From an uncultured Verrucomicrobia subdivision 3 bacterium (GTDB lineage: Bacteria > Verrucomicrobiota > Verrucomicrobiia > Limisphaerales > UBA8199), in NCBI GenBank assembly GCA_903913865.1, contig CAIWMU010000015.1, positions 1 to 49,969 on the forward strand: a DNA stretch of 49,969 bases. Direction: 5' to 3'. Every line of letters begins with the position of its first letter. The first letter of the stretch is position 1. Position numbers and translations under genes: made by a program. Positions 1-49,969 of the stretch are shown here, piece after piece. Under the pieces are notes generated by a model. That model was not told the DNA's origin and did not search any database. It worked only from the letters and a program-made list of their open reading frames with translations.

Positions 1-14
1 CTGGAGTTTGGCCC
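1..14. repeat. IS left terminal inverted repeat
   Basis: CTGGAGTTTGGCCC, perfectly complementary to bases 1725-1738. The match stops at base 15. If the repeat is longer outward, the extra bases lie outside the window. Confidence 0.8.
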
Positions 15-22
15 TGGTTTGT

Positions 23-1534
23 TCAGTAAACAGAGGAGAAGATGGCGGCTGCTGGGTTGAGTTGGTATTTTTCGGACATCTGGTCGGGAGGGGTGGCGGA
101 CATGAAGTCGGAATAATGTCCTGGCCTTAGGGATGAGGCCCAAAGGTCGATCCGTAATTGGTTGACCAGTTCATTGGTTGTGGCGCGCTTGCCGTCTGCC
201 CGGCGGTACCACTTGGGTTGGTGATGCCGGTCTGGCGCCCCGCTCTTGCCGTAGGCCTTGGTGGCTGCGAGCAGCAGGAGCGCATAGGCGGCGACCCCCA
301 AGGCGGGGGCATTCTGGGTCGAGTTCTCCGTGCGCACCTGTCCCTGTCCCACCTTGAGAATCGTCTTTTCATCCCGGAAATTGACCTCGATGTCCCAACG
401 CCACAGGTAATCCTGAAGAAACGCCTCAAGGGCCAGATCCGGGTCGGTGCACACCAGGAACGCAGGCTGCCGGTATAACAGTTTGCCCCCGGCTTTGAGC
501 CGGTAGCCCAGGGGCTTGATGACCATGATCTGCACCGGCATGGCACCGCCATTCATGCGCATCACCACCGGCCTGAGCCGTTTGATCTTGAAGTCGTGCA
601 TCTGGCCGCATGCATGGGCGCGGACCATCTGCCAGGGTGCCGCGTCATCCTTGAGCAGTTCCTCCGGCGTGGGGGCCTGAGTGCCATACTTGCGTTTGCG
701 CCCTTTGGGAGGCTGTTCGGTGGGCAGGTGGTAGAGCACTGTGTCCTTGCGCACACGGCCGATCAACACCGTGCGTTGGGGCACGGCGTCAAACACGGTG
801 CTGTTGGTGAAGCGCCCGTCCACGCAGGTGATGAGCCGCCGCCCGGTGTCCCCGTTCTGGTCCATCTTCTGGCGAAGCTGGTTCAAACAGGAGGCCCCGA
901 CCTTGTTGATGTTGCGTCTGGCCCGCTCCTGTTCATAGGCCTGCAGTTCCTCAGGCGTGGCGTTCTTGGAGGGCCTGGCCGGCAACACCGCATGCTTGAA
1001 ATCGATCGGCACCATGCGCGCGGCCCCGCTGACATCGGGTAGTGCCGCCGAAATCTGCAAAACGCGCAATCCGCGCACAAAGTTCACATTGAAGGGCGGG
1101 CTCAGCGGGTCACGCAGATAGCGCACACCATGAACTTTCCGGCCGGTTTTCCGCAGGAGCGAATCATCCATGGCCGTGACCAGCGGGGCGGACTTCTCCA
1201 GATGGCTCACAACACTGTTGCGCACCAGATCGAAAACCGGCTCGGGATCAAACCGGCCCTGCGAATAGAAACGATAGTCGGCGGTCCAGTCCTGTTTGTG
1301 CCGGTTTTGCGTGCGGATGAGTCCGGTGATGGTGTGGCGGCCAAAGCCGACCAGGCTGCTGAGCATGTGCCGGCGGGAGCGCTCGAATGACTCCCGGGAA
1401 CCGAAGCAGTCGCGGGTGCGATCCACGAGTCCCTCCAGACTGTCTAGGAGTGAAGCGTTTTTTTTACACTCACCGGATCGGGCGGCACGACTTTGCGGGA
1501 GAGGATGAGGTGCTTCTTGTCGGAGATGGTCCAC
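23..1534 (-). CDS. IS4-superfamily DDE transposase
   Basis: Catalyses cut-and-paste movement of the element. The C-terminal part carries the IS4 signature Y-(2)-R-(3)-E-(6)-K, read as YLWRWDIEVNFRDEK, which supplies the catalytic Glu. The two Asp are probably in AMDDSLLRKTG and CVDGRFTNS. The reading frame is open for about 503 codons, but the first possible start at 1534 is a GTG inside the upstream AbrB-like ORF, and the first in-frame ATG is codon 57, inside what looks like the conserved N-terminal domain. With the A8 run at 1458-1465 this suggests the protein is made as a -1 frameshift fusion to the AbrB-like ORF (about 540 aa). It appears intact. Identification as an IS4-type transposase is firm; the exact subgroup is not resolved. 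Confidence 0.85.
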   Translation of the reverse strand: MDHLRQEAPHPLPQSRAARSGECKKNASLLDSLEGLVDRTRDCFGSRESFERSRRHMLSSLVGFGRHTITGLIRTQNRHKQDWTADYRFYSQGRFDPEPVFDLVRNSVVSHLEKSAPLVTAMDDSLLRKTGRKVHGVRYLRDPLSPPFNVNFVRGLRVLQISAALPDVSGAARMVPIDFKHAVLPARPSKNATPEELQAYEQERARRNINKVGASCLNQLRQKMDQNGDTGRRLITCVDGRFTNSTVFDAVPQRTVLIGRVRKDTVLYHLPTEQPPKGRKRKYGTQAPTPEELLKDDAAPWQMVRAHACGQMHDFKIKRLRPVVMRMNGGAMPVQIMVIKPLGYRLKAGGKLLYRQPAFLVCTDPDLALEAFLQDYLWRWDIEVNFRDEKTILKVGQGQVRTENSTQNAPALGVAAYALLLLAATKAYGKSGAPDRHHQPKWYRRADGKRATTNELVNQLRIDLWASSLRPGHYSDFMSATPPDQMSEKYQLNPAAAIFSSVY

Positions 1535-1650
1535 TCGACGTCCTCCGCCTTGGAGAACTCCATGGCCTGGGCGATGGCGGCGGGGAAGTTGATGTAGAAC
1601 TGCTCGCTTTGTTTGCGTTTGATGAGCTGGACTTTGGTTGGATAACCCAT
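1444..1650 (-). CDS. AbrB/MazE-like small protein of the insertion sequence
   Basis: 68 aa starting at an ATG (MGYPTKVQLIKRK). The pattern of short beta strands, with FYINFPAAIAQAM then EDVEWTISDKKHLILSR, resembles the swapped-hairpin AbrB/MazE DNA-binding fold. It overlaps the transposase frame by about 90 bp and ends just past an A8 run, where a -1 slip would join it to the transposase. It may act as the DNA-binding N-terminal domain of a fused transposase, or alone as a regulator of transposition. A further in-frame ATG lies upstream (MGLDYPN), but homology-like sequence starts at MGYPT. The fold assignment is by eye. Confidence 0.6.
   Translation of the reverse strand: MGYPTKVQLIKRKQSEQFYINFPAAIAQAMEFSKAEDVEWTISDKKHLILSRKVVPPDPVSVKKTLHS
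1458..1465 (-). other. A8 slippery run, candidate -1 frameshift site
   Basis: On the coding strand the small ORF reads GTA AAA AAA ACG, giving an A_AAA_AAA heptamer in the zero frame. A -1 slip gives the transposase frame AAA AAA AAC (K-K-N). The small ORF stops five codons later. Position, heptamer type and lack of an ATG for the transposase fit programmed frameshifting or transcriptional slippage. Confidence 0.5.
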
Positions 1651-1724
1651 ATTAGGATAATCTAGTCCCATAACTAGACACATGTCAACAGAAAACCCTC
1701 TCACTCATGCTTTTTATCTAGTAG

Positions 1725-1738
1725 GGGCCAAACTCCAG
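1725..1738. repeat. IS right terminal inverted repeat
   Basis: GGGCCAAACTCCAG, the reverse complement of bases 1-14. It lies 75 bp upstream of the first IS gene, so any IS promoter must lie between the repeat and base 1650. Confidence 0.8.
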
Positions 1739-2135
1739 ACAACGCCTTTGGCGTTGCGGAGGGGGGGGACCGCAAATGGACGCGGATGGGGCGGGGAAGG
1801 GTGGAGGGCGTTGTGGTCGGCAGCGGGCGTTGCCGCATCCCCTCCGGGATGCAGTGGTAAGGTGGGGCCATACCGGTGGTGTCGTCGCGTTGCTCCTCAA
1901 CCACCGGCTACAATCTGGGAACCCTCCGGGTTCGGGGAGGGGTATTCCCGCCCCCCCAGCGCGGTTTCCCGGTTGCTTTTTCACGCCTTTTGAATCCGCA
2001 CCGGCATCGTTGTGCCCATCCGTCGTACGACCAAGGTGCCATAGCAGCAGCCTTCCTTCAGTAGTATAACAACATCGTCGCGAATGACCTTCTTGTGATT
2101 CCCTTCCGAATCACGTCGTAAATGCGGACTTTGGT
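1739..2135. other. Intergenic region between the IS and the multicopper oxidase gene
   Basis: No convincing gene; the short reading frames here lack family-like sequence. It is GC-rich with C and G runs (1920-1965), contains a 10-bp palindrome GTCGTACGAC at 2022-2031, and an inverted repeat in the leader of the next gene (2095-2114, listed separately). No clear promoter pair was found. Confidence 0.6.
2095..2114 (+). promoter_or_regulatory. Inverted repeat in the multicopper oxidase leader, candidate operator
   Basis: GTGATTC-CCTTCC-GAATCAC, perfect 7-bp arms around a 6-nt centre, ending 21 nt before the ATG at 2136. It could be an operator for a metal-responsive repressor or a leader hairpin. 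It does not match the CueR or CsoR consensus I know. Confidence 0.35.
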
Positions 2136-4163
2136 ATGAACATAACAGAACTAAAAAATAGTCAGGTCGATCTCAACCCGGCTGAATTGGAGATGGCAGT
2201 GCGAAAGGGGGGCATGAGCCGCCGGGAAATGCTTCGCAGGCTCGGTCTCGCAAGCGGCGCCGCCATGATGGCGTCCTACGGACTTAGTGGCACCCGCGCT
2301 TTTGCTGCCGGGGTCGTCGAGGTGTATCCCACCAGCCCGCTCATTTTGAACCCGTTTTCGGATCCGCTCCCCATCCCCGCTCCCCTCCAGCCGTCCGATC
2401 CGAGTACCTGGGCCACCCCCCCCTCCTACGACCAGAGCGATTCCTCCGGCCACTACAAGCATCAGGTCACCCCCAGAACCATCGGACTGCCGGACCCTGT
2501 CTATTACAAGATCGATTTGCAGCTGGGTGAACACAATTTTACGACATCCAAGGTGCAGCCCATCGGGGTTAACGGACAACCGGTGCTTCCTCCGGACGGG
2601 ATTGCAGGCCCGAGGAACCTCCCCGCGAGCACGATTTACGGGTTCAACGGCACCTTCCCGGGGCCGATGATTTACGCAATGTATGGCCAGCCGGCCTGCG
2701 TGCGTTTCGTGAACAAGCTGCATGAGAACCCCATGAACCTGGACCGCAACGATTTCGGCGCTCCGGACTGGGGATTCCTGACCCACCTTCACAACGCCCA
2801 CTCAGCCTGCGAGAGCGATGGAAATCCCGGTTGGAAACCCGAGGGTTACCAGCCGCAGGAGTGGTGCGACAATCTCTATCTCAACTGGCCTGCCGGCGGC
2901 GACAACCGCGAGAAGCAGTCCTTTCTGTGGTTTCATGACCACCGGATGCACCATACTGGCGCAAACGTGTACAAGGGCATGGCTGGGCTGTATCCCATCT
3001 ACGACCGTGCCGACAACGGCAACGAGAGGGATCCCAAGACCTACCGCCTTCCCGGGGTTCCAAACCTTGAAACCGGCCGTGTCGATTACGACATCCCACT
3101 GGCGTTTGGTGATTTCGCCTTCGATGATGGTGTCACAGGCCATGCCGACTTCCACAACGGGACCGGCCAGCCGCATCCTGAATGGTGGGGCAAGACCTTC
3201 TTCCGGCACTACCCCAACCACGGCTTTGTCGGTGACATCTTCGCCGTCAATGGCACCGCCTACCCGGTCCACGAGGTCAAGCGCCGGAAATACCGTTACC
3301 GTTTTCTCTGTGCCTCCATCGCCCGCCAGTTCAAGTTCGTGCTGATGAGTTCCAGCACCGCCCCGGTCACCGCCGCGTCGCTGGGCTACCAGGGGGTTGA
3401 GTTGCAGGGGCAGTATCGCCTCCCGAATGGCCGCCAGTGCATGAAGTTCGTTCAGGTCGCCGCGGACGGTGGGCTCCTCCCCACGCCGCTCGTTCGGAAC
3501 GATTTTGAACTCTGGCCCGCCAAGCGCAAGGAGATGATCATCGACTTCACCAAGTACATGGATGGCACTCCCACCCGCAAGGGCGATGTGGTTTACCTCG
3601 TGAACATCGCCAAGATGACCAACGGACGGATGATGGATGGGTTCGATCCCAACTACCAGATCCCGGTCATGAAGTTTGTCATCGGTGATGATGCTCCCGA
3701 CAACAGCATCATCCCGAGGGCGATGCGCGAGCAGCCCCCGATTCCGAACCTCTCAGGCCTTCCGCGGCGGACCTTCCGTCTGGATCGGGGCGGTGGAGGT
3801 CCGAATGCAAGTGGTGAGGATGAATGGTTCATCAACGGTCTCGGCTACGACCCGACAGCCCCACTCGCCGCCCCGGTTTCGGGCAGCGCCGAGGTGTGGA
3901 CCATCCAAAACGGCGGTGGCGGTTGGACACATCCGATGCACTTCCATTTCGAAGAGCATCGCATCCTCTCGAGGAATGGCGTGCCGACTCCGTCCTCCCA
4001 GAATCCGGATGACAACACCAAGGAGGACGTCATCGCTCTGGGACCGAGTGAGACGGTCGTCATTTACCGCAAGTTCCGGTCCTTCAGGGGGCCGTATGTG
4101 GCGCACTGCCACAACCTCGCCCACGAGGATCATAACATGATGTTCGGGTTCCACGTGGTCTGA
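2136..4163 (+). CDS. Tat-exported multicopper oxidase (CotA/bilirubin-oxidase-like)
   Basis: Copper enzyme coupling oxidation of a substrate (Cu(I), phenolics or bilirubin-like compounds) to reduction of oxygen to water. A twin-arginine signal (MSRREMLRRLGLASGAAMM, about residues 27-45) predicts export of the folded protein. Copper-binding motifs are THLHNAH (about residue 216), WFHDHRMHH (about 265), THPMHFHFEEH (about 598) and the C-terminal HCHNLAHEDHNMM (about 655), whose terminal Met is the usual type-1 axial ligand. 675 aa is longish for the family. The ATG at 2136 has a weak ribosome site; ATG 2214, directly before the Tat motif, follows AAAGGGGGG and may be the real start. It sits upstream of a Cus-type efflux pair, so a role in copper tolerance, as for CueO, is likely. 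Substrate not determinable. Confidence 0.88.
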   Translation: MNITELKNSQVDLNPAELEMAVRKGGMSRREMLRRLGLASGAAMMASYGLSGTRAFAAGVVEVYPTSPLILNPFSDPLPIPAPLQPSDPSTWATPPSYDQSDSSGHYKHQVTPRTIGLPDPVYYKIDLQLGEHNFTTSKVQPIGVNGQPVLPPDGIAGPRNLPASTIYGFNGTFPGPMIYAMYGQPACVRFVNKLHENPMNLDRNDFGAPDWGFLTHLHNAHSACESDGNPGWKPEGYQPQEWCDNLYLNWPAGGDNREKQSFLWFHDHRMHHTGANVYKGMAGLYPIYDRADNGNERDPKTYRLPGVPNLETGRVDYDIPLAFGDFAFDDGVTGHADFHNGTGQPHPEWWGKTFFRHYPNHGFVGDIFAVNGTAYPVHEVKRRKYRYRFLCASIARQFKFVLMSSSTAPVTAASLGYQGVELQGQYRLPNGRQCMKFVQVAADGGLLPTPLVRNDFELWPAKRKEMIIDFTKYMDGTPTRKGDVVYLVNIAKMTNGRMMDGFDPNYQIPVMKFVIGDDAPDNSIIPRAMREQPPIPNLSGLPRRTFRLDRGGGGPNASGEDEWFINGLGYDPTAPLAAPVSGSAEVWTIQNGGGGWTHPMHFHFEEHRILSRNGVPTPSSQNPDDNTKEDVIALGPSETVVIYRKFRSFRGPYVAHCHNLAHEDHNMMFGFHVV

Positions 4164-4179
4164 TCGTTTCAACGGGTAG

Positions 4180-4232
4180 GGGTTCGGGCGGCAACCCGGG
4201 GCGCATTCTCGGCGCTCCAGCCGCCCGAACCC
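4180..4232 (+). promoter_or_regulatory. Strong 13-bp hairpin between oxidase and cusB-like genes
   Basis: GGGTTCGGGCGGC (4180-4192) pairs perfectly with GCCGCCCGAACCC (4220-4232), with 27 nt between that can form a smaller inner stem. It starts 17 nt after the oxidase stop and has no T tract, so it is more likely an mRNA-stability or attenuation element than an intrinsic terminator. Confidence 0.5.
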
Positions 4233-4313
4233 TCCGCTTTCCCTCCGTTCGGCAGTTCGGTTTCGGGGTCACCTTTTCTGGGCCTCACATTTCAGCAAAA
4301 TCCTTAGTCTCCT

Positions 4314-5957
4314 ATGAAAAAGTATGTTTACGCCGCTCTGATTGTTCTTCTGGCCGGGGAGTTGTTCCTGGCGGGGAGTTGGTATGGGCATCGCAAGTCG
4401 GTGGCCGAGGCGCAGTCCGGCACGCGCAGGATCCTGCATTATGTGGATCCCATGAATCCGGGGCACACTTCAAAGGAGCCCGGTTTGGCACCCTGCGGGA
4501 TGAAGATGGAACCGGTTTACGCGGATGGCCAGTCGCAGACGGCATCATCAGGAGCCGCCGGTGATCTGCCCGCGGGCACCGTGAACCTCGACTTCACCAG
4601 GCAGCAGCGGTCGGGGGTTGAAGTGGCGGAGGTCAAAAAGGCCGCCCCCAGCCAGACACTCCGGTGGCTCGGAAAGGTTGCCGCCGATGAAACACGGATT
4701 TACCGCATCCAGGCGCCCGTGGATGGCCGCATTGTGAAGGCGTTGCCGCAGGCACCCGGCAGCCGGGTCAGGACAAACGAGGTTCTGGCCTCCTATTACA
4801 GTCCAGACTTTTTACATTCCGCCCAGGTGCTCGTCTATGGCCTGAATGCCGAGGATAACCTGCTGCGTCAAAAGGGGGGTGTGGCAGCCTCCGCGACCAA
4901 TGCGGGCCCCGTCTCCCAATTGGAGAAGAACACCGGCTACGCGTTCTCAGACCAGTTGGCAAAGTTTGCCGATGCCGACCAGCTTTCGCAGAGCGAACGG
5001 GCAATCAAACTCAACATCGACGCCCTCAGGAACCTCGGAATGGGGGATGTACAGATTTCAGAGCTGATGAAGAGCCGCAGGACACCGCTGGACCGGATTG
5101 ATCTGGTATCCCCGGTGGATGGATTCCTCCTCTCACGCGATGTCTCAACGGGTCAGAATTTCATGAAGGGTGCCGAATTGTTCCGTGTGGCTGACCTCAG
5201 CCGGGTCTGGATCATGGCAAGCGTCTTTGCCAATGATGCCGAATATGTGCAGCCAGGTCAGTCAGTGCGGGTGAAACTCGCCCACCAGCAGAAGGAATTC
5301 ACGGCGGTCATCGCACAGGCGGCACCGCAGTTTGATGCGGCGACCCGCACCCTGCAGATGCGGTTGGAGGCGCAGAATCCCGGCTTCGTGCTCAAGCCGG
5401 ACATGCTGGTCGATTTGGAGGTTTCGGTGTCCGCTCCGGCGGCGTTGACCATCGCAGCCGATGCCATTCTGGATGCCGGGCAGGCCAAAACGGTATTCGT
5501 CGATCGTGGCCAGGGAGTTTTTGAGCCACGCGTTGTTGAAACAGGACGCCGGTGGGGCAGCCAGGTCGAGATTCTGAGCGGTTTGATGGAGGGGGAGCGG
5601 ATCGTCACGTCGGGCAACTTTCTTGTCGATTCTGAGAGCCGCATGAGGGTTGCAGCCCTTGGCGGGACGGGCAAGTCCGCCATCGATCCTGTCTGCGGCA
5701 TGAAGGTGGATGAGTCAAAGGCCCGCCAGGAGCATCGTTGCACCACCTACCAGTCCTCCACATACTACTTTTGCATGGAGGCGTGCATGAAGCGCTTTAC
5801 CCAGGCACCGGAGACGTTCATTGTGGGGTCGGGTCATGCCGAGTCTCCCCATGGTCATTCGGGGAATACCACCGCAACCGGGACTGCAAGCCCGGTTCAG
5901 GGCGCACATGTGTCGTCCATCGCCGTGAGCCATGGGCTCGAAATGTCCCACCACTAG
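4314..5957 (+). CDS. cusB: CusB-like RND periplasmic adaptor with heavy-metal-binding and YHS domains
   Basis: Membrane-fusion subunit linking an inner-membrane RND metal pump to an outer-membrane channel. The N-terminus is an uncleaved anchor or signal (about 1-28, no lipobox Cys). It is followed by a heavy-metal-binding domain at about 41-68 with VDPMNPG and PCGMKMEP, as found in CusB/CzcB adaptors, then the lipoyl-like/barrel region. Unusually a YHS domain follows at about 457-500 (DPVCGMKVDESK and YYFCMEACMKRF), then a His-rich tail (HAESPHGHSG ... MSHH). YHS domains usually occur in CopA-type ATPases or as separate proteins. The gene ends 1 nt before the pump start, implying tight coupling. 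Family confident; Cu(I)/Ag(I) specificity inferred from Met/Cys/His motifs and context. Confidence 0.88.
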   Translation: MKKYVYAALIVLLAGELFLAGSWYGHRKSVAEAQSGTRRILHYVDPMNPGHTSKEPGLAPCGMKMEPVYADGQSQTASSGAAGDLPAGTVNLDFTRQQRSGVEVAEVKKAAPSQTLRWLGKVAADETRIYRIQAPVDGRIVKALPQAPGSRVRTNEVLASYYSPDFLHSAQVLVYGLNAEDNLLRQKGGVAASATNAGPVSQLEKNTGYAFSDQLAKFADADQLSQSERAIKLNIDALRNLGMGDVQISELMKSRRTPLDRIDLVSPVDGFLLSRDVSTGQNFMKGAELFRVADLSRVWIMASVFANDAEYVQPGQSVRVKLAHQQKEFTAVIAQAAPQFDAATRTLQMRLEAQNPGFVLKPDMLVDLEVSVSAPAALTIAADAILDAGQAKTVFVDRGQGVFEPRVVETGRRWGSQVEILSGLMEGERIVTSGNFLVDSESRMRVAALGGTGKSAIDPVCGMKVDESKARQEHRCTTYQSSTYYFCMEACMKRFTQAPETFIVGSGHAESPHGHSGNTTATGTASPVQGAHVSSIAVSHGLEMSHH

Positions 5958-5958
5958 T

Positions 5959-8900
5959 GTGATCAACAGAATAATAGATTGGTCGGTCCGTAACCGGGCC
6001 CTCGTTTTTTCACTCATCGCCGCAGCCTGTCTGATGGGCTGGTGGTCGCTCCGGCACGTTCCGCTGGATGCGATTCCCGATCTGGGGGACACCCAGGTGA
6101 TCGTTTACTCCCGCTGGGATCGCAGTCCTGATATTCTGGAGGAGCAGGTCACCTATCCCATCGTCTCCGCGATGCTGGGGGCGCCAAAGGTGAAGTCGGT
6201 GCGTGGCATTTCCGATTTTGGGTTTTCCTACGTCTATGTGACTTTCGAAGAGGGCACCGACCTTTACTGGGCAAGGGCGCGTGCGCAGGAGTATCTCTCG
6301 GGTGTTTTGCCGCGCCTGCCCCAGGGGGTTGTTTCCGAAATCGGTCCCGATGCAACCGCGTTGGGATGGATCTACCAATACGCACTTGTTGATGAGTCGG
6401 GCAAGCGCAGCCTGGGGGATGTAAGAGCCTATCAGGACTGGTATCTCAAGAGCTATATCAGGGCGGTGCCGGGTGTGGCCGAGGTGGCCTCAGTGGGCGG
6501 GTTTGGAAAGCAATATCAAGTCAATGTTGACCCGAACCGTCTTCGGGCCCACGGGCTTTCGATCAGTCGCGTGGTGGATGCCGTTCGGGGAGGAAACAAG
6601 GAATCGGCAGGACGGGTGATGGAGTTTGGCAGCACCGAATTCATGGTCCGCGGCCGGGGATACCTCACCTCCGTAGCTGACATTGAGAGCATTGTCCTTT
6701 CGAACACCAACAGCACACCCATTCTCGTCCGCGATATTGGTCAGGTGGTGGTGGGGCCGGATATTCGCCGTGGGATTTGCGAACTGGACGGGCAGGGTGA
6801 GGTCGTCTCAGGGATCGTCGTAATGAGGCATGGCCAGAACGCGCTTGAGGTCATCAACCGCGTGAAGGCCCGCATCCGGGAGTTGGAGCCCGGGCTTCCC
6901 GCCGGGATGAAAATCGTTCCAGTTTACGACCGCTCCGAGCTGATCGTTCGCTCTGTGGACACCCTGAAGTCCACCCTCATTGAGGTCATTCTGGTGGTGA
7001 TGCTGGTCATCTTTCTGTTCCTGTGGCACGTCCCGAGCGCGATCATTCCGGCGATCACCATCCCGATCGCTGTTCTGGTGTCGTTCATACCGTTTCGCAT
7101 GCTGGGCCTTTCTGCCAATATCATGTCACTTGGGGGCATTGCTCTTGCCGTCGGGGCGTTGGTGGATGCGGCCATCGTCATGGTGGATCAGGTCCACAAG
7201 AATCTTGAAATCTGGGAGCGGGACGGGTGCAAGGAGTCCCATTCCGAGGTGGTCCTGCAGGCCATCAAGCAGGTGGCGCGTCCCGCGTTTTTCGCACTTC
7301 TGGTGATTGCGGTTTCGTTTCTCCCGATTTTGACCTTGGAAGCCCAGGAGGGCCGTCTCTTCAAGCCGCTGGCCTATACAAAAACATTGGCCATGCTGGT
7401 TGCCGCCATTCTGGTGATCACACTCGACCCTGCGCTCAGAATGACGTTCACCCAGGTGAAACGGTTTGTTTTCCGTCCGGCCTGGCTGTCCCGTTTGATC
7501 AACGCCATGGCGGTCGGACGGATTCGTGCCGAATCCAGCCACCCCATCAACCGGCTGCTGATCCGGGCCTACACTCCGGTGCTCGATTTTGCGCTGCGCC
7601 GCAAATGGCTTGTGATGGGGACCGCCTGTCTTCTTGTCGTCTCCACCGTGCCGGTCTTTTTCAAACTTGGCTCGGAGTTCATGCCCCCTCTGGATGAGGG
7701 CTCCATCCTCTACATGCCCTCCACGATGCCGGGCATCTCCGTCGCGGAAGCGGAGCGGACCCTCCAGGTCACGGATCGTATCCTGCGCCAATTTCCCGAG
7801 GTCGAGAGGATTCTTGGAAAGGCGGGCAGGGCCGACACAGCCACAGATCCCGCACCTCTGTCCATGCTGGAGACCGTGATCATCCTCAAGCCGCAGGCTG
7901 AATGGAGGTCCAAGGAGACCTGGTATTCCGCCTGGGCACCGGGATGGATGAAGGGCTTTTTCCGCCACTTCACACCGGACCACATCACACAGGAGGAGTT
8001 GGTGGGGCAGATGAGCGCGGCTCTGCAGGTTCCGGGGCTGGCCAACGGCTGGACCATGCCGATCAAAGGGCGGCTCGAAATGTTGAGCACCGGCTTGCGA
8101 ACGCCCGTGGGGCTCAAGATCGCCGGTAACGATCTGGCAACCATCGAGAAAATCGGGGCGGACGTCGAATCCGTGCTCTCACGCCTGCCTTCAACACGGA
8201 GCGTCTTTGCGGAGCGGACCGGCAGCGGCTACTTTTTGGACGTGGAGTGGAAGCGGGAGGAATTGGCCCGCTACGGCATCAGCATGGAGGAGGCGCAGGC
8301 CACGGTCGAGAACTCGCTGGGTGGCGACAACGTGACCACCGTCATTGCCGGTCGGGAGAGGTATCCGGTCAATGTGCGATACCAGCGGGACTACCGGTCC
8401 GATCAGGACGCTCTTGAGCGCATGCTCGTTTCGACCGCCGATGGCCAGACTCAGGTGCCTCTTTCATACGTGGCAAATGTCAGGAAAAAGACCGGACCGG
8501 CGATGATTCGCAACGAGGATGGCATGCTCACGGGCTATGTTTACGTCGATATTGCCGGGAGCGACCTGAGTGGATATCTGGCCGAGGCGGGTCGTCTGGT
8601 GCGTGAAGAGGTAAAGCTTCCTGCCGGGTTCGCGCTGTTTTGGAGCGGTCAATATGAAGCGATGGCCCGGGTTCGGGAGCGTTTGCTCTGGGTTGTTCCG
8701 ATCACCCTGTTCCTGATAGCTATTTTGCTCTATCTGAACACACGTTCTTTTGTCAGGACCGGCATTGTGCTCATGGCTGTTCCATTTTCGGCGGTGGGGG
8801 CTGTCTGGTTTCTCTATCTGATGGGCTACCATCTGAGCATCGGAGTCTGGGTGGGCTTGATCGCCCTGCTCGGCGTGGATGCTGAAACCGGCGTGTTCAT

Positions 8901-9297
8901 GCTCACCTATCTGGATCTGGCTTACGAAAAGGCCAAAGCGGATGGGAAGTTGCGGAATCTGGCGGAGCTCCAGGCCGCCATCTCGTATGGAGCTGTGCAG
9001 CGGCTCCGGCCCAAATTCATGACGGTGGCGACCCTGTTCCTCGGGCTGCTTCCCATCATGTGGTCCACGGGCACCGGCTCCGACCTGATGAAACGGATTG
9101 CTGCACCCATGATCGGGGGAATCTTCACATCCTTCCTTCTGGAGTTGGTGGTCTATCCCGGCATCTATCAGATCTGGAAGTGGAACTTCGAACTGAAAGG
9201 CAGGGCTCCACTGGAAGTCCCGCGCGCCGGGGCGTCGCATTTGGAGCCGAAACCCTGGACTTCAGACCGGGATGCTGTTCCGGTCGCAGTTCCTTGA
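5959..9297 (+). CDS. cusA: CusA-like heavy-metal efflux RND pump
   Basis: Proton-driven inner-membrane trimeric transporter expelling monovalent copper or silver from the periplasm or cytoplasm. About 1112 aa with the family's two six-TM halves and two large periplasmic loops. Visible family features are VPLDAIPDLGDTQVIVYSRW near the N-terminus, the TM4 segment VGALVDAAIVMVDQ with its proton-relay Asp, GSEFMPPLDEGSILYMPSTM, and the TM10-11 acidic/basic pair in GVDAETGVFML and RPKFMTVATLF. I chose GTG 5959 (VINRIIDWSVRNR) because CusA-type proteins begin with this helix and it lies 1 nt after the adaptor stop; an ATG at 5932 overlaps the adaptor. No CusC-type channel gene is adjacent. Confidence 0.9.
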   Translation: MINRIIDWSVRNRALVFSLIAAACLMGWWSLRHVPLDAIPDLGDTQVIVYSRWDRSPDILEEQVTYPIVSAMLGAPKVKSVRGISDFGFSYVYVTFEEGTDLYWARARAQEYLSGVLPRLPQGVVSEIGPDATALGWIYQYALVDESGKRSLGDVRAYQDWYLKSYIRAVPGVAEVASVGGFGKQYQVNVDPNRLRAHGLSISRVVDAVRGGNKESAGRVMEFGSTEFMVRGRGYLTSVADIESIVLSNTNSTPILVRDIGQVVVGPDIRRGICELDGQGEVVSGIVVMRHGQNALEVINRVKARIRELEPGLPAGMKIVPVYDRSELIVRSVDTLKSTLIEVILVVMLVIFLFLWHVPSAIIPAITIPIAVLVSFIPFRMLGLSANIMSLGGIALAVGALVDAAIVMVDQVHKNLEIWERDGCKESHSEVVLQAIKQVARPAFFALLVIAVSFLPILTLEAQEGRLFKPLAYTKTLAMLVAAILVITLDPALRMTFTQVKRFVFRPAWLSRLINAMAVGRIRAESSHPINRLLIRAYTPVLDFALRRKWLVMGTACLLVVSTVPVFFKLGSEFMPPLDEGSILYMPSTMPGISVAEAERTLQVTDRILRQFPEVERILGKAGRADTATDPAPLSMLETVIILKPQAEWRSKETWYSAWAPGWMKGFFRHFTPDHITQEELVGQMSAALQVPGLANGWTMPIKGRLEMLSTGLRTPVGLKIAGNDLATIEKIGADVESVLSRLPSTRSVFAERTGSGYFLDVEWKREELARYGISMEEAQATVENSLGGDNVTTVIAGRERYPVNVRYQRDYRSDQDALERMLVSTADGQTQVPLSYVANVRKKTGPAMIRNEDGMLTGYVYVDIAGSDLSGYLAEAGRLVREEVKLPAGFALFWSGQYEAMARVRERLLWVVPITLFLIAILLYLNTRSFVRTGIVLMAVPFSAVGAVWFLYLMGYHLSIGVWVGLIALLGVDAETGVFMLTYLDLAYEKAKADGKLRNLAELQAAISYGAVQRLRPKFMTVATLFLGLLPIMWSTGTGSDLMKRIAAPMIGGIFTSFLLELVVYPGIYQIWKWNFELKGRAPLEVPRAGASHLEPKPWTSDRDAVPVAVP

Positions 9298-9317
9298 AGC
9301 GGTGGAATTTAGATGGC

Positions 9318-9384
9318 CGATGCCCCCCATCGGGCATCGCCCACACAAATGACCACGATGCCACGCCCCGCTCCGGGCGCGGGG
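9318..9384 (+). terminator. Two hairpins downstream of the efflux operon
   Basis: CGATGCCC (9318-9325) pairs with GGGCATCG (9332-9339), and CCCCGC (9366-9371) with GCGGGG (9379-9384). The second is followed by a weakly T-rich stretch. Neither has a full T tract, so termination function is only plausible from their place 20-90 nt after the pump stop. Confidence 0.3.
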
Positions 9385-9469
9385 TGTTCATTTCACCTTT
9401 GTGGCTCCGGCGGCGAAGGGAGTTCCCCCCTTGACCTTCGTTTCCAGGCCTTGGGCGTCAATTATTTTG

Positions 9470-9498
9470 TTCGATTAGGGCGGTTATAGCCATATAAT
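9470..9498 (+). promoter_or_regulatory. Candidate sigma-70 promoter for the sensor kinase gene
   Basis: A perfect -10 hexamer TATAAT lies at 9493-9498, about 30 nt before the kinase ATG. The -35 position (TTCGAT, 9470-9475, spacer 17) is poor, so this is a tentative call resting on the -10 box. Confidence 0.35.
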
Positions 9499-9527
9499 GT
9501 CCCCTAAGAAGCATCATAGAACCCAGT

Positions 9528-12500
9528 ATGAATGAAAAACGAGGGCGGCAAATATTTGGACTCGCGTTCGGTTTTGTATCCGCAGGCATCCTGCTGGCGG
9601 GGTTCATGGCCTATTGGAATTACAAGGAGGACTATCACAGGGAGGTTGACCAGACCCTTCTCGCAGTGACCCGGTTGAAGGTGGGGGAGTTGACCCAATA
9701 TCGGAACGAGCGTCTGGGGGATGGCGGGCTTCTGTTCAAAAATGCTGCCTTTAGCACTCTGGTGCGGCGCTTTTTGGATAATGCTTCGGATGCTGACGCC
9801 CGGCAGCAACTTCAGGAGTGGATGGGGAAATTCCAGGCCAATTACCAGTATGACGAGGCCCGGTTGCTCGACGTCAAGGGCAACACCCGGTTGGTGATCC
9901 CTTCCAATGCCGAGCCCCAATGCGCCGCCATCTCCAGGCTTGTCCCCGATATCCTGCGCTCCGGCAAGGTGGGCTTGGAGGATTTTTTTCAGGACAGCAG
10001 CAAGGGTGTTTCCTATCTGGCGCTCACCATTCCCGTCCTTGATGAGGTCGCCGATGGTCAACCTACGGGGGTGTTTGTTCTGCGGATCAATCCCAAATCC
10101 TACATTCACCCGTTCATCCAGAGCTGGCCGACACCCAGCAGGACGGCCGAGACACTGCTGCTGCGCCGCGAGGCAAGCGGGGTGGTGGTCCTCAGCGGGC
10201 TCGGAGCCCGGACCAATGAGACAGCTGTTGAGGACATTCCGGCATCGGAAGGAAAAGCTGAAGTCCGAAGGGGGGGGGTGGAGGCCTGGACCGAAGGGGT
10301 GAATGAGCATGGTCGTTCCGTCATGGCGCATTCCAGTCCTGTCCCGAATTCCCCCTGGATCGTTGTCGCCAGGATGGAAAAGGAGGAAATTGACGTCCCG
10401 TTGGGGGATTGGCGAAGAATGATGATGGGGACGGTGGTGGCGATCCTTCTGGCTACCTGGGCCGGGTTGAGATGGCTGTGGCGGCAGCATAGCCGTCGTT
10501 TTTTTCGCCGGCAGGCTGACACAGCAAAGGCCCTTCGCGCCAGTGAGGACCGGTTTCGCTTGGTGATGGCTGCGATGAATGAGGGAGTCTGGGACTGGGA
10601 TCTCCGGACGGGGACAATGTATCTGAGCCCATCCTATCTGGCCATGCTGGGTTTCGGGCCGGAGGAGTTGCAACCGGATTACGAGGCGTGGAAGCGGTTT
10701 GTGCATGAGGAGGATTTGGAGTATTCACTGCAGGTCCATCAGGATTGCATCGAAAACCGGCGGCAGGCTTTTGAAATCGAGTTCCGGTTGCGAACCTGGT
10801 CCGGAGCTTACATCTGGGTGCTGAGCCGCGGGACTTGCCTGTCGCGGGACGAGCATGGCCGGGCTCAGCGGTTGGTGGGCACGCACATCAACATCACAGA
10901 GCGGAAACAGATGGAGGAAGCGCTGCGGGAGAGCGAGGGGCGATTCCGCGAGTTATTCGAAAACTCGCCCGATGCTGTCTTTGTCGAGGATTCAGAGGGG
11001 AAGGTGCTGGACATCAACCCCGCAGCCTGTCGTTTGCACGGCTTGAGCCGGGGGGAACTCCTCGGTCAAAACGTGATGAATCTTGTTCCTCCGGAGTCGC
11101 GGGAGGAGTTGCGCGCCGGATTTCCCAAGTGGTTTCTGGGGGAATTGACCACCTGTGAAGGGGTGTGCCACCGGTCGGACGGCACTGTTGTGAAGGTGGA
11201 CATCACCGGGACTCCCATTTCGTATCGCAACCAGAAGGCCATTCTCCTGCATGTCAGGGATATCACGGAGCGTAAGCGGGTGGAGGAGGCTCTGCGCGTG
11301 AGCATTGAGGAGTTCCGGTTGGTGCTGGATCAGAGCAATGACGCGATATTCTGGGCGGATGCGGCTACGGGGATCATTGTTCGCTGCAACCACAGGACCG
11401 AAGAGCTGACTGGCCGGAATCGGGACGAACTCGTCGGGATGCACGTTGAGCGCCTTCATCCACCCGGTCCTGACTATCATGAGATATTCTGTCGGATCGG
11501 CTCCGTTCCCTCGACGGAGAATGTTGAGGCTGAAATGCTGGGTAAGGGTGGAAAACTTACCCCCGTGGTGGTCAATTTTTCCGTGGTGACCATCGGGGAG
11601 AGGAAGATCGTGCAAGGGATTGCGCGCGACATCACGGAGCGCAAGAAAGCCGAGGCCGCGCTTGTGTTGCTGGAGGAACAGCGCCGGCTCGCGCTGGCTG
11701 CAGGCAGTCTGGGAACCTGGGACTACAATCTGGAGGCCCGGACCGTCTTTTGGGATCAGCGCGCCCGGGCGATTCTTGGGCTTGCTGAAGAAGATACGGT
11801 CAGATACTGGCGGGCGTTTACATTGATGCATCCGGAGGACCGGACAGGGGTGGTGCAGAAGGTGCGGGAGGCCCTGAATCCGGAGACGGGCGGCTCCTAC
11901 GAGGCTGAATACCGCGTCGTGCTCCCGGATGCCACATTCAAATGGGTCTCCGCCACCGGGCAGGTTTTTTCCCGTGGGGAGGGGAAGGGACGCCGGGCGG
12001 TACGATTCATCGGCACACTGAGCGACATTACCAAACGCAAGGAGGCGGAGGAAGCCCTTCGCATCAGCGAGGAGGAGTTCAGACTGGTCCTTGAGAACAG
12101 CAACGACGCGATTTTTTGGGCTGATGCGGAAACCGGGTTTTTGACCCGCTGCAACCGGAAAGCGGAGGAAATGACCGGTCGATCCCGCGAGGAGTTGATC
12201 GGAATGCACCAGCGGTTCCTGCATCCTCCGGAGGATGCCTCAGTTGAGAAGTTCCGCAGCGCGGTTGCTCTGCCGTCCGTAGAGAACATTGAGGATTTTG
12301 TCGTCGGGCCGCTTGGAAGGCGGACTCCGGTGCTCATCAACACCTCGGTTGTCACGCTGGGACACAGGAGGATCATCCAGGGCATTTTCCACGACATCAC
12401 GAACCGCAAGCAGGCTGAAGAGCAGTTGCGGCAGGCGCACGACGATCTGGAACGGCGGGTTGCGGAACGGACCAGTGAGCTCTCCCGGAGTAATGCAAAT

Positions 12501-13652
12501 CTCGAGCAGGAGATTTCCGTGCGCCAGTGGGTTCAGAGGGAGTTGGAGGCGGCAGAATTGTGCTACCGCACGGTGGCAAATTTTACTCATGACTGGGAAT
12601 ATTGGGAAACGCCGGAGCACACGCTGCGCTATTGCTCCCCCTCCTGTGAACGGATCACCGGCTATTCGGCCGGGGAATTCAATGCAAATCCGGCATTGCT
12701 CGAACAGATCATCCATCCCGATGATGCGGCGCTGTGGTTGAGCCACCGTGAAGATGGCCGGACGCTCCGGGAGTCGCGCATCATTCAATTCCGCATCTGT
12801 AGAAAGGATCAAACGGTTTCCTGGTTGGAACATGTCGGTCAACCGATCTTGGGGGAGGATGGGACCTACCTGGGCATCCGTGGGTCCAACCGGGACATCA
12901 CGGACCGCATTGAGAAGGATTTGCAGAACCAGCGCCTGCGGGATGAGTTGTCGAATGTGGGGCGTGTGACGACTGCAGGGCAGCTGGCAGCATCCCTCGC
13001 ACATGAGCTGCGTCAACCTCTCACCGCCATCCTGTGCAATGTCCGTGCCACGCAGCAGATGCTCCAGTCAGGCAATCTGGACATTGCGGAGGTCCGGGAG
13101 GCGCTTGCAGACATCGGGGCGGATGGGGAGCGGGCCGGGGGGGTCATCAGGAATCTGCAGGCCATGTTCAACAAGAGTGCTGCAGAACACAGGTCCATTT
13201 CGATCAACGCCCTGCTTCAGGAAACGGTGGATTTGTTGCGAAGCGAATTCGTGCTGCAGGGAGTGTTCGTATGCCTTGATTTCGGGGCGGAACTGCCTGG
13301 TGTGCTGGGAAATCATGTTGAACTTCAGCAGGTGATCCTGAATTTGATCTTCAATGCTGTAGAAGCCATGGGGACTATTTCGAATTCCGTGCGACGGATT
13401 CATATCCGCACCCGCCTTGAGAATTTGGCTTTGGTCCACGTCAGCATCCATGATTCCGGCCCCGGGATTCCGGAAGTTCAGCTGAGCAGGATGTTTGAAC
13501 CGTTTGTAACCACAAAACCTTCTGGCATGGGCATGGGGCTGGCCATCTGCCGCACCATCATCGAGGCACACGGTGGACGGCTCTGGGCCGCGAACAGCCC
13601 GGAGGGCGGGGCCATCCTTGAAGTGGTTCTTCAGGGCCAAACCGGTCGTTAG
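9528..13652 (+). CDS. Multi-PAS membrane sensor histidine kinase
   Basis: 1374-aa two-component sensor. TM1 is at about 10-30 and TM2 at about 298-317; the roughly 265-residue periplasmic part between them resembles extracellular CACHE/CHASE-type sensors. Cytoplasmic PAS units follow at about 338, 468, 591, 714 and 846, a coiled coil at about 963-1000, and a sixth PAS at about 1010. The phospho-acceptor box is SLAHELRQPLTAI (His about 1158), the ELxQPL type seen in FixL/DctB-like kinases. ATPase boxes are NLIFNAVEAM, DSGPGIPE and KPSGMGMGLAI. PAS 3 and PAS 5 are near copies. No C-terminal receiver and no adjacent response regulator, so it is an orphan. It lies just after the copper block, but the periplasmic part is not Cys/Met/His-rich, so copper sensing is unproven. 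Confidence 0.88.
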   Translation: MNEKRGRQIFGLAFGFVSAGILLAGFMAYWNYKEDYHREVDQTLLAVTRLKVGELTQYRNERLGDGGLLFKNAAFSTLVRRFLDNASDADARQQLQEWMGKFQANYQYDEARLLDVKGNTRLVIPSNAEPQCAAISRLVPDILRSGKVGLEDFFQDSSKGVSYLALTIPVLDEVADGQPTGVFVLRINPKSYIHPFIQSWPTPSRTAETLLLRREASGVVVLSGLGARTNETAVEDIPASEGKAEVRRGGVEAWTEGVNEHGRSVMAHSSPVPNSPWIVVARMEKEEIDVPLGDWRRMMMGTVVAILLATWAGLRWLWRQHSRRFFRRQADTAKALRASEDRFRLVMAAMNEGVWDWDLRTGTMYLSPSYLAMLGFGPEELQPDYEAWKRFVHEEDLEYSLQVHQDCIENRRQAFEIEFRLRTWSGAYIWVLSRGTCLSRDEHGRAQRLVGTHINITERKQMEEALRESEGRFRELFENSPDAVFVEDSEGKVLDINPAACRLHGLSRGELLGQNVMNLVPPESREELRAGFPKWFLGELTTCEGVCHRSDGTVVKVDITGTPISYRNQKAILLHVRDITERKRVEEALRVSIEEFRLVLDQSNDAIFWADAATGIIVRCNHRTEELTGRNRDELVGMHVERLHPPGPDYHEIFCRIGSVPSTENVEAEMLGKGGKLTPVVVNFSVVTIGERKIVQGIARDITERKKAEAALVLLEEQRRLALAAGSLGTWDYNLEARTVFWDQRARAILGLAEEDTVRYWRAFTLMHPEDRTGVVQKVREALNPETGGSYEAEYRVVLPDATFKWVSATGQVFSRGEGKGRRAVRFIGTLSDITKRKEAEEALRISEEEFRLVLENSNDAIFWADAETGFLTRCNRKAEEMTGRSREELIGMHQRFLHPPEDASVEKFRSAVALPSVENIEDFVVGPLGRRTPVLINTSVVTLGHRRIIQGIFHDITNRKQAEEQLRQAHDDLERRVAERTSELSRSNANLEQEISVRQWVQRELEAAELCYRTVANFTHDWEYWETPEHTLRYCSPSCERITGYSAGEFNANPALLEQIIHPDDAALWLSHREDGRTLRESRIIQFRICRKDQTVSWLEHVGQPILGEDGTYLGIRGSNRDITDRIEKDLQNQRLRDELSNVGRVTTAGQLAASLAHELRQPLTAILCNVRATQQMLQSGNLDIAEVREALADIGADGERAGGVIRNLQAMFNKSAAEHRSISINALLQETVDLLRSEFVLQGVFVCLDFGAELPGVLGNHVELQQVILNLIFNAVEAMGTISNSVRRIHIRTRLENLALVHVSIHDSGPGIPEVQLSRMFEPFVTTKPSGMGMGLAICRTIIEAHGGRLWAANSPEGGAILEVVLQGQTGR

Positions 13653-13986
13653 CATCTGGCTGATAAACGGCATGGAGCACGGTTGTGGATGGATGGAACT
13701 TGGTCCGGGGAGGAATGCGTGCATGAACTCCCCGGGCTTTATTGCCGTGCCTCCAGACCCCATTTCTACGCCGTGCGGTTCTTCGGCCTGTTCTGTCACT
13801 GTGTGTTCAGGAGCGTTGACCTCCCGGGGGTGACATCCGGGCCCGGAATGATCCGGAGATTCAAGTCTGCGAAAACGGCCTCATCCCGCATGAAGACTTG
13901 TGTCGAACGAGCGGGATGGGGCGGTCATCGGGCCGGGAAATCAATTGTTGCAAGTTCCTGAAGATGGGGACCGGACATTGAGAAAA

Positions 13987-14029
13987 AGCGCTGGCAGAAA
14001 TCGGGATGATTTCTGCCAGCGCTGGTTTT
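13987..14029. terminator. Bidirectional intrinsic terminator
   Basis: A perfect 16-bp stem: AGCGCTGGCAGAAATC (13987-14002), loop GGGAT, GATTTCTGCCAGCGCT (14008-14023). The plus strand continues GGTTTTC; the minus strand continues TTTTTCTC. It sits between convergent genes and can serve both. Confidence 0.85.
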
Positions 14030-14100
14030 CATGCGGCGGGTTGGGTTGGTTTATTCTCAACTCTCCGGGCCGCAGATCCCGATGGGTTGAGGTGATTGGA

Positions 14101-14145
14101 AGGGAGCGCTCCGGCTGGCCGCGTTCGGTCAGCCGGAGGCTCCCT
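14101..14145 (-). terminator. Hairpin immediately after the stop of the cupredoxin-dehydrogenase gene
   Basis: AGGGAG plus CTCCGGCTG (14101-14106, 14109-14117) pairs with CAGCCGGAG plus CTCCCT (14130-14138, 14140-14145): 15 bp with a small internal bulge and a 12-nt loop. It starts 8 nt after the stop on the minus strand but has no T run, so it may stabilise the 3' end while 13987-14023 terminates. Confidence 0.45.
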
Positions 14146-14152
14146 GTTTGAA

Positions 14153-17100
14153 CTACCGGTGGATCTGACCGCGAATTTCACCACCTCCGTTGCCGGTGGT
14201 GTGAATGTTGATGTAGGCCGTCCCGGCCAGGATATCCGCGAGGGCTTCCCGGGTGAGCAGCACTGTTCCCGAGATGGTGCCCGAGGTGCCGGACGGGGTG
14301 GCCAGAGGGACGATCACCCCGGAGGAGTGGGTTGTGTCGGCGGGCCCATGGATATGGGAGGCGGTGGCTGCACTGCCCAGACCGGAGTAGGTCACCACGT
14401 AGGACAACTGGTTTCCGATCATGGTCAGCTTGGCTGTGCCCGTTCCACTGGTTGTCACCGCCGGCACTTCAGCCGCCCCACTCAGGGTCGCAGTCAGTTC
14501 CAGGGGCACGATCTGGCCCCGGATTTCCCCGCCCGCATGGGTGGATGTGTGAATATTCACATAGGTCAATCCATTGGTGACGCCGGCGAACTCGGTCGCG
14601 GTGAGGGTGTGTGTTCCGGAGAGGACGCCCGATGTTCCGGTTGCGCCGTTGATCGGGAACATCACCCCTGCCGAGTTTGTGGTGGCCGCCTGCCCATGGA
14701 CATGGGCCGCAGTGGCCGGGGCGGACAGTCCGGAGAAGGTGATGTGATAGGTCAACAGGCTGCCTTCGATGGTGATCGTTCCGAGGCCGGTTCCCGGTGT
14801 GCTGACTTCGGTCGGTTCGCCATCCCCAGTCAGCCGCACCGTGAACGGCATCACTTGAACGGGTGCCTGATTGACGATGCGGTAGAACGAGCTGGAATCC
14901 TCCCGTGCCACGGTCACACTCCGGTTCGTGGTGGTGAGCAGGTTGGCCCAGTTGGTGTCGGAGAGGCTTGCCTTCTTCTGGAGCAGGAACGGCGGTATGC
15001 CACCGGCCCAGGTGATCGCGGCCCCGAGTCCCTTGTTCACGATGCTGGTGAGAGTCGGCACAGTCGCCGAAATGCTGCCGAACAGGCCGTGATCCTCAAG
15101 ACTGCCGGTTCCGGCGATGCCGGCGGTGAAGTAGAGCGTATGGGTGTCGCCAGCCTGGGCGCCATTGCCGAACTTGATGTCCCAGAGACCCTGGATTGCG
15201 ACAGGGTTGCCTGTGCCATCCCTGAGCATGCCGAGGAACTTCCCGGTGGTCGGGTCAAACGCGTTGATGCGGCCATCCCCGAAGTTGCCCACGAGCAGGG
15301 CCTGGCTGAAGCCGCCGAAGCCTGCCGGCGCGAGTGCAACACCCCAGGGTGAGTTGAGCTGTCCCCTGGAGATGAAGCGACTGATCAACTGCCCGGCAGT
15401 GTCGAACACGTTCACGAAACCGTTGCCGGCGCCGGGAGCGTCATCATGCTTCGCCGCGTCCTGCAGGGCGTATGTGACATAGAGCAATCCTCCCACGTTC
15501 TGAATGTTGAAGGGGGCGAATCCAACCGGGAGCGAGGGGTCTGCGAAGGTTCCGGTCAGTGTCACCTGGTTGTAGGTGGCATCGAAGACATCCACAGTTC
15601 CCGCATTGAAGTTCGCGGCATAGAGGTAGTTGCTGCCGGCACTGTTGCCGAGAGCGAGGCCCTTGTAGATCGCGCCGGAAGCCGACCTGTCGGCCTTGAT
15701 CACGGAGTTGGTCCCCGAGTTCCAGCTGACGATCGTGCCATCCTCGGTGGCGAAGATGAACCGCGCATTCAGGCCCGGGCCGACGGCGAAGTCGGTGGTG
15801 TTGTTGAAGATGACGCCCGTGGGGGCGCCGAGGGAGGCACCGCCGGCGGGTGAGGGGATTGACACCACGAGGGACAGGGGCTGGCCGTTGCCGTTGTTCA
15901 GAGTTGAAACACCGGCATGGTTGTCCGCGATCCAGAACGGGCTGGTCGTGCTAAAGGCCATTCCCCACGGGTTCAGGAGATTGGGATCGGTCTGCTCCGC
16001 TGTGCCCGGGATGTCCGAGATCAGGTTGCGCTCAACATAGGTGAGGCTGGAGGGGACCGATGTGAGCTTGTAAACGATGCCGCCGGTTCCATTGGCCGGG
16101 GTGCTGGTCACCAGTGCGTAGAGTTCGCCCTGGGCATCCTCTCCGAAGCCGTGAACTGTGAGTCCGCCCGGAAGAACAGCGCTGCCGCCGAACTGGAACA
16201 GGGGGAACGCCTTGATCACGCCGGTCTGCAGGTCGGCATAGAAAATCCGGCCATCCGCACGCACAGGGGCGGTTTTAAGGGCGAGATCACCGAAGATATA
16301 TTTGCCGTAAAGCTCGGGAATGGCTGTGCCGCGATACACAAAGCCGCCGGTGATGGAGATGCCTTCATTGTGATCATACTCCAGCGTTCCCTGCGTGCCT
16401 GTGATTGGATCGATGAGACCCGCGGGAAGGCCGACGCTGCGATTTCCCGGGGGGGCTCCGATGGTGCCGGCGTTCCCGCTGGGGCCATTGGTCCTGTTGA
16501 AGAGGTAATCCCCCTCCTTGATTGGCCAGCCATAATTGCCGCCAAGGGTGATGCGGTTGACCTCCTCAATGTTGTTCTGACCGACCTCGCCCTCAATGAG
16601 TTCACCATTAAGGCGATCGAAGGCAAACCGATAGGGATTGCGGAGACCGAGGGCGTAGGTTTCGGGAACCTGACCGGCGCCTTGGAATGGATTGGTCGTG
16701 GGGATGCGATACTGGCCGTTGGCACTGATCGGGTCGGAAATCCCGGGGTTCAGGCCTGGGAGGAGCGGGTCAAAGCGCAGCATTTTGCCGAGAGGTGTGC
16801 TCAGGTTCTGGGAGTTGCCACCCGGTTCAATATGGCTCGCGCCGACGTCGTTGGCATTTCCACCATCACCCAGGCCCAGATACAGGTATCCATCCGGACC
16901 GAATGCGATCGTGCCACCGTTGTGGTTGTTGGCGTTTTTCCCGAAGGAGATGATCTCGCGGCGGGAGGCCGGATCCACGACGTTCTGGTCGGAGCTCGAG
17001 ATCTTCCACTCGTTCACGACGTTTTTGTAACCCTGCGTGGCATTGTTCGGGGCGATATAAGTGGGAGTGGTTCCCGCAGGTATCAGCTCGCTGTTATAGG

Positions 17101-18148
17101 TGTAGAGCGTGCGGAAGCCGGGGCTTGCCGGATTGTTGAAACCGGGATGAAATGCGAGACCGAGGAAGCCGCGTTCATCGTTCGGATTTGTCGGAACGAG
17201 AGGCGGTTGCACGCGGCTCTGGATATCGAGTGCCGAGCCGGGCAGCAGGACGCCGTCCTGGATGATCCGCAGCAATCCGTTCTGCTCCACGACGAAGAGC
17301 CGGCGGGTGTCTCCCGGCGGGCTGATGGCATAGTCAGGCGCGGCCATTCCAGTGGCCACTGCCTGCAAGTGAATGGCGATGTTGCCGTTCGGAATGGGGG
17401 CCAGGAATCTGGACACCGTCACATGCACTTGTGCCGAGATGGAGGTGGCACCGGAGGCATCCGAAGCCACTGCCGTCAGCGTATGGGAGCCAAGGGGGAG
17501 GCGCGTGGAGACACTAAACGGGCTGTTCGTGCGGTTGCCGAGCGATACCAAACCGTCGAAAAACTGCACATTGGTCACAACGCCGTCCGCATCACTGGCG
17601 GCGGCCGCAATCGCGATGGTGTCGGTATTGCCGAACACCGCATTTTCAGCCGGGTTGGTGATGGTGACACTGGGCGGCAGATTGGGGATGGTGACGCTGC
17701 CGACCATTCCGCCGAGGCAGTGGGGAGGGCAGAAATAGGAAAAGACCCCGTTGTTGGTGAACGTGTAGCTGAATTGCTGGCCCGTCACCAGCGTGCCGGA
17801 ACTGAACTTGCCATCGGCGGTGCACCCGGTTCCGCTGGACACGGCGTGGAAGAACGATTCCTGGCAGTTCCAGCGCACGGTGTCGCCAATATTGATCACG
17901 ACATCCTTTGGCGTGAACGCGAAGCCTGAAATTTGCACGTCCACGATGGCGGCGTGGAGGTTCATGGCGCCGCCAATCAAAGCGGTTGCGAGGCTTCGGG
18001 CAAGCCAGGGGGTTCTGGCGACCCGGTTTGTGGGCGCGGCCACAGACCCGGGCAGGGGAATGGTTTCAATTTGCATGGTTCGGGGTTCTTTCACAGTTTT
18101 GTTTTTTTCCGGCGGGTTTTCCGTCCGTTGTGTTTGTTTCGAGGTCAT
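14153..18148 (-). CDS. Secreted cupredoxin / glucose-sorbosone dehydrogenase / TIGR03118 / CHRD fusion protein
   Basis: 1331 aa. After a long N-region and signal-like segment (about 48-66, ending HAA) comes a plastocyanin-like cupredoxin domain (about 67-156) with probable ligands His101, Cys140, His143 and Met148; the C-x2-H-x4-M spacing is that of plastocyanin. An Ig-like domain (about 158-235) follows, then a PQQ-type glucose/sorbosone dehydrogenase propeller (about 240-690, with NNHNGGTIAFGPDGYLYLG and FGEDAQGELYAL). Next is a TIGR03118-type region (about 700-1060, ERNLISDIPGTAEQTDPNL) and two CHRD domains (about 1100-1331, each with AHVHG or SHIHG and GGEIRGQI). The start at 18148 follows AGGAAAGGA. 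Probably a periplasmic or exported oxidoreductase passing electrons from the propeller to its own copper domain; that route is inference. Confidence 0.85.
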   Translation of the reverse strand: MTSKQTQRTENPPEKNKTVKEPRTMQIETIPLPGSVAAPTNRVARTPWLARSLATALIGGAMNLHAAIVDVQISGFAFTPKDVVINIGDTVRWNCQESFFHAVSSGTGCTADGKFSSGTLVTGQQFSYTFTNNGVFSYFCPPHCLGGMVGSVTIPNLPPSVTITNPAENAVFGNTDTIAIAAAASDADGVVTNVQFFDGLVSLGNRTNSPFSVSTRLPLGSHTLTAVASDASGATSISAQVHVTVSRFLAPIPNGNIAIHLQAVATGMAAPDYAISPPGDTRRLFVVEQNGLLRIIQDGVLLPGSALDIQSRVQPPLVPTNPNDERGFLGLAFHPGFNNPASPGFRTLYTYNSELIPAGTTPTYIAPNNATQGYKNVVNEWKISSSDQNVVDPASRREIISFGKNANNHNGGTIAFGPDGYLYLGLGDGGNANDVGASHIEPGGNSQNLSTPLGKMLRFDPLLPGLNPGISDPISANGQYRIPTTNPFQGAGQVPETYALGLRNPYRFAFDRLNGELIEGEVGQNNIEEVNRITLGGNYGWPIKEGDYLFNRTNGPSGNAGTIGAPPGNRSVGLPAGLIDPITGTQGTLEYDHNEGISITGGFVYRGTAIPELYGKYIFGDLALKTAPVRADGRIFYADLQTGVIKAFPLFQFGGSAVLPGGLTVHGFGEDAQGELYALVTSTPANGTGGIVYKLTSVPSSLTYVERNLISDIPGTAEQTDPNLLNPWGMAFSTTSPFWIADNHAGVSTLNNGNGQPLSLVVSIPSPAGGASLGAPTGVIFNNTTDFAVGPGLNARFIFATEDGTIVSWNSGTNSVIKADRSASGAIYKGLALGNSAGSNYLYAANFNAGTVDVFDATYNQVTLTGTFADPSLPVGFAPFNIQNVGGLLYVTYALQDAAKHDDAPGAGNGFVNVFDTAGQLISRFISRGQLNSPWGVALAPAGFGGFSQALLVGNFGDGRINAFDPTTGKFLGMLRDGTGNPVAIQGLWDIKFGNGAQAGDTHTLYFTAGIAGTGSLEDHGLFGSISATVPTLTSIVNKGLGAAITWAGGIPPFLLQKKASLSDTNWANLLTTTNRSVTVAREDSSSFYRIVNQAPVQVMPFTVRLTGDGEPTEVSTPGTGLGTITIEGSLLTYHITFSGLSAPATAAHVHGQAATTNSAGVMFPINGATGTSGVLSGTHTLTATEFAGVTNGLTYVNIHTSTHAGGEIRGQIVPLELTATLSGAAEVPAVTTSGTGTAKLTMIGNQLSYVVTYSGLGSAATASHIHGPADTTHSSGVIVPLATPSGTSGTISGTVLLTREALADILAGTAYINIHTTGNGGGEIRGQIHR

Positions 18149-18713
18149 TGTTTCATTCCTTTCCTGGTTGAAAGGAGGGGTTGTTGGTATTTTTTCTTTC
18201 GGGTTGCTGTGAATCCAGCGAATGGAGCAGGGACATTGCGCCCAACCGGGGGTGCAACCTGCACCCTGGCCGCCGCCGCTCCCTGATCTGATCGTGAAGA
18301 TTCACACTGATACGATGCATGAGGGGATGTGTTGGTTCCCGGAAATGTTAAATTTCTGTTTAGCGGGGGAGACCGGGGGGCGGGGGACGCCTGGGTTGGT
18401 GCGTTCCCGGAGGGGAGGCGCGAGAGTGCCGGGAGGGCTCACACGAAGCCACGAGGTCACGAAGAGGGGAGCAAAAGCGGATCGGCGGGAAAATCCAATG
18501 GCCTTCGAACCTGCGCGTGAGGCATCCGGGTCGATTCGGATGTCCTTGTCTTGCCCTTGCCCTGACCGGAAGGGTTGTTATAGTTGCCGTGATGTCCGAC
18601 TGGCCTCGACTTCAGACCGATGCAGAGTGCGCCCCTGACTTGTCAGGGGCTGTGAGTTCCCCCGTGGCGGGATTTCCCCGGCCGAGTTTCCAAAACCCCA
18701 GCAAAACAGTCAT
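18149..18713. other. Intergenic region between divergent genes
   Basis: 565 bases with no convincing gene. It should contain promoters for both flanking genes. I see a ribosome site for the minus gene, a GAAAT-GTTAA-ATTTC palindrome near 18343-18357, and a 9-bp dyad at 18631-18650. No clear -35/-10 pair was found. Confidence 0.55.
18631..18650. promoter_or_regulatory. Perfect dyad upstream of the sugar reductase gene
   Basis: GCCCCTGAC-TT-GTCAGGGGC, 9-bp arms with a 2-nt centre, 64 nt before the ATG at 18714. No T tract on either side, so an operator for a dimeric regulator is more likely than a terminator. Confidence 0.35.
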
Positions 18714-19613
18714 ATGAACCTGCTTGTTACAGGAGGGAACGGATTTGTGGCCGGGAGCATTATCCGGCAGGCTCCCGCAAGTTGGGAGGTGCATGTCCTG
18801 ACCCGTGGGGAGGCGCCCATGGTTCGGCCGGGTCTCCAGGTTCACCAACTGGATCTCCGGGACACCCACCGGCTGGCAGATCTCTTCGTTCGGGTCCGCC
18901 CGGATGCGGTGATCCACACCGCAGCGGTGGCGGACATTGACTTTTGTGAGAGCCATCCCATGGAGGCTGCCAGCGTTAATGTGGGACTGACCCGGTGCCT
19001 TGCCGGACTCTGTGCGGCCTGTCATGCACGGCTGGTGTTCTGCTCCACTGACACTGTTTTCGGTGGGGAGGATGCCCCCTATGATGAGAATTCGACTCCC
19101 GGCCCGCTGAATTGTTACGCCCTCACCAAGGTGCAGGCGGAGGATGCCGTCCGGCAGTCGGGTGCTCATAATGTGGTTGCCCGGCTTGCGCTGGTTGTTG
19201 GACTGCCGGTGCTTGGGGTCGGGAACTCCTTTCTGGCGAAAATGCTGGCCAAACTTCGCGCGGGGGAGAGGATCGAAGTTCCGTTCCGGGAAATTCGCAC
19301 CCCGATCGATGTGATCACCCTTGGTCGGGCACTGCTCGAATTGGCGGAATCCAACATCACTGGCACGATTCATCTGGCAGGAAACGAATCGATCAGCAGG
19401 TTCGACATGGCACTGCGCATCGCCAGCCGTTTTGGGCTGGATTCTGATCTTGTTGCGCCATGTGATACTCCGAAGATTCCGGGTCGCGCCCCGAGGCCGC
19501 GGGATGTCTCCCTGAGCAATGCCCGGGCCCGGGCTGAACTGCGCACCCCGATGCACGACCTGGCAGATGCGCTGAACATCATCGTCCAAACCTCCGGGAA
19601 ACCGGCATCATGA
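18714..19613 (+). CDS. NAD(P)-dependent sugar-nucleotide reductase, RmlD-like extended SDR
   Basis: 299 aa, typical of the dTDP-4-dehydrorhamnose reductase family, which reduces a 4-keto sugar nucleotide in the cytoplasm. The N-terminal Rossmann motif is VTGGNGFVAG (about 5-14), the segment IHTAAVADIDFCESHP matches the family region after beta 4, and the catalytic YALTK (Tyr/Lys) is near 137-141 with an upstream CSTDTVFGG. The stop overlaps the next gene's ATG by 4 bases, so the two are co-translated; partnership with a DegT aminotransferase suggests a modified (perhaps amino) sugar for the cell envelope. Without RmlA/B/C neighbours the exact substrate is unknown. Confidence 0.8.
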   Translation: MNLLVTGGNGFVAGSIIRQAPASWEVHVLTRGEAPMVRPGLQVHQLDLRDTHRLADLFVRVRPDAVIHTAAVADIDFCESHPMEAASVNVGLTRCLAGLCAACHARLVFCSTDTVFGGEDAPYDENSTPGPLNCYALTKVQAEDAVRQSGAHNVVARLALVVGLPVLGVGNSFLAKMLAKLRAGERIEVPFREIRTPIDVITLGRALLELAESNITGTIHLAGNESISRFDMALRIASRFGLDSDLVAPCDTPKIPGRAPRPRDVSLSNARARAELRTPMHDLADALNIIVQTSGKPAS

Positions 19614-20809
19614 GCACTCCATCCCTCAAATTCGACCTCCAGATCAAATACGGCACGGAATACGGACCCGAGGAGGAGGCTGCCCTGCTGGATGTGCTCC
19701 GCAAGGGGGCTCCCACCAGCGGCGAGGCCTGCATTCAGTTTGAGCAGGAATTCGCCGCCTACTGCGGTGTTCCCCATGCCCGGGCTGTGAGCAATGGCAC
19801 TGCAGCGCTGTTCCTTTCACTCGTGGCCCTCGGGATAAAGCCCGGCGACAGGGTGATCACAACCCCGATGACATGGATTGCCACGGCGGCGGCGGCCGTG
19901 ACGCTCGGTGCCGAGGTTGATTTTGTCGATATCGATCCGGAAACCTGCAATCTGGATCCACGGCAGATTGAGGAAAAAATCACCCCGAAGACCCGCGCCA
20001 TCCTCCCTGTCCACCTTTATGGGCAGTGTTGCGACATGGACGCGATTCTGGAAATCGCCCGCCGCCACAATCTGGCTGTGATCGAGGATGCCTGCCACTC
20101 TGTTGGCGCCGATTACAAGGGGCGCAAGGCCGGCAGTCTCGGGTTGACGGGCTGCTTCAGTTTTCATGAGCAGAAAAACATTTCCACCCTGGGAGAGGGG
20201 GGGATGATTGTGACCAGTGACCCGGCAGTATTCGAGCGGATTGCCCTTTACCGTTCCCACTGCACCCGGGTCTATGGCAGGAGCACCAAATACTGCTCTT
20301 TGGATGAGGAAAAGCTGCCCATGGGAAAACGGTTCTGGTGGCAGGACTTTGACGATTGTGGCTACAACTTTCGCATGACCGATGTGCAGGGGGCGGTGGG
20401 TGTTGTGCAGTTGCGGAAACTGGACGCGCTCAATGCCCGGCGCATCGAGAATGCGGCGCATATTTCCCGGGGACTCCAGGATCTGCCGGGGCTGAAACTC
20501 CCCACTGTGGCTGCCGGTTGCAAACATGTCTTCCACCTGTATCCCGTCCAGATCGACCCGGTGAAATTCGGGATGGACCGGGACGATTTCATCCACACGA
20601 TGCTCCATGAGAAGGGCATCAAGGTGGGCACCCACTACACCCCGCTGCACCTGACGACTGCGTTCAAAAAGCGCGGCACGCGCAAGGGCCAGCTTCCCGT
20701 GGCGGAGGCGGTCGCTTCGAGGCTTGTCACCCTCCCGATCAACCCTCGACAGACCCGTGAGGCACTCAACTACCTTATCGAGAGCGTTCGCTCGTTGCAT
20801 CGTGCATAG
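19610..20809 (+). CDS. DegT/DnrJ/EryC1/StrS-family PLP aminotransferase
   Basis: 399 aa, normal length for sugar-nucleotide aminotransferases, which convert a keto-sugar nucleotide to an amino sugar with glutamate as donor. The family segment GCFSFHEQKNISTLGEGG contains the PLP-binding Lys; the upstream VIEDACHSVGADYKG has the Asp that contacts the pyridine nitrogen. SNGTAALFLSL near residue 65 is the phosphate-binding region. It overlaps the reductase gene by ATGA. The product could be an amino sugar for lipopolysaccharide or a glycan; the family also includes scyllo-inosamine-type enzymes, so the substrate remains open. Confidence 0.88.
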   Translation: MSTPSLKFDLQIKYGTEYGPEEEAALLDVLRKGAPTSGEACIQFEQEFAAYCGVPHARAVSNGTAALFLSLVALGIKPGDRVITTPMTWIATAAAAVTLGAEVDFVDIDPETCNLDPRQIEEKITPKTRAILPVHLYGQCCDMDAILEIARRHNLAVIEDACHSVGADYKGRKAGSLGLTGCFSFHEQKNISTLGEGGMIVTSDPAVFERIALYRSHCTRVYGRSTKYCSLDEEKLPMGKRFWWQDFDDCGYNFRMTDVQGAVGVVQLRKLDALNARRIENAAHISRGLQDLPGLKLPTVAAGCKHVFHLYPVQIDPVKFGMDRDDFIHTMLHEKGIKVGTHYTPLHLTTAFKKRGTRKGQLPVAEAVASRLVTLPINPRQTREALNYLIESVRSLHRA

Positions 20810-20989
20810 GATTCCGGTCCATGGGATCGGGGTGTAAGCCATTCGCAACATGCTGTGGATTAGCTTGATATGGCATATTCCAGGCACGGGGCTGGATGTT
20901 GATTTTCTTCCTTGGATATTGGCACCACGCTCCTTGTCATATTTTTTAAATCTGCCACAATATCGGTTCCGTCAGAATTGAAGTTGTTT

Positions 20990-21199
20990 ATGCTTGGGAC
21001 AATCCAGTCGTTTTTTTGGCCGATCGGCATCCTCCTTGTGGGGGGTGTTTGCTTTGGCCTGTTCCGGTATTTCAACCCTGCCGCGATGGATGCGAGGCGG
21101 AGAGCCCGCAACCACGGCCCGGTCATCACACGCAGAAGTGGTCCAACGATCCGGTTGGCTGTTGATGTGGATGAGCCACCCAAAGGCCGCAAACGTTGA
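20990..21199 (+). CDS. Small single-TM protein of unknown function
   Basis: 69 aa from the ATG at 20990 (MLGTIQSFFWPIG). One membrane segment spans about 5-26 (ending GGVCFGLFRYF), followed by a basic, Arg-rich cytoplasmic-type tail ending PPKGRKR. The frame is open further upstream to 20912, but the start at 20990 puts the TM segment near the N-terminus. Its stop overlaps a TTG start of the next ORF, which suggests coupling. No family recognised. Confidence 0.5.
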   Translation: MLGTIQSFFWPIGILLVGGVCFGLFRYFNPAAMDARRRARNHGPVITRRSGPTIRLAVDVDEPPKGRKR

Positions 21200-21501
21200 T
21201 CACCCTCCCAAGGAAGCCCAACCCAAGAGTGAAGGAAAAACCAATCAAAGCTCCGGAACCGCAAGCCCTGGCCGATGGCCAGTTATGGCAGATGAAGGAT
21301 TGCTACCTTCAGATAGCCCATCTCGGCAAGACTCTCGCCGAGTATAAAATCCTTAGGAAACCGGGGCAGAGGGCCGTGCAGTCGCAGATGGGTAGTTTTG
21401 CGAGTGTCCTCACCTACCTGAAGGCGAACGACGCAAAGTTGCTCGCACCCGTCGCGCCCCCGCCCAAAGCTCCGAAGAAGCGGGCCAAGCCCCAACCTTG
21501 A
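21196..21501 (+). CDS. Short conserved protein of unknown function (QLWQMKD type)
   Basis: About 101 aa from a TTG that overlaps the stop of the preceding small gene. The core ADGQLWQMKDCYLQIAHLGK and the SFASVLTYLKAND segment resemble short hypothetical proteins I know from Verrucomicrobia, in which a small beta-rich core is preceded by a variable basic region. The C-terminus is Pro/Lys/Ala-rich (PPPKAPKKRAKPQP). Function unknown. The start is uncertain; a shorter product from Met33 would lose the core. Confidence 0.55.
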   Translation: MITLPRKPNPRVKEKPIKAPEPQALADGQLWQMKDCYLQIAHLGKTLAEYKILRKPGQRAVQSQMGSFASVLTYLKANDAKLLAPVAPPPKAPKKRAKPQP

Positions 21502-21512
21502 GTCTGGCGCCC

Positions 21513-21565
21513 GGGCAGGCAAGTTTCCTGCCCTGAACTGTCCCAACCTGCACGGATTCCCGTGC
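21513..21565 (+). terminator. Tandem hairpins after the small-gene pair
   Basis: GGGCAGG (21513-21519) pairs with CCTGCCC (21527-21533), and GCACGG (21550-21555) with CCGTGC (21560-21565, tetraloop ATTC). Neither has a T tract. They lie 12-65 nt after the stop at 21501 and about 210 nt before the sigma factor gene. Confidence 0.35.
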
Positions 21566-21775
21566 GGGCCCCCTTGGTCGCTCAAAACAGGGTGTGGAAT
21601 GCCTTTCAGACCCCAGTCGAAGGGTCGACGGGGAAGATTTCCACCCCTCCCGGTCCGGTTCTGAAATTCTGTTCCCCTTCGACCGTTGAGCTGGCAGGAG
21701 TGCCTTCTGCCTTCATGATGCTCCCTGCATTTTCCTGTGAACCTTTTCTCGCTTTCGGCATTCCACTGGTTGTAA

Positions 21776-22330
21776 ATGCATGCTGTGGCAGAGATGGAAG
21801 AGTTGCCGGTGGCCGAGGCGCGCCAGGGGGATCCCGACGCGTGGGAGGCCCTCTTCCGCCGCTATCAAATGCCGCTCTATGTCTATGTCCATGAATGGGT
21901 CCGGGATGAGCAGGTGGCTCTGGATCTGGTTCAGGAGGTGTTCATTCGGGCGGTGCGGCATTTGGGGACGCTGCGGGAGGATGGCCGGTTCGGGAGCTGG
22001 TTGTTCGGGATCGCCCACCAGCAGGCGGCGCAGTATTGGCGAACCAGAACCCGGCAGCAGGCGGCGATGGATCTGCTGGAGGCGGATGCACCAGAAAGCC
22101 CGGAGGGACCGGGCGAATGGCTGTTGCGGCGGGAGGACGAGGCTCTCTTTTTGAACGCATTGGACCGCCTGCCGATATCCCAGCGCACGGCCCTGGTGCT
22201 CCATTTCATGGAGGATTTTTCCCTGGAGGAGATTTCAAGCATCACCGGTTTTCCGGTGGGGACGGTCAAATCGAGGCTCTACTACGGCAAACAATCGCTG
22301 CGCCGGATTCTTGAGGAGGAACAAGCATGA
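21776..22330 (+). CDS. ECF-type RNA polymerase sigma factor
   Basis: 184 aa, the two-domain ECF architecture. Region 2 spans about 20-90 (DLVQEVFIRAVRH and GRFGSWLFGIAHQQAAQYWR, the -10 recognition helix area). Region 4 spans about 125-180 (LDRLPISQRTALVLHF then ITGFPVGTVKSRLYYGKQ, the helix-turn-helix binding -35). It directs polymerase to an alternative promoter set, usually its own operon. The next gene overlaps by ATGA and is the candidate anti-sigma factor. Either ATG 21776 or ATG 21794 could be the start; neither has a strong ribosome site. Confidence 0.88.
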   Translation: MHAVAEMEELPVAEARQGDPDAWEALFRRYQMPLYVYVHEWVRDEQVALDLVQEVFIRAVRHLGTLREDGRFGSWLFGIAHQQAAQYWRTRTRQQAAMDLLEADAPESPEGPGEWLLRREDEALFLNALDRLPISQRTALVLHFMEDFSLEEISSITGFPVGTVKSRLYYGKQSLRRILEEEQA

Positions 22331-22713
22331 CACCACGTGAAATTCTGTTGAACAGGCACCGGCAGGCTGAGCCCCGGCTAAACCGGATCCGCCGCGAAGT
22401 CATCCAGGGGATCAGTCGCGATCAGGAAGTTGGCAGTCGGATTGTTTGGAGCCTGCCGGGCTTTTTGAGGTGGAGACACGTTGCCCTCGCCACGGCGTGG
22501 TTGATGGTGTTGTTGTTGCAGGTGGGGATCCCGGAACCCATCAGTCCTGTCTTAGCCTCAGGATCCGGCATGTCGGCTCAGGAGATGGCGCACAGCGTGA
22601 GGGAAAACAGGAGGCAGTTGCACGAAACCCTGGAAACGGCTCCGGAGGACGAGCATTCTGCGCCAACCCCGGAACCCCGGAGTTCACTGAAACAGACGGT
22701 CTTCAACACATGA
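22327..22713 (+). CDS. One-TM protein, candidate anti-sigma factor
   Basis: 128 aa overlapping the sigma gene stop by ATGA. A basic N-terminal half (about 1-52, with LNRIRREVIQGI) is followed by one membrane span at about 54-72 (VALATAWLMVLLLQVGI) and a polar, probably periplasmic tail of about 55 residues. Order, coupling and topology fit an ECF anti-sigma factor holding the sigma at the membrane. It lacks the His-x3-Cys-x2-Cys zinc motif of the common anti-sigma domain, so the role is inferred from position. Length is short for the type. Confidence 0.55.
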   Translation: MTPREILLNRHRQAEPRLNRIRREVIQGISRDQEVGSRIVWSLPGFLRWRHVALATAWLMVLLLQVGIPEPISPVLASGSGMSAQEMAHSVRENRRQLHETLETAPEDEHSAPTPEPRSSLKQTVFNT

Positions 22714-22719
22714 CATATT

Positions 22720-24345
22720 ATGAGCACAAACGATTCAAAATCCGATTCGGGCAATGGCGGGTTGGTGGAGCCGGTGAAGCGGCGCCTCTTTGACACGAAG
22801 GGCTTGAAAGCCTTGGGGCGTTCTGCGCTCTGGATGGGAACCTTCATCGCCCTGTTTTACGCCATCGAAAACTACCGGGGCCATAGTGCGTGGGGGGAAG
22901 CCCGACGAAAGCTTGAAGCTGCGGGGATCCCCTACGAATACCGCTCCATCATTCCGAAGCCGGTGCCGGATGAACAGAACTTCGGTGCCCTGCCCATCGT
23001 GACCAACTGGTTCGCGAAGAAGTCAGGGGAGGAATTCGTAAAACCGCCCCTCGACTATTTTCGGGATGCCACCGGCCGCATCAAAAAGCCCCGCACGCGG
23101 GTGACGGAGGCCCAAAGCCGGACACTCATCGACCTGCCCGAGTGGGCCAGAGCCTTCGAAACCCGGACCAACCTGACCGTGTCGGGTCCCGCCGGGGATG
23201 GGCCTGAGATTTCCCCCACCGCGCAGGATTTGATGACACCCGTGGCGCGGGCTGAGGCCGCGCCTGTTGTGCTTGCCGCGATGGAGGTGGAGAGGGCCCG
23301 GTTCGATGCGCTCCGGGAGGGGTTGCAGAGGCCTTATTGCCGGTACCCGGTGGATTATTCATCCGAGAACGCCTTTGCCATGCTGCTGCCGCATCTTTCG
23401 CGGCTGAAGGACCTCAGCCAACGGTTGCAACTGCACGGCTCGGCAGAGTTGGCTGCGGGAAATCCCGCTGGTGCGCTGGCGGATGTTCGGCTGATGTTTG
23501 GACTGGGTGACACGCTGAAAGGGGACCACATCCTTATCTCGCACCTTGTGCGGATCGCGATTTGGAATCTTGCCCTGCAGGTTGTCTGGGAGGGGTTGCA
23601 GGAGCACCGGTGGAGTCCTCAGCTGTTGGAGGAACTGGGGCAGATGCTGGCGGGGGGCAACTTCGTGGCGGAACTTGAAGTGGCATTGAACGGGGAGCGG
23701 GCCGGGGCGATCAGCGTGCTGGATTACTGCCGCCGCAACCACAACTTTGCGATCCTGAACCAAACAGCGGATTCCGACCAGGAGGGCACGCCGGGACCGA
23801 GCGCTTTTGGAAGACTCGTCCCGAACGGATGGTATCTGATGGAAATGGCAAGTTACTCGAGACGGATGGATGGGTTTCTGGCAGGAATCGATCCGGCAGG
23901 GGGGCGTGTGAATGCGGGTGTCATCAAGGCTGGAGCGCAGGCAATCACTGACGGCTACGGCGGGGGCTTTTGGGGGTTTATCCAACTGTTCATGCGGCAC
24001 GAGCTAGCCGTGCGCGCGCTGATGCCCGCCATGGTGAATACCGGGCGCCTTTCGGCGGCAGGCCAAGCCACCCGGGATGAGGCGCGGATTGCCTGTGCCA
24101 TTGAAAGGCACCGTATAGCCAACGGGAGTATTCCGGAGAGTCTGGATGCCCTGAAGCCGTTTTTCCCGGCCGGAATGCCGGTCGATCCGATCAATGGCGG
24201 CGCGTACCACTTCAAGCCGCAGGGGGACACATACGTTTTGTATTCCGTTGCGTGGGATGAAAAGGATGACGGGGGCAAACCGGCGACGGGACTTACGGAA
24301 AAGATCGAGGGGGACTGGACCTGGGGGTGGATGTTCCGGAGGTGA
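22720..24345 (+). CDS. Large membrane-anchored protein of unknown function in the ECF operon
   Basis: 541 aa starting 6 nt after the candidate anti-sigma stop. A single TM near the N-terminus (about 33-50, GTFIALFYAIENY) leaves a roughly 490-residue soluble domain, probably outside the cytoplasm. It is largely helical with EARRKLEAAGIPYEYR, then PDEQNFGALPIVTNWF, and a C-terminal PVDPINGGAYHFKPQGDTYVLYSV that resembles the ends of similar proteins I have seen in Verrucomicrobia. No catalytic motif recognised. As third gene of an ECF operon it is likely either a sensor partner or a sigma-controlled output protein. Confidence 0.6.
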   Translation: MSTNDSKSDSGNGGLVEPVKRRLFDTKGLKALGRSALWMGTFIALFYAIENYRGHSAWGEARRKLEAAGIPYEYRSIIPKPVPDEQNFGALPIVTNWFAKKSGEEFVKPPLDYFRDATGRIKKPRTRVTEAQSRTLIDLPEWARAFETRTNLTVSGPAGDGPEISPTAQDLMTPVARAEAAPVVLAAMEVERARFDALREGLQRPYCRYPVDYSSENAFAMLLPHLSRLKDLSQRLQLHGSAELAAGNPAGALADVRLMFGLGDTLKGDHILISHLVRIAIWNLALQVVWEGLQEHRWSPQLLEELGQMLAGGNFVAELEVALNGERAGAISVLDYCRRNHNFAILNQTADSDQEGTPGPSAFGRLVPNGWYLMEMASYSRRMDGFLAGIDPAGGRVNAGVIKAGAQAITDGYGGGFWGFIQLFMRHELAVRALMPAMVNTGRLSAAGQATRDEARIACAIERHRIANGSIPESLDALKPFFPAGMPVDPINGGAYHFKPQGDTYVLYSVAWDEKDDGGKPATGLTEKIEGDWTWGWMFRR

Positions 24346-24364
24346 GGGTGTTGCGGGTGGCAGG

Positions 24365-25090
24365 TCAGCGCCTGCCATCATACCAGATATGGCATTCCTT
24401 CGGGCTGTTCAGGGTGCGTCCAAATCTGAACGCGGTGCGGAGAAAGAACCGGGAGTAATCCTGCCGCGTGTAGAGGTGCAGTTTGCGGTCTGAAGTCAGC
24501 AGTGGATGGCGGTTGAGAATGACGATCTTCCGTCCGGTTGTGCGGGCCAGTTTGCGAAGGCGCTTGCTGAGCTCAATCTCTTCTGACGCATACAGTTCCA
24601 GACTGAAACCGCCCAGATCCCGGAAGGCCTTTGTTTCGCAGAAGATGAAGGAACCGGCGACGGAACGGGTCACACGGCTGGTCAGGTTCCAAAACTTTAC
24701 AATCCAACCGGCGATTTTGTCCCGGGTGGGCATGGAGATGGTGCAGCCCCCGGCGAGGCAGTCCCCCCGGCGGATCACTTGGAGCATGTCGTTGAACAGT
24801 TCGGGGGAGGGGTGGGAATCGGCATCGATGAACAGCAGCCAGTCCCCTGTGGCGGCGGCCGCACCACAGTTTCGGGCGCGGCCGATCTGGTTGACCGGCT
24901 CAAAGACAACGGATGCCCCTGCATCCCGGGCCAGCTGGGCCGTGCGATCGGTGGAATTGTTGTCGCAGACGATCACTTCATAACCGCAGCCCTGTTCATC
25001 GAAGGTGCGGCAGGCGGTGGCAATTTTCGCGAGCGTGCCACCGATCAGCTTTTCTTCGTTGTAGGCCGGTATGATGATCGAGATCTTCAC
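24365..25090 (-). CDS. Family 2 glycosyltransferase
   Basis: About 241 aa with a GT-A fold: the N-terminal ISIIIPAYNEEKLIGGTL, NNSTDRTAQLA nucleotide-binding segment, and metal-binding DAD in WLLFIDADSHP, then an ASEEIELSKRLR acceptor-side motif. It probably adds a sugar to a lipid or glycan precursor on the cytoplasmic face. I placed the start at GTG 25090 (VKISIIIPAYN), matching the usual beginning of the family; an upstream TTG at 25132 would add 14 unlike residues. No TM segment is obvious. It stands alone on the minus strand. Confidence 0.8.
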   Translation of the reverse strand: MKISIIIPAYNEEKLIGGTLAKIATACRTFDEQGCGYEVIVCDNNSTDRTAQLARDAGASVVFEPVNQIGRARNCGAAAATGDWLLFIDADSHPSPELFNDMLQVIRRGDCLAGGCTISMPTRDKIAGWIVKFWNLTSRVTRSVAGSFIFCETKAFRDLGGFSLELYASEEIELSKRLRKLARTTGRKIVILNRHPLLTSDRKLHLYTRQDYSRFFLRTAFRFGRTLNSPKECHIWYDGRR

Positions 25091-25132
25091 AAAGTCAGAA
25101 GTTCCATTCCACGCTACACGGGGCTCGATCAA

Positions 25133-25434
25133 AAGCCACGCCGATTTTGAGGGGTGGTGAAGCCTCAGTCATCCCGTCAATTTGCAGCATCATTGTCCTC
25201 CCTTCCGGACCCGTGCCTCATTGCGGGACAGGAGTTTCTCTGGAAACTCCCGTTTTATTCCTGATCCTGCCAAATTGGCCGATCAACTCCGGATGGCATC
25301 CTGCTTGCTTTTGAAAGGGCAGTGAGTCTCTGAATCCTGTGATGCGGCCCCTCCCCCCGGGGGGGGGAAGCGTGCAGGGTCTGGTGTGGCCGAATGGCGG
25401 ATGGGGTCCCGGGGGATGGTTGTGGCGATTTTGT
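25133..25434. other. Intergenic region between divergent genes, with a stray terminator-like hairpin
   Basis: No gene seen. GGAGTTTC-TCTG-GAAACTCC (25231-25250) followed by CGTTTTATTC looks like an intrinsic terminator reading on the plus strand, although the nearest annotated plus-strand gene ends at 24345. Bases 25350-25370 are a C/G run (CCCCTCCCCCCGGGGGGGGG). Confidence 0.5.
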
Positions 25435-26436
25435 ATGAGCGACAAGCGAATAATTTTGGTCCATGCGAGCTGGGATGTGCGGGAGCAGACAAGTCTCCGG
25501 CTCGGGGCCGATTTGGGGATGCTGTGCAACGGGGCCCCGATTCAGGTTGAGAGCCGGGATGGGGGCAGCCTTGACTACCACGGCCTGCTCAGAATCCTTG
25601 GCGAGCCGGCTGACCTGCTTCTTCTGGATTTGCGCCTCCCGTCGATGCTCGCAGTTCGGGCGGCTGAACTAGCCCATCTTGCCCGCCTTTCAACGCGGCT
25701 GGTTGCCCTCACATCTGAAGATCCCGCTCTGGCCCGACCGGGAGTTGACCTGTCCGGGGCGATCATTCCCTTATTTGACGCAGGGTTGGCACTTCCCTGG
25801 AGGTCTGAGATTCATGGCGCGACGTTGCGGGACGCTCTGGGCGGGTGTTCTGCCGGGCAGGGCGGACGTCTTTCACAGCCGGACCTGCTGGATGCGGCCA
25901 TAGAGCGCCTGTTTCAGGTGTTTCCCGAACTGCTCCCCGGGGCGAGGGGATCTGCCCATGCTTTTGGGGTTTACCGTGATACCTACCTGCAGTCTGCCAA
26001 CACTCCCGCCCGCACCGATGCCGGATCCGGCGGTCGGCCCGGTCTTGAGGCCTATGCGCGGGTCCGGCCGGTGCTGTTCAGTCCCCGGTTGATCCAGGCG
26101 GCGGAACGTATCTCCCGCAGCCCCTACTTTGCCTGGGAACAGCGGGAGTTTTTGCAGAAACGGGTTGATTATCTGCTGGATGTGACGGGACGTGTGCTGG
26201 TCCGGTTCCGTCAGGAGGTGGAGGATATCCTGATCGGACTTGAGCAGTTTGCCTGCATGTGCGAGACCGGTCCCCGCCAGGAGCAGGTGGATATTTCAGA
26301 ACTGGCCCAGATGCTCATGGTGCGGGCACAAAGAGTGCCGGGCTTTGAGGAGGGGATAGCCCCGATTGTCTATTACCTGTTGCACCTCCGGAATGTGTGG
26401 ACTCCCAGCCGGGTCGGTGGAATGGCTGTGGCTTGA
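25435..26436 (+). CDS. Protein of unknown function with a receiver-like N-terminal region
   Basis: 333 aa from ATG 25435 (MSDKRIILVHASWDVREQ). The first roughly 115 residues alternate strands and helices like a response-regulator receiver, with an Asp in LLLLDLRLPS and a Thr in VALTSEDPA at plausible positions, but the rest of the acidic pocket and the conserved Lys are not clear, so it may be a pseudo-receiver. The remainder is helical (FAWEQREFLQKRVDYLLDV, RFRQEVEDILIGLEQF) with no known output domain. An upstream in-frame ATG at 25339 would add 32 Gly/Trp-rich residues that look non-coding. No partner kinase nearby. Confidence 0.5.
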   Translation: MSDKRIILVHASWDVREQTSLRLGADLGMLCNGAPIQVESRDGGSLDYHGLLRILGEPADLLLLDLRLPSMLAVRAAELAHLARLSTRLVALTSEDPALARPGVDLSGAIIPLFDAGLALPWRSEIHGATLRDALGGCSAGQGGRLSQPDLLDAAIERLFQVFPELLPGARGSAHAFGVYRDTYLQSANTPARTDAGSGGRPGLEAYARVRPVLFSPRLIQAAERISRSPYFAWEQREFLQKRVDYLLDVTGRVLVRFRQEVEDILIGLEQFACMCETGPRQEQVDISELAQMLMVRAQRVPGFEEGIAPIVYYLLHLRNVWTPSRVGGMAVA

Positions 26437-26525
26437 GGAGCTGCATGAGCCAGCCGAATGATGGAAGTGAAAAAAGAGCTCTTTTTTTGTTGCGGACCGC
26501 ACAGAACAGGGCTATAGGATTTAAC

Positions 26526-26771
26526 ATGAAAAAGATCATTCTTTCAGTCATGCTTCTGACGTTCACCCTCGCTGTGAACGCGGGCGAAGATAAAACCTGC
26601 ACCAAGGATTCCGGAGCCTGCGCCAAGGACAAGGTGGAAGCCAAGTCCTGCTGCCCTTCCGGTGGCGACAAGGCCGCCAATGCCTCCTGCCCGATGAGCA
26701 AGGGCAAGCTCAAGGCCAAGGGCAAGCAGACCGCCTCAAAGCCGGTCGAGAGCCCGAAGAACAAGTCCTAG
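26526..26771 (+). CDS. Small secreted Cys/Lys-rich protein
   Basis: 81 aa. A clear Sec signal peptide (MKKIILSVMLLTFTLAVNA) precedes a mature part of about 62 residues with six Cys, a CC pair and a CPM, in a Lys-rich matrix (TCTKDSGACAKDK, KSCCPSGG, ASCPMSKGKLKAKGK). Cys/Met placement suggests a periplasmic metal- or thiol-binding peptide, but no family is recognised. I used ATG 26526 because it begins the signal peptide; the longer frame from 26397 is unlikely. A canonical terminator follows 26 nt after the stop, so it is likely its own transcript or the end of one. Confidence 0.7.
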   Translation: MKKIILSVMLLTFTLAVNAGEDKTCTKDSGACAKDKVEAKSCCPSGGDKAANASCPMSKGKLKAKGKQTASKPVESPKNKS

Positions 26772-26797
26772 TTCCCACTGTCTGACCATTTTTGCAT

Positions 26798-26836
26798 CCC
26801 CGCATGCGACGTTGTCGTGTGCGGGGTTTTTATTTT
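26798..26836 (+). terminator. Intrinsic terminator of the Cys/Lys-rich peptide gene
   Basis: A 13-bp stem (CCCCGCATGCGAC, 26798-26810, with GTCGTGTGCGGGG, 26814-26826, two G-U pairs), loop GTT, then TTTTTATTTT. Confidence 0.9.
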
Positions 26837-26883
26837 ATCAGCGTGGTGGCGCGGATCGCTGCATTCCTGAGCGTTCCCATACC

Positions 26884-26912
26884 GCGCGCCCGGGGTTGAA
26901 TCCGGGTCGCGC
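26884..26912. repeat. REP-like GC-rich hairpin
   Basis: GCGCGCCCGG (26884-26893) pairs with CCGGGTCGCGC (26902-26912) with one bulged base around GGTTGAAT. Read on the other strand it is followed by no T tract. It resembles short dispersed palindromes, but no second copy was seen in this window. Confidence 0.3.
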
Positions 26913-26995
26913 TACGGAGGTCCTGTTTATTGTCTATCATCAGGCCTCCGCCCACCCACGAGGATTGTGTGGGATGGGTCGGAAGGCTTGAGTCA

Positions 26996-29900
26996 TCACT
27001 GTGCCGTTCGATAGAAGGCCTTCACCTCGGGGGCATTGGTATCGGAAAAATTTCCAAATCCAGTCCCATCGATGAAGACGGTCCCGAGCGGAAGCCAGGG
27101 GCCGGTCAACGAATCGGCACGTTGCACCTGAAGGGGTCTTCCCACATCCCCCCTGAAGCTCAGGTTGAAACCGCCAGAGACCCTTCTGGGCGGGACAATT
27201 GCAGTCCCGATGTGAGGGGGGTGGCATTTTCCGGCGGATCCGGCGGCGTGGATGGAGAGAAGCTCTCCACCGGACAAGGCGCGGTTGTAGATGCTGACCT
27301 CATCCATTCCACCCCGGAAGCGAAAGCCGCCCAACAGCTCTGCCGTGGCGATTTGCCGGTATCCGATGTTGACGGGAAGGCTCGTGTCGGGCCGGATCGG
27401 TGTCGGTGATGTGTTGGTTGCCACGACGACCCCGTTGACAAAGATCTGGGCCGTGCGGGTGGTGTGATCGAACGTCAGTGCCACATGCGTCCATGCATTT
27501 GACCTGAACAAACCTGGAAGGGTGCTGATCTCCAGCCCTCCGCCGCCGATGTTTCGAATCACGCCATAAAGGGCCCCGGGGTTCGGAAGACCGCCCGGTG
27601 CCATGCTTTGCCAGAGTGAAACGGAAGCCAGCGTGTTGCTCCCCCCATATTCCACGACGGGACTTGGCTGATCTGTGGAGTTGGGGTTGATCCATGCCTC
27701 AATGGTGAGATCTTCAATGGCAAGGTTTGTGGAGGCAGGCACCACCAGACCGAGCGTCGTGGCAAGGTCAAAAGCCTCTCCAACCTTGCCGCCCGTGTAG
27801 CCGTAGGTGGGGGCAAAGACGCCCAGGGATATCGCATTGTTCCCAAAGACGAGATCGGTGCCGGACCGGTCCCCCGGCCACCAACCCACGAGGCCAGCGG
27901 GGGGGGTGATGCATGTATTCGTCGGGGAGAGCACTACCAGCAGGGCGTTGGAACTGAGCGCTGAACCGGCGGGGTTGCTGACCATCACAGAATAGGGGCC
28001 GGCATTCGAGGGCTGGACATTGCTGAGCACCAGCGATGCCATCGTCGCGCCCGGGATGTTGGTCGTGCCGAATTGCCATTGGTAGGAGAGGGGTGCGGAC
28101 CCGGCAGCCTGCACCGTGAAGATGGCGACATCCCCGGCGTTAACCGCCACACTTGCCGGCTGGGTTGTGATGGAGGGGATGACCGGAGCAGAGGGGCATT
28201 TGCCCAGGCCCCCAGCGCGATAAATCGAAAGGACCTCGTTGGTAAGAAGCGCCCGGTTGTAGAGGGAGGCCTCATCGATGAGTCCGGAGAACGATCCCTC
28301 CCCGTAGGGTGCGCCCGGGAGGCGGTATCCGATCTGGAGGTCCCGGTCTGTTTTTGGGGTGAAACTACCCACGGTGGATTGGACGACGACCCTGCCATCG
28401 AGGAAAAGTCGCGCGATGCCCGAGGCCTTGTCATAGGTGAGGGCCACATGCTGGAGGATGTCCGGCTTCAAGGTCCCGCTGGCTGTTTGGAGGACGTGCT
28501 GGCCACCCCCCAGATCGACGATGCTTGCCATCAGTGTCCCGAGGGTTGGCTGGTTCGCGTAAAGCAGCACACCGTAGGCCCCATCCGGGCTCCACTCGAA
28601 GATCGGCAGGCTGATCGTGTTGGCCGGCTTGATCCAGGCCTCAGTGGTGAACCCGTCGTTTGTGCCGACATCTGTCGAGCTTGAGGCAGGGATGCTGACA
28701 AAACTGCCCGTGCCATTATAAACGAAGGCCCTGTCCACCTTCCCTGCTGCAAAGGACAATCCGCCGCCGATGGTGGCGTGGTTCGTGCCTGCGGAATCCT
28801 GGCCGTTGTCCTGTCCTCTCCACCAACCCACAAGACCTGCGGGGGCGGTGACGCATGTGGTTGGGAGAGCAACGATGGTCAGGAGGGCGTTGGAGCTGAT
28901 GGCAGATCCGCCACTATTCCCGACGGCAACCGCGTAGATGCCGCTCATGGAGGGGAGGGTGTTGGAGAGGACCAGCACGGAGTTTGTTGCCCCCGGAATG
29001 GCGTTGTTCGCGAACAGCCATTGGTATGACAGGGGGGCTGAGCCGGTGGCCTGGACTGCAAGGGAGACTGTTGTGCCTTCATCCACGGTCTGGGATGCCG
29101 GCTGTGATGTGATGGACGGGGCCACCACGATGGGGCACTTGCCGAAGCTGCCTGTGCGATAGATGTTCCGAATTTCCCCGGAACTCAGTGTGCGGTTGTA
29201 AATGGCAACTTCATCCAGTTTGCCGACGAACCGGCGGCCTGCGAGGAGTTCGGCGCTGCCGGGCGGCCGGACTCCAATATTGACTGGCAGGTAGGTGTTT
29301 GGCTGGACGAGGTTCGTTGTGGTGTTTGCGGCGACGATTGTGCCGTTCAAATAGATCTGCGCCGTGTGGGTTGCATAGTCGAAGGTGAGCGCCACATGGC
29401 TCCATTTGTTCGTGGGAAGAAGTCCCCCGGCACTGCTGACTTCCAACCATGTCCCGTTGGTGCCACGGATCAGGGCATAGAGCGCGCCCGGGAAACCAAC
29501 CGGACCTGGCATAATGTTGTGCCAGAGGGCGATGGAGGAATGGCCTGTGGCAGCGGCATATTCGACAATGGGGTGGGGGTTCACCGAACTGTCGGCGGGG
29601 TTGACCCAGGCTTCGATGGTGAGACTTTGGACGGCAAGGTTGGAAGAGGCCGCCGCCGTCAGTCCATGTGTGGTGCCGTTCATGCTGAATGCCCGACCCA
29701 CCCGGCCGGTGGTGTAACTGGCGGTTCCGATGGTGGTGGAGGAATTCACCACATCCGAAGTGTTTCCCTCAGCAGTCCACCATCCGACAATCCCGGCGGG
29801 GGCGGACACGCAAATGGTGGGCTGTGCGAGGATGGTCACGAGGGCGTTGGAGCTTGCCACAGTCCCACCACTATTGGCGACGGACACTGAGTAGTTGCCA

Positions 29901-32725
29901 CTCATCGCAGGCAGTGTGTTTGAAAGGATCAGCACGGAATTCGTGGCTCCCTGGATGACCGCATTCTCCAACAGCCACTGGTATGAGAGAGGGGTCGAGC
30001 CGGTGGCCTGCACGGCGAGGGTGAGGGTTGTGCCCTCATCCACGATCTGGGACATCGGCTGAGAGGTGATGGCCGGGGCCACGACGATCGGGCATTTACC
30101 GAAACCGCCTGTGCGATAGATGGTCCGAATCTCCCCGGAACTGAGCGCGCGGTTATAGATGGCAACCTCATCCAGTTCGCCTACGAATCGGCGGCCTGCC
30201 AGTAGTTCGGCACTGCCGGGGGGGCGGACGCCGATGTTGACTGGCAGGGAGGTGTCCGGCTGAACGAGGTTGGTCGTGGTATTCGCAGCCACACTTGTGC
30301 CGTTCAGGTAAATCTGTGCCGTGTGGCTGGCATAATCGAAGGTGAGCGCCACATGGCTCCATGTATTTGTGGGAAGAAGTCCCCCGGGGCTGCTGACTTC
30401 CAACCATGTCCCGTTGGTGCCACGGATCAGGGCATAGAGCGCGCCCGGGAAACCAACCGGACCTGGCATAATGTTGTGCCAGAGGGCGATGGAGGAATGG
30501 CCTGTGGCAGCGGCATATTCCACTATGGGGTGCGGGTTCACGGAACTGTCGGCGGGATTGACCCAGGCTTCGATGGTGAGACTTTGGACGGCAAGGTTGG
30601 AGGAGGCAGCTGCTGTCAGCCCCTGCGTGAGTCCATTCAGGAGAAACGCCTGGCCTACCCGGCCATTGGTGTAAGCGACGTTTCCGGTGGTGGGGGAGGA
30701 ATTCACCACATCCAAAGCATTCCCCTCAGCGGACCACCACCCGACGATCCCGGCGGGGGCGGACACGCAAATGGTGGGCAGTGCGAGGATGGTCACGAGG
30801 GCGTTGGAACTAAGGATCCTTCCTCCGCTATTGGCGACAGCTACGGAGTAATTCCCGCTCATGGCGGGCAGTGTGTTTGAAAGGATCAGCACGGAATTGG
30901 TGGCTCCCCGGATGATGGCATTCTCCAACATCCATTGGTATGAGAGAGGGGCCGAGCCAGTGGCCTGAACAGAAAGGGTGACGGATGCCCCCTCATCAAC
31001 GGTCTGGGCTGCCGGGTGGGAAGTGATGGCGGGTGCCACGACGATCGGGCACTTGCCGAAGCTCCGTGCCAGACAGATCGACTTGATCTCAGCAGGGGAC
31101 AGGGCGCGGTTGTAAACACCGACCTCATCGATCAGACCGTCAAAAAAGTAGGAGGGGGCTGCTGCCTGCTTTCCGATATACAGATCCTGCGAGGTTCTTG
31201 GGGTGAAGATCCCAAGATTGACCTCGCTCACCACTGTTCCGTCCAGAAAAAGCCTCGCAAGGCCGGAGGTCTTGTCATAGGACACTGCCACATGCTGCAG
31301 GCGGTTGGTGCTGATGGCGCCCGGCAGGGAATCGATCACGTGCCAATTGTCGTTGGTGTCCACGAGGTTCGCAAGAAAGTAGCCCTGCGGCCGGCTTGGA
31401 TGGCCGATCCACAGGTGCGCACCGTAGCCGGAAGTTCCAGCCGGGCCGGCCCATTCCACCACTGGATGGCCCTTGCCGACATCGGCGGGATTGATCCAGG
31501 CCTCAATGGTGAGCCCGGCTCCCCGGCCAACATCCAGGTTCGTCGTGGCGGTGATGCGCACAAAGCCGGATGTTCCGTCGAATGTGAATCCGTTCCCGAT
31601 CAACCCACGGGTGTAGGTCAGGCCGCCCCCTGTGGTCCCGTTGTTGGTCCCTGCCGAATCCTCGGCGTTGCCATCCCCTTTCCACCAACCCGCAGCTCCC
31701 CGGGGCAGGGAAACGCATTCTGATCCGAGGACTGTGAGCACCGCATTGGAGCTTGATGCCATCCCTCCCGGGCTGTTTACGGCTATGGAGTAGATGCCGC
31801 TCATGGAGGGCAGGGCGTTTGAGAGCAGGAGCGTTGGATTCGTTGCTCCGGCGATGTCGGCACCCTCGAAGCGCCACTGGAAGCTTAGAGGGGCGTAACC
31901 GGTCGCCTGCGCGGTGAACAGCACGGCATCCCCCTGGCTTACTGTCTGGCTTGCCGGCTGCAACGTGATTGCGGGAGCAGGCAGGGGGCATTTGCCCTGG
32001 GTGCCTGCGTTGTAGATTCCGGCGATCTCACGCGGCGAAAGCGCCCGGCCGTGAAGGCTGGCCTCGTCGATCCTTCCGAAAAGCCCCCACGGTCCGGTGG
32101 CGTGTCCCCCAAACAGCAGGGGGTTGGGGGTAGGCGGGATTGGGCCGGTGAGAGGGATGCTGCTTTCCAACGCCCCGTTCGCATAAAGACGGAGTTCCTG
32201 CCCGTCGTAAGTCATCGCCGCGTGATACCATGTGCGGGGTAGCACTTCGGTGACGCCCTGAATCCCCTTATAGCCTTCAGCAACAGCCACGTTGGCCTGG
32301 AAAATCCATCTGCCGTTGGCGTTGGTCAGCCCCAGCATGTATTGGTGCCAGGTGTAGTGGTCATCCTTGCCGATGATCACCACGGAGTCGTTCAGGGAAT
32401 GATCCGAAACATAAACCCAGGCCTCCACCGTGAGCGAGTTTGAGGGATTCAGGGATGGGGAGTTGGGGATGCGCACGATCTGGTTCGCACCGTAAAATCC
32501 GAAGGCACGCCCTTTCTTTCCTACATCGTAGGCGTAACAAGGCAGGGGATCCGCCGGATTAACCCCGGTGCCGTCCGACCCGTTATCCTCAGCCTGCCAC
32601 CAGCTGATGAGGCCATCCTGCATGTTGAAGCAGTTTTGCGCCTGCAGGGTGGGGTTTGGCCAAAAAATGGCAAGGGCGGTGATCGCCAGACTTGTGGTCC
32701 GGACAACCGAATTTTTTATGTTCAT
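26996..32725 (-). CDS. Giant secreted LamG / Ig-like repeat protein
   Basis: 1909 aa from ATG 32725 (MNIKNSVVRTTSLAITALAIF), a Sec signal peptide cut near residue 28 (LQAQ). Six concanavalin/LamG-type domains start near 32, 340, 657, 975, 1292 and 1607, each opening with a GxxxWW motif (GLISWWQAEDN, GAAGWWKGDGN, GIVGWWSAEGN, GIVGWWTAEGN, GLVGWWRGQDN, GLVGWWPGDRS). Five Ig-like domains lie between them (SYQWLLENAVIQGATNS). The C-terminus (SLTGPWLPLGTVF ... FYRTAQ) is a short beta domain common at the ends of verrucomicrobial exported proteins. No LPxTG or PEP-CTERM anchor is visible. LamG/Ig arrays usually bind glycans or cells, so adhesion or polysaccharide binding is plausible. Repeat period about 317 residues. 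Confidence 0.85.
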   Translation of the reverse strand: MNIKNSVVRTTSLAITALAIFWPNPTLQAQNCFNMQDGLISWWQAEDNGSDGTGVNPADPLPCYAYDVGKKGRAFGFYGANQIVRIPNSPSLNPSNSLTVEAWVYVSDHSLNDSVVIIGKDDHYTWHQYMLGLTNANGRWIFQANVAVAEGYKGIQGVTEVLPRTWYHAAMTYDGQELRLYANGALESSIPLTGPIPPTPNPLLFGGHATGPWGLFGRIDEASLHGRALSPREIAGIYNAGTQGKCPLPAPAITLQPASQTVSQGDAVLFTAQATGYAPLSFQWRFEGADIAGATNPTLLLSNALPSMSGIYSIAVNSPGGMASSSNAVLTVLGSECVSLPRGAAGWWKGDGNAEDSAGTNNGTTGGGLTYTRGLIGNGFTFDGTSGFVRITATTNLDVGRGAGLTIEAWINPADVGKGHPVVEWAGPAGTSGYGAHLWIGHPSRPQGYFLANLVDTNDNWHVIDSLPGAISTNRLQHVAVSYDKTSGLARLFLDGTVVSEVNLGIFTPRTSQDLYIGKQAAAPSYFFDGLIDEVGVYNRALSPAEIKSICLARSFGKCPIVVAPAITSHPAAQTVDEGASVTLSVQATGSAPLSYQWMLENAIIRGATNSVLILSNTLPAMSGNYSVAVANSGGRILSSNALVTILALPTICVSAPAGIVGWWSAEGNALDVVNSSPTTGNVAYTNGRVGQAFLLNGLTQGLTAAASSNLAVQSLTIEAWVNPADSSVNPHPIVEYAAATGHSSIALWHNIMPGPVGFPGALYALIRGTNGTWLEVSSPGGLLPTNTWSHVALTFDYASHTAQIYLNGTSVAANTTTNLVQPDTSLPVNIGVRPPGSAELLAGRRFVGELDEVAIYNRALSSGEIRTIYRTGGFGKCPIVVAPAITSQPMSQIVDEGTTLTLAVQATGSTPLSYQWLLENAVIQGATNSVLILSNTLPAMSGNYSVSVANSGGTVASSNALVTILAQPTICVSAPAGIVGWWTAEGNTSDVVNSSTTIGTASYTTGRVGRAFSMNGTTHGLTAAASSNLAVQSLTIEAWVNPADSSVNPHPIVEYAAATGHSSIALWHNIMPGPVGFPGALYALIRGTNGTWLEVSSAGGLLPTNKWSHVALTFDYATHTAQIYLNGTIVAANTTTNLVQPNTYLPVNIGVRPPGSAELLAGRRFVGKLDEVAIYNRTLSSGEIRNIYRTGSFGKCPIVVAPSITSQPASQTVDEGTTVSLAVQATGSAPLSYQWLFANNAIPGATNSVLVLSNTLPSMSGIYAVAVGNSGGSAISSNALLTIVALPTTCVTAPAGLVGWWRGQDNGQDSAGTNHATIGGGLSFAAGKVDRAFVYNGTGSFVSIPASSSTDVGTNDGFTTEAWIKPANTISLPIFEWSPDGAYGVLLYANQPTLGTLMASIVDLGGGQHVLQTASGTLKPDILQHVALTYDKASGIARLFLDGRVVVQSTVGSFTPKTDRDLQIGYRLPGAPYGEGSFSGLIDEASLYNRALLTNEVLSIYRAGGLGKCPSAPVIPSITTQPASVAVNAGDVAIFTVQAAGSAPLSYQWQFGTTNIPGATMASLVLSNVQPSNAGPYSVMVSNPAGSALSSNALLVVLSPTNTCITPPAGLVGWWPGDRSGTDLVFGNNAISLGVFAPTYGYTGGKVGEAFDLATTLGLVVPASTNLAIEDLTIEAWINPNSTDQPSPVVEYGGSNTLASVSLWQSMAPGGLPNPGALYGVIRNIGGGGLEISTLPGLFRSNAWTHVALTFDHTTRTAQIFVNGVVVATNTSPTPIRPDTSLPVNIGYRQIATAELLGGFRFRGGMDEVSIYNRALSGGELLSIHAAGSAGKCHPPHIGTAIVPPRRVSGGFNLSFRGDVGRPLQVQRADSLTGPWLPLGTVFIDGTGFGNFSDTNAPEVKAFYRTAQ
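29433..29563 (-). repeat. Near-identical internal repeat, copy 1 (LamG unit 4)
   Basis: 131 bases identical to 30390-30520, offset exactly 957 bp (319 codons), within longer stretches of high similarity on both sides. It indicates recent in-frame duplication or gene conversion between LamG units 3 and 4. Confidence 0.85.
30390..30520 (-). repeat. Near-identical internal repeat, copy 2 (LamG unit 3)
   Basis: Partner of 29433-29563. Other LamG units of the same protein are much more diverged at the DNA level. Confidence 0.85.
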
Positions 32726-32955
32726 AGGGTATTGGTGAGCCTCCCAACCTTTCCCAAGCCAGAAATGGAAAGGCCTCCCTGCTTGGGCGGCAATTAAATT
32801 TAGAACCATGATCACAGAAACAGAAAGGCGGGGGCGCGTCAAGGGTAGTTGTTCAAGTATTAAACAGTAAGTCTTTAATAATGAGTTTGGTTAACCTGGT
32901 GCGGGAGGCGGCAGGGTTTCAATGCCATCGACCGGGTGTGGGTGCGCAAGCCTTC

Positions 32956-32990
32956 CCTCCTCCCCACTCTGAACTTGGCAGGGGAGGGGG
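32956..32990. other. Polypyrimidine/polypurine hairpin
   Basis: CCTCCTCCCC-type arm at 32956-32965 pairs with GGGGAGGGGG at 32981-32990 (one G-U pair) around a 15-nt loop, 30 nt before the glycosyltransferase ATG. No T tract. Function unknown. Confidence 0.3.
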
Positions 32991-33020
32991 AACATGTGAC
33001 ACTCTGCGACACTTTACAGC

Positions 33021-34091
33021 ATGACGAACTGTCGCGAACAGGGGTCGGCGGCACGGCCTTCCGTCTCCATCATTATTCTGAACTACAACGGCGCCCGCTG
33101 GCTGGAGCGCTGTCTGGGTTCCTTGCGCAGTCAAACGGTTTTTGACCGGATCGAAGTCATCGTGGCAGACAACGCTTCACCGGACGGGTCGGCTGATGTT
33201 GCGGCCCGGTTGATGGAGGGGTGGGGCAATGGACGGGTGCTGCGATTTGATCGCAATCTGGGCTTCTGCGAGGGGAACAACGAGGCGGCACGAACGGCAT
33301 CCGGGGAATACCTGTTTTTTCTCAACAACGACACCTGGCTGGAGCCGGACTGCCTGGCGGTGTTACTGGAAGGAGTTCGGCGCGAGGGTGTTCAGGTGGC
33401 CACGCCGCTCATGTTGAATTATGAGGACTCCACGATCCAGTCCTCCGGCGGAGCGGGCTTTGACCTGTTCGGTTTGATGAGCCTGGCCCCGTGCGAGGTG
33501 GGGGAAACCCGGAGGGTTTTCGTCGCGGGTGGATGCTGCTACCTGATTCAGGAGGGGTTGTTTCGAAAGTTGGGGGGGTTTGACCGGGCTTTTTTCATGT
33601 ATGGGGATGAATATGACCTGAGCTGGCGCATCTGGATTGCCGGGGCGGAGGCTCTGCTGGTTCCTGCGGCCCGCCTGCACCATCGCGGGGCGGCCAGTGT
33701 GAACCCCACGGGTGGTGGAAAAGTTCTGGAGGTGCGGACGAGCGACTCGAAGCGGTTTTACACGAATCGCAACTGTCTGCTCCTGCTGCTCAAGAATTGC
33801 CAGCACCTGCTGCTGGCGATGGTGCCGCTCCAGATCGCCCTGCTGTGCCTTGAGGCCCTTGCCGGTTTGGTGATGATCAGGCGGTGGTCCTTTGTGAAAC
33901 GGGCCTACATCGATGCCATTCTTGCCTGCTGGGGGCTCCGGGGCCACATTCTGGCAGAGCGCAGACTTCTCGCCTCGGTCCGCCAGCGGAGTGACTGGCA
34001 GATGCTCTCCTTCTTCAGGTGCCGGTTGAACCGGTGGGAGGAGGTCCGGAACGTGTTGCGCAACGGTCCCCCCAAAGTGACGGCAGGGTGA
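33021..34091 (+). CDS. Family 2 glycosyltransferase (rhamnosyltransferase-like)
   Basis: 356 aa. The GT-A core opens with SVSIIILNYNGARWLERCL and has ADNASPDGS, the NNDTW metal-site motif, and GDEYDLSWR with its acidic acceptor residues. A hydrophobic segment at about 258-292 (LLLAMVPLQIALLCLEALAG) suggests membrane association, as in the WbbL-type rhamnosyltransferases that build surface polysaccharides. It is followed 8 nt later by a second GT2 gene, forming an operon. Sugar donor not predictable from sequence alone. Confidence 0.85.
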   Translation: MTNCREQGSAARPSVSIIILNYNGARWLERCLGSLRSQTVFDRIEVIVADNASPDGSADVAARLMEGWGNGRVLRFDRNLGFCEGNNEAARTASGEYLFFLNNDTWLEPDCLAVLLEGVRREGVQVATPLMLNYEDSTIQSSGGAGFDLFGLMSLAPCEVGETRRVFVAGGCCYLIQEGLFRKLGGFDRAFFMYGDEYDLSWRIWIAGAEALLVPAARLHHRGAASVNPTGGGKVLEVRTSDSKRFYTNRNCLLLLLKNCQHLLLAMVPLQIALLCLEALAGLVMIRRWSFVKRAYIDAILACWGLRGHILAERRLLASVRQRSDWQMLSFFRCRLNRWEEVRNVLRNGPPKVTAG

Positions 34092-34099
34092 GAATTCCG

Positions 34100-35176
34100 A
34101 TGGCATCCAAATCTGAAACAAAGTCCAGTGACTCACTTCCGGGCGGTGAGGTGCCGGAGGTTTCCATTTTGGTCGTCAATTACAATGGGGAGCGGTTTCT
34201 TCCCGCCCTGTTGGACTCGCTGGCGGCCATCCAGCACCCCACCCATGAGGTTGTGGTGGTGGACAATGCATCGGGCGACGGCTCTCTGCCACTGCTGGCG
34301 GCCCTCCCCTGGGTGAAGGTCGTGCGAAGTTCCGAAAACCGGGGGTTTGCCGGTGGGAACAACCTCGGACTTGGCCACTGTGCCGGGAAATATGTGCTCC
34401 TCCTGAACAACGACACGGTTGTTCCGCCCGATTTTCTTATCCCCCTCTGCGCCTATTTGAATGCCAACCCGCAGGTGGGAGTGGTGCAGGGCAAAATGCT
34501 CCTTCCCAATTACGGGGGGGCGCTCGATGTTTGCGGCTCGTTTCTAACGGCACTCGGTTTTCCCTACCACTACGGCTATTTCAAACAGGACTCCCCCAAA
34601 TACGGTCATCCTTTTCCCATTTTCAGCGGGAAGGGAGCCTGCCTGCTGTTCCGGCGGGGAATGATCCGGGATGTGGGCGGGTTTCTGTTTGATGAGTCCT
34701 TTTTTTGCTACTACGAGGAGACCGATTTTTGCCACCGGGCATGGCTTGCCGGGCAGGAGGTCCACTTCGTCCCGGGTCCGCCGATCCAGCACATGATGGG
34801 GGGCACGGCCGGGGGGCCGCAATCCGGCTTTGTGCTGCGCCATTATTTGCGGAACATGACCTTCAGCCTGCTATCGAACCTCTCCTTTTCATCCAGGCTC
34901 AGGATCATGCCGGTGTTTTTCGCTGTTCTGGCGGCCAGTCTGGCCGCAGCCGCACTGAAGGGGAACCGGATCAGTCTTTCAGCCCATTGGGGGGCGATCA
35001 CCCACGCGGTTTCGCAGTATGGGAACATCCGGAAACGCAGGGCCGTGGTTCAAGGCATGCGCCGCCGGACGGATCAGGAGATTTTCAGCAAGGTCCTGAG
35101 GACTCCCCGCCCGGAATACTTCATCAAAACCTTCTCCGGCAGCCTTTCGAGCTACGAAGACGAGACCCTGCCGTGA
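34100..35176 (+). CDS. Family 2 glycosyltransferase
   Basis: About 358 aa from ATG 34100, preceded by CAGGGTGAG; the longer frame from 34019 overlaps the previous gene and looks spurious. Motifs are VSILVVNYNGERFLPALL, DNASGDGSL, LLNNDTVVPPDF and the acidic YYEETDFCHRAW. A hydrophobic helix near 270-295 suggests membrane attachment. Sequence layout parallels the preceding glycosyltransferase, so the pair may have arisen by duplication and act consecutively on one glycan. Confidence 0.85.
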   Translation: MASKSETKSSDSLPGGEVPEVSILVVNYNGERFLPALLDSLAAIQHPTHEVVVVDNASGDGSLPLLAALPWVKVVRSSENRGFAGGNNLGLGHCAGKYVLLLNNDTVVPPDFLIPLCAYLNANPQVGVVQGKMLLPNYGGALDVCGSFLTALGFPYHYGYFKQDSPKYGHPFPIFSGKGACLLFRRGMIRDVGGFLFDESFFCYYEETDFCHRAWLAGQEVHFVPGPPIQHMMGGTAGGPQSGFVLRHYLRNMTFSLLSNLSFSSRLRIMPVFFAVLAASLAAAALKGNRISLSAHWGAITHAVSQYGNIRKRRAVVQGMRRRTDQEIFSKVLRTPRPEYFIKTFSGSLSSYEDETLP

Positions 35177-35207
35177 TCGGTTGGCAGGGGGACCCGTCGA
35201 AATCTGC

Positions 35208-35909
35208 TCAACGGGCTGATTTCTTGTCCTTGATGCAGAGAATCGCGGCCGCCTGTTCCGGTTGGTTGAGCGTGCCGGTGTAGTGGCGGAAAAAGGAGGC
35301 CAGAAGCCAGAGGATGCGGGGCTGGCGGTTGATCATGTGATACTCCCCCCGGAACTGTTTGGGTCCGTACATCCCATACACCTTGTAACCTTTGGCCCGC
35401 ATCTCATCAGCAGTCCAGCCGGAGAGATGTTCCTGGAGGTCGCCATTTTTGCTGCGCTGGGGCATGAAGCCGTTGGGGGTAAAGATGATGACGAGCCCGG
35501 TGGAAAGCTGTTCCATCTGCTCGACCATTTTCCATCCATCCTCCTTGGGGAGGTGCTCAATCACATCGAGCGCCACGCAGGCATCGAACCGGCGGTTGCC
35601 GAGCAGGGTCCCGATTTTTCGGACATCCGCCAGGCAGTATTCGTCGTGGGTCCCGTTCTTGCGGGCCTCTTCCAGGGAGGGGGCGTAACCATCCACGCCG
35701 ACGAGCTTCCTGCAATTGACGAAGCGCATGGGGGATATGTTCCCGCAGCCAACATCAAGGACGGTGTCGCAACCGGAGAGGGCGGAGCGCAGTTCCTTCA
35801 TCAGCATGAAAAGGGAAGGATTTGTGGCGCATTCCTTCAGGTAGCTGAACTGCTGGCGCGCCGGAGTGCCGGTCCCGCCGCCCTGGGCTGTTGATTGTGA
35901 TGCTTGCAT
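35208..35909 (-). CDS. SAM-dependent class I methyltransferase
   Basis: 233 aa from ATG 35909 (MQASQSTAQGG); a TTG at 35948 is a weaker alternative. The SAM-binding motif is DTVLDVGCGNISP, motif II is KLVGVDGYAPSLEEAR, and ACVALDVIEHLPKEDG is the post-II acidic motif typical of small-molecule or sugar methyltransferases. It converges with the glycosyltransferase gene 31 nt away. A role in methylating a glycan or lipid precursor is inferred from the neighbours. Confidence 0.78.
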   Translation of the reverse strand: MQASQSTAQGGGTGTPARQQFSYLKECATNPSLFMLMKELRSALSGCDTVLDVGCGNISPMRFVNCRKLVGVDGYAPSLEEARKNGTHDEYCLADVRKIGTLLGNRRFDACVALDVIEHLPKEDGWKMVEQMEQLSTGLVIIFTPNGFMPQRSKNGDLQEHLSGWTADEMRAKGYKVYGMYGPKQFRGEYHMINRQPRILWLLASFFRHYTGTLNQPEQAAAILCIKDKKSAR

Positions 35910-36018
35910 CGTGTGCTGGAAGGTAAGCAGTTGCGCGTCAACCGTCAATTTCTCCTCGCGGCAGGGGTTGCGATTCTATCGGGGTGGCCAGTCGCCGGTT
36001 GGGGGCGATTAGGGGGCC

Positions 36019-36046
36019 GCATCAGGCTTTGGCTCGACTCTGATGC
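36019..36046. promoter_or_regulatory. Inverted repeat upstream of the YfhO-like gene
   Basis: GCATCAG (36019-36025) and CTGATGC (36040-36046), perfect 7-bp arms with a 14-nt centre, ending 24 nt before the ATG at 36071. Candidate operator between divergent genes. Confidence 0.3.
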
Positions 36047-36070
36047 CGGATTGGCTAAGACTGGCCGGGT

Positions 36071-38722
36071 ATGAAGCACAATTCATCCTCGACATCCATT
36101 CTGGCGAGAAGCGGAACCTGGGCGGTCCTTGGGCTTTTGGCATTGGTTCTGTTGCTGCTCTTTTACCGGAGCTTCAACCCCGGGGAAACGATTTTTTCGA
36201 ACGATGGGCCGCTGGCGAGCCTGAGTTCCGATTCGCGGCGGTTGCCGGAGACCTTTTCCGGGGCATGGGACGACTTGAATACGATCGGGAACCGTGGGGG
36301 CGGTGCCCAGCCGAACATCACCTACGGGCTGCTCTGGTTGCTTGGCCCTGTCGCTTTTTCCAAGTTTTACACGCCCATCGCGCTGATGATTCTCGGGTTG
36401 GGTGCCTGGACTTTGTTCCGGCAGCTCAGGCTTGCGCCGATCGCGTGTCTGCTCGGGGCACTGGCGGCGATGCTGAATTCAGGGTTCTTTTCTGCAGCCT
36501 GCTGGGGGGTGGCATCCCATGCGATCACGATGGGGATGGCGTTTTTTGCAATCGCAGCACTCGCGGATTTGAAATCCCGCTGGTGCTGGGTGCGGGTCGT
36601 GGCAGGGGGCTTTGCGGTGGGGATGGCGGTGATGGAAGGGGCGGACATTGGTGCCCTGATCAGCATGTATATCGCCATGTATGCGGTGTACCAGGCCTGG
36701 GTGACCGGGGAGACGGCGGTGCGGGGGATCGTGACCGGGGTGGTTCGGGTGGGGATTGTGGCCGTGGTGGCCGGGGTGCTGGCGCTCCAGACGGTTTCCG
36801 TGATGCTTGAGACGCAGATTCAGGGTATCGCGGGCACGGGTCAGGATGTCCGGAGCAAGGAACAGCGCTGGGACTTTGCCACCCAGTGGAGTTTTCCCAA
36901 GAGCGAGACGCTCGGGATTGTGGTTCCCGGCTTGTTTGGTTACCGGATGGACACAGCAGAAGGGGGCAATTACTGGGGGGCAGCAGGCCGGGATCCGGCC
37001 TGGGACCGGTATTTTGATTCCGGCAAGCAGGGCCCTCCCCCCAACGGGTTCATGCGGTTTTCCGGTGGCGGGGCTTATGCCGGCATTCTTGTCACACTGG
37101 TGGCCATTTGGGCGGCTGCACAGGCCTTGCGCAAGAAGGACTCGGTCTTTCCGCTCAAGGACCGGCGCCTGATCTGGTTCTGGGGGGCTACCGGTTTTCT
37201 GGCGTTGCTGTTCGCCTGGGGGCGATTTGCACCGTTTTACCAGATTCTCTATGCGCTCCCGTATTTTTCAACGATCCGGAATCCGGCCAAGTTCCTGCAC
37301 TTCTTCAGTTTCGCCCTGGTGATCATCTTTGGCTACGGCATAGACCGGCTCTGGGCCCTCTACATGGATGTGCCATCGACGGTTTTGACGGGCATCTCGG
37401 ACCGGGTGAAGAGCTGGCATGCCCGGACGGGGCAGTTTGAGAAGCGCTGGGTCACCGGCTGCATCCTGACGATGGTGGTGGCGGTTCTGGGCTGGCTGGT
37501 TTATGCATCCTCGCAGGACACGCTGGTGAAGCATCTGCAGGAGGTGCAATTTGAGGAGGGAATGGCGAAGGGGATTGCGACTTTCAGCGCCCGGCAGGTG
37601 GCATGGTTCCTCCTCTATTTTGCCGCCAGTGCGGGGTTGGTGGTGATGGTGATGAGTGGGGTTTTCGCCGGGGCGCGGGCAGGCATTGGGGCCTGGATGC
37701 TTCTGTTGCTGCTTCTGCTGGATCTGGGTCGTGCGAACATGCCATGGGTCATCTATTGGGATTACCAGGAAAAGTATGCGACAAACCCGGTCATAGAGCA
37801 GATGCGGCAGGCTCCCTATGAGCACCGTGTGGCCATCCTCCCGTTCCGTGCACCGCAGCAGTTCCAGCTACTTGACCAGCTCTACCGGATCGAATGGGCA
37901 CAACACCATTTCCAATACTACAACATCCAGTCACTCGACATCGTCCAGATGCCGCGCATGCCTGAGGATCTGATGGCGTTCGAGACTGCGCTGCATTTTG
38001 ACGGGACATCCAACACCATGCACCACCTGACGCGGCGCTGGGAGTTGACGAATACGCGCAATCTTCTGGGGGCAGCCGGCTTTGTGGATGTTTTGAATCA
38101 GGAGATTGACCCGGGTCGGCACCGGTTCAAGGCGGGCACCCGGTTCAATATCGCACCCAAACCGGGCATCGTGAATCCGACGCGGCTTGAAGAGATGACT
38201 GCGGTGACGGCCCCTGATGGGGCGTATGCGTTGATGGAATTCACCGGGGCGCTGCCGCGCGCAAGCCTGTTCTCGAACTGGCAGGTTTTGACGAATGACC
38301 AGACGGCACTGCAGTTGATCTCAAGCCGGGATTTTGATCCCTCCCGGCTCGTTGTGGTGGATGTCCCGGTGGAGGCGGCTCCTGCCGGTGGAAATAGTGC
38401 GACAAACAGTGGAACCGTGCAGTTTTCCAGCTACGCACCCAAGCACATCGTGCTCAAGTGCGAGGCGGCAAAGCCTTCCATCCTGCTGCTGAGCGACCGC
38501 TATGATCCCAACTGGAAGGTGCTGGTGGATGGCAAGGTGGAGAAGTTGCTCCGGTGCAACTACATCATGAGGGGAGTCCAACTGCCGGCGGGTTCGCACC
38601 AGGTGGAGTTCCGGTTTGAGCCAGCGGTCAAGGGCCTCTACGTGAGTGTTGCCGCGCTGATCGCCGCAGTGCTGGTTTGCGGATTTCTGATGGTGGCTCC
38701 GAAGTCTGAAAGTGTGGCCTGA
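36071..38722 (+). CDS. YfhO-like polytopic membrane protein
   Basis: 883 aa. About 12 hydrophobic spans occupy roughly residues 14-550 (WAVLGLLALVLLLLFYRSF, ITMGMAFFAIAALADL, FLALLFAWGRFAPFYQILY), followed by a soluble C-terminal part with LLLSDRYDPNWKVLVDG and NYIMRGVQLPAGSHQVEFRF, the end pattern of the YfhO family. YfhO proteins are GT-C-like enzymes implicated in glycosylating lipids or teichoic-type polymers in Gram-positives; in this context transfer of a lipid-linked sugar outside the membrane is plausible. The loop GNYWGAAGRDPAWDRYFDSG may be at the active face. Family fairly sure, reaction not. Confidence 0.75.
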   Translation: MKHNSSSTSILARSGTWAVLGLLALVLLLLFYRSFNPGETIFSNDGPLASLSSDSRRLPETFSGAWDDLNTIGNRGGGAQPNITYGLLWLLGPVAFSKFYTPIALMILGLGAWTLFRQLRLAPIACLLGALAAMLNSGFFSAACWGVASHAITMGMAFFAIAALADLKSRWCWVRVVAGGFAVGMAVMEGADIGALISMYIAMYAVYQAWVTGETAVRGIVTGVVRVGIVAVVAGVLALQTVSVMLETQIQGIAGTGQDVRSKEQRWDFATQWSFPKSETLGIVVPGLFGYRMDTAEGGNYWGAAGRDPAWDRYFDSGKQGPPPNGFMRFSGGGAYAGILVTLVAIWAAAQALRKKDSVFPLKDRRLIWFWGATGFLALLFAWGRFAPFYQILYALPYFSTIRNPAKFLHFFSFALVIIFGYGIDRLWALYMDVPSTVLTGISDRVKSWHARTGQFEKRWVTGCILTMVVAVLGWLVYASSQDTLVKHLQEVQFEEGMAKGIATFSARQVAWFLLYFAASAGLVVMVMSGVFAGARAGIGAWMLLLLLLLDLGRANMPWVIYWDYQEKYATNPVIEQMRQAPYEHRVAILPFRAPQQFQLLDQLYRIEWAQHHFQYYNIQSLDIVQMPRMPEDLMAFETALHFDGTSNTMHHLTRRWELTNTRNLLGAAGFVDVLNQEIDPGRHRFKAGTRFNIAPKPGIVNPTRLEEMTAVTAPDGAYALMEFTGALPRASLFSNWQVLTNDQTALQLISSRDFDPSRLVVVDVPVEAAPAGGNSATNSGTVQFSSYAPKHIVLKCEAAKPSILLLSDRYDPNWKVLVDGKVEKLLRCNYIMRGVQLPAGSHQVEFRFEPAVKGLYVSVAALIAAVLVCGFLMVAPKSESVA

Positions 38723-38848
38723 GCAGGGCTCCTGCGACCGACTTCTGATTGGGAGTGGCTGAAATTTGAATAGATTGAAAAACCGTGAGAAATAGCTCTT
38801 TACAACTCCGGCACAGTGCGTAAAACTTGGTTCCAGACATAACGATTT

Positions 38849-39292
38849 ATGCGCAACAAATTTCTTCTGCTCGTTTTGATGGCGGCCTCGGCCGCGTTCG
38901 TTACCGGCTGTGCCAACACGGAGCAAAAGCTCGGTCGCGGCATCGGCAACATGTTCGAGATTGTGCGCGGGGGTGAATACCGCCGCACCATGGAGCAGAC
39001 TGCGCTGTTTGACGGACCCGATACAGCCTACACCAGGGGCTTTGTCAGTGGTATCAGCCGCACAATTGCACGCACCGGCGTGGGTGTGTATGAGGTTGTG
39101 ACCTGCCCGTTCCCGTCCTACGAACCGGTTTTCACCGATTACCTCTCGCCCGAACCCGTTTATCCTGACAACTACAAGCCGACGCTCATGGAAGACTCCA
39201 TGTTCGCAACGGATGGCAACCTCGGATTCAGCGGTGGAGATGTCGCCCCGATCGTGCCCGGCAGCCGTTTCCGCATTTTCGATACGCACTAA
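38849..39292 (+). CDS. TIGR04073-family exosortase-associated lipoprotein
   Basis: 147 aa. A lipoprotein signal peptide ends at FVTGC, so the protein is lipid-anchored. The mature part matches the TIGR04073 pattern: NTEQKLGRGIGNMFEIVRGG, RRTMEQTALFDGPDTAYTRG, and ARTGVGVYEVVTCPFPSYEP. The family is found in genomes with exosortase/PEP-CTERM sorting; its own function is unknown. No exosortase is in this window. It is followed at once by an intrinsic terminator. Confidence 0.85.
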   Translation: MRNKFLLLVLMAASAAFVTGCANTEQKLGRGIGNMFEIVRGGEYRRTMEQTALFDGPDTAYTRGFVSGISRTIARTGVGVYEVVTCPFPSYEPVFTDYLSPEPVYPDNYKPTLMEDSMFATDGNLGFSGGDVAPIVPGSRFRIFDTH

Positions 39293-39314
39293 CCTGCCAC
39301 TTCAAGTTTCACCC

Positions 39315-39350
39315 GGCGCCAACTTACAGTGGTTGGCGCCTTTTCTTTTT
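39315..39350 (+). terminator. Intrinsic terminator abutting the ispE start codon
   Basis: GGCGCCAAC (39315-39323) and GTTGGCGCC (39332-39340), a 9-bp stem with an 8-nt loop, then TTTTCTTTTTC. The ispE ATG begins at 39352. Confidence 0.85.
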
Positions 39351-39351
39351 C

Positions 39352-40227
39352 ATGAATCCAGAATATCCATCCGGCTGCAAAGTTAATTTGGTTCTCAATA
39401 TTCTGGGGAAGCGCGCGGACGGATTCCATGAGCTGGAAACACTCATGCTGCCCGTCAACCTCTGCGATACCCTCCAGTTTGAGCCCCTGGGGCAGGGGGG
39501 GGTAGCCATGACCTGCAGCGATCCCACCCTTCCGACCGATTCGCGGAATCTGGTCGTGCGGGCCGCCACCAGCTTCTTTGCGGCGGCAATGATCCCAGAG
39601 GGGGTTCGGATTCATCTGGAGAAGCGGATACCGATGGCGGCCGGGCTTGGGGGCGGCAGTGGCAACGCGGCCACCACCCTGCTGGGACTCAATAACCTGT
39701 TCGGCAGTCCGCTTTCCCAGGAAAAATTGCATCAGCTGGCAGCAGCCCTGGGATCGGACATCCCTTTCTTTCTTCAGAAAAGGCCGGCATTGGCAAAGGG
39801 CAGGGGGGAGATCATTGAGCCGCTAGACCCGTTTGCCTCGCTGAAAGGGGCGGCCCTGGTGCTGATTCATCCCGGATTTGGGATCTCAACACCCTGGGCC
39901 TACCAGCAACTTGCCCGGTTCCCGGAAGCACTCAACGGCCGTGCGGGCCGCGCAGCGGAGGCGGCCCGACTCTTTGCCACCGGAGATATTGCCTCTGCCT
40001 GCAAGGGGTTATACAACAGCCTCGAGGCTCCGGCTCTGGACAAATACCCCATCCTGGCGCTGTTTCAAGAATTTCTGCGTAAGCGTGGTGCCGTTGGCGC
40101 CCTCATGTCCGGCAGTGGTTCGACCACTTTTGCGATCACCGCCAGTGTGCGGGAGGGGGATGATTTGGCCGGGGCATTCCGGGAGAAGTTCGGGGAAACG
40201 AACTGGATCGAAGTGGTTCCATGCTGA
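39352..40227 (+). CDS. ispE: 4-diphosphocytidyl-2-C-methyl-D-erythritol kinase
   Basis: 291 aa, normal length. Phosphorylates CDP-methylerythritol in the MEP isoprenoid pathway, using ATP, in the cytoplasm. GHMP-kinase motifs: SGCKVNLVLNILGKRADGFHE (N-terminal substrate part with the Lys), PMAAGLGGGSGNAATTLLGL (glycine-rich ATP loop), LGSDIPFFLQKRPALAKG (catalytic Asp), and GAVGALMSGSGSTTFAI near the C-terminus. The ATG lies directly after the U tract of a terminator, leaving no room for a ribosome-binding site. hpnH and hpnJ follow and dxs is 6 kb on, so it fits a membrane-isoprenoid cluster. Confidence 0.92.
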   Translation: MNPEYPSGCKVNLVLNILGKRADGFHELETLMLPVNLCDTLQFEPLGQGGVAMTCSDPTLPTDSRNLVVRAATSFFAAAMIPEGVRIHLEKRIPMAAGLGGGSGNAATTLLGLNNLFGSPLSQEKLHQLAAALGSDIPFFLQKRPALAKGRGEIIEPLDPFASLKGAALVLIHPGFGISTPWAYQQLARFPEALNGRAGRAAEAARLFATGDIASACKGLYNSLEAPALDKYPILALFQEFLRKRGAVGALMSGSGSTTFAITASVREGDDLAGAFREKFGETNWIEVVPC

Positions 40228-40241
40228 TTGGTTTTTGCGCC

Positions 40242-40270
40242 TTGACATAAGGGGCGCCGAGGCAAAATAC
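40242..40270 (+). promoter_or_regulatory. Possible promoter for the lipoprotein-hpnH-hpnJ group
   Basis: A consensus -35 TTGACA (40242-40247) with AAATAC 17 nt later (40265-40270), a poor -10. It is in the 83-nt gap between ispE and the small lipoprotein gene. Confidence 0.3.
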
Positions 40271-40310
40271 CAGTTGCAATACTTCAGGTTGAATTTATAG
40301 TTTAGCCTTA

Positions 40311-40520
40311 GTGACTTTAAATTGGAAAAAAGCCTGGCCTTGTCTGTTCGCTCTGGCACTGGTGGTTCTGACCGGGTGCAGCGGCGTTAATGCGACGAGG
40401 AGTGTTTCTCCCGCGACTTTTCTCCTGCCGGGAGTCATGAAGTATGAGGCTCCCAAGCCTGCATCTCCAGACCAGACCCTGCCCCAGATCGGGTCAGGCG
40501 GCGATACGGTCGAATCCTGA
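40311..40520 (+). CDS. Small lipoprotein of unknown function
   Basis: 69 aa from a GTG start. A short signal ends at LVVLTGC, giving a lipidated mature peptide of about 47 residues (CSGVNATRSVSPATFLLPG) with a Pro-rich tail. Similar tiny lipoproteins occur in Verrucomicrobia. It begins 6 codons before hpnH, so is likely cotranscribed with the hopanoid radical-SAM genes; whether it takes part in that pathway is unknown. Confidence 0.65.
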   Translation: MTLNWKKAWPCLFALALVVLTGCSGVNATRSVSPATFLLPGVMKYEAPKPASPDQTLPQIGSGGDTVES

Positions 40521-40526
40521 TTCCCT

Positions 40527-41915
40527 ATGCGGTTTCCATTGGCCCTGACGGTCAAAATTGCCCGTCACATCATCAAGCACAAGCTCCGCCGGACCCCAAG
40601 GTTTGCCCTGGTCTTGCAGTTGGAGCCTTTGCACACCTGCAACCTCACCTGCACCGGGTGCGGGCGGATCCGGGAATACTCGACGAGCCTCAAGGACATG
40701 ATGAGCCTCGAGGATTGTCTGGCATCGGCTGAGGAGTGTGATGCCCCGATGGTTTCCGTCTGCGGCGGTGAACCGCTGATTTATCCCAAGATAGAAGAAT
40801 TGACCGTCGGCCTGCTGGAGCAGGGGCGGATCGTTTACATCTGCACGAACGGTGTGTTCATGCGGAAGAAGATGCGGGACTACCTTGCCGCCACCTACTC
40901 GGCATCACAGGAACCCACCCTGACCCGCCTCATCCAGGAAAAGTTGATCACCGACAAGGAGGCTGAGGCGATTCGGAAGGGCAAGACCGACGGGCGTCCT
41001 GTGATTTCACCCTCCACCTGGATGTATTGGAATGTCCATGTGGATGGGCTCGAATACACGCATGATCTCATCGTGGAGCGGGAAGGGGTTTTCAAGGAAT
41101 GTGTGGAGGCCATAAAGATGGCCAAGATTCTCGGTTACCAGGTGGCAACCAACACCACGGTTTACAGGGAGACGGATGCCCGGGAAATCGAGGAGATGTT
41201 CCAGTTTTTCAGTTCGATGAATGTGGATGGCCACACCATCTCCCCCGGCTACGACTACGATGCCGCCAAGAAGGACATGGTTCAGAGGTTGGGCAGGAAG
41301 CCGGAGGAGTTTTTCCTGACCCGGGCCATGACCATCGAAAAGTTCGCCCGCATTCAGGATTGGGCGGAGAAATTCACAATTTTCGGCACCCCGGTTTATC
41401 AGGAATTTCTTTCCGGCAAGCGGGACCTGAGTTGCACCGCCTGGGCGATACCGACCCGCAACATCCGGGGCTGGAAAGCCCCCTGCTATCTGATGACGGA
41501 CGGCCACTACGCCGGATATCATGAGATGCTGGAGAAGGTGGACTGGTCGAAGTATGGTGTTGAAAAGGGTGTGGCGCGGGATTCCCGTTGCGAGAACTGC
41601 ATGGTTCACTGCGGCTATGATCCGAGCGGTGCGCTCGGCACCAATTACCAGTCAGGCGACAACTGGAAGAATTTCAAATATAATTTCGCACCCCGCCCCG
41701 CCCCGAGTGTAGAGGGGTCAAAAGTGAAGGCCTACAACGGCGTGAGCATTGGAAAGGGACACATGTCCGGGGCCCGAAACTCGGCAACTGCTGGACTTAA
41801 CGGTGCAAAATCGGCCTTTCAGCACAACGGGGATCATGATCACGGGGGTGGTTGTGGCAGTGGCGATACCTCCCAACGGGACGATCTTCTCGCGAAAATC
41901 CGAAGTCCCAGGTAA
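40527..41915 (+). CDS. hpnH: HpnH-type radical-SAM adenosyl-hopene transferase
   Basis: 462 aa. HpnH joins a 5'-deoxyadenosyl group to diploptene, the first step in making C35 bacteriohopanepolyols. The 4Fe-4S cluster motif is CNLTCTGC (Cys 38, 42, 45); VSVCGGEPLIYPKI is the SAM-binding GGE region; and the C-terminal half has VDGHTISPGYDY, TAWAIPTRNIRGWKAPCY and CENCMVHCGYDP, as in the family's DUF3463 part. It is longer than the usual 330-390 aa through an insertion at about 122-163 and a C-terminal extension ending in a metal-binding-like stretch (HNGDHDHGGGCGSG). hpnJ follows 53 nt later. Assignment strong; whether the substrate is hopene here is inferred. Confidence 0.88.
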   Translation: MRFPLALTVKIARHIIKHKLRRTPRFALVLQLEPLHTCNLTCTGCGRIREYSTSLKDMMSLEDCLASAEECDAPMVSVCGGEPLIYPKIEELTVGLLEQGRIVYICTNGVFMRKKMRDYLAATYSASQEPTLTRLIQEKLITDKEAEAIRKGKTDGRPVISPSTWMYWNVHVDGLEYTHDLIVEREGVFKECVEAIKMAKILGYQVATNTTVYRETDAREIEEMFQFFSSMNVDGHTISPGYDYDAAKKDMVQRLGRKPEEFFLTRAMTIEKFARIQDWAEKFTIFGTPVYQEFLSGKRDLSCTAWAIPTRNIRGWKAPCYLMTDGHYAGYHEMLEKVDWSKYGVEKGVARDSRCENCMVHCGYDPSGALGTNYQSGDNWKNFKYNFAPRPAPSVEGSKVKAYNGVSIGKGHMSGARNSATAGLNGAKSAFQHNGDHDHGGGCGSGDTSQRDDLLAKIRSPR

Positions 41916-41968
41916 GGGATCGGTGCCCCATCCGGACGCAAGCTTTTAACCCAGACAGGAACTGAATT

Positions 41969-43414
41969 GTGAGCAAGACCCTTTTTCTAAGTCCGCCGTC
42001 CTTCGACGGCTTTGATGGCGGTGCGGGAGCCCGTTACCAGGCACGGCGCGAGGTGACGAGCTTCTGGTATCCCACCTGGCTGGCCCAACCCGCCGCTCTG
42101 GTGCCCAACAGCACTCTGATGGACTGCCCTCCTCACAATATCGATATTCGCGAGTGTCTGGAGCGGGCCAAGGCTTTCGATCATGTGATCATTAACACCA
42201 GCACACCCTCGTTGAAGAACGATTCCAAGGTGGCTGAGGCGATCAAGCAGAACCGGCCCGAAACGAAGATAGGCTTTGTAGGGGCCCACGCGGCGGTCCT
42301 GCCGACGGAAACCCTCAAGGCTTCATCCTCCATTGATTGGGTCGGGCGCAAGGAATTCGATTTTACCTGCAAGGAGGTTGCCGAAGGGAGGCCTCTGTCA
42401 ACGATCAGCGGGCTTTCCTACCGGGACACCGACGGGCGCATCCGGCACAACCCGGAGCGGGAGATGATTCAGGACATGGACTCCCTCCCCTGGGTGGCGG
42501 ATGTTTACAAGAGGGATCTCCAGATCGAGAAGTATTTCATCGGTTACCTGATGCACCCCTATGTCAGCCTCTACACGGGGCGCGGGTGCCCGGCCCAATG
42601 CACCTTCTGCCTCTGGCCCCAGACAATCGGCGGCCACAAATACCGGGTGAGATCCCCTCAGAATGTGGCGGACGAGATGGCTTACATGAAGAAGATCTTC
42701 CCCCAGGTGAAGGAGTTCTTTTTCGATGATGACACGTTCACTGCCAATCTGCCCCGTGCGCGTGAAATTGCCAAGAAGCTGGCGCCGCTGGGCCTGACCT
42801 GGAGTTGCAACAGCCGTGCCAATCTGGACTACGACACCATCAAGTCGTTCAAGGATTCCGGTCTTCGGCTTTTTCTGGTGGGATACGAAAGCGGCAATGA
42901 CGACATCCTCACCCGGATCAAAAAGGGTGTGACGATGGATGAAATGCGCCGTTTCACGACCTCCTGCCACAAGGCGGGCGTGGTGATTCACGGCACCTTT
43001 ATTCTCGGGTTGCCGGTGGAAACCCCGCAGAGCATCGAGAACACCATCCGCTTTGCCCAGGAGTTGGATGTGTTCAGCCTGCAAGTCTCACTTGCGGCGC
43101 CGTATCCCGGGACGGAGTTGTTCGAGATGGCGCGGCAGAACGGCTGGTTCACCAAGAAGGACAAGACCGACCTCGTTGAGTTGGATGGTTTCCAGCAAAG
43201 CGCCCTGGAATATCCCGGTCTGAGCAAGGATGAGATTTTTGAGGCGGTGGACCGTTTCTACCGGGCCTACTACCTCCGGCCGAAACCGATCCTTCGGATC
43301 ATCAAGACGATGCTTGAAGACAAGGATGTCATGGTGCGCCGTTGCCGCGAGGGTTACGAATTTTTCCGCAGTCTGCGTCAGCGCAAAGAGGATCTGGCCG
43401 CGATGCGCGGCTGA
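41969..43414 (+). CDS. hpnJ: HpnJ-type hopanoid-associated radical-SAM protein
   Basis: 481 aa. The protein family works late in hopanoid decoration, in formation of the cyclitol ether head group. The B12-binding-like N-terminal half opens SPPSFDGFDGGAGARYQARR, followed by the cluster motif GRGCPAQCTFCLWPQT, EFFFDDDTFTANLPRA and the C-terminal VSLAAPYPGTELFEMA. All of these match HpnJ. The GTG start has AGGAA 8 nt upstream. Directly downstream of hpnH with a 53-nt gap. The HpnG, HpnI and HpnK partners are not in the window. Confidence 0.88.
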   Translation: MSKTLFLSPPSFDGFDGGAGARYQARREVTSFWYPTWLAQPAALVPNSTLMDCPPHNIDIRECLERAKAFDHVIINTSTPSLKNDSKVAEAIKQNRPETKIGFVGAHAAVLPTETLKASSSIDWVGRKEFDFTCKEVAEGRPLSTISGLSYRDTDGRIRHNPEREMIQDMDSLPWVADVYKRDLQIEKYFIGYLMHPYVSLYTGRGCPAQCTFCLWPQTIGGHKYRVRSPQNVADEMAYMKKIFPQVKEFFFDDDTFTANLPRAREIAKKLAPLGLTWSCNSRANLDYDTIKSFKDSGLRLFLVGYESGNDDILTRIKKGVTMDEMRRFTTSCHKAGVVIHGTFILGLPVETPQSIENTIRFAQELDVFSLQVSLAAPYPGTELFEMARQNGWFTKKDKTDLVELDGFQQSALEYPGLSKDEIFEAVDRFYRAYYLRPKPILRIIKTMLEDKDVMVRRCREGYEFFRSLRQRKEDLAAMRG

Positions 43415-43444
43415 GAGATCCGGCTTGCTCAGTTCGTCGGGGCC

Positions 43445-44095
43445 TTAGAGGCCGCCAACGCCCATCCATCCGGCGATGATGCGCCAGGATGTACCGGTGA
43501 TCACCGCCAGTAATTGGCGGACGATCGGGATTTGCAGGACGAGGATCACAATGATGAATCCAAAGCGGGCGATCTTGTTGTAGGTCTCGTAGCTCATCCC
43601 CGTCAACACCCTCACCACCTGGGATCCATCCAGTGGAGGGATGGGAATGAGGTTGAAGAAGCAGAGGACAAGGCTCAGACGGGCCATGTTGCTGCACAAT
43701 TCCAGCGTGCTGGCCGAACCGGCCATCATTCCGATTTTCGCAATCCCCAACAGTAAAACCGCAAGCATCAGGTTCATCCACGGTCCCGCGAGCGTTACCA
43801 GAATATCGTCCAGTTTCTTGTTCCGCAGGTTCGCGGGGTTTACGGGCACCGGTTTGGCCCAGCCGACCAAAAACCGGCCGATCCCCGGGGAGAGGAAGAT
43901 CATTGCCAGAGGCAGGATCACCGTTCCCCAGAGATCCATGTGCGCGAGCGGATTCAGGGTCACCCGGCCCTGCAGGCGGGCTGTGTCATCCCCGCACTTC
44001 CAGGCCATCCAGGCGTGACCGAACTCGTGGAATGTGAGGAGCACCAGCAGGCCCAGATACAAGATCAGGCCGTCAATGAGTGATTTTGGATCCAT
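43445..44095 (-). CDS. M50 (site-2) family membrane metalloprotease
   Basis: 216 aa, the compact Rhomboid-sized form of the S2P family. HEFGH at about 23-27 is the zinc-binding HExxH in the first TM. IPIPPLDGS later in the protein supplies the third ligand Asp of the NPDG-like motif. Three to four TM spans (LILYLGLLVLLTF, ILVTLAGPWMNLMLAVLLLGI, FGFIIVILVLQI). It cleaves a membrane-embedded substrate such as an anti-sigma factor, but no partner is evident beside it. Convergent with hpnJ. Confidence 0.82.
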   Translation of the reverse strand: MDPKSLIDGLILYLGLLVLLTFHEFGHAWMAWKCGDDTARLQGRVTLNPLAHMDLWGTVILPLAMIFLSPGIGRFLVGWAKPVPVNPANLRNKKLDDILVTLAGPWMNLMLAVLLLGIAKIGMMAGSASTLELCSNMARLSLVLCFFNLIPIPPLDGSQVVRVLTGMSYETYNKIARFGFIIVILVLQIPIVRQLLAVITGTSWRIIAGWMGVGGL

Positions 44096-44262
44096 GGGCG
44101 GTTATGAACGGCGGGTTGCGATCCACGGCACACCGGTCCCTTTGGCCGGAAGTTTTGCCGGTTGGCGGCTGCCGACGGGGTTGAATGAATTCAGCGCGGG
44201 TCGCATCTGGAACGACCTTAGGCCAGGTCGGTCGATTCCGAAAGGTAAAAACGGCCGATGCA

Positions 44263-45678
44263 TCAGGGCGGCGGCTGGTGGATGCAGACGGTCTTGAGGT
44301 TCAAAAACTCGCGCAATCCGTGGCAGCCGAGTTCACGACCGTAGCCGGAGAGCTTGATACCCCCAAAGGGGATGCGGGGATCGGAAGCCACCATGCCGTT
44401 GACGAAGGCGGCGCCTGCCTCAATTCGTTCAATAAAGAGTTCCTGTTCTTCGGCATCATTCGACCAAAAGCTGGAGCCGAGACCGAACTCTGAATCGTTC
44501 GCCAGGTCAATCGCCTGATGGATGTCATTCACCGTGAACAACCCTGCCACGGGACCGAACAACTCTTCGGTTGCGGCCGGGGATCCCGGGGGGATGTCGC
44601 TCAGGACGGTGGGAGGATAAAACCAGCCCGCTCCTGAATGGACATGGCCACCCAGAAGGATTCTGGCCCCCATTGCGGCAGATTCGCGGACCTGCCGGTC
44701 CAGATCATCGCGCACGGCGGCGGTGGCCAGAGGGCCGATATCCGTGTTGGGGTCCATGGGGTCGCCCATGTTTAGGGCCGCCATGCGGGAAACGAAGAGC
44801 TCTTGAAACGGCTGGGCGATGTCCCGGTGCAGGATGAAGCGCTTGGCGGCGATGCAGGATTGTCCGTTGTTGAGGGTGCGGGCGCGGACGGCGGTTGCGG
44901 TGGCCCGGTTGAGATCGGCGCTGGGCATCACGATGAATGGATCGCTGCCGCCGAGTTCGAGCACTGTTTTTTTGATGTGGCGGCCGGCAAGGGCGGCCAC
45001 CTTGGATCCGGCATCCAGACTGCCGGTGAGGGTGGCCGCACGAATACGGCGATCCCCAATGATGCCCGCAACAGCCTCACTCCCGATGAGGAGAGTTTGG
45101 AATGCTCCCGGAGGAAAGCCGGCCTTGAGGAAAACGGATTCGATGGCGATTGCACATTGCGGGACGTTGGAGGCGTGCTTCAGCAGGCCGACATTCCCGG
45201 CCATCAGTGCGGGGGCTGCGAAGCGGAACACCTGCCAGAACGGGAAATTCCAGGGCATCACAGCGAGGATGGGGCCGAGTGGCTGGTGCCGGATGAAGCT
45301 GCGGGTGCCTTCGATGGCAACCTGTTCGTCCCGCAGGAAGGATTCCCCATGTTGGGCGTAAAAGCGGCAGGTCATGGCGCATTTGCGAACCTCCTGTCTG
45401 GCGGCGGTGATGGGTTTACCCATCTCAAGGGTCATCAGGGTGGCCAGTTCGGGTTCATCCCTTTCCAGCACCTCTGCAGCCCTGAGCAAAAGAGCGCTTC
45501 GATCCCCGGGCGGAACCATCCGCCACGATTTGAAGGTATGGAGGGATTGTGCCATCTTGGTCTCGACCGTGGCCGGGGAGTCCGTGGCAATCTCACGGAG
45601 CAGGTCGCCGGTTGCTGGATTCAGGCTGCGCATGGGTTTGGGGCCAAGGGAATGCATCTGGATGCCTTGTGGATTCAT
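44263..45678 (-). CDS. Succinate-semialdehyde dehydrogenase-like aldehyde dehydrogenase
   Basis: 471 aa, slightly short for the superfamily. Oxidises an aldehyde to acid with NAD(P)+. The N-terminal half carries the nucleotide segment VMPWNFPFWQVFR; catalytic Glu is in LELGGSDPF and catalytic Cys in NNGQSCIAAKR. The C-terminal TEELFGPVAGLFTV is typical of GabD/YneI-type succinate-semialdehyde enzymes. Start could be 45678 or Met16 (45633). No GABA pathway gene is next to it, so the substrate is not settled. Confidence 0.85.
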   Translation of the reverse strand: MNPQGIQMHSLGPKPMRSLNPATGDLLREIATDSPATVETKMAQSLHTFKSWRMVPPGDRSALLLRAAEVLERDEPELATLMTLEMGKPITAARQEVRKCAMTCRFYAQHGESFLRDEQVAIEGTRSFIRHQPLGPILAVMPWNFPFWQVFRFAAPALMAGNVGLLKHASNVPQCAIAIESVFLKAGFPPGAFQTLLIGSEAVAGIIGDRRIRAATLTGSLDAGSKVAALAGRHIKKTVLELGGSDPFIVMPSADLNRATATAVRARTLNNGQSCIAAKRFILHRDIAQPFQELFVSRMAALNMGDPMDPNTDIGPLATAAVRDDLDRQVRESAAMGARILLGGHVHSGAGWFYPPTVLSDIPPGSPAATEELFGPVAGLFTVNDIHQAIDLANDSEFGLGSSFWSNDAEEQELFIERIEAGAAFVNGMVASDPRIPFGGIKLSGYGRELGCHGLREFLNLKTVCIHQPPP

Positions 45679-45817
45679 AGCAAAGTTGAGTGTAGTGGCT
45701 GGTGCTGTGAATTCAACCCCTTGAATTTGGAGCCGGGTCGACCTGCGAGCCGGCTGGGTTTTGCAGAAGGGCAGTCCATGCTGGACGAATGGGACTTCTT
45801 TGGCTTAGATTCCCTTC

Positions 45818-46096
45818 GTGTCGAATGCTCCCAGAAACACAGGGCAGGGTTCCGCCAAAGACGCACCCGTGCGGTTTGAAGAGGCGCTGAAGAAGCTGGA
45901 AACCATCGTTGAAGCGATGGAATCGTCTGAAATGCCTTTGGATACCCTGCTTGCAAAGTATGAGGAAGGCGCGAAGCTTGTGCAGGTTTGCCAGAGCCGT
46001 TTGGCTGAGGCGGAACTCAAGATTCAGCGTCTGGAGCAGACGTCTGCCGGTGAATTGAAATTGGAAAGGATGTCGCCGGAGGCTTCGGAAGATTAG
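45818..46096 (+). CDS. xseB: Exodeoxyribonuclease VII small subunit
   Basis: 92 aa from a GTG start. Small helical subunit that binds XseA to form the single-strand-specific nuclease exonuclease VII. The diagnostic VRFEEALKKLETIVEAMES (about 18-36) and the following YEEGAKLVQVCQSRLAEAE are present. dxs starts 2 nt after its stop, the common xseB-dxs arrangement, here without an ispA between. XseA is not in the window. Confidence 0.92.
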   Translation: MSNAPRNTGQGSAKDAPVRFEEALKKLETIVEAMESSEMPLDTLLAKYEEGAKLVQVCQSRLAEAELKIQRLEQTSAGELKLERMSPEASED

Positions 46097-46098
46097 AT

Positions 46099-48078
46099 AT
46101 GAACGGATACCTCGATATGGTGGGACAGCCTGGTCAGGTCAAGAAATTGACTCCGGACCAGTTGTTGATCCTTGCCCAGGAAGTTCGGCAGGAGTTGATT
46201 ACCAAGCTTGCGAGGAATGGAGGGCATTTGGGTCCCAACCTTGGGGTGGTGGAGTTGACCATTGCCCTGCACGCCGTTTTCGACACCCCCCGGGACAAGT
46301 TCATCTGGGATGTGAGCCACCAGTGCTATGTGCACAAGCTGCTGACCGGGCGACGGGATCGTTTTCATACCATCCGGAGCACCAACGGGCTTTGCGGATT
46401 CGCACTCCGGAGTGAGAGTGAGCACGACTGCTACGGGGCCGCACACGCGGGCACCGCACTTTCGGCCGCCCTTGGAATTTGTGCCGGGCGCGATCAGAAG
46501 GGTGGTTCCGAGCACGTTATCTCGATTTTTGGGGATGCGGCGCTGACCAACGGCATTTCCTTCGAGGCGATGAACAACATCGCCCACACGACGAAGCGCT
46601 TCATTGGAATTCTGAACGACAATGAGTGGAGCATCGCCAAGAACGTCGGGGCGATTTCCAATTACCTGAGCAAGCTGATCACAAATCCCTCCTACAACAA
46701 GCTTGCACGGGATTTTGAGAAGTTCCTGAGGTGCCTGCCGAAGGGGGAACTTGCCCTGAAACTGGCCCACAAGGCTGAGGAGGGGTTCAAGGGGGCGATC
46801 ACCGAGGTCGGGTTGCACCCGGCACAGACAGCGGCACAAGCGGATGGTCGCGGTGGCTACGGCAGTAGCCTGATCTTTGAGGAAATGGGGATCCGGTATC
46901 TTGGGCCCATTGACGGGCATGACCTGCCCCTGCTGATGAGCACGCTGGAATTTGCCAAGACCTGCGATCACCCGATCGTCATCCATGTGTTGACGAAAAA
47001 GGGGAAGGGGTTTGAGGCGGCACTCAACAATCCTGAAAAATTTCATGGCCTCGGGCCTTATGATGCGGCCACGGGAGCAACCATACCGGTGCAGTCCGGC
47101 ACACCTCCGAACTGGCAGGATGTGTTTGGCCACGCCCTGGTGAGGCTGTGTCAGAAGGATGAATCGGTGGTGGGTATCACCGCCGCGATGCCAAGTGGAA
47201 CCAGCCTGAAGATTCTGGAAAAGGCCATGCCCCAGCGCTACTACGATGTGGGCATTGCCGAGGAGCACGCCGTCATTTTCGCCTGCGGCATGGCCACGAT
47301 GGGCTACCGCCCGGTCTGCGCGATCTATTCGACCTTCCTCCAGCGTGCATACGATTGCATCGTGCATGATGCGGCGTTGCAGGAACTGCCGGTGATCTTC
47401 TGCATGGATCGCGCCGGCCTCTCAGCGCAGGACGGTCCCACCCATCACGGGTTGTTCGATATCTCATACCTGAGGCATGTGCCAAACTGCATCCTCATGG
47501 CTCCCAAGGATGAGGATGAGCTGGTGGACATGATGTTCACCGCCACGCGCCAGAAGCATCCCAGTTTCATCCGCTATCCCCGGGGTCCTGCGGAAGGGGT
47601 TCCCGTCAAGGCGCAGCCCGCCCTGCTGGAAGTGGGCAAGGCAGAGGTATTGCGCGAATTCTCAGGCACGGGTGGCCGCAAGGTGGTCCTGTTTGGCCTG
47701 GGGAACCTTTGCGGCATGGCCCGCCAGGCGGCATCCGCCCTCGCGGCGGAGGGTTTCGATGTGGCCGTGATCAACCCACGCTTTGCGAAGCCCCTCGATA
47801 CAACCGTCACGGAATCCTATGCACGCGCTGCCGATGTGATCGTCACGCTGGAGGATCATGCGATTGTCGGCGGATATGGAAGCGCGGTGCTCGAGTTCCT
47901 CAACCAGAAGCGCATTTTGAAACCGGTGTTGCATATTGGCTGGCCGGACCGGTTCATTGAACATGCCACCACGGTGGATGACCTACGCAGGAAGTATGGC
48001 CTCACGGTGGAGCATATCCTCGCCGGTGTTCGTGCCGAGGTGGCAAATGCCGGTGAACAGGGCCAATTCGTCCAATGA
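46099..48078 (+). CDS. dxs: 1-deoxy-D-xylulose-5-phosphate synthase
   Basis: 659 aa, a little longer than the usual 620-640. First and controlling enzyme of the MEP isoprenoid pathway, thiamine-diphosphate dependent, joining pyruvate and glyceraldehyde 3-phosphate in the cytoplasm. Visible motifs: GHLGPNLGVVELTIAL and FIWDVSHQCYVHKLLTGRRD in the N-terminal third, the TPP-binding GDAALTNGISFEAMNN, GPIDGHDLPLL, the catalytic Glu in GIAEEHAVIFACG, and DRAGLSAQDGPTHHG. The adjoining xseB gene ends 2 nt upstream. With ispE it supplies isoprenoid precursors to the nearby hopanoid genes. Confidence 0.95.
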   Translation: MNGYLDMVGQPGQVKKLTPDQLLILAQEVRQELITKLARNGGHLGPNLGVVELTIALHAVFDTPRDKFIWDVSHQCYVHKLLTGRRDRFHTIRSTNGLCGFALRSESEHDCYGAAHAGTALSAALGICAGRDQKGGSEHVISIFGDAALTNGISFEAMNNIAHTTKRFIGILNDNEWSIAKNVGAISNYLSKLITNPSYNKLARDFEKFLRCLPKGELALKLAHKAEEGFKGAITEVGLHPAQTAAQADGRGGYGSSLIFEEMGIRYLGPIDGHDLPLLMSTLEFAKTCDHPIVIHVLTKKGKGFEAALNNPEKFHGLGPYDAATGATIPVQSGTPPNWQDVFGHALVRLCQKDESVVGITAAMPSGTSLKILEKAMPQRYYDVGIAEEHAVIFACGMATMGYRPVCAIYSTFLQRAYDCIVHDAALQELPVIFCMDRAGLSAQDGPTHHGLFDISYLRHVPNCILMAPKDEDELVDMMFTATRQKHPSFIRYPRGPAEGVPVKAQPALLEVGKAEVLREFSGTGGRKVVLFGLGNLCGMARQAASALAAEGFDVAVINPRFAKPLDTTVTESYARAADVIVTLEDHAIVGGYGSAVLEFLNQKRILKPVLHIGWPDRFIEHATTVDDLRRKYGLTVEHILAGVRAEVANAGEQGQFVQ

Positions 48079-48131
48079 TCGAAAACTTTCCCGGGATGAC
48101 CCGTTTTTTAACACTATAACCACAAACTACA

Positions 48132-49448
48132 ATGGCATATAAAGACATCACTCCGCCCGCGGGCGGCAAAATCTCAGTGCAAGGCGGGAAGCTTCAGGTT
48201 CCCGAGAATCCCATCCTTCCGTTCATCCGGGGCGATGGCACAGGTCCTGACATCTGGGCCGCAAGCGTGCGCGTATTTGACGCCGCAGTTGCGAAGGCCT
48301 ACGGCGGCAAGCGCAAGGTTTCCTGGTTTGAAGTGTTCGCCGGGGAGGCCGCCAAAAACAAGTTCGACAACTGGCTGCCGGATGACACCGTCGCCGCATT
48401 CCAGGAGTATCTCGTCGGCATCAAGGGGCCGCTCACAACTCCCGTTGGCGGGGGCATCCGTTCCCTGAATGTGGCCCTGCGCCAGATGCTGGACCTCTAC
48501 GTCTGCCTGCGTCCCGTGCAATATTTTCGCGGCGTGCCGAGCCCGGTGAAGCGTCCGGAAAAGGTCAACATGGTGATCTTCCGCGAAAACACCGAGGACA
48601 TCTATGCCGGCATCGAATACGCCGCAGGGACACCCCAGGCCCAGGCTTTGCTGGATTTCATTGCGCAGCAGGCCCCGAAGGACTTCTCAAAAATCCGGTT
48701 CAACACCCAGTCAAAGTCTGAGGAGTTCTGGAAGTCGGTTGGCGTCGAAGGGATGAATAACGACGTGCAGGTTGGCATCGGGGTCAAGCCCGTAAGCTAT
48801 TCCGGCAGCGTGCGGTTGATCCACAGCGCGATCTCCTATGCGATCACCAGCGGTCGCAAGAGTGTTACCCTCGTCCACAAGGGCAACATCATGAAATATA
48901 CCGAGGGAGCCTTCCGGGATTGGGGTTACCAGACCGCGAAGCAGTTCTTCGGCGCAGTCGAGATCGATGGGGGTCCTTGGTGCCGCATTCCCGAGGGCAA
49001 GCCCGGTGCGGGTCTGGTGATCAAGGATGCCATCGCGGACATCACCCTTCAGCAGGTGCTCACCCGCCCGGAGGATTTTGATGTCATCGCCACCCTGAAC
49101 CTGAACGGCGATTACCTCAGCGATGCCCTTGCCGCGCAGGTCGGAGGCATCGGCATCGCTCCGGGGGGTAATATCAACTACGTCTCAGGTCACGCCATCT
49201 TCGAAGCCACCCACGGCACAGCTCCCAAGTATGCGAATCTGGACCGTGTGAACCCCGGCAGCGTGGTTCTCAGCGGCGAAATGATGTTCCGCTATCTCGG
49301 CTGGGTTGAGGCTGCGGATCTGATCCTCAAGGGATTGGATGGTGCCATCGCTTCCAAGCGGGTCACCTATGACTTCGCCCGCCTCATGGAAGGCGCCACC
49401 GAGATCAAGTGCTCGGCGTTCGGGGATAATATCATCGCCCACATGTAA
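48132..49448 (+). CDS. icd: NADP-dependent isocitrate dehydrogenase
   Basis: 438 aa, a little longer than E. coli Icd. TCA-cycle enzyme oxidising isocitrate to 2-oxoglutarate. [13 protein letters not shown] is the N-terminal substrate loop, [17 protein letters not shown] has the phosphorylatable-type Ser and isocitrate-binding Arg/Asn, and the second half has [20 protein letters not shown] and [10 protein letters not shown], whose Lys-Tyr is the NADP-binding pair. It begins 53 nt after dxs and has its own terminator. A weak short hairpin with T6 (about 48092-48108) lies between dxs and this gene. Confidence 0.95.
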
Positions 49449-49505
49449 TGTGAGATGAGGCTGCCGGGTGCATCTGCCCGGCGGCTTCTGCAGGACTTCA
49501 CTCCA

Positions 49506-49550
49506 GGGCCCGGAATTGGTTGATCCCAGTTCCGGGCCCTTTTCTTTTTC
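49506..49550 (+). terminator. Intrinsic terminator of icd
   Basis: GGGCCCGGAATTGG (49506-49519) with CCAGTTCCGGGCCC (49526-49539), 14 bp with one G-U pair and loop TTGATC, then TTTTCTTTTTC. Confidence 0.92.
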
Positions 49551-49697
49551 TGCGGGCTTCCTAAATGTGGATATATCTCGGAAGTGGTCCGGGTAATCTA
49601 AACAGGAGTATGCAATCCTCCAGCCGGGAGGGCGGTGATCCTCGCCGGGGGGTATTAAAGAAACTTCATTTTCGATATCTGCCCGGAAAGTAGGAAT

Positions 49698-49825
49698 GGC
49701 TGTTCCGAATCTAAACAGCCACCGTGGGAGAAAGGCTGCGATGCAAGGGCTGATGCATCAGGGCGTCCGCTGCAGGACGGTCCTGTCTCGAGGCATCCAG
49801 CCAGTCACCGTTGAAGCTGCCACGG
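49698..49825. ncRNA. Candidate structured RNA of unknown class
   Basis: Nested stems: hairpin GGCTGTT/AACAGCC (49698-49704, 49714-49720); outer helix CCGTGG/CCACGG (49722-49727, 49820-49825); inner 10-bp helix GGCTG-c-GATGC (49734-49744) with GCATCCAGCC (49793-49802); and inside it CGTCC/GGACG (49764-49768, 49775-49779) or the alternative CAGGAC-g-GTCCTG (49773-49785). CTGATGCATCAG (49750-49761) is palindromic. It matches no riboswitch, RNase P, tmRNA or SRP RNA pattern I know. Strand unknown; could also be part of a mobile element. Confidence 0.3.
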
Positions 49826-49969
49826 GAAGAATCATGATCCACCGCTTAACCCGACTTTCGCACGACCCTCGTTAAGTTGTTGATGATCAGGCCTCGAAAT
49901 ATTTAGGCACTACAAAGTCGTTGTGGTTTGGACTTCCAATTTTGTCTTTGGAAGGTCCTTCCAGTTCAC

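Follow-up and report, generated by a model that had tools for sequence, protein, structure and literature searches.

A predicted secreted verrucomicrobial protein that joins a type-1 copper domain to a dehydrogenase-type propeller and may act as a copper-wired oxidoreductase

In a 49,969-nucleotide stretch of DNA from an uncultured Verrucomicrobia subdivision 3 bacterium, here called the window, one open reading frame encodes a protein in which a cupredoxin, a Big_7 domain, a glucose/sorbosone dehydrogenase (GSDH) propeller, a TIGR03118 propeller and two CHRD domains follow one another (Table 1). Our tentative proposal, at somewhat less than even chances, is a dehydrogenase-like protein that is secreted and copper-wired, to which TIGR03118 and CHRD add accessory modules. 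In the mechanism that we infer for it, which extends to its secretion, its copper loading, its enzymatic activity and the direction of electron flow, the GSDH propeller would be a catalytically competent oxidoreductase-type domain with half of the sGDH active site intact, i.e., the general base His, the adjacent Asp, the Arg-Asn pair facing the quinone oxygens and the calcium-loop Gly. The type-1 copper domain, covalently joined to this propeller, would take up its electrons and deliver them to an external carrier, for which a c-type cytochrome is the likeliest candidate. The NHL-like TIGR03118 propeller and the CHRD pair would serve as accessory binding or scaffold modules. As cofactor, the propeller could use PQQ in a modified binding mode, such as AA12 enzymes have, or something other than PQQ. 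An earlier sequence-only reading had proposed intramolecular electron transfer from sugar to copper. That electrons run through the copper domain is plausible, because the copper ligands are kept, cupredoxin-GSDH fusions occur in separate branches and cupredoxins of this type are linked to genes for c-type (PSCyt1) cytochromes; the PQQ and sugar part of the proposal was not shown. We found no earlier description of the cupredoxin/GSDH/TIGR03118/CHRD combination in the open-access literature that was searched. A paper on Nitrosocosmicus proposes that GSDH proteins reduce separate cupredoxins.

Table 1. Features of the fusion gene and its neighbours, in window positions
Feature	Positions	Strand	Evidence or remarks
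Whole fusion gene	14153..18148	-	ATG start, 1331 aa, no internal stops; product predicted secreted
N-terminal leader, residues 1-66, signal-peptide-like stretch at its end	17951..18148	-	sequence read by eye
Plastocyanin-type cupredoxin, residues 69-154; ligands H101, C140, H143, M148	17687..17944	-	PF00127 E 3e-10
Big_7 bacterial Ig domain, residues 159-226	17471..17674	-	PF17957 E 7e-14 (Pfam)
GSDH six-bladed propeller, residues 249-702	16043..17404	-	PF07995 E 1e-27 at 279-545
TIGR03118 domain, residues 704-1027, predicted NHL-like six-bladed propeller	15068..16039	-	NCBIfam TIGR03118 E 2e-109
Linker region, residues 1031-1101	14846..15058	-	recurs in relatives; no Pfam family match
CHRD domain 1, residues 1102-1215; H-x-H-G at 1149, N-x-H-T at 1198	14504..14845	-	PF07452 E 8e-22
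CHRD domain 2, residues 1217-1330; H-x-H-G at 1265, N-x-H-T at 1314	14159..14500	-	PF07452 E 7e-27
Multicopper oxidase, neighbour	2136..4163	+	PF07731, PF07732
CusB-like membrane-fusion protein with YHS domain, neighbour	4314..5957	+	PF16576, PF04945
RND (AcrB/CusA-like) transporter, neighbour	5932..9297	+	PF00873
Multi-PAS histidine kinase, between copper block and fusion gene	9528..13652	+	

Pfam and NCBIfam profile searches bore out that cupredoxin, GSDH-type fold, TIGR03118 and two CHRD domains lie in a single reading frame, and a ribosome-binding-like GGAAAGGA precedes its ATG1. The parts named by the sequence-only reading are hence present, although it overlooked the Big_7 domain between cupredoxin and propeller. 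Its second propeller-like region is indeed predicted as a propeller, but this and TIGR03118 are one and the same region. Our two structure models have moderate confidence values (mean pLDDT 71 and 74, pTM 0.55 each). The VIA-align fold comparison spanned model ranges 1-329 and 191-965 and so hardly touched cupredoxin, Big_7, linker and CHRD.

The cupredoxin resembles plastocyanin and amicyanin type-1 copper proteins in that it scored above the PF00127 cut-off (40.8 vs 21.2 bits) and contains the four ligands with plastocyanin spacing (C-x2-H-x4-M), exactly at the residues that had been claimed. It differs from them by staying below both equivalog cut-offs, with 39 vs 87.85 bits for the NCBIfam model of plastocyanin sensu stricto, TIGR02656, and 36 vs 110 bits for amicyanin, and by being embedded in so long a protein. 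All cysteines of the protein (95, 109, 140 and 144) are found inside this domain. In the larger structure model (mean pLDDT 74) the cupredoxin stretch was poor, with 10-residue blocks scoring between 41 and 71. Among eleven aligned cupredoxin domains, that of the window included, the His, Cys and His ligands are present in all and Met in nine; at 34 further cupredoxin loci, the counts are 34 for the first His, 31 for Cys, 32 for the second His and 28 for Met.

The propeller reached 97.6 bits against PF07995 (cut-off 25) and 56.8 bits against the NCBIfam model of non-repeat PQQ dehydrogenases, TIGR03606, which asks for 434.55. It shares its six-bladed fold with the soluble PQQ glucose dehydrogenase (sGDH) of Acinetobacter (1c9u/1cq1) and with the aldose sugar dehydrogenases (ASDs) of E. 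coli (YliI, 2g8s) and Pyrobaculum (3a9g) at Z-scores of 29-35, that for 3a9g being 34.8 (VIA-align). Common to these enzymes and the window protein are the positions of His144, Arg228, Asn229 and Gly247; kept in the window propeller are H409 (sGDH His144), D428, R503 and N504 (equivalents of Arg228 and Asn229) and G523. A residue table of 53 rows shows His at the His144 position in 52 of them and no variation at the positions of the Asp, Arg228, Asn229 and Gly247. In contrast to sGDH and the ASDs, the window protein adds cupredoxin, TIGR03118 and CHRD, and it lacks equivalents of four residues: the PQQ-carboxylate anchors K377, R406 and R408 are replaced by A623, T664 and H666, and the W346 position is likewise changed. 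The residue table shows Lys at the K377 position in none of 52 listed rows, Arg at R406 in 5/53 and at R408 in 3/53; the R408 position is Arg or Lys in five of the seven cupredoxin-GSDH fusions (Arg in L012; Lys in L061, L134, L142 and L163). With its anchors mostly lost, the pocket cannot hold PQQ as in sGDH. The sequence-only reading had named loss of ligands in close homologues as evidence against it, and half of this is what we see, since the copper ligands persist and PQQ contacts remain on one side only.

A precedent for an altered PQQ site comes from AA12 enzymes. In the Coprinopsis pyranose dehydrogenase CcPDH (AA8-AA12-CBM), a PQQ propeller is fused to an electron-transfer cytochrome b, and PQQ is held without K377, via different Arg/His contacts (PMC6881789). 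CcPDH and the window protein thus are alike in joining a propeller dehydrogenase fold to an electron carrier domain, the carrier being a cytochrome b in one and a copper protein in the other. AA12 structures match the window propeller by fold (6h7t, Z 25.4; 6jt5, Z 24.3), although by the same VIA-align measure it lies nearer to human hedgehog-interacting protein (HHIP) and ASD. Our search for PQQ synthesis covered PqqC and PqqE: in the source genome, which is 95% complete, PqqE was not found above cut-off (best 46 vs 381 bits) and PqqC not at all, whereas the same search was positive for PqqC in control genomes G002 and G009. PqqC was present in one of six fusion-bearing genomes examined, a set outside which the Phycisphaerae genome of L012 falls. 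PQQ synthesis is a supporting trait of sGDH/ASD enzymes rather than a strictly defining one, and it is possible that PQQ comes from outside by uptake. Of the assignment as a PQQ-type glucose/sorbosone dehydrogenase, the fold, the catalytic His, Arg and Asn and the calcium-loop Gly stand, but the anchors and the TIGR03606 match do not; we rejected a strict label as PQQ glucose dehydrogenase as unproven, with the anchors mostly absent and PqqC and PqqE not found in the genome.

The closest solved structure to the window propeller, by sequence (E 1.6e-25) and by fold (VIA-align Z 36.8 over 339 residues), is that of HHIP, for which no enzyme activity is known. HHIP also has the catalytic His. The window protein could instead serve binding or adhesion, with the GSDH domain as an HHIP-like non-catalytic propeller for ligands or glycans, the cupredoxin as a copper-binding or structural passenger and the remaining modules as additional binding units, which we regard as unlikely. 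Titles of the HHIP entries 7pgm and 7pgn name heparin and a glycosaminoglycan mimic, and PMC13382577 describes binding of sulfated glycosaminoglycans by the CHRD domains of human chordin. Heavy domain shuffling, a match to CBM96 within the N-terminus of the relative L020 (32.5 bits, cut-off 26) and the near absence of carboxylate anchors would suit a binding protein as well. However, HHIP has His-Asp opposite R503-N504, whereas Arg-Asn is kept throughout the 53 rows; such an invariant half-site would not be expected in a mere binder, nor do the persisting copper ligands favour this role.

The cupredoxin-GSDH pairing recurs: seven of the proteins examined contain it (the window protein, L012, L061, L133, L134, L142 and L163), all with a complete half-site (His, Asp, Arg, Asn, Gly). 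The full five-part layout occurred in the window protein only, among the proteins examined. On the GSDH tree the fusion state needs four gains or losses, at least three of them forced by well-supported branches, and a single clade of the window protein, L012 and L061 was rejected (p-AU 2.5e-10). The cupredoxin-GSDH fusion hence occurs in separate GSDH branches, and judged from these sequences both several gains and an old fusion with many losses fit the tree. Closest by GSDH are L010 (86% identical) and L011/L020 (82-83%); their N-termini are different ones, in which no cupredoxin was detected, so the GSDH propeller can do without it. Proteins that lack GSDH also carry the cupredoxin, fused to TIGR03118 in L019/L132 (one locus), L065 and L150 and to CHRD in L136 and L138; in G011 and G004, a cupredoxin gene adjoins a TIGR03118 gene. 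Domain shuffling is heavy among these relatives.

A gene for a PSCyt1 c-type cytochrome was found in the examined flank at 15 of 34 cupredoxin loci vs 1 of 34 Big_7-only control loci (Fisher p 4.4e-5), and 14 of the 15 genes lie upstream in the same orientation. Restricted to the 13 genomes that supplied controls, the linkage is 6/16 vs 1/34 (p 0.003), and in the first family set PSCyt1 lay within 3 kb at 4/9 loci where 0.1 was expected. The window's contig gave no PSCyt1 match, and neither did the flanks of four new cupredoxin-GSDH fusions, where upstream coverage extends to only 742 (L134) and 306 (L142) bases. The cupredoxin might work for other partners, relaying electrons for PSCyt1 cytochromes or belonging to the TIGR03118 propeller, and share with GSDH only a common secreted scaffold. 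We consider this unlikely. The PSCyt1 linkage, absent near the GSDH fusions, the cupredoxin pairings with TIGR03118 or CHRD alone and the closest GSDH relatives without a detected cupredoxin would agree with it, but fusion to GSDH in separate branches, with the half-site intact in 7/7, argues against it.

Of the proposed accessory modules, TIGR03118 scored 365.5 bits (cut-off 79.95), and CHRD 152.5 vs 24.1 bits in two stretches (PF07452, E 1e-44). The TIGR03118 model matched the TRIM2 NHL propeller (Foldseek E 4.5e-9; VIA-align Z 25). We also considered an SMP30/gluconolactonase role, in which TIGR03118 would open a lactone made by GSDH, since lactonase-type propellers are among its fold matches (7riz, Z 21.5; 4gn7, Z 20.2); by eye, no conserved acidic metal ligands were seen at blade starts, and this role was set aside. 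Residues 184-462 of the chain in the Cu/Zn SOD entries 9m58 and 9m59 of Deinococcus radiodurans match TIGR03118 (Z 24), and a propeller with a SOD-fold domain would resemble the TIGR03118-CHRD arrangement. CHRD differs, however, as it matches chordin (E 7.5e-18) and its sequence link to SOD is not significant (E 0.2 for the CHRD query A4 vs E. coli SodC). Bacterial CHRD domains keep H-x-H and N-x-H in 25 of 27 rows. A local hhalign run vs SodC placed H-x-H in register without significance (E 0.013, probability 3%), and the global run was out of register; a SOD-like copper site in CHRD has a place only in the speculative version given further below.

The copper oxidase and efflux genes noted earlier are present, with the PAS histidine kinase as the sole gene between them and the fusion gene. 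Oxidase, CusB-like, RND and kinase genes all lie on the opposite strand and therefore form no operon with it. Close upstream of L020, beyond a Sel1-repeat gene, lies another CusB-YHS gene; it is 46% identical over 151 aa, and its YHS-bearing end resembles that of the CusB-like gene in the window. Among 97 loci, many of them short, block proteins matched only at L020 and at L097 (24-27% identity), and at 68 further loci no match was found with E up to 1e-15. As a conserved partner the block is mostly rejected, recurring near one close relative (L020/L011) and at 0/68 further loci. In another, very improbable reading, the protein would trap copper outside the cell or assist this block as a sensor accessory, the metal being held by the cupredoxin and perhaps by the His sites of CHRD. 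The adjacent block, its trace at L020 and the conserved CHRD motifs would fit, but opposite strands, rarity elsewhere and an L020/L011 relative without detected cupredoxin speak against it.

Returning to a copper-wired dehydrogenase, we may speculate, with low expectation, on a wider version. Verrucomicrobia and at least one Planctomycete would have a group of such extracellular enzymes, in which an HHIP-like propeller with a rebuilt cofactor pocket (PQQ newly bound or another cofactor) feeds a fused type-1 copper; the CHRD pair of the window protein (H-x-H...N-x-H) would add extra copper centres, and related cupredoxins with PSCyt1 cytochromes would form an extracellular electron-transfer route.

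To our impression, extracellular redox chemistry of Verrucomicrobia is little described. An active propeller would make the protein a dehydrogenase that brings its own copper wire, which is of interest for direct-electron-transfer biocatalysis, and would mean that enzymes persist among the propellers closest to human HHIP. Activity would also bear on the extracellular oxidation of material by Verrucomicrobia, and the linkage of this cupredoxin type to PSCyt1 genes provides a testable electron route in these bacteria.

The minus-strand ORF 14153-18148 encodes 1331 residues, and Pfam and NCBIfam profile searches upheld the domain order proposed in the sequence-only reading, namely cupredoxin, GSDH, TIGR03118 and two CHRD domains. 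The E-values exclude chance for these assignments. A Big_7 domain had been overlooked, and the "second propeller" listed besides TIGR03118 is that same single region, counted double. The plastocyanin-type copper ligands expected in the one polypeptide (His101, Cys140, His143 and Met148) are all there, the cupredoxin holds all four cysteines of the protein, and the N-terminus of the whole protein, judged by eye, resembles a signal peptide. The best-supported interpretation is a secreted protein whose GSDH propeller, with the catalytic half-site kept and the cofactor pocket rebuilt, would act as an oxidoreductase domain wired to type-1 copper. Electrons would pass from the propeller to the covalently joined copper domain, a direction of flow that we infer, and TIGR03118 and CHRD may serve as accessory modules.

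Features of the window and of related loci
Feature	Position	Description
Cupredoxin	window protein, residues 69-154	Pfam
Big_7	window protein, residues 159-226	Pfam
GSDH	window protein, residues 279-545	Pfam
TIGR03118	window protein, residues 704-1027	NCBIfam
Two CHRD domains	window protein, C-terminal to TIGR03118	Pfam
CHRD region	window 14159-14845	both CHRD domains of the window protein
Multi-PAS histidine kinase	window 9528-13652	1374 aa; separates copper block from fusion gene
ORF	window 22720-24345	541 aa; no Pfam hit (E limit 0.001)
ORF	window 25339-26436	365 aa; no Pfam hit (E limit 0.001)
Laminin_G_3 protein	window 26996-32842	1948 aa; six Laminin_G_3 stretches, several immunoglobulin domains
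Radical SAM protein	window 40527-41915	with DUF3463
L089, window-genome paralogue	8763-12947 (G000:C131)	Big_7-GSDH-CHRD; no cupredoxin or TIGR03118 match
L097	9373-10548	cupredoxin-Big_7 gene near a PF07485 gene and an outer-membrane efflux / CusB-like / RND block
PqqC match	G488:C471:2810-3484	one in-frame TGA; possibly a disrupted gene, possibly a sequencing error
L012 (Phycisphaerae MAG)		cupredoxin-Big_7-GSDH-TIGR03118
L019		cupredoxin-Big_7x2-TIGR03118
L061/L086		cupredoxin-Big_7-GSDH-CHRD
L065		cupredoxin-TIGR03118
G011		TIGR03118 and cupredoxin-Big_7 as separate adjoining genes
G004		TIGR03118 (with CHRD domains) and cupredoxin-Big_7 as separate adjoining genes

AlphaFold models had moderate confidence, with mean pLDDT values of 71 and 74. 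In the predicted structure, the GSDH part matched known propellers, with Z 36.8 for human hedgehog-interacting protein (HHIP; 339 residues at 2.8 Å), 34.8 for the aldose sugar dehydrogenase of Pyrobaculum, about 29 for the soluble PQQ glucose dehydrogenase of Acinetobacter (sGDH) and, among AA12 enzymes, 25.4 for 6h7t and 24.3 for 6jt5. The TIGR03118 part is predicted to resemble NHL propellers (TRIM2, Z 25; Foldseek E 4.5e-9), and CHRD is related to the chordin CHRD (E 7.5e-18), whose fold is described as SOD-like (PMC13382577). A serious rival is that the window protein has a purely binding role, after the fashion of HHIP and chordin. HHIP keeps the active-site His of the window's GSDH branch; however, it has His-Asp in place of Arg-Asn, and the branch is therefore not HHIP-like at those positions.

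We aligned 53 rows of this branch (the window and 52 relatives, excluding duplicate loci and rows with <60% domain coverage) with E. coli YliI. Of these rows, 52/53 have His where sGDH has His144, and the neighbouring Asp and the positions of Arg228, Asn229 and the calcium-loop Gly247 are invariant in 53/53. The sGDH-type anchors, in contrast, are mostly lost, and the window protein scored far under the cut-off of the TIGR03606 model. In the 52 rows listed for it, the Lys377 position holds Ala, Gly, Ser, Val, Asn, Cys, Leu or Thr; the Arg406 position is Arg in only 5/53, and that of Arg408 is Arg in 3/53 and Lys in 9 more (Arg or Lys in five of the seven cupredoxin-GSDH fusions, His in the window and L133). 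Arg228, Asn229, Gly247 and Arg406 follow sGDH numbering; the sGDH residues that PMC6881789 mentions include His144, Lys377, Arg408 and Trp346. The missing anchors do not exclude PQQ, because AA12 enzymes are described as binding it without Lys377, via other Arg and His contacts (PMC6881789). R283 in the first blade, conserved in 49/53 rows, might at a guess be a replacement anchor, as Arg273 in CcPDH, the Coprinopsis PQQ pyranose dehydrogenase.

In the window genome, PqqE fell under the cut-off (46 versus 381 bits); it passed in 2/13 family genomes. With these two as positive controls, both of which carry PqqC, a search found no PqqC in the window genome or its genus-mate G011. Among six cupredoxin-GSDH fusion genomes tested (G000, G003, G479, G488, G529 and G537, a set without the L012 genome), only G488 had a PqqC match. 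Most of these genomes would need external PQQ, as does E. coli, which is reported to obtain it externally (PMC6881789).

The copper ligands persist in homologues; their loss, together with that of PQQ- or calcium-binding residues of the propeller, had been named beforehand as pointing to a purely structural or adhesive role. His/Cys/His are present in 11/11 domains, window included, and Met in 9/11. We also ran a cupredoxin-Big_7 profile against 116 genomes of the order, excluding the window genome and G002 and counting two adjoining G503 matches as one. At E up to 2.8e-38, a cut of our choice that leaves out weaker matches spanning most of the profile (e.g., G487:C37 and G554:C27), this yielded at least 34 further full-length cupredoxin loci in 29 genomes, with the ligands His, Cys, His and Met at 34, 31, 32 and 28 loci, respectively. 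The fusion partner is GSDH at four of them (L133, L134, L142, L163) and TIGR03118 at two (L132, L150); at two more (L136, L138) it is CHRD, with no match to GSDH.

Among 17 related loci and in genome searches, the modules occur in many combinations, and many relatives have GSDH without cupredoxin; the full cupredoxin-Big_7-GSDH-TIGR03118-CHRD layout was found in the window only. The nearest relatives, L010 and L011, are Big_7-GSDH-TIGR03118-CHRD proteins with N-termini differing from the window's. L011 and L020 are probably one gene, because their ends overlap exactly over 141 bases; the L020 N-terminus carries CBM96, for which the L089 paralogue has a sub-threshold match (24.1 bits, cut-off 26). 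A phylum sample gave matches in 67/387 genomes at E up to 1e-20, the window's row alone covering the cupredoxin among the matches listed; this search is weak for finding cupredoxin fusions because scoring was limited to at most two candidates in each genome.

The GSDH tree places the window apart from L012+L061, in a different clade, and a single clade of the three was rejected (p-AU 2.5e-10, an optimistic value, as the grouping was chosen after the first tree). For all seven fusions, the label requires four gains or losses, at least three forced by well-supported branches, yet three changes may equal one gain and two losses. Repeated gain is hence the simpler reading, not the sole one. The half-site is conserved in 7/7 fusions; L133, without the Met ligand and without a Pfam cupredoxin match, is the weakest.

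A PSCyt1 (PF07635) c-type cytochrome gene lies within 3 kb of 4/9 cupredoxin loci in six family genomes, window included (0.1 expected, P 1.5e-6), a linkage noticed post hoc. We then compared the 34 survey loci with 34 Big_7-only controls of our choice from 13 of the 29 genomes, using flanks of up to 6 kb per side, shorter at contig ends (349 kb and 335 kb in total), and a small custom profile with a CxxCH requirement. PSCyt1 was found at 15/34 cupredoxin loci versus 1/34 controls (Fisher p 4.4e-5), although not all loci are independent, because some genomes belong to the same genus. The difference held within the 13 control genomes (6/16 versus 1/34, p 0.003) and without L132 (14/33 versus 1/34, p 8e-5), a locus identical with L019, for which the linkage was already known. 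PSCyt1 is upstream on the same strand in 14/15 linked loci, with stop-to-stop frames overlapping or at most 153 bases apart in 10/15; Pfam confirms five of these neighbours as PSCyt1, and that of L132 is confirmed in addition through L019. The pair appears to be a two-gene redox unit that recurs within the order. A PSCyt1 gene of about 810-930 aa stands 5' of a secreted cupredoxin-Big_7 gene, on the same strand, at L137, L139, L141, L145, L147, L152, L153, L158, L160, L161 and others. No PSCyt1 neighbour was found for the window gene or in the flanks of the four new GSDH fusions, where upstream sequence was only 742 (L134) and 306 (L142) bases. GSDH could replace the cytochrome partner, or the linkage could be irrelevant to the fusions.

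The copper oxidase and efflux block placed one gene away is there (oxidase-CusB-RND), but on the strand opposite to the fusion gene. The corresponding gene of the near relative L020 follows a Sel1-repeat gene and a YHS-tailed CusB (CusB 46% over 151 aa). Among 97 loci, many of only 3-5 kb, the block was matched at L020 and L097 only, the latter at 24-27% identity, and among 68 further loci no match was found at E up to 1e-15.

The CHRD domains may themselves bind metal. Both H-x-H histidines and the N-x-H histidine are each conserved in 25/27 bacterial rows (five short rows of 32 were dropped), which include L010, L011, L060, L062, L063, L064, L086, L089 and L095; human chordin, in contrast, differs here (PMC13382577). 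The His residues line up with the SodC copper His by eye, and a weak local profile alignment agrees (E 0.013), but the global alignment puts them out of register, and the comparison restricted to E. coli SodC scored E 0.2. A copper site on an SOD-like fold is therefore no more than a suggestion.

Fusion of a propeller dehydrogenase to an electron-transfer domain is already known with heme, as reported for CcPDH (PMC6881789); the carrier of the window protein would be copper instead. In the open-access literature searched, we found no report of such a copper version with TIGR03118 and CHRD.
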